A DNA stretch of 24,642 nucleotides. Source: a virus. The notes beneath the pieces were generated by a model. The model made no database searches and was not told the origin of the DNA. It saw only the letters and a program-made list of their open reading frames with translations. The stretch spans positions 1 through 24,642 of the IMG/VR virus record IMGVR_UViG_3300021957_000290, one strand, 5' to 3'. This document shows, one piece after another, positions 1 through 24,642 of this stretch (its first letter is position 1; each line of letters starts with the position of its first letter). The translations under genes were made by a program, and so were the position numbers.

Positions 1-149
1 TAGAGAGAGCGGTATATTCAGACTTCTACCAGATGATCTTGCCCCAAGCGAAGCGCAAGAAGAGACCGTGTTTGAGGTGCGGAAAGTCGTTTGTGTCCAC
101 CAGTCTGAGGGCTTGCGGCAAATGTCTGCAGATTACTTCGCGAAGTTCT

Positions 150-284
150 CTACGCTCTGCCTCTGTTTTTGCGTCTTGAGCGGGATTCTTTATAACGAGT
201 TCGTGAGCGAGCTGGAAGCAAGGCGACCATCGCGAGGACGAGTAGCGAGACGATCAGCAAGGAAGCGAAAAGACTTTGACCCAT
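150..284 (-). CDS. small hydrophobic peptide (44 aa), possible lysis-region membrane protein
   Basis: This short ORF begins with ATG, four bases after a purine-rich AGGGGG ribosome-binding site, and ends at TAG. The product has a short polar start, then a strongly hydrophobic stretch at residues 5-23, which looks like a membrane anchor or uncleaved signal. It finishes with a very basic tail of about 20 residues rich in Arg, Ser and Lys. It has no cysteine, so it is not an Rz1-type outer-membrane lipoprotein. It follows the single-span protein at 312-638 in a region that looks like a lysis cassette. I recognise no family. Another frame just downstream is open and has coding-like composition, so this ORF may be the front part of a frameshifted gene. 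Confidence 0.4.
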   Translation of the reverse strand: MGQSLFASLLIVSLLVLAMVALLPARSRTRYKESRSRRKNRGRA

Positions 285-311
285 TGAACCCCCTAGGCAG
301 CGACCCAGCTT

Positions 312-638
312 TTAATCATCGGCCAAGGTACTTGATTGCATAAACCTACTGTGCCTTTCAAGTGTCCCAGAGTGGCGCTCAAGGAGAAGATCTTGATGAT
401 GGTCGTGTGCCTGCTTCTTTTTAGCATTTCGCTTTGTCTCTTCGTGATCGTCTCTGACGGTGCTGACGCGCTCTTTTATGACAGCATAATCAGAGACGAC
501 AGAGCTATAAGTTCCGACTATGAGGATTACTAGAGTGACAAGGGCTACAAGATAGCCTTTGTTGCTCTTTTCCTCTTTGCTTTGAAGCTCCGCGCAGATG
601 TTGAGAACTTGCGTCAGTTGTGAATCTTCATCTGGCAA
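312..638 (-). CDS. single-span membrane protein with charged helical tail (spanin-like?)
   Basis: The 108-residue product has a charged N terminus (1-28), one clear transmembrane segment (about 29-48), and then a long charged region rich in Lys, Glu, His and Arg that is probably helical. This N-in, C-out layout with a helical external domain resembles inner-membrane spanins of the Rz type. No sequence motif proves this, and no outer-membrane lipoprotein partner is visible. The start is TTG at 638, which overlaps the end of the receiver gene by 11 bases and has GGAGG about 9-10 bases upstream. No in-frame ATG or GTG lies earlier than the C terminus. Its place after a holin-like gene fits a lysis role, but that is inference. 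Confidence 0.6.
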   Translation of the reverse strand: MPDEDSQLTQVLNICAELQSKEEKSNKGYLVALVTLVILIVGTYSSVVSDYAVIKERVSTVRDDHEETKRNAKKKQAHDHHQDLLLERHSGTLERHSRFMQSSTLADD

Positions 639-1023
639 CGGGACAGTCCTCCAAAATTTGCTTGATAGTATCCTTAGTAAAAGGTTTTGTAAATAATTTC
701 GCGTTCGGGCATTGAGCTAAAAGCTCTGAAGCTCCAGAACTGAGGCTTGTCAAAAAGTAAAAACGGCCAGCAAATCCAACTGACTTAAAAAAGTCATACA
801 CCTGCGTGCCGTCGATGTCTGGCATGTAAACGTCACAAATCACAACATCCGGCAAGGGTCTGCCATGCTCGAAATAACGCAGGCAATGCTTGGGAAACAA
901 GAAACTGAGGATGTTGGCATGTGGACAGATCTTTGCTATCCACTTGCGCCCAAGGTTAATGATCTGTGAACTGTCGTCGATAATACAGACGTTGATATTT
1001 TCTTTTTTTAAGAAGTTGAACAT
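628..1023 (-). CDS. stand-alone CheY-like response regulator receiver protein
   Basis: The 131-residue product is a single receiver (REC) domain. All signature residues of a working phospho-receiver are visible: the acidic pair D16/D17 after the first strand (VCIIDD), the phospho-acceptor D64 in VICDVYMPDIDG, T92 in FLTSL and K113 in FTKPF. In CheY the matching residues bind Mg2+, accept phosphate and transmit the switch. No DNA-binding or enzymatic output domain follows, so it would act by protein-protein contact, like CheY or Spo0F. An upstream extension to 1164 is open but low-quality. The ATG at 1023 is preferred because it forms a TAATG overlap with the holin-like gene stop. No histidine kinase is in the window. 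A receiver gene among phage lysis genes is unusual. Confidence 0.88.
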   Translation of the reverse strand: MFNFLKKENINVCIIDDSSQIINLGRKWIAKICPHANILSFLFPKHCLRYFEHGRPLPDVVICDVYMPDIDGTQVYDFFKSVGFAGRFYFLTSLSSGASELLAQCPNAKLFTKPFTKDTIKQILEDCPVAR

Positions 1024-1475
1024 TATCCGCGCTTGCTTGCGTTGAGTCCTGTGATGACGGTTCCGATTTGAAATGCAAGAGGGTGGAGAAGGGCGTACCC
1101 AACTCCCCCGGTGGTGATAGTGTAGATTTTTGTTTGCTCTCTGTCGATTGTAAAGAATCCCCACAAAAGCTGCAAAGTCTTGGGCGTTTCGTTTTGGTCG
1201 AATGTTGCGAGTTCAATGCTGGGGTCAACGAAGCAGATGATTGCACAGATGCAGTATGTAGCCACAAGCAAACAGAAAGCGAAAGCGAAAGCAGGACGAG
1301 AAGTGATTTCGCTAACATGATCTAAAATCTGCCCTTGTTCCTGTGCTTGAATTTTTGCTTTAAGTTCTAGGTCCAGTCGTGCGTTATCGCTTCGTGACTG
1401 CATCCAGTCTGAGAAGATACCAAACACAGAGCCAGCAATGCCAGACCCTGCTAAACCTAGAAGCTCAGAGATCAT
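1023..1475 (-). CDS. holin-like membrane protein
   Basis: The 150-residue product has a glycine-rich amphipathic N terminus (about 4-24), a charged helical linker (25-58), a strong transmembrane segment (about 61-82) and a less hydrophobic C-terminal half. Around 100-143 the latter contains LLWGFF and GYALLHPLAF, probably one or two further membrane passes. This layout, with a short basic end, resembles three-segment phage holins such as Holin_3TMs, which permeabilise the inner membrane at lysis. Its position right after the tail genes also fits. ATG at 1475 overlaps the previous stop as ATGA. The family assignment is by overall pattern and not by a decisive motif. It could instead be another small virion or membrane protein. 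Confidence 0.6.
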   Translation of the reverse strand: MISELLGLAGSGIAGSVFGIFSDWMQSRSDNARLDLELKAKIQAQEQGQILDHVSEITSRPAFAFAFCLLVATYCICAIICFVDPSIELATFDQNETPKTLQLLWGFFTIDREQTKIYTITTGGVGYALLHPLAFQIGTVITGLNASKRG

Positions 1476-2245
1476 CCGATAGGTAGCACGAAGATGATTC
1501 CAGCGGTGCCACTTCCTCCAGTGGTGTTGTCAAATGTGTTGGTATTTGCTCCACCGCCGCCGCCTGCGCCGTTTAATGTAGCATCTCCGCCTTGTCCGGG
1601 TGCGCTTGCTCCGCTTCCACCAGCGCCTAAATATGTATCAATTCCATCAATCCAGAATGACGCAACCATTGGTCCACCACCGCCACCATCCGACGAAGCG
1701 CCCGGAGTGCCCGATACTGGAGCAAAGCCACCGCCATCTGTGGAAGGTCCGCCGCCAACTCCAGAAAATAAGATCCTGTCTAGATTCCCGGAATTATCTT
1801 TAGTATTGCCGCCTCCAGCTCCACCCTTGCCGCCACTAACAGATATTGAATCAAAACTAGTGCTTCCTCCATCACTGCCATTATTGCCCGGAGAGCCACC
1901 AGTCCCCCCAGATCCACCAGAGCCACCTGATCCGCACGAATAAGAAAGACTTGCTAGTGGAGTCACTGATATTATTTCTTCAACAAAAACTCCACCACCG
2001 CCACCGCCTCCTAATCCGTCCGCCCCTACAGTAGCCTTTCCTCCACCACCGCCACCGCCACCCGAAACAGCTATAACCTTCAGCTTCGTGACGTCAGCAG
2101 GAACAGCATAATTTCCAGATCCTGTAAGAACAGTGTATTGAGCACCAAAAAGAGCCAAAGGATTATCCCTCAACTTAAACATGAGCCCCTGTGTGATAGG
2201 TGCCTCTGCTGTTATTTCTGGATCAGTGATTACAACGTATGTCAT
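1472..2245 (-). CDS. glycine-rich tail tip / receptor-binding protein
   Basis: The 257-residue product has an ordinary N-terminal region (1-60), where GSGNYAVPADVTKLKVIAVS resembles the start of phage glycine-rich domain proteins. From about 61 to the end it is a long glycine-rich part with runs of up to eight glycines. It closes with GTAGIIFVLPIG, a typical C-terminal strand of this group. In T-even-like phages, gp38 adhesins fold such segments into sandwiches of polyglycine helices whose loops bind the host receptor. A similar tip-adhesin role is inferred here. It is the last gene of the tail block. ATG at 2245 shares its A with the stop of the 54-residue gene. The proline-rich ORF on the opposite strand is its antisense shadow. 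Confidence 0.7.
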   Translation of the reverse strand: MTYVVITDPEITAEAPITQGLMFKLRDNPLALFGAQYTVLTGSGNYAVPADVTKLKVIAVSGGGGGGGGKATVGADGLGGGGGGGVFVEEIISVTPLASLSYSCGSGGSGGSGGTGGSPGNNGSDGGSTSFDSISVSGGKGGAGGGNTKDNSGNLDRILFSGVGGGPSTDGGGFAPVSGTPGASSDGGGGGPMVASFWIDGIDTYLGAGGSGASAPGQGGDATLNGAGGGGGANTNTFDNTTGGSGTAGIIFVLPIG

Positions 2246-2409
2246 CAGTCTTCTAATTTAACTCCATAAGTAGTATCACATTTATTTAGAGCAGTGATAA
2301 GATCGCCAGCAACATCTGGAGCTATATGCGTCTTATAGTGCTCCTTCAGCTTTCTAGCCGCTTCAATGACTGGATAAGCAGCATCAAAGGCTCTCTTGTA
2401 GTCTATCAT
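2245..2409 (-). CDS. small conserved-looking tail-region protein (54 aa)
   Basis: This short gene fills what would otherwise be a gap between the hub protein and the glycine-rich protein. ATG at 2409 overlaps the hub stop (ATGA), and its TGA overlaps the next ATG (TGATG), so it is coupled on both sides. The product starts MIDYKRAFDAAYPVIEAARK and is predicted to be mostly helical, acidic and basic mixed, without a membrane segment. I do not recognise a family. Location suggests a small tail or tail-tip assembly factor. Confidence 0.65.
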   Translation of the reverse strand: MIDYKRAFDAAYPVIEAARKLKEHYKTHIAPDVAGDLITALNKCDTTYGVKLED

Positions 2410-4226
2410 TGAATCTTGTAACTCTCAGTGCCATCTGCAAAGGTGCCGCTATCTGGTGAGATAAAAGCGTATTGTGATTTTAGTGAGTCTGAGGCTAATG
2501 TATAGACCGGAAAATCATCAAGGGGCGATTCCGGATTTTTATCTGGAGTTATTAGTCCCACTCTACTGGATAAGTCTGTGCTTTGCAAAGCGTACTGATA
2601 CAGAGCATTCCCGGGCATGAGCTTTTCACTGACTTGGATTACTCGATACTCTCTAGCAGGGCTTGAGCCGTCTGGACTCTGCACCTGTCTTGTCTGCGCT
2701 TTTATGATGTCACCTGTCCATGTGTCATCGTCTTTTGCTGCCATGGTCATAGTGATGACAGTCTTGGTGTTTTTGTAGTAATTGAGAAGCCTTGTGGCAA
2801 TCTCAAGAGAAACAGAAGCCAGTCCAGTTGGTAGCCACCTACTAAAAATCATCCTGACCTTTTTCTGATCGTAAGCGTCTGGACCTTCAAGCTCAAGATT
2901 AGCCGCCACCTTTACAGTGGTAAAGTTCTTTTTCTCATCAAGTGGGAGAGTTGGCAAGCGATGTCCGAACGCGAACCACGTCTGAGAAACACGCGCTTTA
3001 TCATCACGAGCAACAGCAACAGAATCAGCGACAATGTTTTCATTGTCATTAAATGGCGTCAATTCTTCAAACTTATTAAGAAGTGAGCCCATTTTCACAA
3101 GCTGGTCGCGCTCATCCCAGAACCAAAAAACAGTAAGGTCTGAGAGCTCATCTAGCAACTCTTTGATTCCGATAGGCTCAGTTAGTAGAGTCGTGACAAG
3201 ATAACCACGAAGCCCAAAGTCTACGGTATCCTTCCAACCTGCTATATCAAGAAAGCTAGAATCTAAGCCTACCACCGTTTCAAGCATATACTTTGCCACA
3301 TCATCAAGGCGCTCTGCATTGAATAAATGGCAGTCCTGCACAGTGGCACCCTCGCCATGACTCACCTTCTCAACTGTCCCTTGATAGACACTAGGCTTAA
3401 CGCCTCTAACTACAGTTAAATTGTAATTCGGATTAGAACCCGTTATGCTCTCAATCAACATTGTTTCATCATCAATGCGAATGTAGCTCTGGCCTGCATC
3501 GTGTGAATCTTTTACATCGTCATCTGTATCTGTTATGTCAAAAGATATCTGAGAATCATCAATCTCAACATCCAGAACCGCGCCACTCTGATTAGGCAAC
3601 TGCGCTTTTGTGCGATCAGCAAAGCGCAGAATATCCTTGCCGGTTATGCTGACCTTTCCGCTTTTATCTGGCCCTTTGATCGTATCGATAAAGTAAGTCC
3701 TAGATATAAAGTTGGAAGCGTCATATGTACCTTCGTCAGTTAGGTAGCCAGTGAAAACACGGATTTCTTTACCCTCATAAAACGGATTTCGAGCTAGTAG
3801 CTTACCCCAGAACGTGCCTTGTTCGTCCGGGTTATAGGACCGAGTGTCAACGTAGGGATCAATCCCCTCGTCCGTCCATGGATGATCTGAGAGGCTTATA
3901 GAGCACGTTGAACGAACGCCTAAACCTTTGCCGGGCGTTAGCTGTGTTGGTGCAGTGCCTACGGTTAGAACCGTTGGGAATGTTGGCGCGTCTCCTGCTG
4001 TTTGAAGCCCGTCTAAACGAACAGAACTAAAGCGATAGGTTTTAGTTGTGCTTGCAAAATTATCAACATCTTGGCAAGTGTTAAAGCAGTTAAAGCACTC
4101 AGCCCCTGCCGCGCCTGTTGCAGTACAGGGAGCAACGCCATAGTCATTTGAGCAGTAGCCTAGATCAATCTCAACATAATAGACAGGAGCACTGCCCATA
4201 CCCTCTTTCTGTATATCGTAGCTCAT
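2406..4226 (-). CDS. large tail hub / baseplate-like protein with N-terminal cysteine cluster
   Basis: The 606-residue product follows the tape measure and distal-tail-like genes, the usual position of the tail hub (gp27-like or lambda gpL/gpJ-like) protein. The N terminus carries five cysteines at 25, 34, 44, 47 and 51 (C-x8-C-x9-C-x2-C-x3-C), which suggests a bound metal or iron-sulfur cluster. Lambda gpL, a tail tip protein, is known to bind an Fe-S cluster, although its cysteines lie elsewhere. The middle region (about 150-330) is rich in beta-type sequence. The region around 330-470 (LLDELSDLTVFWFWDERDQL) resembles hub proteins that bind the tail fibres. Residues 577-606 end with GTFADGTESYKIQ, a fibre-like tail. 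ATG at 4226 overlaps the previous stop. Exact hub subtype is uncertain. Confidence 0.72.
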   Translation of the reverse strand: MSYDIQKEGMGSAPVYYVEIDLGYCSNDYGVAPCTATGAAGAECFNCFNTCQDVDNFASTTKTYRFSSVRLDGLQTAGDAPTFPTVLTVGTAPTQLTPGKGLGVRSTCSISLSDHPWTDEGIDPYVDTRSYNPDEQGTFWGKLLARNPFYEGKEIRVFTGYLTDEGTYDASNFISRTYFIDTIKGPDKSGKVSITGKDILRFADRTKAQLPNQSGAVLDVEIDDSQISFDITDTDDDVKDSHDAGQSYIRIDDETMLIESITGSNPNYNLTVVRGVKPSVYQGTVEKVSHGEGATVQDCHLFNAERLDDVAKYMLETVVGLDSSFLDIAGWKDTVDFGLRGYLVTTLLTEPIGIKELLDELSDLTVFWFWDERDQLVKMGSLLNKFEELTPFNDNENIVADSVAVARDDKARVSQTWFAFGHRLPTLPLDEKKNFTTVKVAANLELEGPDAYDQKKVRMIFSRWLPTGLASVSLEIATRLLNYYKNTKTVITMTMAAKDDDTWTGDIIKAQTRQVQSPDGSSPAREYRVIQVSEKLMPGNALYQYALQSTDLSSRVGLITPDKNPESPLDDFPVYTLASDSLKSQYAFISPDSGTFADGTESYKIQ

Positions 4227-4987
4227 ATAGTGAACTCGTCAGCTACAAGATGGCGCAGCTTCCAACTCACGCTCATCAAGTCACCCGGTCCTGTTACCTT
4301 TGCCGGGCTAATATCGGCAACACTGAAGGCTATAGATGTGGGGTGTTCGCTGTAGTTCCAAGCATAGATAAAAGGCAACTTAGCCGAGTGGGTGGCGAAG
4401 TCCTGCCAGTCACCACGAACGAAAGCTGGGGACAGATAGGTTAGATCAAGCGTCCCTGTGCGCTCAGTGCGCTTAATGCTGCGCTGGATGATCGAGCCAT
4501 TCATAGCGATAGTGTTTGAGTATTTCAAGCCGCCTTGAAGCACGGGGTCTGTCATGCCTTGATACTGACCTGTTTCAGCTTCAAAGATAGGACCGACCAC
4601 AAGCTGACGGATATTGAGAGTCGTGCCTGCTGTGATAACGAAACGGATTTTTCTACCAGTGAGCACAGTCACCTCAGTGAATTCCGTAAGGCTCAGCTTC
4701 CCAGCAGGAGAGGATAAGGTAGCAAGTGTGGTGAAAGTGGATGGTGAGCTTTCATACTGGAGCACGATAGAACCCGTCCCAGTGCTGGCAACGTAAGCCG
4801 ACACAGCATCAATAGCAGTGTCTGCGGTCATCACATAGTCTAGATTCCCAGTGTTGGCCGTAAAGAAACTAAAATCTCTCCAGTCTGTCGCGTTAGCTGG
4901 TCCTGCACCGCTTACGGTTGTTCCGCTAAAGGTTGGCGTGATTCCACGAATTGCAGAGTCCCATAGGAATTTGGGCAGTATCGTCAT
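4223..4987 (-). CDS. distal tail (Dit-like) structural protein
   Basis: The 254-residue product lies directly after the tape measure gene, where siphophages encode the distal tail protein that closes the tube and anchors the tip. Residues 1-140 look like a beta-sandwich carbohydrate-binding or galectin-like module rich in Thr, Ser and Gly. The C-terminal part (about 150-254) contains RSIKRTERTGTLDLTYLSP and an SVSWKLRHL end, reminiscent of domains that stack on the tail tube. No diagnostic motif is present, so the call rests on gene order and composition. Start and stop codons both overlap neighbours as ATGA. Confidence 0.6.
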   Translation of the reverse strand: MTILPKFLWDSAIRGITPTFSGTTVSGAGPANATDWRDFSFFTANTGNLDYVMTADTAIDAVSAYVASTGTGSIVLQYESSPSTFTTLATLSSPAGKLSLTEFTEVTVLTGRKIRFVITAGTTLNIRQLVVGPIFEAETGQYQGMTDPVLQGGLKYSNTIAMNGSIIQRSIKRTERTGTLDLTYLSPAFVRGDWQDFATHSAKLPFIYAWNYSEHPTSIAFSVADISPAKVTGPGDLMSVSWKLRHLVADEFTI

Positions 4988-6981
4988 CTAGCTACTATCG
5001 CATTCAAGGTCACACCGTCCTCAGTTCCTTCATTTATTTGACCGATCAAGCTCCGGACTTGCTCGCCAGAGAATGATTCACCTTGTAGGGAGATGTCAAA
5101 GTTTGTTGTCTGTGTTTGTTGCTGTGCTTCGCCGCCTTCTGCGCCACCTGCAACAGCACCTCCAGCACTTCCGCCACTGCCGCCTCTACTTCCGAACGAT
5201 GTTGAAGCGATCTTCTGGACATTAGACAAACCAGCAGCAACAGCCACGGCAGCGAACGCCGCGCCAACAGGAGGTCCACCGATAGCTGCTCCCATTTTGT
5301 AGTTAGTGTTGGCCGCTTCATAAGTTGAGATGGTTGCATTTGCTATAGCTGCGGCCTTGCCAACTTCAAAGGCTTTCTTGTTTTCTGAATTCATAAGAGA
5401 GGCCATTTGTCCAAATAGCTTCTTGCTGACTTTTAGCTTTCCTTCTGCTCCAGATTCCCATAGGTCTTTGATAGCTTTAGCCTGCTTCTCTTCCTCGCTT
5501 AGCTCCCTATCCATAGCTTCTTTTTTTATATCAGACATAGTGGCTTGATGGTCAATCTCACGTTGAATCTGGTTATGCTTATTCTCTAGGTCAATCGCCA
5601 TGCTGTTAGCGATATGCTCATTTTGAGCCTCTAGCTCTTTCATGAATGCCGCCATAGTTGCATCGTTCTGCGTTTTCTCTTTTCTATCAGCTTCTTTTTT
5701 TGCGGCCTCCTCTAGTGCTGCATCCTTCTCCCATACTGCCGTTAGTTCTGCCGCGTCTTTATCGGCAATTCTACCGGCCAATTCAGTCATGTCTTTTATC
5801 TGCTGCTCTACAGCTGCTGCTTTGGCTTTCGCAATTTGCTTATCTAGTTTTAGCTGCTCCTTATTCTTGGTCAATAATCCGTTGCTTAGCGTCAGCGTCT
5901 TGGAGCCCCTCGCCTCTTCTGCATCGTTTATTTTATCAACAAGTTTAACCCTTCTCTGATAAAGTAGATTTAGGGCTGTCTCTGCTCGATGCAATCTTAC
6001 TGGAGCGGCACCGTCACCTTTGAGCTTTTCAACTAGCTCTTCAGCAGTCTTAACTTGATCGTTCAGCAGCTTATGCTGTTTCTTTAAACCACTTTCGCTC
6101 TTGGCAAAAAACTCACCTGCTGCTTTCTCTTGAAGCTCAACGATAGCATCAGTGAGCCCAGTGATGAGAGGCAGCACTGTCACAGTTATATTTTTAGAGA
6201 ATGCAGAAAATGATGTTGTCATATCAAGGATAGCCTTATTTGCTTTCTCTAACTTTTGAGCTTCGAGACTGCTCATTGCTTCACCAGTAGCAACAACCTC
6301 ACTACGCATATTCCTAATGGCTTTCTCGCCCTGCTGGAATACTGGAATCATTCTAAAACCAGCCTCGCTCATAAGCTCAGCAGAAGCAAAGTTTTGTTTT
6401 TCAGCAGTTGTCAGCTTCCCAACAGCATTAGCTACCTTTATGAACTGCTCCTCTACGGGGATGCCTATAAGTTCGCGCGAAGAAAGGCCGATAGACCTTA
6501 AGCCTTCTTCGTACATTTTGTTGCCCGAAGCGGCGTCACCAATGCGCTCATTAAGGTCTTTCATAGCATCGCCAACCTCATCAAGCTCAGCGCCAAAACG
6601 CTTTCCTATGGCTGCCATTTGTGACATCGCGGATGTAGATGTCCCTAGTCTCCTAGCCCATAGCTCTGTCTCTTTAGAGCTGTGAATAGTCTTGGCTGTG
6701 ATTGCGGCTATTGCACCGCCTGCTCCAATGGCTGCAAACTTCAAGGCTCCCAAGGTGGCACGAAGTTTCTTTATGCTCTTTAGCATAGACTTGCTGGCTT
6801 TGTCTGTCTTCTTTCCAGCTTTCTCAGCCGAGTCGCCCAGCTTCTCTATTTTCTTTCCAGAATCCTTAGACTCTTTCCCGAAGTCTTCAATCCTTTTGTT
6901 AGCCTTATCTAGTTCAGACTTTAGCTCATGGAAGTCTGCGCCAATCTTTACAACAAGCTCATCAAGATTGGGGCTAGCCAT
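4984..6981 (-). CDS. tail tape measure protein
   Basis: The 665-residue product has the hallmarks of a tape measure. A charged coiled coil (about 15-70) is followed by a hydrophobic stretch (77-99). A long helical region contains TSTSAMSQMAAIGKRFGAEL (about 113-132) and a second hydrophobic patch (about 265-285). Lys/Glu/Ala-rich coiled coils run from about 290 to 540. The C-terminal hydrophobic segment (about 560-588, GAAFAAVAVAAGLSNV) is followed by QKIASTSFGSRGG, a common tape-measure ending. The protein sets tail length and is ejected with the DNA. At about 0.15 nm per residue the tail would be near 100 nm long. It is preceded by the tail assembly chaperones that would bind it. ATG at 6981. 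Confidence 0.93.
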   Translation of the reverse strand: MASPNLDELVVKIGADFHELKSELDKANKRIEDFGKESKDSGKKIEKLGDSAEKAGKKTDKASKSMLKSIKKLRATLGALKFAAIGAGGAIAAITAKTIHSSKETELWARRLGTSTSAMSQMAAIGKRFGAELDEVGDAMKDLNERIGDAASGNKMYEEGLRSIGLSSRELIGIPVEEQFIKVANAVGKLTTAEKQNFASAELMSEAGFRMIPVFQQGEKAIRNMRSEVVATGEAMSSLEAQKLEKANKAILDMTTSFSAFSKNITVTVLPLITGLTDAIVELQEKAAGEFFAKSESGLKKQHKLLNDQVKTAEELVEKLKGDGAAPVRLHRAETALNLLYQRRVKLVDKINDAEEARGSKTLTLSNGLLTKNKEQLKLDKQIAKAKAAAVEQQIKDMTELAGRIADKDAAELTAVWEKDAALEEAAKKEADRKEKTQNDATMAAFMKELEAQNEHIANSMAIDLENKHNQIQREIDHQATMSDIKKEAMDRELSEEEKQAKAIKDLWESGAEGKLKVSKKLFGQMASLMNSENKKAFEVGKAAAIANATISTYEAANTNYKMGAAIGGPPVGAAFAAVAVAAGLSNVQKIASTSFGSRGGSGGSAGGAVAGGAEGGEAQQQTQTTNFDISLQGESFSGEQVRSLIGQINEGTEDGVTLNAIVAR

Positions 6982-7021
6982 TACTTACAAATATCCTTTA
7001 GGAATTTAATTAAAGCGAGAA

Positions 7022-7605
7022 TCATCCGTTAAGCTGCATCAGCTGGAAGTGTTCTATTATCTCGTCTTGGTTCTCTTGGCTAGAGCTAGGCCGAATAGGC
7101 TTCTTGTCTCCGTAAGTGGAGATGGTCATATAATCTCTAAGAGTGCAGGCCCAAGCATCATCTGGAGAGAGCCCACACTCTTTAATGAGATACCCGACGA
7201 AGCGCCACCATTCGATGATGACATCTCCGCCTTCCTCTACTTTTTTTCAGAGTCCTCAGCTTCTTCAATTTCTCTGATTGTTTCTTCTGGAATAAGAGCA
7301 TACATAAGGAACTTCGAAGCGTGTTCTGCTGCCCTTATCATACCTGCGTTCCGAATCTTCTGACCTATCACCCGGTAGCTAGGCTTATCCCCACCCTTGG
7401 CCAAGTGCTGCCCCATCATGCCTGCCCAGATAGCGCCTACCACGACCTTGAACGATAGAGCATTCTCTTCAATCTGCTTGTATGCCACATTAGCACATAC
7501 GCCAGTCTTATCCTCAAATTCAACCATGGCATCGAAACTGGGGCGAAGCGTATAAGTCTCCTCCCCAATCTCGATGTCAAAAGTTCCGCGCCATTTATTG
7601 CTCAT
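7022..7605 (-). CDS. tail assembly chaperone, -1 frameshift product (G-T type)
   Basis: Ribosomes that slip back one base on the A AAA AAG site at 7246-7240 bypass the TAG at 7239-7237 and read 72 further codons to TGA at 7022. The fusion has 194 residues: the 122-residue first protein, then VEEGGDVIIEWWRFVGYLIK and more, ending HFQLMQLNG. Lambda gpG/gpGT and many siphophages make such a pair at fixed ratio. The T part binds the tail tube protein and the G part coats the tape measure. The downstream part has no start codon of its own with a ribosome-binding site, is fully open, and fills the gap before the tape measure gene, as expected. Frame and site are seen directly; the frequency of slippage is unknown. 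Confidence 0.85.
7237..7605 (-). CDS. tail assembly chaperone, zero-frame product (G type, GTA gp10-like)
   Basis: The 122-residue product begins MSNKWRGTFDIEIGEETYTL and continues with LRPSFDAMVEFEDKTGV. This is the pattern of the tail assembly chaperone family related to gene-transfer-agent gp10 (TAC_11-like): a short beta part, then a helical region. It ends with an acidic helix and AEDSEKK directly at TAG. It would bind the tape measure protein during tail assembly. It lies between the tail tube gene and the tape measure gene, the canonical position, and its last codons contain the slippery heptamer that yields the longer G-T form. ATG at 7605. Confidence 0.88.
   Translation of the reverse strand: MSNKWRGTFDIEIGEETYTLRPSFDAMVEFEDKTGVCANVAYKQIEENALSFKVVVGAIWAGMMGQHLAKGGDKPSYRVIGQKIRNAGMIRAAEHASKFLMYALIPEETIREIEEAEDSEKK
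7240..7246 (-). promoter_or_regulatory. programmed -1 ribosomal frameshift site A AAA AAG
   Basis: Seven adenines and a guanine are read in frame as GAA AAA AAG, immediately followed by the stop TAG. A AAA AAG is among the most slip-prone heptamers in Escherichia coli. Shifting -1 opens 72 more codons that match the length and position of the T part of siphophage chaperones. No poly-A error needs to be invoked, because both frames give sensible products. I did not find an obvious downstream stem-loop by eye. Confidence 0.85.
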
Positions 7606-7627
7606 AAGTTGCTCCAGTGATTAAAGA

Positions 7628-8035
7628 TTAGGCGAAAGTGATAACGCCAGAGGAATTGAAAGTCATTGAGAAAGTCTGCGCCACGTTAGCAGGTGCGGCG
7701 ATTTCGTTACTAGGAACATGGAAGTTCCCAGTCACGGTTGAACCGTTAGCGTAGGTGAGCTGATATTTCAAGATGCTATTAGAAAGAACAGCAGCTTGAA
7801 CCAGTGCATAACCTGCATCGTCAGAAACGAAACCAGAGACAGACATTACAACAGAGCGAACCCCGCCACCGTCAAGAATGTCCTTCCATCCAGAGCTGTT
7901 CTTGTCAGTTACGTCCACCTCTTCATTGTTAATCGTCAGAGTATGCTCAGACGTATGGAGAAGAGTCGTGTAGGTTCCACTGCCGGGAGTGGTCTCTACA
8001 GCGATTTGAACTATATTTGCGTTGTACTTAGCCAT
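7628..8035 (-). CDS. major tail tube protein A (TP901-1 / phage_tail_2 type)
   Basis: The 135-residue product has the pattern of small siphophage tail tube proteins: MAKYNANIVQIAVETTPGSG, then EVDVTDKNSSGWKDIL, SVSGFVSDDAGY and a C-terminal AQTFSMTFNSSG. These correspond to the tube beta-barrel, its long loop and the closing strands. It stacks as hexameric rings around the tape measure. It lies just upstream of the tail chaperones, so it is probably the main tube subunit. It is clearly paralogous to the protein at 9596-10072: the same TDK-SSGW, SGFVSDDA and APAN-AQTFS blocks occur at the same spacing. ATG at 8035 with AGG about 9-11 bases upstream. Confidence 0.85.
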   Translation of the reverse strand: MAKYNANIVQIAVETTPGSGTYTTLLHTSEHTLTINNEEVDVTDKNSSGWKDILDGGGVRSVVMSVSGFVSDDAGYALVQAAVLSNSILKYQLTYANGSTVTGNFHVPSNEIAAPANVAQTFSMTFNSSGVITFA

Positions 8036-8039
8036 TTTT

Positions 8040-9596
8040 TTAACCTAAAGCCTCAATTTTACGTTCCAAACATGCGACCTTCAAGGCCATTAATTCATCG
8101 TATCGAACCCCGTAGCGGTTCCCTGCTGGGGTGACTAGCTGTTCTTCAGTTACGGCGGGAGTGACCAAGACTTGCTCTGTGACTTCCTCTACCGCTTCAA
8201 CTGCTTCGACAGCTTTAACAATCACCTCTCCGTCTTCGTTTAGCTCCTCAGCTACAGCTTCAACACCTTCAACTGCTGGAGTGATGATATTAGTCTCATA
8301 CACAGCAGGCTCTACAGTGACAGTCTTAAACTCGTCTTCCCATTCGTTGAAGCACAGCAGACTATAATCTTCAGCAACCAAACCTTGAGCTTCAAAAGCT
8401 GCCTTGACTTCTTGAGCGAAAACACCGAAGTGGATTCTTGCGCCATCACCTTTCAAATCAATAGCATCATTCCACTTGAAGCCTTTGATACTGATAGAAT
8501 CAACAGCATCGAGAATAGCAGTGGTGATTTCCTCCTCTGTCTTCTCGCGCTCATCTGAGGTATTGATTGTGCCATTTCCAGCGAAAACTTCAGACCAACG
8601 GAAAGATGCCTTGCCCAATGACTGAGTGTTATCAGTTCCGGGACGGGTGATTCCTGTTGATTCAATCTGGACCCTTTCGGCTCCATTGGCGTTGAGTGCT
8701 AGAGCTCCAGAGGCAGACTCAACAATAAACTTTGTGCCGGATGTTGCTATGCTGCCGACTTCAACACTGTCCTGCTTAAACAGCACAATATCACCATCGT
8801 CAGTAAGTCTGTTGAATTGACCAACAGTATTTCCGTCTCTGGTCACACTTAGATGGCCATTATTGTGATTCTCTATGCCTACCGTTGCCACGTTTGGAGA
8901 AGTCTTACCAACAAGAAGATTCTGAGACGAGTCGAGCCTAGCGGCTTCAACGTTATTTGTCTTAAAAGCCATATGCCCATTCTCACGGTTAACTATCTCG
9001 ACTTGAGATGTCCCCATTAGAAGCTCAAAGCCGTTTGACGCTCCTACTCCTGTTGTGTTGTTCGTGACTCTGATAGACGAGTCTGCACCACTTGAGTCAT
9101 GCACATGCAGTAGTTCCTCTGGCGCAGAAGTCCCGATTCCGACCAGACCGGCTGAGTCTATGCGCATGGCTTCTGAACCATTTATGGCTACGGCAAAGTC
9201 TTCAGACGGTCCTGTATTGACCCTCCATGTTGGGGCCGCCAATGACAAGTCAGAAGCCTCAAGTTTACATACGCCTCCGCTTTGAGTGGACAATCTTAGA
9301 ACTTCTTGATTCACTCCAGAAGTATTTTGCTCATTTACCGTAAGCCTTCCAGTTCCAGAAGCAGTACCAACACCAACATTCCCCGTAGACTGATCCACAA
9401 CAAACTTATCTGTATCTACAATCAAGTCATCATTGAAAGTAGACGCCCCTGTGTGAGCAGCGCTAGCATTCACCTTAGTGGCTAGATTATCAACGGTCAG
9501 ATTCTTTGTGTCGTTAGACGCGGCACTGTCTGAGATAGGGATAAGATCACCGCCTGCTGGCGTGACCTTTTGAGTATATGAACTGAGCTTAGGCAT
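8040..9596 (-). CDS. tail fibre with C-terminal S74 self-cleaving chaperone domain
   Basis: The 518-residue product has a short N-terminal attachment region (1-50) with VTPAGGDLIPISD, a beta-rich fibre shaft (about 50-345) with repeats of the type VGIGTSAPEELLHVHDSSG, and a C-terminal Peptidase_S74 domain (about 345-518). The cleavage and catalytic motif TSDEREK is intact: S347 and K352 would form the Ser-Lys dyad that cuts before S347 after the trimer folds. FGVFAQEVKAAFEAQGL and the final YDELMALKVACLERKIEAL match the family. Within the chaperone, about 428-490 is a low-complexity Val/Glu/Ala/Pro insert with VEAVEAVEEV repeats. The gene lies between two tail tube paralogs and not after the tail tip, so it may decorate the tube. 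TAATG overlap with the upstream gene. Confidence 0.9.
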   Translation of the reverse strand: MPKLSSYTQKVTPAGGDLIPISDSAASNDTKNLTVDNLATKVNASAAHTGASTFNDDLIVDTDKFVVDQSTGNVGVGTASGTGRLTVNEQNTSGVNQEVLRLSTQSGGVCKLEASDLSLAAPTWRVNTGPSEDFAVAINGSEAMRIDSAGLVGIGTSAPEELLHVHDSSGADSSIRVTNNTTGVGASNGFELLMGTSQVEIVNRENGHMAFKTNNVEAARLDSSQNLLVGKTSPNVATVGIENHNNGHLSVTRDGNTVGQFNRLTDDGDIVLFKQDSVEVGSIATSGTKFIVESASGALALNANGAERVQIESTGITRPGTDNTQSLGKASFRWSEVFAGNGTINTSDEREKTEEEITTAILDAVDSISIKGFKWNDAIDLKGDGARIHFGVFAQEVKAAFEAQGLVAEDYSLLCFNEWEDEFKTVTVEPAVYETNIITPAVEGVEAVAEELNEDGEVIVKAVEAVEAVEEVTEQVLVTPAVTEEQLVTPAGNRYGVRYDELMALKVACLERKIEALG

Positions 9597-10072
9597 TATT
9601 GACCTTGTATATATTGGTTATTTTCGTCTGTTATGTTAGCTTCAGACTCGTCCAACAGGAAGTCAGTAAGGGCTCCCATAATGATGGCCTCTTTGCTGCT
9701 GAGTGTCACTGAGAACGTCTGAGCTGAATTTGCAGGGGCTCCATACTCCAGATTTGAAGCATGGAAGAACCCCCGTGTTATTTGCCCATCAGCGTAGATA
9801 AGTTCATAGTTATGGATCGTGTTATCTTTAACCGCTGTTTCAAGCAAAATAAACTGAGCATCATCTGAAACAAATCCACTCATGGAGATGTTTACAGATT
9901 CTACCCCAAAACCTTCGAGCCCTTGCCATCCACTTGAATCTTTGTCGGTGGTATCAGCGGGCTCTGAATTCTTGGTCTGTGTATGCTCTGAGGCGTGACC
10001 AATCTTAGTGTAAACCCCTGTTCCGGTGTAGTCCAGATTGAGGGTCATTGCATTGGCAAGGAACTTAGCCAT
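9596..10072 (-). CDS. tail tube protein B (paralog of tube A with C-terminal extension)
   Basis: The 158-residue product aligns end to end with the tube protein at 7628-8035. Shared blocks include MAK at the start, SEHT, DTTDKDSSGW, MSGFVSDDA, YADG and GAPANSAQTFS at near-identical spacing. It has an extra C-terminal tail of about 26 residues after the last tube strand, with DFLLDESEANITDENNQYI, an acidic segment also typical of short phage extensions. It lies after the tail terminator gene and is read before the fibre and tube A. It may be a second tube subunit, a decorated minor form, or the subunit that anchors the S74 fibre. ATG at 10072. Confidence 0.82.
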   Translation of the reverse strand: MAKFLANAMTLNLDYTGTGVYTKIGHASEHTQTKNSEPADTTDKDSSGWQGLEGFGVESVNISMSGFVSDDAQFILLETAVKDNTIHNYELIYADGQITRGFFHASNLEYGAPANSAQTFSVTLSSKEAIIMGALTDFLLDESEANITDENNQYIQGQ

Positions 10073-10074
10073 TC

Positions 10075-10473
10075 TTAAGCATCTCCGATGAGTAGGTTAA
10101 AAGTGGCTGTACCTCGATATGTTGCGCCATCTGGCTCAAGGTCTGAATCAAACCGTTGGTAGAAAATCCCGTAGTTATCTCCACCTGTGATTGTGAGCGT
10201 CTTATCATGTAAAGCATTGTAGAGTGCATCGCGCACCTGTAAAATTTCCTTCATGCTGGATTTATCTGACCAAACATCGAGCTGCAAAGTCACATTTACA
10301 TCTGCATCTAGCTTGATAGCCATAGTCTCATCGTCTATCTGCCAGAAGATATGTGGATAAGCTGATTTTTGAGGAAGGAAGTTTCCAATACGAACAGCAG
10401 GCACTAGAGCCGTTAGTGCTGAATCACCGACAAGACGGGCTTGAATAGCTGCGATTGTTTCAGTTGAGTTCAT
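10075..10473 (-). CDS. tail terminator-like protein (DUF3168 family)
   Basis: The 132-residue product has the DUF3168 pattern. An N-terminal helix (AIQARLVGDSALTALVP) is followed by beta strands with YPHIFWQIDDE (about 39-49), VTLQLDVWSDKSSMKEILQV (about 60-79) and a C-terminal FNLLIGDA. Members cap the tail tube and join it to the head-side neck, like lambda gpU or SPP1 gp17. Gene order (connector, stopper, completion protein, this gene, tube) matches. ATG at 10473 overlaps the previous stop as ATGA. Confidence 0.85.
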   Translation of the reverse strand: MNSTETIAAIQARLVGDSALTALVPAVRIGNFLPQKSAYPHIFWQIDDETMAIKLDADVNVTLQLDVWSDKSSMKEILQVRDALYNALHDKTLTITGGDNYGIFYQRFDSDLEPDGATYRGTATFNLLIGDA

Positions 10474-10937
10474 TTCTTGCGCTTCTTAGTCTTGGGTAGT
10501 GTGCCATTTACAGCTTGAACTATCCGCTTCATAATCTTAGCTTTGTGCTTGTTGAAAGCAGGCTTCATAAATGGCCTAGCTTTCATCTTCATAGTGCCAT
10601 TCTCAAGCCAGCTGGAATACTTCATACGCGAGCGAACCAAGGCAAAATATTGCTTGGATATAATTCCCGTTCCAGTAGTCACAACGATATTTTTCCATAG
10701 ATTACCATCCATAATATTTGGAGCTGAGCCGGGAACGGAGCGAACCATTGGTTTACCCTTCCTAGTATACGACTCGCCCGGAGATACTGCTTTGACGCTC
10801 TTAACAGCATCCTTCTGAATCCGCAAAGCCCCAAGATTGATCTGCTTCTTTACACTCAGAGCAATGTCCATCGTGAGGCCATTGAAGGTGCTCTGTACTT
10901 GGTCTATGCCATCAATGGAGAAGTGAACCCCTCCCAC
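10470..10937 (-). CDS. HK97 gp10-like neck / tail completion protein
   Basis: The 155-residue basic product fits the HK97 gp10-like family. It starts with a conserved FSIDGIDQVQSTFNGL strand-helix, has SVKAVSPGESYTRKGKP (about 48-64) and ends with a typical ARPFMKPAFNKHKAKIMKRI helix (about 120-139). Such proteins sit at the neck and are needed to attach the tail. The start is GTG at 10937, overlapping the preceding TAG by one base; GTG starts recur in this operon. Confidence 0.88.
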   Translation of the reverse strand: MGGVHFSIDGIDQVQSTFNGLTMDIALSVKKQINLGALRIQKDAVKSVKAVSPGESYTRKGKPMVRSVPGSAPNIMDGNLWKNIVVTTGTGIISKQYFALVRSRMKYSSWLENGTMKMKARPFMKPAFNKHKAKIMKRIVQAVNGTLPKTKKRKK

Positions 10938-11269
10938 TAACTAGGCACCCCAGACTCAGCAACGATAACCATCCAGACATCCCCGAAATCCAGATTCTCA
11001 ACGCTCTGAATATTGTAGTTCACACCGTTGTAGATGAGTCTGTTTGTGGCGTCGATGTCTGACCTGTAGTGAGTAGTAAATTTAACCGTTGTCTTGGCTT
11101 CAAGCCGTCCAGCTTCTGTGCTTTCACTGCCGCTGGTCTGCTTCATCATGCACCACAGAGTGCCCTCAGAAGTCCATGTTTTATCTTGACCGCCGTAACC
11201 ATCGACCGCAACGGTTAAACTCTGAAGCTCTACTGGCTCCTTCAGCATCTTTGAACAGAGCTTAGGCAT
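10937..11269 (-). CDS. head closure / stopper protein (phage head-tail joining)
   Basis: The 110-residue product shows the small beta-barrel pattern of head-tail joining proteins (SPP1 gp16-like). An N-terminal VELQSLTVAVDGYGGQDKTW is followed by WCMMKQTSG, KFTTHYRSDI (about 67-76) with NRLIYNGVNYNIQSVENL (about 81-98) and a final strand. It closes the portal channel and docks the tail. ATG at 11269 lies in the last codons of the connector gene. Confidence 0.86.
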   Translation of the reverse strand: MPKLCSKMLKEPVELQSLTVAVDGYGGQDKTWTSEGTLWCMMKQTSGSESTEAGRLEAKTTVKFTTHYRSDIDATNRLIYNGVNYNIQSVENLDFGDVWMVIVAESGVPS

Positions 11270-11906
11270 TCATTATCCTGTACTGCTCAAGCATTGGCAT
11301 AGCGCCGCACTCTTTCGCGCATTGCTCGTCACAGTCACCACGGTTAGCATACATATGCCCCACGATCAAAATAATAGCCCTTCTCAGAGCACTAGGAACG
11401 TCTGAGGCGTTATCGCCATAGCCTGCAATGTACTCGATAGAAACACCGTTTTGTGTGCGCGTTCCGGTGCCTAGTGGAATAGAATTATTCTCATTCACTA
11501 CCATCTTGCCACGCATATCTTCATCGAAGTTGTCTAGGTAGTATGAGCTTGAGGCAATCACAGTCTCATTATTACTGAAGTCATAAACCTTCACCTCAGA
11601 AATACTTTGCACTGGAGCAAACTCTAGAACAGCCTCTTCAACTCGATTAAGAATAGTTAATGGCCCTGTGATGGTTCCAGACCACCAAGCATCAGCCATA
11701 CCGTTGTTTGAGAGGTTATCGTAGTATGCTAAAACTGTTTGTGTGTTGAGTCGCCTGCTTGTGTATTTCTCTGCGAAAATACGAGCGTCCTCGATATATT
11801 GATTAAGTAAAGCGTCCTCTGCAGTATTCGTGATACGCAGGGACGCCTTTACTTCTGCCAAAGAGACAGGTTCAATCGTCGGCTTTACTGTTACCTTTGA
11901 CCGCAC
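11262..11906 (-). CDS. head-tail connector protein (HK97 gp6-like)
   Basis: The 214-residue product begins with EPVSLAEVKASLRITNTAED, the hallmark first helix of HK97 gp6-like connectors. YIEDARIFAEKYTSRRL (about 37-53) and a C-terminal helical part (LRRAIILIVGHMYANRGD, about 175-192) follow. It forms the ring beneath the portal. The start is GTG at 11906, inside the preceding gene, with an AAGGAAAA ribosome-binding site about seven bases upstream. The cysteines in GDCDEQCAKECGAMP near the C terminus are unusual for this family and could bind metal or be fortuitous. Confidence 0.85.
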   Translation of the reverse strand: MRSKVTVKPTIEPVSLAEVKASLRITNTAEDALLNQYIEDARIFAEKYTSRRLNTQTVLAYYDNLSNNGMADAWWSGTITGPLTILNRVEEAVLEFAPVQSISEVKVYDFSNNETVIASSSYYLDNFDEDMRGKMVVNENNSIPLGTGTRTQNGVSIEYIAGYGDNASDVPSALRRAIILIVGHMYANRGDCDEQCAKECGAMPMLEQYRIMNA

Positions 11907-12099
11907 GTTTTTTCCTTGTCTTTGGGGCTTTTATTTCTTCGACTGGGGCAAGTGGTTTCGTCTCAATGAGTCCACGTTGCTTTAAAAAGTCATAAAAAGA
12001 AGGGCAGCACTCGACCGCCCTTCCTTCTTTGAGGTCAACACAAGTAAGGCCATCCGGGTATGCCCGGACAGTCTTACTGGCGATGGGTAAACTAGGCAA
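11872..12099 (-). CDS. small basic protein between decoration and connector genes
   Basis: The 75-residue product has an N-terminal folded-looking part with TCVDLKEGRAVECCPSFYDF (about 19-38) and a disordered Lys/Arg/Pro-rich tail (about 47-75). The start is TTG at 12099, overlapping the previous stop by eight bases; no in-frame ATG exists. Its end overlaps the connector start by 35 bases. I recognise no family. Position between the probable decoration protein and the connector suggests a small head-completion or assembly protein. Confidence 0.6.
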   Translation of the reverse strand: MPSLPIASKTVRAYPDGLTCVDLKEGRAVECCPSFYDFLKQRGLIETKPLAPVEEIKAPKTRKKRAVKGNSKADD

Positions 12100-12463
12100 C
12101 AGGAGCCACGCGAGGAAGGCCGAGTAGTGCTGTTACGCTTTGCTCTCCACCAGTTCCGTGGGTGATGAAGGCGCGTACAAAACGCTTCGTCCCGATGTAA
12201 CCGATTTTGGCAGTACCACTTTGAACCAATGATGTGTCCTGTGCGCCGATAACGTCAGAAGCAGCTACATCAGAGTAAGAACCGCCGAGAGTATCACCCT
12301 CTTGAAGTTTGAAGGTAGATACGGTTGAAGCGTCAGCAGAAGCAACGAACAAAGCGTTGCCGTACTCCAACAGGTCAACACCAACACCAGTTACATCACC
12401 GGCTACAGTTTGAGGCTCAACGCTTACTACAGCGCCGAGATTGTTATATAAGTCTTGATTCAT
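12092..12463 (-). CDS. probable head decoration / minor head protein
   Basis: The 123-residue product directly follows the major capsid gene, where many HK97-fold phages encode a decoration or stabilising protein. It has an N-terminal DLYNNLGAVVSVEPQTVAGD, a central EGDTLGGSYSDVAASDVIGA and a C-terminal KIGYIGTKRFVRAFITHGTG (about 86-105) then LLGLPRVAPVA. That pattern, with the YIGTKRFVRA block, recurs in small post-capsid proteins of many phages. Function as decoration protein is inferred from position. ATG at 12463. Confidence 0.68.
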   Translation of the reverse strand: MNQDLYNNLGAVVSVEPQTVAGDVTGVGVDLLEYGNALFVASADASTVSTFKLQEGDTLGGSYSDVAASDVIGAQDTSLVQSGTAKIGYIGTKRFVRAFITHGTGGEQSVTALLGLPRVAPVA

Positions 12464-12475
12464 TTTATTCTCCTA

Positions 12476-13702
12476 TTAGGCTTGTTTAAGGTATTTCATA
12501 CTGGCCCAGTTCTTTATGCCGGCTCCGCACCTTTTTCTAAAATAGAAACGGATATTACCGCTTGTGCTTACGGTATACGGATCCTTCAGAACGCTCATGC
12601 CTACGCGATCAATGATCTGATAAGTTGAGCGCAAGTCACCGATACCAACAGCTTTGGCACCAGTGGCGATGTCGGGCATGTCTTCAAAGATAGCAGTACG
12701 CTGACCGATCAACATGTCAGCTTCACCAGCTTGAAAGCTAGGCTGCCAGAGATAGTTTCCTTGGCCGTCTTTCAGTTTGCGGATATAGGCTTCAGTGTTG
12801 CGATTGTACCAGATCACAGCAGCACCGCGATATTCTGGCTGCAACTTTGAGCGCAGGTCAATAATTTCGTCTGAAGTGATTGCTGTGGCTCCGGCAGTGG
12901 TTACAGTACCGATGGCACCGCGCTCATATACGTCAGCAGTTGCAGCTTCAGCGCCAGTCATCAAGCCCTGTGGTTGAGCTGGGTCGCTACCAGAGACGAA
13001 AGCAGTTGATTCCGCGCGACCAAACTTATCGGCGGCCTTGCTGTTGAGCCACTGCTCAAGGTTAAAATCAGAGTCTTCAAGCAAGTTCTGAGAGATATAG
13101 GCGTTTGCATACTGCTCTTTAACTTCGATGATTCCTTTTCCGAGCTGAGGAGTAGAAGTCTCAGGACGAGCTTGGACCTCACCAACCCAACCAGAACCCA
13201 TTTCATCATCGTCGTAGATGAATTCGTAACGGTTAGTGCCGATAGTTTGAACAGAGGCGAAGCTACGAACAGGCGAAGTATCGAAAACGCGACCCTCTGT
13301 TTGACCCATGAAAGTGGGAACGGTATAACCGCCCTCTGTGTCGATGTTGGACTGCATAGCCTTGAGCTCTTTGTCATTCAACTGCAAGTTGGCAACACTG
13401 TCAGGCATTCCAGCCTTGGCCCATTTCTTAATGCCAGACATGAAGTGCTCGTTGCTCTTTGCTTCTTTCTCTTCTTCAGCTGCGCCACTCATGCGAACGA
13501 CTGCGGCTTTAGTTTCGTCTAGCTCTTTTTTGAGAGCCTCTTTTTCTTCTTGCATACCGTTAATGGCAGAATCCATCTTGGCTTGCTTCTCTTCCAATTC
13601 AGCGACACCGCGACCTTTTTCAAGGTTGTCTAGGCGCTCATCGTTGGTTTTTTTATACTCGCTCCACGCTTGGCCGAGTTCTTCTAACTGCTTAGATTCC
13701 AT
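12476..13702 (-). CDS. major capsid protein (HK97 gp5 fold)
   Basis: The 408-residue product has an N-terminal scaffold-like delta domain (about 1-85) made of Glu/Lys-rich coiled coil, expected to be removed by the prohead protease. The HK97-fold shell domain follows: GGYTVPTFMG (about 124-133), RYEFIYDDDEMGSGWVGE (about 153-170), AYISQNLLEDSDFNLEQWL and RAESTAFVSGSDPAQPQGLM. IGDLRSTYQIIDRVGMSVLK comes near the end. It is immediately preceded by the protease gene. It would form the icosahedral shell. ATG at 13702. Confidence 0.94.
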   Translation of the reverse strand: MESKQLEELGQAWSEYKKTNDERLDNLEKGRGVAELEEKQAKMDSAINGMQEEKEALKKELDETKAAVVRMSGAAEEEKEAKSNEHFMSGIKKWAKAGMPDSVANLQLNDKELKAMQSNIDTEGGYTVPTFMGQTEGRVFDTSPVRSFASVQTIGTNRYEFIYDDDEMGSGWVGEVQARPETSTPQLGKGIIEVKEQYANAYISQNLLEDSDFNLEQWLNSKAADKFGRAESTAFVSGSDPAQPQGLMTGAEAATADVYERGAIGTVTTAGATAITSDEIIDLRSKLQPEYRGAAVIWYNRNTEAYIRKLKDGQGNYLWQPSFQAGEADMLIGQRTAIFEDMPDIATGAKAVGIGDLRSTYQIIDRVGMSVLKDPYTVSTSGNIRFYFRKRCGAGIKNWASMKYLKQA

Positions 13703-13707
13703 TGGAT

Positions 13708-14412
13708 TTATCCTTTAAAAATGGAGGTGAGATTACTTACTGCGGTTTCAAAGTCTGAATCATCATTCTGAGCATCTCGCTCAGCGTCTAGCTCTGCTGC
13801 CTTGGCATCTCGCACAAGTGCATCATAACCACCAGCCAGAATGGCCTTTGAGGACTCACGAGAGAAACCAGCATCCCGCAGCTTTTTCTCAACTTCTCTT
13901 TTACTTAACAAATCATTTTTCTTTACTGCTGTTACGTCTGCTTTCGGATTCATGGCGAATGGTGCCACGGATACCTCGAACAATTCAACCTCGATGAGTT
14001 CACGGATCATGCCGCCATTGAATTCAATCATCTCGAACTCTTTGACAGAGTAGCCTATGCTCAGACCTTTGGGGCCAGTGCCACGCATAACATTATGAGC
14101 CCTTACGGCGTCCTCTAGCTTAGACTCGCCATTGATCCAGAGCTTGCCTTTAACCTTCAGCCCTTTGGCATCTTCTGACATCTCTAGCCAGTCGCCAATG
14201 ATATTGCTGGAGTCGTGATAGTATAACAACTGAGGCATTTGTCCTTTGCTTTGCCACTCTTGCAATGACTTAGAGAACGCCCCAGCTCTTACAATGTCAC
14301 CACCGAAGTCGACGTTCCCAAAGACAGAGCCATAGCCTTCAAACAATCCACGGTCTGAAGTCTGGTCTTCTGCCTTGATTTCAAAAGGGATGAGTGCGTG
14401 CTTTATTTCCAT
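13708..14412 (-). CDS. prohead protease (HK97 gp4-like, U35 family)
   Basis: The 234-residue product carries the family motifs: GYGSVFGNVDFGGDIVRAGA (about 26-45), LLYYHD with probable catalytic H66, GLSIGYSV with probable nucleophile S118, and ELFEVSVAPFAMNPKA (about 143-158). It cleaves the delta domain of the capsid protein during prohead maturation. The C-terminal tail (about 165-234) is charged and helical and is often self-removed in this family. It is unusual here that the gene is separated from the portal by a block of fibre-type genes. ATG at 14412. Confidence 0.92.
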   Translation of the reverse strand: MEIKHALIPFEIKAEDQTSDRGLFEGYGSVFGNVDFGGDIVRAGAFSKSLQEWQSKGQMPQLLYYHDSSNIIGDWLEMSEDAKGLKVKGKLWINGESKLEDAVRAHNVMRGTGPKGLSIGYSVKEFEMIEFNGGMIRELIEVELFEVSVAPFAMNPKADVTAVKKNDLLSKREVEKKLRDAGFSRESSKAILAGGYDALVRDAKAAELDAERDAQNDDSDFETAVSNLTSIFKG

Positions 14413-14443
14413 GATTTATATTTTCCTAACCATAAGGAACATG

Positions 14444-15064
14444 TCAAACCGTAATTCCATAAGCGATTGCATCAAACTGATCGACGCCTTGAACGTCATC
14501 GCGAACGGTGAAGCGCAGGCAGTCCGTTGAGCCTTTGCGGAGCTTTAAGCCCCACTGGATGCCGAATATATTAGTGAAGTCTAGTACAGGCAGAAAAGCC
14601 TCAGATGTTCCGACCACGTTATTAGCTTTAAACGAACTGTTGCCACTACCAAAAGCAGGAGCGCCACCCGATAGACGTATAAACTCGAAGTTGGAGACGA
14701 GATTATCATGGATGATAGTCGCGCCAATGTCTTGAGTCACCCAGTCCAGCTTCATCCCATTGGTCAGAGCGCCGATGTTTCCGAAGTTGTTTAGACTTGC
14801 ACCTGCATCAGCAATCACGACAGAGCACGACTTGATGTAAGTGTCTGCGTTCTGGTTAGCCCTTACAATGAACTCCACTTCGTTGACAGAGCCATCAACG
14901 CGCATATCAGAGCTTCCGTTGTTCTCGAAGAACTCACGAAAAGGCATAGGTGATTCATCAGTTTTAGGGGGATGAGTGTGGATAACAACACCTAGAGCCC
15001 CCTCTTCGTTTACTTTCGCGGTGCGCCCGTTTTCACCGTCTTTTAGATGAAAATCAACGCTCAC
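14444..15064 (-). CDS. fibre-block structural protein, paralog 3
   Basis: The 206-residue product begins with KDGENGRTAKVNEEGALGVV. The two preceding proteins have matching N-terminal modules: a Gly-rich turn followed by a Lys/Arg-Val-Asn strand. The rest is beta-rich: residues 60-110 (VNEVEFIVRANQNADTYIKS) resemble the strand pattern of its neighbours, and 120-206 end in FTVRDDVQGVDQFDAIAYGI. The start is GTG at 15064, overlapping the previous gene by 11 bases. I recognise no named family. By position and paralogy it is a virion surface protein, perhaps a capsid decoration or spike subunit. Confidence 0.65.
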   Translation of the reverse strand: MSVDFHLKDGENGRTAKVNEEGALGVVIHTHPPKTDESPMPFREFFENNGSSDMRVDGSVNEVEFIVRANQNADTYIKSCSVVIADAGASLNNFGNIGALTNGMKLDWVTQDIGATIIHDNLVSNFEFIRLSGGAPAFGSGNSSFKANNVVGTSEAFLPVLDFTNIFGIQWGLKLRKGSTDCLRFTVRDDVQGVDQFDAIAYGITV

Positions 15065-15629
15065 TATCTTTGACGTGCATGACTAGTGCAGCGTAAGCAG
15101 AGCCGCCAACAGTGGTGCCTTCAATCTTAATGGCCATGCTTGAGCCCTTTTCTAGCTCGATGTTGATAGCAGCGAACAGCCTTGAGTTGTTCGACATATA
15201 GAATTGAACCGCATCTGAGCCGCCTGTGACAGTTCCAGAGACTTTGCCTTTATAGGCTAGTGTGGTATCATCGAGAACTTTAGAGCTGCCGAAGTTCCGG
15301 TTTACGTTCATATCTACAGGAGTAGCGTCTGTGATAAGGTCGCCGCCTGTTGGGTTAGCTATGATGGTAGCTGTCACCATATCAGCCACGGTTGAGCCTT
15401 TGACACCGATTGCAATGGCCTCGATGATACAAGGTTGAGCTTCGTTGTTCTTAAAGTAAATCAGTGTTGAGTCACCGGACACAGTGATGTCACCAGTGTT
15501 GATGTTGTAAGCGTCTCCAGTCTCAACTGCCGATTGCGCCTCAGTCTCAGATATAGCGAAAACAGCAGCTTCATTTCTGCCATTTACTTTTAGACCGCGA
15601 CCCGATCCTGTGTCGTCTTGAATTCTCAT
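15054..15629 (-). CDS. fibre-block structural protein, paralog 2
   Basis: The 191-residue product starts RIQDDTGSGRGLKVNGRNEA and then has an AVETGDAYNINTGDITVSGD stretch closely matching TETGDTYNINSNETIITGGE in the upstream protein. Further shared features are STLIYFKNNE against SALFYIKNQE, NPTGGDLITDA against NPTSGTLISTA, and NRNFGSS against NRNYGSN. It is therefore a tandem duplicate of the gene at 15626-16219. It looks like an all-beta domain with a long C-terminal strand region (AALVMHVKD). Probably a surface structural protein. It is coupled to its upstream gene by an ATGA overlap. Confidence 0.72.
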   Translation of the reverse strand: MRIQDDTGSGRGLKVNGRNEAAVFAISETEAQSAVETGDAYNINTGDITVSGDSTLIYFKNNEAQPCIIEAIAIGVKGSTVADMVTATIIANPTGGDLITDATPVDMNVNRNFGSSKVLDDTTLAYKGKVSGTVTGGSDAVQFYMSNNSRLFAAINIELEKGSSMAIKIEGTTVGGSAYAALVMHVKDSER

Positions 15630-16219
15630 AGCTGTGTACCGTTTAATGTAGCGTTGACTGCAACGATGATTTTAGTGTTCGTTATCCCAGCAGGAGGCGT
15701 GTATGATATGCCGAGAGCAGCGCCTTTGGGAAGCACAACGATAGTAGAGAAGTCTACAAGCGTCACAGCAGCAGTGCTGGGCAGATAGACAGGAATCATA
15801 TTATCCTCACCAGATATGGTTGAGCCATCAATACCTTGATAGCAGTCAGCGGTCAATGACTGATTGCTGCCATAGTTCCTGTTCTGCTGATTAGCTGCTG
15901 TTGCTGTAGATATTAGTGTGCCGCTTGTTGGATTGCGATATATCTTCAAGATAGGCTGTCCAGCTGTGCCAGTGTAGTCCATGATATTGACCACGATAGA
16001 GCTAATGATTAGGTTCGTGTTCTCTTGATTCTTGATATAAAACAGGGCAGATTCACCGCCTGTGATGATGGTTTCGTTTGAGTTAATGTTGTAGGTGTCG
16101 CCCGTCTCTGTGGCTGCCTCAGTTAGATTGAGGAAGATGCCAGAAGTTGAGAGCCTATTGTTTGCTGTGACTCTTGCACGGTAGCCTCCACCTGTGCCGT
16201 CAACTATTTCATCGCTCAT
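15626..16219 (-). CDS. fibre-block structural protein, paralog 1
   Basis: The 197-residue product starts MSDEIVDGTGGGYRARVTAN, sharing the N-terminal module of paralogs 2 and 3. Its TGDTYNINSNETIITGG, NPTSGTLISTA and NRNYGSNQSL blocks are matched in paralog 2. No membrane or signal segment is present. The beta-rich, Thr/Asn/Gly composition is typical of phage surface modules. Start and stop codons both overlap neighbours. Probable role: subunit of a head or tail appendage. Confidence 0.72.
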   Translation of the reverse strand: MSDEIVDGTGGGYRARVTANNRLSTSGIFLNLTEAATETGDTYNINSNETIITGGESALFYIKNQENTNLIISSIVVNIMDYTGTAGQPILKIYRNPTSGTLISTATAANQQNRNYGSNQSLTADCYQGIDGSTISGEDNMIPVYLPSTAAVTLVDFSTIVVLPKGAALGISYTPPAGITNTKIIVAVNATLNGTQL

Positions 16220-16422
16220 AACTCTTCACCTGTAATAAAACTCAGTTGTTCATTCATTTTCTTCATTTCTTTCAGAATGTCACTTAGATAGTTATCACTT
16301 GTAACCAAGCGCCCTAGCGTTGCGTCTACGTTTGAGCGCCATGCAGTAACGTCAAAGTTCGTGCCATCTGCAGCGCGTTCCTCGCCACGATCAAGGCTTA
16401 GTTGATTTCTGTTAATACTCAA
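16216..16422 (-). CDS. small fibre-block accessory protein (68 aa)
   Basis: The 68-residue product has a polar N-terminal part (SLDRGEERAADGTNFDVTAW) and a helical C-terminal half, SDNYLSDILKEMKKMNEQLS, ending FITGEEL. Short proteins with a terminal 'LSDILKEMKxMN' helix are seen next to phage appendage genes. It may be a connecting or trimerising subunit. It shares ATGA overlaps with genes on both sides. Function not established. Confidence 0.6.
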   Translation of the reverse strand: MSINRNQLSLDRGEERAADGTNFDVTAWRSNVDATLGRLVTSDNYLSDILKEMKKMNEQLSFITGEEL

Positions 16423-17528
16423 GGAATATAAGCAGTCGTCTGCTTGGTCCCATCCGCAAAGGTTATGCCGTCATCTAAAGTGAGCTTAAGAACCCCGTCT
16501 TTCTTGTACTGTAGGCCGTCTTTCAAAGTTAGAACCTCTGTACTTGGGCTTGAGATGTCGACCAGATCAAAGGCGGCTAAACCTACTGGCTGCAACTTCA
16601 AAGATAAAGAGTTGACAGAGATGAATTCACTTCTCGCCTTAAAGACATCAAGCGATTCAAGGGCAGTGAAACCTCCGCCATCTAGGTCATACGAGATATT
16701 TACATCTGAATCAGCTAGGGCAGACCCAGCAGCATTTTTCACGATGATAGAGGCTGGTGATATGTTTATGGCCTCAGTGAGCCCCATGTCAGCCTCTACT
16801 GTGTTATCACTTGTCGCTGGGGCTGCCTCGTGGGCTTTGATCTGCCAGATACCAGAGCCGTTCAAGTTTCCGGTCCATCTGACTCTCCAACGGGCATGAG
16901 AACCGAAAGAAGAGAAGGAGGCAACGTACATAACCTTACTGTCTGGAGACGTGAAGTTAATAAAGTCATAGCTAGCGTTGTGATGAGCCTCTTCCCATGT
17001 CGACCCGTTGTAATACTCAACGTAGACTTGGCCTGTGTAAGAAGCGTAGCTACCCGGCAGACTGTATTCGACTTTCGTTAAGTCCTTCGGAGCTGGGAAT
17101 TCCATCTCAAAATGATGATCGGCTGTCCCTCCCCTTAGCGCCGTGCTATAAGTTCCGTCTAGCACATCAGCGATAGTTCCGATTGCTGGCGTGAAGTCGA
17201 TAGAACCCGTGATGTCCGAGCTGTCCACAAGAAGCTCAGCAACCATATTGTTCCAGTTGCCAGAGGTGTACTGGATGTTGCTACCTGCGGAGGCAAAGTC
17301 TCCGCCGCTCTTCTCAAACAAGGTAGCAGCAGTAGCCATACTTACACCGTTTTCACCGAACCCCGGAGCAGGAGAGATGACGCCGTTACTGTTAGCCCAC
17401 TCGTCTTCTGTGCGCTTAGCAAACTCAGCTAAGTCTATAGCGAAGTTTTGACCACTGCGAGAGATTACGATTAAGTCACCGTCTTCGACATTGGATAAAG
17501 TTATCTCTGAGATTTTCTTACTGCTCAT
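16419..17528 (-). CDS. large fibre / spike protein
   Basis: The 369-residue product begins KKISEITLSNVEDGDLIVIS, a common N-terminal pattern of phage fibres that attach to a base protein. Residues 130-230 look like a galactose-binding, discoidin-like beta sandwich (KDLTKVEYSLPGSYASYTGQ and WRVRWTGNLN). The C-terminal end, LTLDDGITFADGTKQTTAYI, is a typical phage fibre tip motif. It is the second largest protein type in the block and a candidate fibre that binds host surface sugars. ATG at 17528 overlaps the preceding 43-residue gene. Confidence 0.72.
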   Translation of the reverse strand: MSSKKISEITLSNVEDGDLIVISRSGQNFAIDLAEFAKRTEDEWANSNGVISPAPGFGENGVSMATAATLFEKSGGDFASAGSNIQYTSGNWNNMVAELLVDSSDITGSIDFTPAIGTIADVLDGTYSTALRGGTADHHFEMEFPAPKDLTKVEYSLPGSYASYTGQVYVEYYNGSTWEEAHHNASYDFINFTSPDSKVMYVASFSSFGSHARWRVRWTGNLNGSGIWQIKAHEAAPATSDNTVEADMGLTEAINISPASIIVKNAAGSALADSDVNISYDLDGGGFTALESLDVFKARSEFISVNSLSLKLQPVGLAAFDLVDISSPSTEVLTLKDGLQYKKDGVLKLTLDDGITFADGTKQTTAYIP

Positions 17529-17649
17529 CTTCGAAAGTTATATATCCACCGGATTCAAGAAGAATAGAGAAAGTGTTTTCGAGTAGAAGACAAGGAGGCA
17601 CCAGAACAAGCACATTCCCTGTGCCAATGTTAGTTGGTGAGATATTCAC
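17518..17649 (-). CDS. small beta-type protein (43 aa), GTG start
   Basis: The stretch between the spike base gene and the large fibre gene holds one open frame. GTG at 17649 overlaps the previous TGA, and its TAA overlaps the next ATG region. The product begins VNISPTNIGTGNVLVLVPPC and ends with a strand-rich SGGYITFEDEQ. Tight coupling on both sides argues it is translated. No family recognised; likely a small appendage-assembly or structural protein. Confidence 0.5.
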   Translation of the reverse strand: MNISPTNIGTGNVLVLVPPCLLLENTFSILLESGGYITFEDEQ

Positions 17650-17909
17650 CAGAACACCACTATACCAGTGGCAGTTGTTCCTGTTGAGTGTATGAGCTTG
17701 GCAACAATAGGCAAAATGGCACCTGCTGGAGCGATTAGGCTAATAGTGTCGCCTCCGCTTGTTGTTACCTTTATCACTCCACCAACACCAACAAAGATGG
17801 CGCGAGAGTAATGCGCTAACTCATTGCTATCATGTGGCGTCACCTCAAAGCCCTGTCTTGCAGGTGAATTGAGCCCGGTTACTAAACCTTTATAGTCATC
17901 CATGCCCAT
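17646..17909 (-). CDS. spike base protein-like (GTA Rcc01079-type)
   Basis: The 87-residue product begins MGMDDYKGLVTGLNSPARQG, then has FEVTPHDSNELAHYSRAIFV and GVGGVIKVTTSGGDTISLIA, ending in LIHSTGTTATGIVVF. This pattern matches the small family named after Rhodobacter capsulatus Rcc01079, the base of the gene-transfer-agent head spike. In that particle, base plus fibre project from the capsid and bind host capsular polysaccharide. Here it lies within a run of fibre genes between the portal-proximal and capsid genes, supporting a head-attached appendage. ATG at 17909 is used, but ATG at 17903 is also possible. Assignment is by remembered pattern, not a search. Confidence 0.72.
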   Translation of the reverse strand: MGMDDYKGLVTGLNSPARQGFEVTPHDSNELAHYSRAIFVGVGGVIKVTTSGGDTISLIAPAGAILPIVAKLIHSTGTTATGIVVFW

Positions 17910-17916
17910 ATTCTAC

Positions 17917-18171
17917 CTACTCCGGTTCACTTGCATAGTTCGATGAGTTATATTCTTCTGTCGGAGCGTTGCCGTAGTCGTAGTGTTCACACATCTCAAC
18001 ATCAAACTTGCCGTCTAGCCTTTCGCTAACTTCTGAGAAGGTCACGGTGGTGAGGTCGTAAGCGTCACCCGTTGACATAATCCCAGCATCCAAGCGCCTA
18101 GCCTTATCCGCTGCAAGTGCCAGAGCGTCTGCTGCTTTGGCTTCTGATTCTGTGTTGTATATGGCTCTCAT
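17917..18171 (-). CDS. small acidic fibre-block protein (84 aa)
   Basis: The 84-residue product has an Ala-rich N-terminal helix (ESEAKAADALALAADKARRL), a middle part DAYDLTTVTFSEVSERLDG and a Glu/Tyr/Asn-rich acidic end. Its ATG at 18171 overlaps the preceding stop. No family recognised. Its position between a lectin-like fibre and the spike base gene suggests an accessory or adaptor role in the same appendage. Confidence 0.6.
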   Translation of the reverse strand: MRAIYNTESEAKAADALALAADKARRLDAGIMSTGDAYDLTTVTFSEVSERLDGKFDVEMCEHYDYGNAPTEEYNSSNYASEPE

Positions 18172-18980
18172 ACTGTCGGTGCTGCGTCTTTGTAGGGGTG
18201 GCCGATAGGCAAACTTGATTCAGTGCCCCACTTCCAAGCTAGATAGCCCTCCATCTTTTGCCGTGTGTCTGTTGTGCAGTTCTTCACGATCACAATTTCT
18301 TGATAGTGACCAGTTGAGAAACTATCCACTGCCTTCCTTGACCCGATATATCCGGGCGTTCCGCCGTAAGCAGTAGACGAAGCGTCTGACCAAGTTTGAG
18401 TTGCAACAGCAGTGCCATCAAGGAAGCTAGCCGCGCCATTTACAGTGCCATCAAATTTAAGGTCCATAGATGAAACGTGAGTGCCAGAACTATCAACAAG
18501 TCCGGTGGCTAGATTCGTGTTTCCAGATGATCGACAGTTGCCAGTATCATCCATCCTCAAGAACCCAACTTCCTGCCATCTGATATACGATTGATATTCT
18601 GAGAACTCACCAATCATAAAGACGCAATAATTGTCCCCAACATCAAGCCCACCGATCACCATGGTTTCAGTGCCATCAACAAACACTGAAGGCAAGCCAT
18701 TTAGTCCTGTCGCGCTGTACGATGGCTGGCGAGATGCTGTACCTTGCAGTGCATTATCACCGTTCCCACTCTTGTCATCCCATCTGCTGACATCTGAGCC
18801 GCTTAGATATGGCACGATGGTGTCAGCATCGTTGCTGTCATACCACTTGAAAGTTGTCACATCAGCAGGTGTCCACAAGACTGACGCGCTATCAAAAACA
18901 ACAGTTGAGCCTAAGTACGCCTTCTTTATCTCAGTCGAACCAAGATAAAGTTTATTGATATCGGTACTCCCTAGCTTCAT
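18168..18980 (-). CDS. lectin-like (concanavalin-A fold) fibre protein
   Basis: The 270-residue product starts with three near-repeats of about ten residues (KLGSTDINKL, YLGSTEIKKA, YLGSTVVFDS), a small beta-repeat attachment module. The rest fits a LamG/concanavalin-A-like lectin domain of phage proteins: KWYDSNDADTIVPYLSGSDV (about 45-64), DDKSGNGDNALQGTASRQPS, then GYIGSRKAVDSFSTGHYQEI. The closing EGYLAWKWGTESSLPIGHPY is a strongly recurring motif in these phage lectin modules. It probably binds host glycans. The gene is coupled to its neighbours by ATGA overlaps. Confidence 0.8.
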   Translation of the reverse strand: MKLGSTDINKLYLGSTEIKKAYLGSTVVFDSASVLWTPADVTTFKWYDSNDADTIVPYLSGSDVSRWDDKSGNGDNALQGTASRQPSYSATGLNGLPSVFVDGTETMVIGGLDVGDNYCVFMIGEFSEYQSYIRWQEVGFLRMDDTGNCRSSGNTNLATGLVDSSGTHVSSMDLKFDGTVNGAASFLDGTAVATQTWSDASSTAYGGTPGYIGSRKAVDSFSTGHYQEIVIVKNCTTDTRQKMEGYLAWKWGTESSLPIGHPYKDAAPTV

Positions 18981-19528
18981 GCGTCTGTGATGAGGTACAA
19001 GGTAGTAGCTACAGGCGTGCCTGCTGCGTGCTCTGCTGTCGTGAGAGATACAACATTCAGCACAACATCAGAACCTGTAGGTTCTCCAGCTGTTGCTGAG
19101 TTTATCGTGTTCACATCTGCGCCTGCCTCAATGCCTGCTAGCTTGCTTTGATCGACAGTTGTATAATCCTCTTCTGATAATCCTTTGCCTGCTACCTTGT
19201 CCTCTTTGAGGTCCAGAGCTGTTTGTTGAGCTGTAGATACTGGTTTATCTGCGTCACTGGTGTTATCCACTGAGCCTAGCCCTACATCGCCCTTAACCAG
19301 CGTCACAGCGCCTGTTTTGGCTGCTACTGAGGTGACTGTGTTCACCTGTGCGCCTGCTGCTATTCCACTGAGCTTACTCTGCTCAACTGTGGTGTAGTCC
19401 TCTTCAGATAGACCCTTGCCAGCGACTACTTCAACTTTATCGGTGTTGAGGTTATCAAAGTTGCTGTTGATACTGGCCCGGTCTACACCTACGTTGCCGG
19501 TGCCTAATAGTGTGATGATCGTGCTCAT
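18977..19528 (-). CDS. repeat-containing fibre shaft protein
   Basis: The 183-residue product has two 29-residue repeats (36-64 and 113-141) of the form AGKGLSEEDYTTVEQSKLSG. Between them is LGSVDNTSDADKPVSTAQQT, the well-known phage fibre segment 'VDNTSDADKPVSTAQQ'. Such repeats occur in neck, head and baseplate fibres as triple-stranded shafts. The C terminus (VVSLTTAEHAAGTPVATTLY) resembles fibre ends that meet the next module. It would give the appendage its length. The start is ATG at 19528, overlapping the previous stop. Confidence 0.8.
   Translation of the reverse strand: MSTIITLLGTGNVGVDRASINSNFDNLNTDKVEVVAGKGLSEEDYTTVEQSKLSGIAAGAQVNTVTSVAAKTGAVTLVKGDVGLGSVDNTSDADKPVSTAQQTALDLKEDKVAGKGLSEEDYTTVDQSKLAGIEAGADVNTINSATAGEPTGSDVVLNVVSLTTAEHAAGTPVATTLYLITDA
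19106..19192 (-). repeat. fibre repeat copy 2 (29 codons)
   Basis: Second copy of the AGKGLSEEDYTTV...AGADVNT unit in the fibre shaft gene. It is protein-level similar to copy 1 but differs in several codons, so it is an old duplication. Confidence 0.75.
19337..19423 (-). repeat. fibre repeat copy 1 (29 codons)
   Basis: First copy of the AGKGLSEEDYTTV...AGAQVNT unit in the fibre shaft gene, about 230 bases from copy 2. Confidence 0.75.
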
Positions 19529-19755
19529 GCTGTTGCGGCTAGGTCATTCCAAGTAGTTGAGTTTAAGCTATCCCATGTAATGCCGTTCACTGTAGCATAG
19601 TCCCATGTGACAGAGTTGGGATTTGCTGCTTTAGCAACGATAGCGGAGCTGATAGAGTTCAATGTAACAATGACAGAATTCAGCTCAGACGCTATGACAG
19701 AGTCATCTGACGCTGCATAAGTAGCCGAGGATGATGTTTTGTTGAGCTGAATCAT
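19525..19755 (-). CDS. small fibre-block protein with TW repeats (76 aa)
   Basis: The 76-residue product has a helical N-terminal half rich in Ser, Ala and Val, and a C-terminal half with three short repeats around TWDYATVNG, TWDSLNST and TWNDLAATA (Trp 51, 61 and 69). Such Trp-containing repeats are common in short phage appendage proteins. It couples to both neighbours by ATGA overlaps. It could be an adaptor between the base-type protein upstream and the fibre shaft downstream. Confidence 0.65.
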   Translation of the reverse strand: MIQLNKTSSSATYAASDDSVIASELNSVIVTLNSISSAIVAKAANPNSVTWDYATVNGITWDSLNSTTWNDLAATA

Positions 19756-20105
19756 ACCACAACGGTTGAGCGATTGCAGAATTTCATATCGCCACGCACA
19801 ACCATTTCATCCTCGCCGCTTAGGTTAGTGGTGAAGATGTCGTACTTGTAAATGGTTGGCTGAAAATCTGCGCTGTCTGCATCTGACATATCGAGCTGGA
19901 AACTACCAGCAGCTTCAGAGATGATAGCGATTTTCCCATTGGCGATTGAAAACTCTTTAACTACAGCAGTGTCAAACGCTTTGCGAACTTCGCATTTGAT
20001 GGCATAGCCTGTGATGTCTACGTTAGAACCCTCGCTTTGAATCTGAAACTGCACAAAGTCAGTTGCGCCAATATCAAAGGTGAGGTCTACTGTTGGGGCT
20101 TTCAT
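19752..20105 (-). CDS. BppU-N-like / fibre base beta-domain protein
   Basis: The 117-residue product has an Ig-like beta pattern seen in fibre base proteins and the BppU N-terminal domain. TFDIGATDFVQFQIQSEGSN leads to VDITGYAIKCEVRKAFDTAV, then SFQLDMSDADSADF, YKYDIFTTNLSGEDEM and a final VVRGDMKFCNRSTVVV. In Gram-positive phages this domain anchors receptor-binding proteins; similar domains also occur in head fibres. Here it is the first gene of the appendage block after the head morphogenesis gene, suggesting it anchors fibres to the particle. ATG at 20105. Confidence 0.65.
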   Translation of the reverse strand: MKAPTVDLTFDIGATDFVQFQIQSEGSNVDITGYAIKCEVRKAFDTAVVKEFSIANGKIAIISEAAGSFQLDMSDADSADFQPTIYKYDIFTTNLSGEDEMVVRGDMKFCNRSTVVV

Positions 20106-20121
20106 GTTGATATTCTAGTCA

Positions 20122-20958
20122 TTAGTCGTCATCTTCCAAATCTTCCTCTGGTTCCCACGTCAAGACGCAACGGCAGTTAATAATCTGACCTTTTGAACCT
20201 GCCCTGTCCTGTGGGTATTTCATATTGGATGTTCCTACCCTAAAAGTCTCTTCTGGCTTTTTCAAACCTTGTTTCTCAGCGTTGCGATGGTCTTTCCTTG
20301 TTCTGCCGTCCAGTGTTGCATTCCATTCTTTTAACATTGGAGGCAGTTCCATATCACTGATGAGGTCAAATTGTGATTCACTCACCGCCATGCCTGTCTC
20401 TGTTCTGGCTATAGTCCTAGCTCTTGAGATAGGCGATGGCGCTTTATGTCCTGCTGCTGTCACAGTTCCCTCATTGATATGAGGCTCGATGAGCTTGGCT
20501 ATTTGTTCCTCTCCTAATCCTTCTTCGACTGAATCGCGAACTAGAACCAGTAAAATATTCTTGCTGGTTTCAGTGATAAGCACAGACTCCTTGAACGCTA
20601 GCTTGGTGAACTTCTGCATCAATAACCGGGTAGCGTTTCCGGGGTCTTCTGTCGCCGGGATAGGGTCAAAGATAGACGCCTTCCCTTCACGCTTCAGTAG
20701 TGTTGCATCAAGATAACGCCTTGAACTTTCTATGCTGGTAAAATAAAGCTCGCCTAGAATGGCCTTTAGATTAGCCCTATGGACCTCTAGACCTGCTTCC
20801 ATCCTGCCCTGTCCACCAGCAGCATAGTCCTCAGCTGCTTGTCCTGCCATGCGCTCAATCTCGCGCTTTAGCTTAGGCTCGTATGCTCGCTCAATAAGCA
20901 GGCGTCTTCTGTTCTGAATGGCTGCCTGTCGTGTTTTTTGGGCTCTAGTGAGCGCCAT
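20122..20958 (-). CDS. head morphogenesis protein (Mu gpF / SPP1 gp7-like)
   Basis: The 278-residue product has an N-terminal basic helical part and a C-terminal Mu F-type domain: SRARTIARTETGMAVSESQF (about 178-197), LKEWNATLDGRTRKDHRNAE and INCRCVLTWEPEED, including the conserved N-C-R-C turn. In SPP1 and Mu these minor capsid proteins are packaged with the portal and act early in DNA entry. I chose the ATG at 20958 (MALTRAQKTR), which overlaps the portal end by 14 bases and has GGGGTGTGAG upstream. A longer form from 21000 is possible but less likely. Confidence 0.88.
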   Translation of the reverse strand: MALTRAQKTRQAAIQNRRRLLIERAYEPKLKREIERMAGQAAEDYAAGGQGRMEAGLEVHRANLKAILGELYFTSIESSRRYLDATLLKREGKASIFDPIPATEDPGNATRLLMQKFTKLAFKESVLITETSKNILLVLVRDSVEEGLGEEQIAKLIEPHINEGTVTAAGHKAPSPISRARTIARTETGMAVSESQFDLISDMELPPMLKEWNATLDGRTRKDHRNAEKQGLKKPEETFRVGTSNMKYPQDRAGSKGQIINCRCVLTWEPEEDLEDDD

Positions 20959-22267
20959 GCTCACACCCCAGCAGATCAAAAGCCTTCTGCTCTGCTTCAT
21001 CCCTTGGCATTCCAGAGCGTATCAGTGACTTCGCTACGTTCTCCATTTCCTTCTCTTCTGGAGTGAAGACATCAAGCCCTAGAGGAATCTTGTTAGCGTC
21101 AGTCATAATCATGTCAGCGTCAGGCTCGTCTCTTGGTTCGTCACCGTAGAAGCCCCTGATTTCATTAATGGTGTACGCTCCAGAGTTCTGCCTTTGTTCG
21201 TTCATCTGGTCGCGTTGTGGCTGCAATGCTTCCATGTCTGCACGGTCATAGAATAGCTCTAGGCTTTCATCAAACTCTGGAACAAGCCAGCGGTTAAGCT
21301 CTGAAGCGTATAGATCAAGCACTGGATTGACTGTCTCGATCTGGTGAGCCATCCGCGCTTCTGCGTAGTTCGCATACGTCTGAGAGCCTTCAACACCGAT
21401 GAGTTGAGTTGGCACTCCGAACACCTCGCATATTTCCTGCTTTGAATACTTAGAACCACCTAACCAATCGGCATCTTTAGGCGTGAGTCCTAGCTGCTGG
21501 TATTTGAGTCCACCGCCAAGGATGAGGAAGTTGCTAAGCTTCTGCTTAAATCCACTTTTCTTCTGTAGGTCATCACTCAATTCTTTACGCTGTGCACTCG
21601 TGACAGGCTGTTCAGTGCTAAGGATGCCACTAGGTCGAAGGTCGTTCTTCAGCAGGTCATATCGGCTTTTATTAGCTGCATTGAGCTGGTCCCCTGCGCT
21701 TGCTCCTGCTTTGAGCGGAGACTGACCGAAGTATGGTTTCTGAGGGTTAGGGTTGAACGTGCGCCAATGTAGCATATCGCTCTTACCTGTGAACATATCG
21801 ACATCCCAAGTAACTTCACCACGCTGATTCTTGTTGAAGGCATATTGACTTGGCATTCGTGGATTACGCTTGTCGTGAGCTATGCTCATGTTGTACGGCT
21901 GCCAGTTCCAAAGCTCTAGCCTCTGACCGCCTATGTGCAGCATCTCAGTAAAGACGTTGCCAATCAGCCAATAGAAGCCGAATGCAGCGGTGCGGAACTC
22001 AACACCGCCTTGATCCATGTTCGGCTGTTTAAGCAGGTCCAGAAGTGGATGATCTGTGATTTTCTCAGCGTCACCTTTCTTGCGTAGACTTATCTTTGCT
22101 TTCGCTGCGTTCGTCGCGTTCTTATTGACACAAGCGAAAATGGTAGCGTTGAGCCCGTAGCCTTCTTCAGCGTATTTGACGTCGCCCTGCATGCTCCAGT
22201 CATGCCTTCCAGCATTATGAACATGTGCCTGTGAAACGGTCGATTTACGTTCTAGAAATTCAAACAT
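20945..22267 (-). CDS. portal protein (HK97 gp3-like)
   Basis: The 440-residue product has the portal pattern. ATIFACVNKNATNAAKAKIS (about 42-61) is followed by DHPLLDLLKQPN, FYWLIGNVFTEML and GQSPLKAGASAGDQLNAANK. LGLTPKDADW, EICEVFGVPTQLIGVE and YANYAEARMAHQIETVNPVL follow, ending in a helical crown region. It forms the dodecameric DNA channel. I use the ATG at 22267 (MFEFLERK) and not an upstream one that would overlap the terminase; its ribosome-binding site is weak. It lies between the terminase and the head morphogenesis gene. Confidence 0.94.
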   Translation of the reverse strand: MFEFLERKSTVSQAHVHNAGRHDWSMQGDVKYAEEGYGLNATIFACVNKNATNAAKAKISLRKKGDAEKITDHPLLDLLKQPNMDQGGVEFRTAAFGFYWLIGNVFTEMLHIGGQRLELWNWQPYNMSIAHDKRNPRMPSQYAFNKNQRGEVTWDVDMFTGKSDMLHWRTFNPNPQKPYFGQSPLKAGASAGDQLNAANKSRYDLLKNDLRPSGILSTEQPVTSAQRKELSDDLQKKSGFKQKLSNFLILGGGLKYQQLGLTPKDADWLGGSKYSKQEICEVFGVPTQLIGVEGSQTYANYAEARMAHQIETVNPVLDLYASELNRWLVPEFDESLELFYDRADMEALQPQRDQMNEQRQNSGAYTINEIRGFYGDEPRDEPDADMIMTDANKIPLGLDVFTPEEKEMENVAKSLIRSGMPRDEAEQKAFDLLGCEHGAH

Positions 22268-22281
22268 TCTGCAATTGTAGC

Positions 22282-23508
22282 CTATATGATTCCTATGGAA
22301 AGGGAAGGCGTCGAGAAGGCCGCCCAACACCTAGATACCGCATCAATCTGATCATCAGTTCGACCCTTATCCTCTATCGTAAACGCTATGGCCTGAGAAA
22401 CAAACGACTTATTCCACTCCCCCCGAAGCAGCGTTAATTGTCCAGATTCAAGGCGGCTTATCCATGGAGCAGAGCAGCTTATCTTGTCCTTAGTTGTCCT
22501 GACATCCCGTATTACCTGAGACTGCATCCTCTTCTCTCTTCTGAGGTCATCAATTAGCCCTATCATCTGAGCATTAGATTCAATATATGCAGCGCATTCA
22601 TGCCTCTCAATAAAGCTCATTATCTGGTCCTTAGCGTTAGGCCATGTCTTCTTGAACGTCTCTATGTCAACAATCTGATAGCGATTATCTGACCCTCTCA
22701 CCATGGCACACAAAGCCGTGTCGTCTGCGCTATCCTTCTCCGAAACAGCAAGGTCAACGCCTATCACTTTTTCCCCCTCTATCGGCATATCGTCAATTCT
22801 CAGCCACTCCCTCTTGATAATTCCAGACCCTGCATCAACAAATTTCCCATAAGCCTCTTGATCCCTAATGGCTCCCTCTGGAAGCTCAGCAATAACCTCA
22901 GCCACTGCCTCTTGATTTAGGAATGGATTATTCTCAGTTGGTATATTGCAGTGATGATAATTTGACTCCCCACCCTCCCCCTTCTTAAACATATCATAAT
23001 AAAGACAATCGGACCCGTCCTTATCCGTTCTGCCCTTTGGTGTGCCTCCGATATAGACAATACAGTCTTGATAATCAGCGGTCATAGGAAGAACTGCATT
23101 GTTCCATAAATACCTGCCCCTATCGCCCTTTAGAATGATCCCTGCCTCATTTATTATTATCCTATGATAACCAAACCCCTCCCAGTTCTGAGGTCTCTCT
23201 GCACTACGAAAGTCAATCACAGACTCATTTATATTCATCTCCTTCTTTTGAGCGTTCCAGTTCCATAAGTTCTCATCAAGTTGCTTAAGAACTGGCATAA
23301 AATACCGCTCAACATATCTATCAAGGTTGGTGTGAACGGTATCGCCCCACAGCATCCTATGAGCATGTCTCAATCCATGAGATATACAAAAGTTTGCAGC
23401 TCCATGAGTGAACCCCACGCGCCGCCCCTTTGTCATCACGCGGTACTTGCCATGGTCGCCAAAAAAGTAGTCGTGCTGGTCACGACTAAACTTAATCGGT
23501 AATCTCAT
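22282..23508 (-). CDS. terL: terminase large subunit
   Basis: The 408-residue product packages DNA into the prohead. The N-terminal ATPase has a degenerate Walker A (KGRRVGFTHG, 27-36), without the usual GKT lysine after the loop, as in several phage TerL groups that use upstream Lys or Arg. The Walker B-like region is RIIINEA (116-122), with Asn in place of Asp before the catalytic Glu, and a coupling motif YIGGTPKG (152-159) follows. The C-terminal nuclease (RNase H fold) shows D252 in VIGVDLAV, E310 in AAYIESNAQ and D386/D389 in TDDQIDAVSR, which would bind metal. ATG at 23508 lies inside the preceding gene. Confidence 0.94.
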   Translation of the reverse strand: MRLPIKFSRDQHDYFFGDHGKYRVMTKGRRVGFTHGAANFCISHGLRHAHRMLWGDTVHTNLDRYVERYFMPVLKQLDENLWNWNAQKKEMNINESVIDFRSAERPQNWEGFGYHRIIINEAGIILKGDRGRYLWNNAVLPMTADYQDCIVYIGGTPKGRTDKDGSDCLYYDMFKKGEGGESNYHHCNIPTENNPFLNQEAVAEVIAELPEGAIRDQEAYGKFVDAGSGIIKREWLRIDDMPIEGEKVIGVDLAVSEKDSADDTALCAMVRGSDNRYQIVDIETFKKTWPNAKDQIMSFIERHECAAYIESNAQMIGLIDDLRREKRMQSQVIRDVRTTKDKISCSAPWISRLESGQLTLLRGEWNKSFVSQAIAFTIEDKGRTDDQIDAVSRCWAAFSTPSLSIGII

Positions 23509-23767
23509 GTTCCACTATAACTTTGTTTTCATTGGTTGAATCAATATGCTGCACAGCCTTGCCGTCCACGCGGTCCAGAATCATATCTATGGCCTTTAGG
23601 TCTCCGTCCATAGCCTTCCCCTCAAGAACCTGCATAAGCCTCTCAGCTCTGCTCATGTCCTCAGAGTCAAATGTCTCAAGTCTACGGCGTAGAATATCCT
23701 TGAATGACTCACCCTTTTTGGGTCGTCCTTCTCGGTTTATGTTGGGGTCGTTCTTAGAAAATGGCAT
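23492..23767 (-). CDS. candidate small terminase subunit (DUF5681-like)
   Basis: The 91-residue product has an N-terminal PNINREGRPKKGESFKDILR block typical of DUF5681 phage proteins. A helical middle (DMSRAERLMQVLEGKAMDGD) and KAIDMILDRVDGKAVQHID (about 58-76) follow. Its position immediately before the large terminase, with a 17-base overlap, supports a DNA-recognition small terminase role, though DUF5681 proteins have not all been shown to be TerS. The stretch RPKKG resembles AT-hook-like DNA contact sequences. ATG at 23767. Confidence 0.75.
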   Translation of the reverse strand: MPFSKNDPNINREGRPKKGESFKDILRRRLETFDSEDMSRAERLMQVLEGKAMDGDLKAIDMILDRVDGKAVQHIDSTNENKVIVEHEITD

Positions 23768-23773
23768 GATTCA

Positions 23774-24286
23774 TTATTGATAGGACATTGTATTCTGCAA
23801 ACTTCTCTCATATTTTCCACGCTCAAAGGCTGCCTCTAGCTCACAATCGTAGTGCCCTATCGTCTTGTGCTTATGATTATGCTTCATCGTTGCGATGTAT
23901 TTTGACTTGGTTTTGCACCAATGAACACCTATGTATTTTGAGTTTCCACTCATCCCCTTGTGGATGTTTTGGCCAGTAGTTAAGAATCTCAAATTTGAAA
24001 TATCGTTATTCTTCTTGTCTCCATCAATGTGATCGACAACTTTATCATCTGGAATATTTCCGAGAAAAGCGCCTGCAACTAATCGGTGGACAAGATATGA
24101 ATGCTTCTTGTTATCTCTATAGAGATTGACGATAAAGTATCTATTCCCACTCAGCTTTATGTTTCGACCGGGATATACTCTGTTGATATTTTTGCCTCTC
24201 CTAGGAAGGCTTCTAATCCTACCAAGACTAGACACATTGTAGAGACCTTCCCATCCACAAACGGGCAACCATTTCTCTTCACTCAT
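23774..24286 (-). CDS. HNH homing endonuclease (NUMOD4, HNH, AP2-like)
   Basis: The 170-residue product has three modules. NUMOD4 spans about 3-30 (EKWLPVCGWEGLYNVSSLGR, then IRSLPRR). An HNH_3 nuclease spans about 66-110 (VVDHIDGDKKNNDISNLRFL, with H86 and conserved Asn residues). A C-terminal AP2-like DNA-binding module spans about 117-160 (YIGVHWCKTKSKYIATMKHN). Such free-standing homing enzymes cut an allele lacking the gene and spread by repair, and they often lie beside terminase genes. I chose ATG at 24286 (MSEEKW), which has TTGGAG six bases upstream. The upstream ATG at 24304 has no ribosome-binding site. It ends seven bases before the terminase small gene. Confidence 0.92.
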   Translation of the reverse strand: MSEEKWLPVCGWEGLYNVSSLGRIRSLPRRGKNINRVYPGRNIKLSGNRYFIVNLYRDNKKHSYLVHRLVAGAFLGNIPDDKVVDHIDGDKKNNDISNLRFLTTGQNIHKGMSGNSKYIGVHWCKTKSKYIATMKHNHKHKTIGHYDCELEAAFERGKYERSLQNTMSYQ

Positions 24287-24312
24287 AATATTCTCCAACT
24301 CCATAAGATTAA

Positions 24313-24376
24313 GGAGAACCCACGCCCGGGAGTTTTCGGGCTAACACCAAGTCATGACTCAAGGTGCTGGGTCTCC
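24313..24376 (-). other. foldable inverted-repeat element (three-way-junction-like)
   Basis: On either strand this 64-base stretch can fold. An outer stem pairs GGAGACCC with GGGTTCTCC (one bulged base). One inner hairpin has a GCCCG/CGGGC stem and an eight-base loop. A second has a CACC/GGTG stem that encloses the perfect palindrome AGTCATGACT at 24350-24359. It lies just upstream of the HNH gene, close to its ribosome-binding site. There is no T-run after it, so it is a poor intrinsic terminator. It could be a regulatory RNA leader or a processing or attachment site. Seen directly; function unknown. Confidence 0.45.
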
Positions 24377-24415
24377 TAAACTACTACAAAACTTGGCGGT
24401 TAGTGTAGGTGTTTA

Positions 24416-24502
24416 TCATACAAAGAACAATCGAAATGCAAGAGCCCACCATATCAAAGACATCGCCCAAAGCCCCAATTCAGCTTTAACCTCATCACTC
24501 AT
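24416..24502 (-). CDS. possible 28-aa membrane peptide
   Basis: ATG at 24502 overlaps the end of the coiled-coil ORF and runs to TGA. The product starts MSDEVKAELG and continues with a hydrophobic Trp/Leu/Ala/Phe segment to its end, enough for one membrane span. Overlap with the upstream stop suggests coupling. Small hydrophobic phage peptides are common, but so short an ORF may be chance. Confidence 0.35.
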   Translation of the reverse strand: MSDEVKAELGLWAMSLIWWALAFRLFFV

Positions 24503-24642
24503 TCAACATCTTATCCATCATTTTATTAAGCTCATCCTCAAGCTCTTTTATCCTGTCAGCTTGCTTGCTAATCAGCTCTTGATTCCCTTGAATGGTGCTC
24601 CTCAGCTGAAAAACCGTCTCCTTGCGGCTGTCTCCTCTAGCG
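24495..24642 (-). CDS. C-terminal part of coiled-coil protein (runs off right edge)
   Basis: An open frame enters from the right edge and ends at TGA. The visible 48 residues (RGDSRKETVFQLRSTIQGNQ, then a Lys/Glu/Leu-rich helix ending MMDKMLNE) form an obvious coiled coil. Family cannot be judged from a fragment. It precedes the HNH and terminase genes and may be a small structural or regulatory phage protein. Confidence 0.55.
   Translation of the reverse strand, partial: ARGDSRKETVFQLRSTIQGNQELISKQADRIKELEDELNKMMDKMLNE

Follow-up and report, generated by a model that had tools for sequence, protein, structure and literature searches.

A hypervariable appendage locus in a viral head operon encodes a spike base protein of the RcGTA family

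The DNA analyzed here comprises positions 1-24,642 of the viral record IMGVR_UViG_3300021957_000290 (hereafter the window). Its head gene order of portal, MuF, S78 protease and HK97 capsid is backed by Pfam and PHROGs, and all genes described below lie on the minus strand. The portal gene (20945..22330; PF04860 1e-59, phrog_12) anchors the locus, while the Mu F-like minor head protein (20122..21000; PF04233 1e-10, phrog_2468 4e-31) and the S78 prohead protease (13708..14412; PF04586 8e-23) form the upstream and downstream borders of a block spanning 14444-20105. This block is filled by 12 ORFs, labelled b1-b12, which overlap by 4-11 nt or are separated by gaps of at most 31 nt. Such packing indicates a coding, translationally coupled operon rather than chance ORFs. 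The count of about twelve genes between MuF and protease given in the first-pass annotation is confirmed. Since distant portal relatives mostly have 22-1400 nt between MuF and protease, the enlargement of this gap in the window is real. Among close relatives (portals 45-56% identical), all contigs that reach past MuF carry more genes there, mostly of appendage type; the region is a hypervariable locus and not a unique insertion. The tail-tip genes of the window sit elsewhere, at 2406-4987 and 1472-2245.

The five genes nearest to MuF comprise a small beta protein, a shaft, a lectin and two short companions. For b1 (19752..20105), a small beta protein and likely fibre base, a BppU-like base domain had been proposed, but no Pfam match to the BppU N-terminal domain was found at E 0.5; instead the protein matches phrog_1084 (1e-15) and, weakly, phrog_3304, annotated as "L-shaped tail fiber protein assembly" (6.5e-4). 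A phrog_1084 protein also lies within the MuF-protease gap of the related locus L006, a protein similar to b1 (judged by eye) was seen in L127, and members of the b1 family directly follow the capsid gene in L153, L157, L158 and L165. The 76-aa b2 (19525..19755) belongs to no family and carries TW repeats, as noted before, three of them at its C-terminus; it is probably a docking or linker peptide. The previously recognized repeat-bearing shaft, b3 (18977..19528), matches many tail-fibre PHROGs (best 8e-17) and, weakly, PF24243 (Phage_tail_C), with a fibre repeat of ~30 aa present twice and a C-terminus resembling a tail tip. The lectin-like protein b4 (18168..18980) is a LamG-like member of phrog_10356 (9e-31) with an N-terminal triple LYLGST anchor, and is a probable glycan-binding tip. 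Its family occurs elsewhere in star-peptide fibres (see below) directly 3' of spike bases; of the 65 genes that immediately follow such bases, 8 carry it, versus 5 of 2486 others (p 1e-10). An LYLGST anchor following a tail-tip C-terminus was detected by our test only in the window pair, and by eye in L025. The 84-aa b5 (17917..18171) travels with b4: an 88% identical protein directly follows the b4 homolog in the P22-like contig L008.

The best characterized member of the block is b6 (17646..17909; 87 aa), whose assignment to the RCAP_Rcc01079 spike base family holds firmly, with a full-length match to the NCBIfam model NF048002 (2e-26; 91.9 bits versus a cut-off of 28) and a match to the RcGTA head-spike base (PDB 6tb9, E 4e-11), and with an alignment in further support. 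Its solved homologs are all named spike bases, and one of them sits on capsid vertices; PDB entry 8cjz bears the name "Spike Base Protein". In RcGTA, a base pentamer sits atop the capsid pentamers and carries one capsule-binding fibre (PMC7296036; PMC10218006). The HK97-fold major capsid protein of the window (12476..13702), the proposed landing site of b6, has as its best PDB match the RcGTA capsid protein Rcc01687 (E 1.1e-58). Judged by this match, the capsid type bound by the RcGTA base is encoded in b6's own operon. Scans of viral contigs and genomes with the single b6 sequence found no relatives, and a search of a viral collection with a b6 alignment succeeded, yielding 219 spike-base relatives. 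Among 69 further spike-base loci, 15 or more have head genes within 3 kb; for the remaining 54, the window-derived profiles, which are of low sensitivity, found no head gene nearby. In those relatives whose MuF-protease gap is complete (L006, L128, L130, and L046), no recognizable spike base was found.

In RcGTA the fibre docks to its base by the "star" peptide (IALGLGLGL), an N-terminal stretch of alternating I/L on a fibre that is normally encoded by the next gene. We found star peptides in 30 of 57 genes directly following spike bases, compared with 99 of 2623 other ORFs (4%; p 5e-26), and therefore the spike-base family appears to serve generally as a fibre foot. In the block the star peptide is absent: b7 scores 1 and no protein scores 3 or more. 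The gene following b6 encodes instead a 43-aa protein with LLLE/ILLE repeats (b7, 17518..17649), whose GTG start overlaps the b6 stop, and which is a probable link between the base and the large fibre b8 (16419..17528; 369 aa, with an ISEL-type N-terminus). Contig L008 encodes a protein 97% identical to b8, also preceded by a short LLLEDG-repeat ORF; the succession of an LLxEDG tag and an ISEL-type fibre occurs in too few of the loci for a general statistic.

The remaining four genes recur together in sipho-, myo- and podovirus-type contigs. The 68-aa adaptor b9 (16216..16422; held-out HMM E 5e-5) has an N-terminus common to proteins that follow MuF in relatives (37.5% identity over 40 aa, E 1e-5, to proteins of L130 and L128), and a C-terminal helix common to the partners of b10-b12 arrays. 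Three paralogous beta proteins had been described here, which holds for the jelly-roll proteins b10 (15626..16219; homologs in 11 loci) and b11 (15054..15629), related at 33% identity (E 2e-20), and fails for b12 (14444..15064), which shows no detectable similarity to either in BLASTP (E 0.85 and 1.4) and is a beta protein of a separate family (54% identical to its homolog in L046, 45% to that in L038). It closes most b10/b11 arrays. The AlphaFold2 model of b12 is poor (pLDDT 61). That of b11 (pLDDT 82.7) is a single jelly roll, matching many jelly rolls in the PDB at Z 6-9, among them coat proteins of viruses, the tip of a phage tail fibre, and the HFTV1 turret; since both head and tail proteins are matched, the fold alone cannot place b11. 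Another fold match, ORF57 of Pantoea phage LIMEzero (TM 0.64; ORF assigned by length), is the product of a gene that follows the endolysin at the end of the genome, a position uninformative on location. No relatives of b8, b11, or b12 were found at 1e-3 in 50,697 phage records.

The reading of b4-b6 that best fits these data is a capsid-vertex, glycan-binding spike, because b6 belongs to the Rcc01079 family, the capsid is of RcGTA type, and the b4 family occurs in spike-base fibres. For the block as a whole, we consider it fairly probable that it constitutes a hypervariable adhesin locus within the head operon, comprising an RcGTA-type ring with a sugar-binding fibre, a second unit formed by b9-b12, and a further fibre supplied by b1-b3. 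By homology, b6 would form a ring on the capsid pentamers; the lectin b4 and the fibre b8 would provide the reach and the tip, joined via short anchors (the b4 N-terminus and the b7 repeats); and b9, a small helical adaptor, would mount the jelly rolls b10 and b11 together with b12 on the head or neck. Together these products may bind polysaccharide on the host surface reversibly, as a first contact ahead of engagement by the tail tip. In keeping with this reading, b10-b12 adjoin genes for capsid, portal, neck, or sheath in contigs of podo-, sipho-, and myovirus type, whose tail tips differ. The data establish the gene content, the families, the gene order held in common, the transfer of modules, and the statistical association of spike bases with star peptides and with LamG; virion location, stoichiometry, and ligand are what we infer for the block proteins. 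The earlier suggestion of a modular head appendage that binds host polysaccharide is thus partly supported: a glycan-binding head spike is favored by b6, the capsid, and the b4 family, a single head structure built from all twelve genes is not supported, and the suggestion is weakened by the lack of a star peptide after b6, by the PHROG label "tail fiber" on b3 and b6, and by the presence of some spike-base homologs within tail/lysis gene regions.

The PHROG labels also bear on an alternative in which the products of the block are fibres of the tail or neck (collar) whose genes are co-transcribed with the head genes, with b1-b3, b8, and b9-b12 on the portal/neck or tail and b6 as a foot there. 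The spike-base homologs in RcapNL and P8625 are indeed located after tail genes; b10-b12 adjoin neck genes (Ad1/Neck1 in L037, Hc3 in L036, sheath in L038); and in L008 the b8-b4-b5 segment lies between the adaptor Ad3 and head closure Hc3. On the other hand, the naming of all solved b6 homologs as spike bases, one of them seated on capsid vertices, the RcGTA-type capsid in the operon, and the separate tail-tip set of the window make this placement unlikely. A mixed origin, with only b4-b6 (and b7-b8) forming a head spike and b1-b3 and b9-b12 being independent appendages gathered at one recombination hotspot, we regard as somewhat doubtful. It would account for the occurrence of b8, b4, and b5 in L008 without b6, of b9-b12 without a spike base in all other loci, and of the b1 family after the capsid gene in L153-L165, as well as for the different gene order of the window and L046, whereas translational coupling and the common position favor joint expression. 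This alternative overlaps with the adhesin-locus reading, which itself commits to no position for b1-b3 and b9-b12. Finally, low sequence conservation and the lack of named functions for half of the genes would suit passively accumulated morons with no virion role, a very improbable origin given the virion-type families, the shared adaptor b9 and arrays, and the clade-wide presence of such genes.

Under the adhesin-locus reading, a swappable 12-gene set could let the virus grip the host sugar coat before its tail engages. Spike-base relatives number 219 in one viral collection, and over half of the downstream genes examined carry a docking peptide of this kind. These figures suggest that capsid-vertex adhesion is a widespread and interchangeable layer of host recognition, not confined to gene transfer agents. 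The pairing of a spike base with a star peptide in the next gene would then offer a sequence rule for recognizing head-spike genes in genomes, at present labelled "tail fiber" in databases. Through this head-gene locus, adhesins also pass between phages with long and with short tails. We tentatively propose, with rather less confidence than for the locus as a whole, that b9-b12 are an undescribed, morphotype-independent appendage unit, in which an adaptor with a clade-specific N-terminus and a C-terminal helix attaches b10/b11 and b12 to the head or neck; the unit would pass between viruses of sipho-, myo-, and podovirus type, and a change of short anchor peptide (star, LYLGST, and LLxEDG) would transfer adhesins from one mount to another. 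If true, such swapping would let one lectin move between the spike and other virions.

Comparison with known systems shows that the block, earlier thought to match no phage region in its set and arrangement, has counterparts. It is set apart from the TP901-1-type baseplate BppU/RBP set, whose genes adjoin Dit/Tal where the tail operon ends, by its position between MuF and protease, and no Pfam, PHROG, or NCBIfam match of the block proteins points to the phi29-type head fibre gp8.5. In the late genes of cyanophage KBS-S-2A (NC_020854), a LamG relative of b4 is found in an extra block within the head/neck genes, which lies between Ad1 and Hc1 rather than between MuF and protease. Contig L008 (IMGVR_UViG_3300021957_004778) shares with the window b8, b4 (93% protein identity), b5 and the b7-like tag, the DNA being 95.6% identical over 1088 nt in b8 and 87% in b4-b5; it represents, however, a short-tailed virus with the segment order swapped, a different N-terminal anchor on b4, and a 112-aa protein in the place of b6, for which profile comparison revealed no homology to spike bases. 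Synteny between MuF and protease is evident in L046/L132 (IMGVR_UViG_3300002231_000828), with the order MuF, b9-like, b10, b10-like, b12, fibres, b1-like, protease, although neither a spike base nor a LamG b4 was found there and the two large fibres are different. Edwardsiella phage vB_EpM_ZHS (OM621816, ZHS_7 to ZHS_11) has the order MuF, spike base, fibre, putative head fibre, protease, capsid; it is a myovirus (with a tail sheath) that carries only these three genes in the gap, has a canonical star peptide (MIGLGLNI), and lacks b1-b3 and b8-b12. The RcGTA head spike of Rhodobacter capsulatus (Rcc01079 base, Rcc01080 fibre) is matched by the full-length base homolog b6 and the homologous capsid, and a candidate lectin-type receptor domain is present in b4, which represents the LamG family of spike fibres and whose binding to b6 is a prediction. 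The RcGTA spike differs in that its genes reside at a separate locus, while those of the window lie in the head operon, with no star peptide after b6 and with lectin and base as separate, non-adjacent genes flanked by further appendage genes.

At 24.6 kb the window, a viral record of the IMG/VR class, is probably a fragment, and all its late genes lie on the minus strand. In the direction of transcription, the HNH endonuclease, small terminase-like, large terminase, portal and MuF-like genes come first, followed by the twelve block genes (b1-b12, 14444-20105). Downstream of the block lie S78 protease, HK97 capsid protein, a 123-aa protein, adaptor Ad1, Hc1, Neck1 and tail terminator, then two major tail proteins flanking a fibre, and finally the tape measure and tail-tip genes. 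This order, with S78 protease and HK97 capsid downstream, bears out the first-pass annotation, which had placed about twelve genes between the MuF-like gene and the protease. Within the block, neighbouring genes share 4-11 nt or leave gaps of no more than 31 nt, the spacing expected for one operon. The 123-aa protein directly after the capsid gene (12092-12463; phrog_5707, without named function) is a possible head decoration protein; a similarly sized gene occupies this position in cyanophage KBS-S-2A. The two major tail protein genes (7628-10072) are separated by an inserted gene for a 518-aa S74-chaperone fibre, whereas Manatee Spring phage, which has the closest portal, carries two adjacent tail tube genes without an intervening fibre.

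The protein b6 (87 aa), previously proposed to be an Rcc01079-type spike base, was confirmed as such by a full-length match to NCBIfam NF048002 ("spike base protein, RCAP_Rcc01079 family"; 91.9 bits, cut-off 28 bits) and by similarity to the solved base of the head spike of RcGTA, the Rhodobacter capsulatus gene transfer agent (PDB, E 4e-11). The RcGTA base is a pentameric ring seated on capsid-protein pentamers; it holds one fibre, whose initial residues (IALGLGLGL) are gripped in the ring pockets, where they adopt the shape of a five-point star, and the fibres bind capsule (PMC7296036; PMC10218006). The best PDB match of the window capsid protein is the RcGTA capsid protein (E 1e-58), and therefore both sides of the known interface appear to be represented at the sequence level. 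By eye, the cation-binding Glu12 of Rcc01079 pairs with Asn14 of b6 in the alignment.

A scan of IMG/VR with five spike bases revealed 219 relatives, of which 80 were kept. Among 57 non-redundant genes directly downstream of spike bases, 30 open with a peptide of three or more alternating I/L/V/M steps, vs 99/2623 other ORFs (p 5e-26), a comparison tilted slightly toward the test set because alternative starts were allowed there; four steps are found in 19/57 and 20/2623, respectively. Examples are MGLGLGIGLGLS (RcapNL), MIGLGLDLSL (P8625) and MIGLGLNIW (Edwardsiella phage ZHS). The star peptide seen in RcGTA thus extends to the spike-base family. In contig L116, three ORFs around 7860-8700 match the spike-base profile, beside a star-peptide LamG fibre.

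By the same scoring b7 (43 aa), the next gene after b6, lacks the star peptide, and thus a strict RcGTA-type fibre is absent from the window. Any fibre on b6 would be docked another way, perhaps via b7, which overlaps both b6 and the fibre gene b8. LLxEDG-type repeats occur in only two window proteins, tail protein MTP1 (9596-10072), at its C-terminus, and b7 (17518-17649), and an ISEL-type N-terminus in only two window fibres (8040-9596 and b8, 16419-17528), each directly after one LLxEDG-repeat protein; the arrangement was also seen by eye in contigs L008 and L025. The tag and the ISEL-type fibre are a possible docking pair.

The lectin b4, a LamG-like protein with a triple N-terminal LYLGST repeat, is encoded two genes ahead of b6. 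A b4-family profile, built without any spike-base locus, matches 8/65 genes directly downstream of spike bases vs 5/2486 other ORFs (p 1e-10), and therefore the b4 family recurs as a tip domain in spike-base fibres; all eight of these genes bear the star peptide by the star-peptide score. The stretch spanning the end of b3 (..TTLYLITDA) and the start of b4 (18910-19158) retains 71% DNA identity in L025, an otherwise different contig, which suggests that the two termini may form a docking pair.

Adhesin genes of the window recur in L008, a P22-like contig by its capsid protein, Ad3 and Hc3: b8 is 95.6% identical in DNA along 1088 nt and b4-b5 87.4% along 951 nt, with the order of the two segments swapped. 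The b4 N-terminus reads MAKRSRDRDRSSSAS in L008 vs LYLGST in the window, a short LLLEDG-repeat ORF precedes b8 in both, and profile comparison shows no relationship between b6 and the protein that takes its position in L008. In our reading, adhesins would be swapped as units and anchors replaced. An HNH-like gene lies near the shared module in L008 (4614-5180), and an HNH endonuclease gene (23774-24304) precedes the terminase of the window; both are possible agents of module transfer.

Relatives of the window were gathered by portal search. In those with portals 45-56% identical (L003, L004, L006, L007, L127, L128, L130, L131), fibre-like, small beta-protein or b1-like genes follow MuF, including in L006 a b1-like phrog_1084 protein inside the MuF-protease gap; in more distant portal relatives this gap is mostly 22-1400 nt. 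L046/L132 (portal 33%) show the order MuF, b9-like, b10 (44%), b10-like fragment, b12 (54%), two large fibres, b1-like, protease. The place after MuF is therefore a variable locus across the clade. ZHS, from outside it, has MuF, spike base, star fibre, putative head fibre, protease and capsid; head genes lie within 3 kb of at least 15/69 other spike-base loci, a count made with profiles derived from the window, which overlook distant head genes. Between portal and MuF, L004 encodes a 109-aa protein (11353-11682; phrog_1048/phrog_872, without named function), which may resemble DUF2829/Tad2-like anti-defence proteins.

Relatives of the jelly-roll paralogues b10/b11 were found at 11 loci: after gp4-like and Hc3 genes in a P22-like contig, upstream of a T7-type portal, between capsid and Ad1, before a tail sheath, and in large phage contigs. 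They are often followed by b12 relatives, and a similar amphipathic helix closes the protein encoded immediately upstream. The helix profile from nine other cases picks b9 (68 aa) at E 5e-5, top among 2903 ORFs excluding training ORFs. Left-out scoring gives strong values for b9, L040, L041 and L045 but weak ones for the remaining six, with L038 and L039 the weakest; the motif is thus well defined in only part of the set. The b9 N-terminus matches those of proteins directly after MuF (L128/L130, E 1e-5; L127, E 7e-4), which fits a putative adaptor with a foot particular to the clade and a shared grip. The predicted b11 structure is a single jelly roll (pLDDT 82.7), a fold common to viral coats, a vertex turret, TNF/C1q domains and fibre tips, and so widely shared that it points to neither head nor tail.

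The best supported reading is that the head operon contains a locus for exchangeable adhesins, which includes a putative capsid-vertex spike foot (b6) as well as a spike-type lectin (b4). The modular head appendage originally envisaged is thus the probable reading for b6, as spike base, and b4, as lectin of a spike-fibre family, while the remaining block proteins are head, neck or tail candidates. What goes beyond the published descriptions found in the literature covered, most subscription papers lying outside it, is the b9-b12 unit together with the docking rule.
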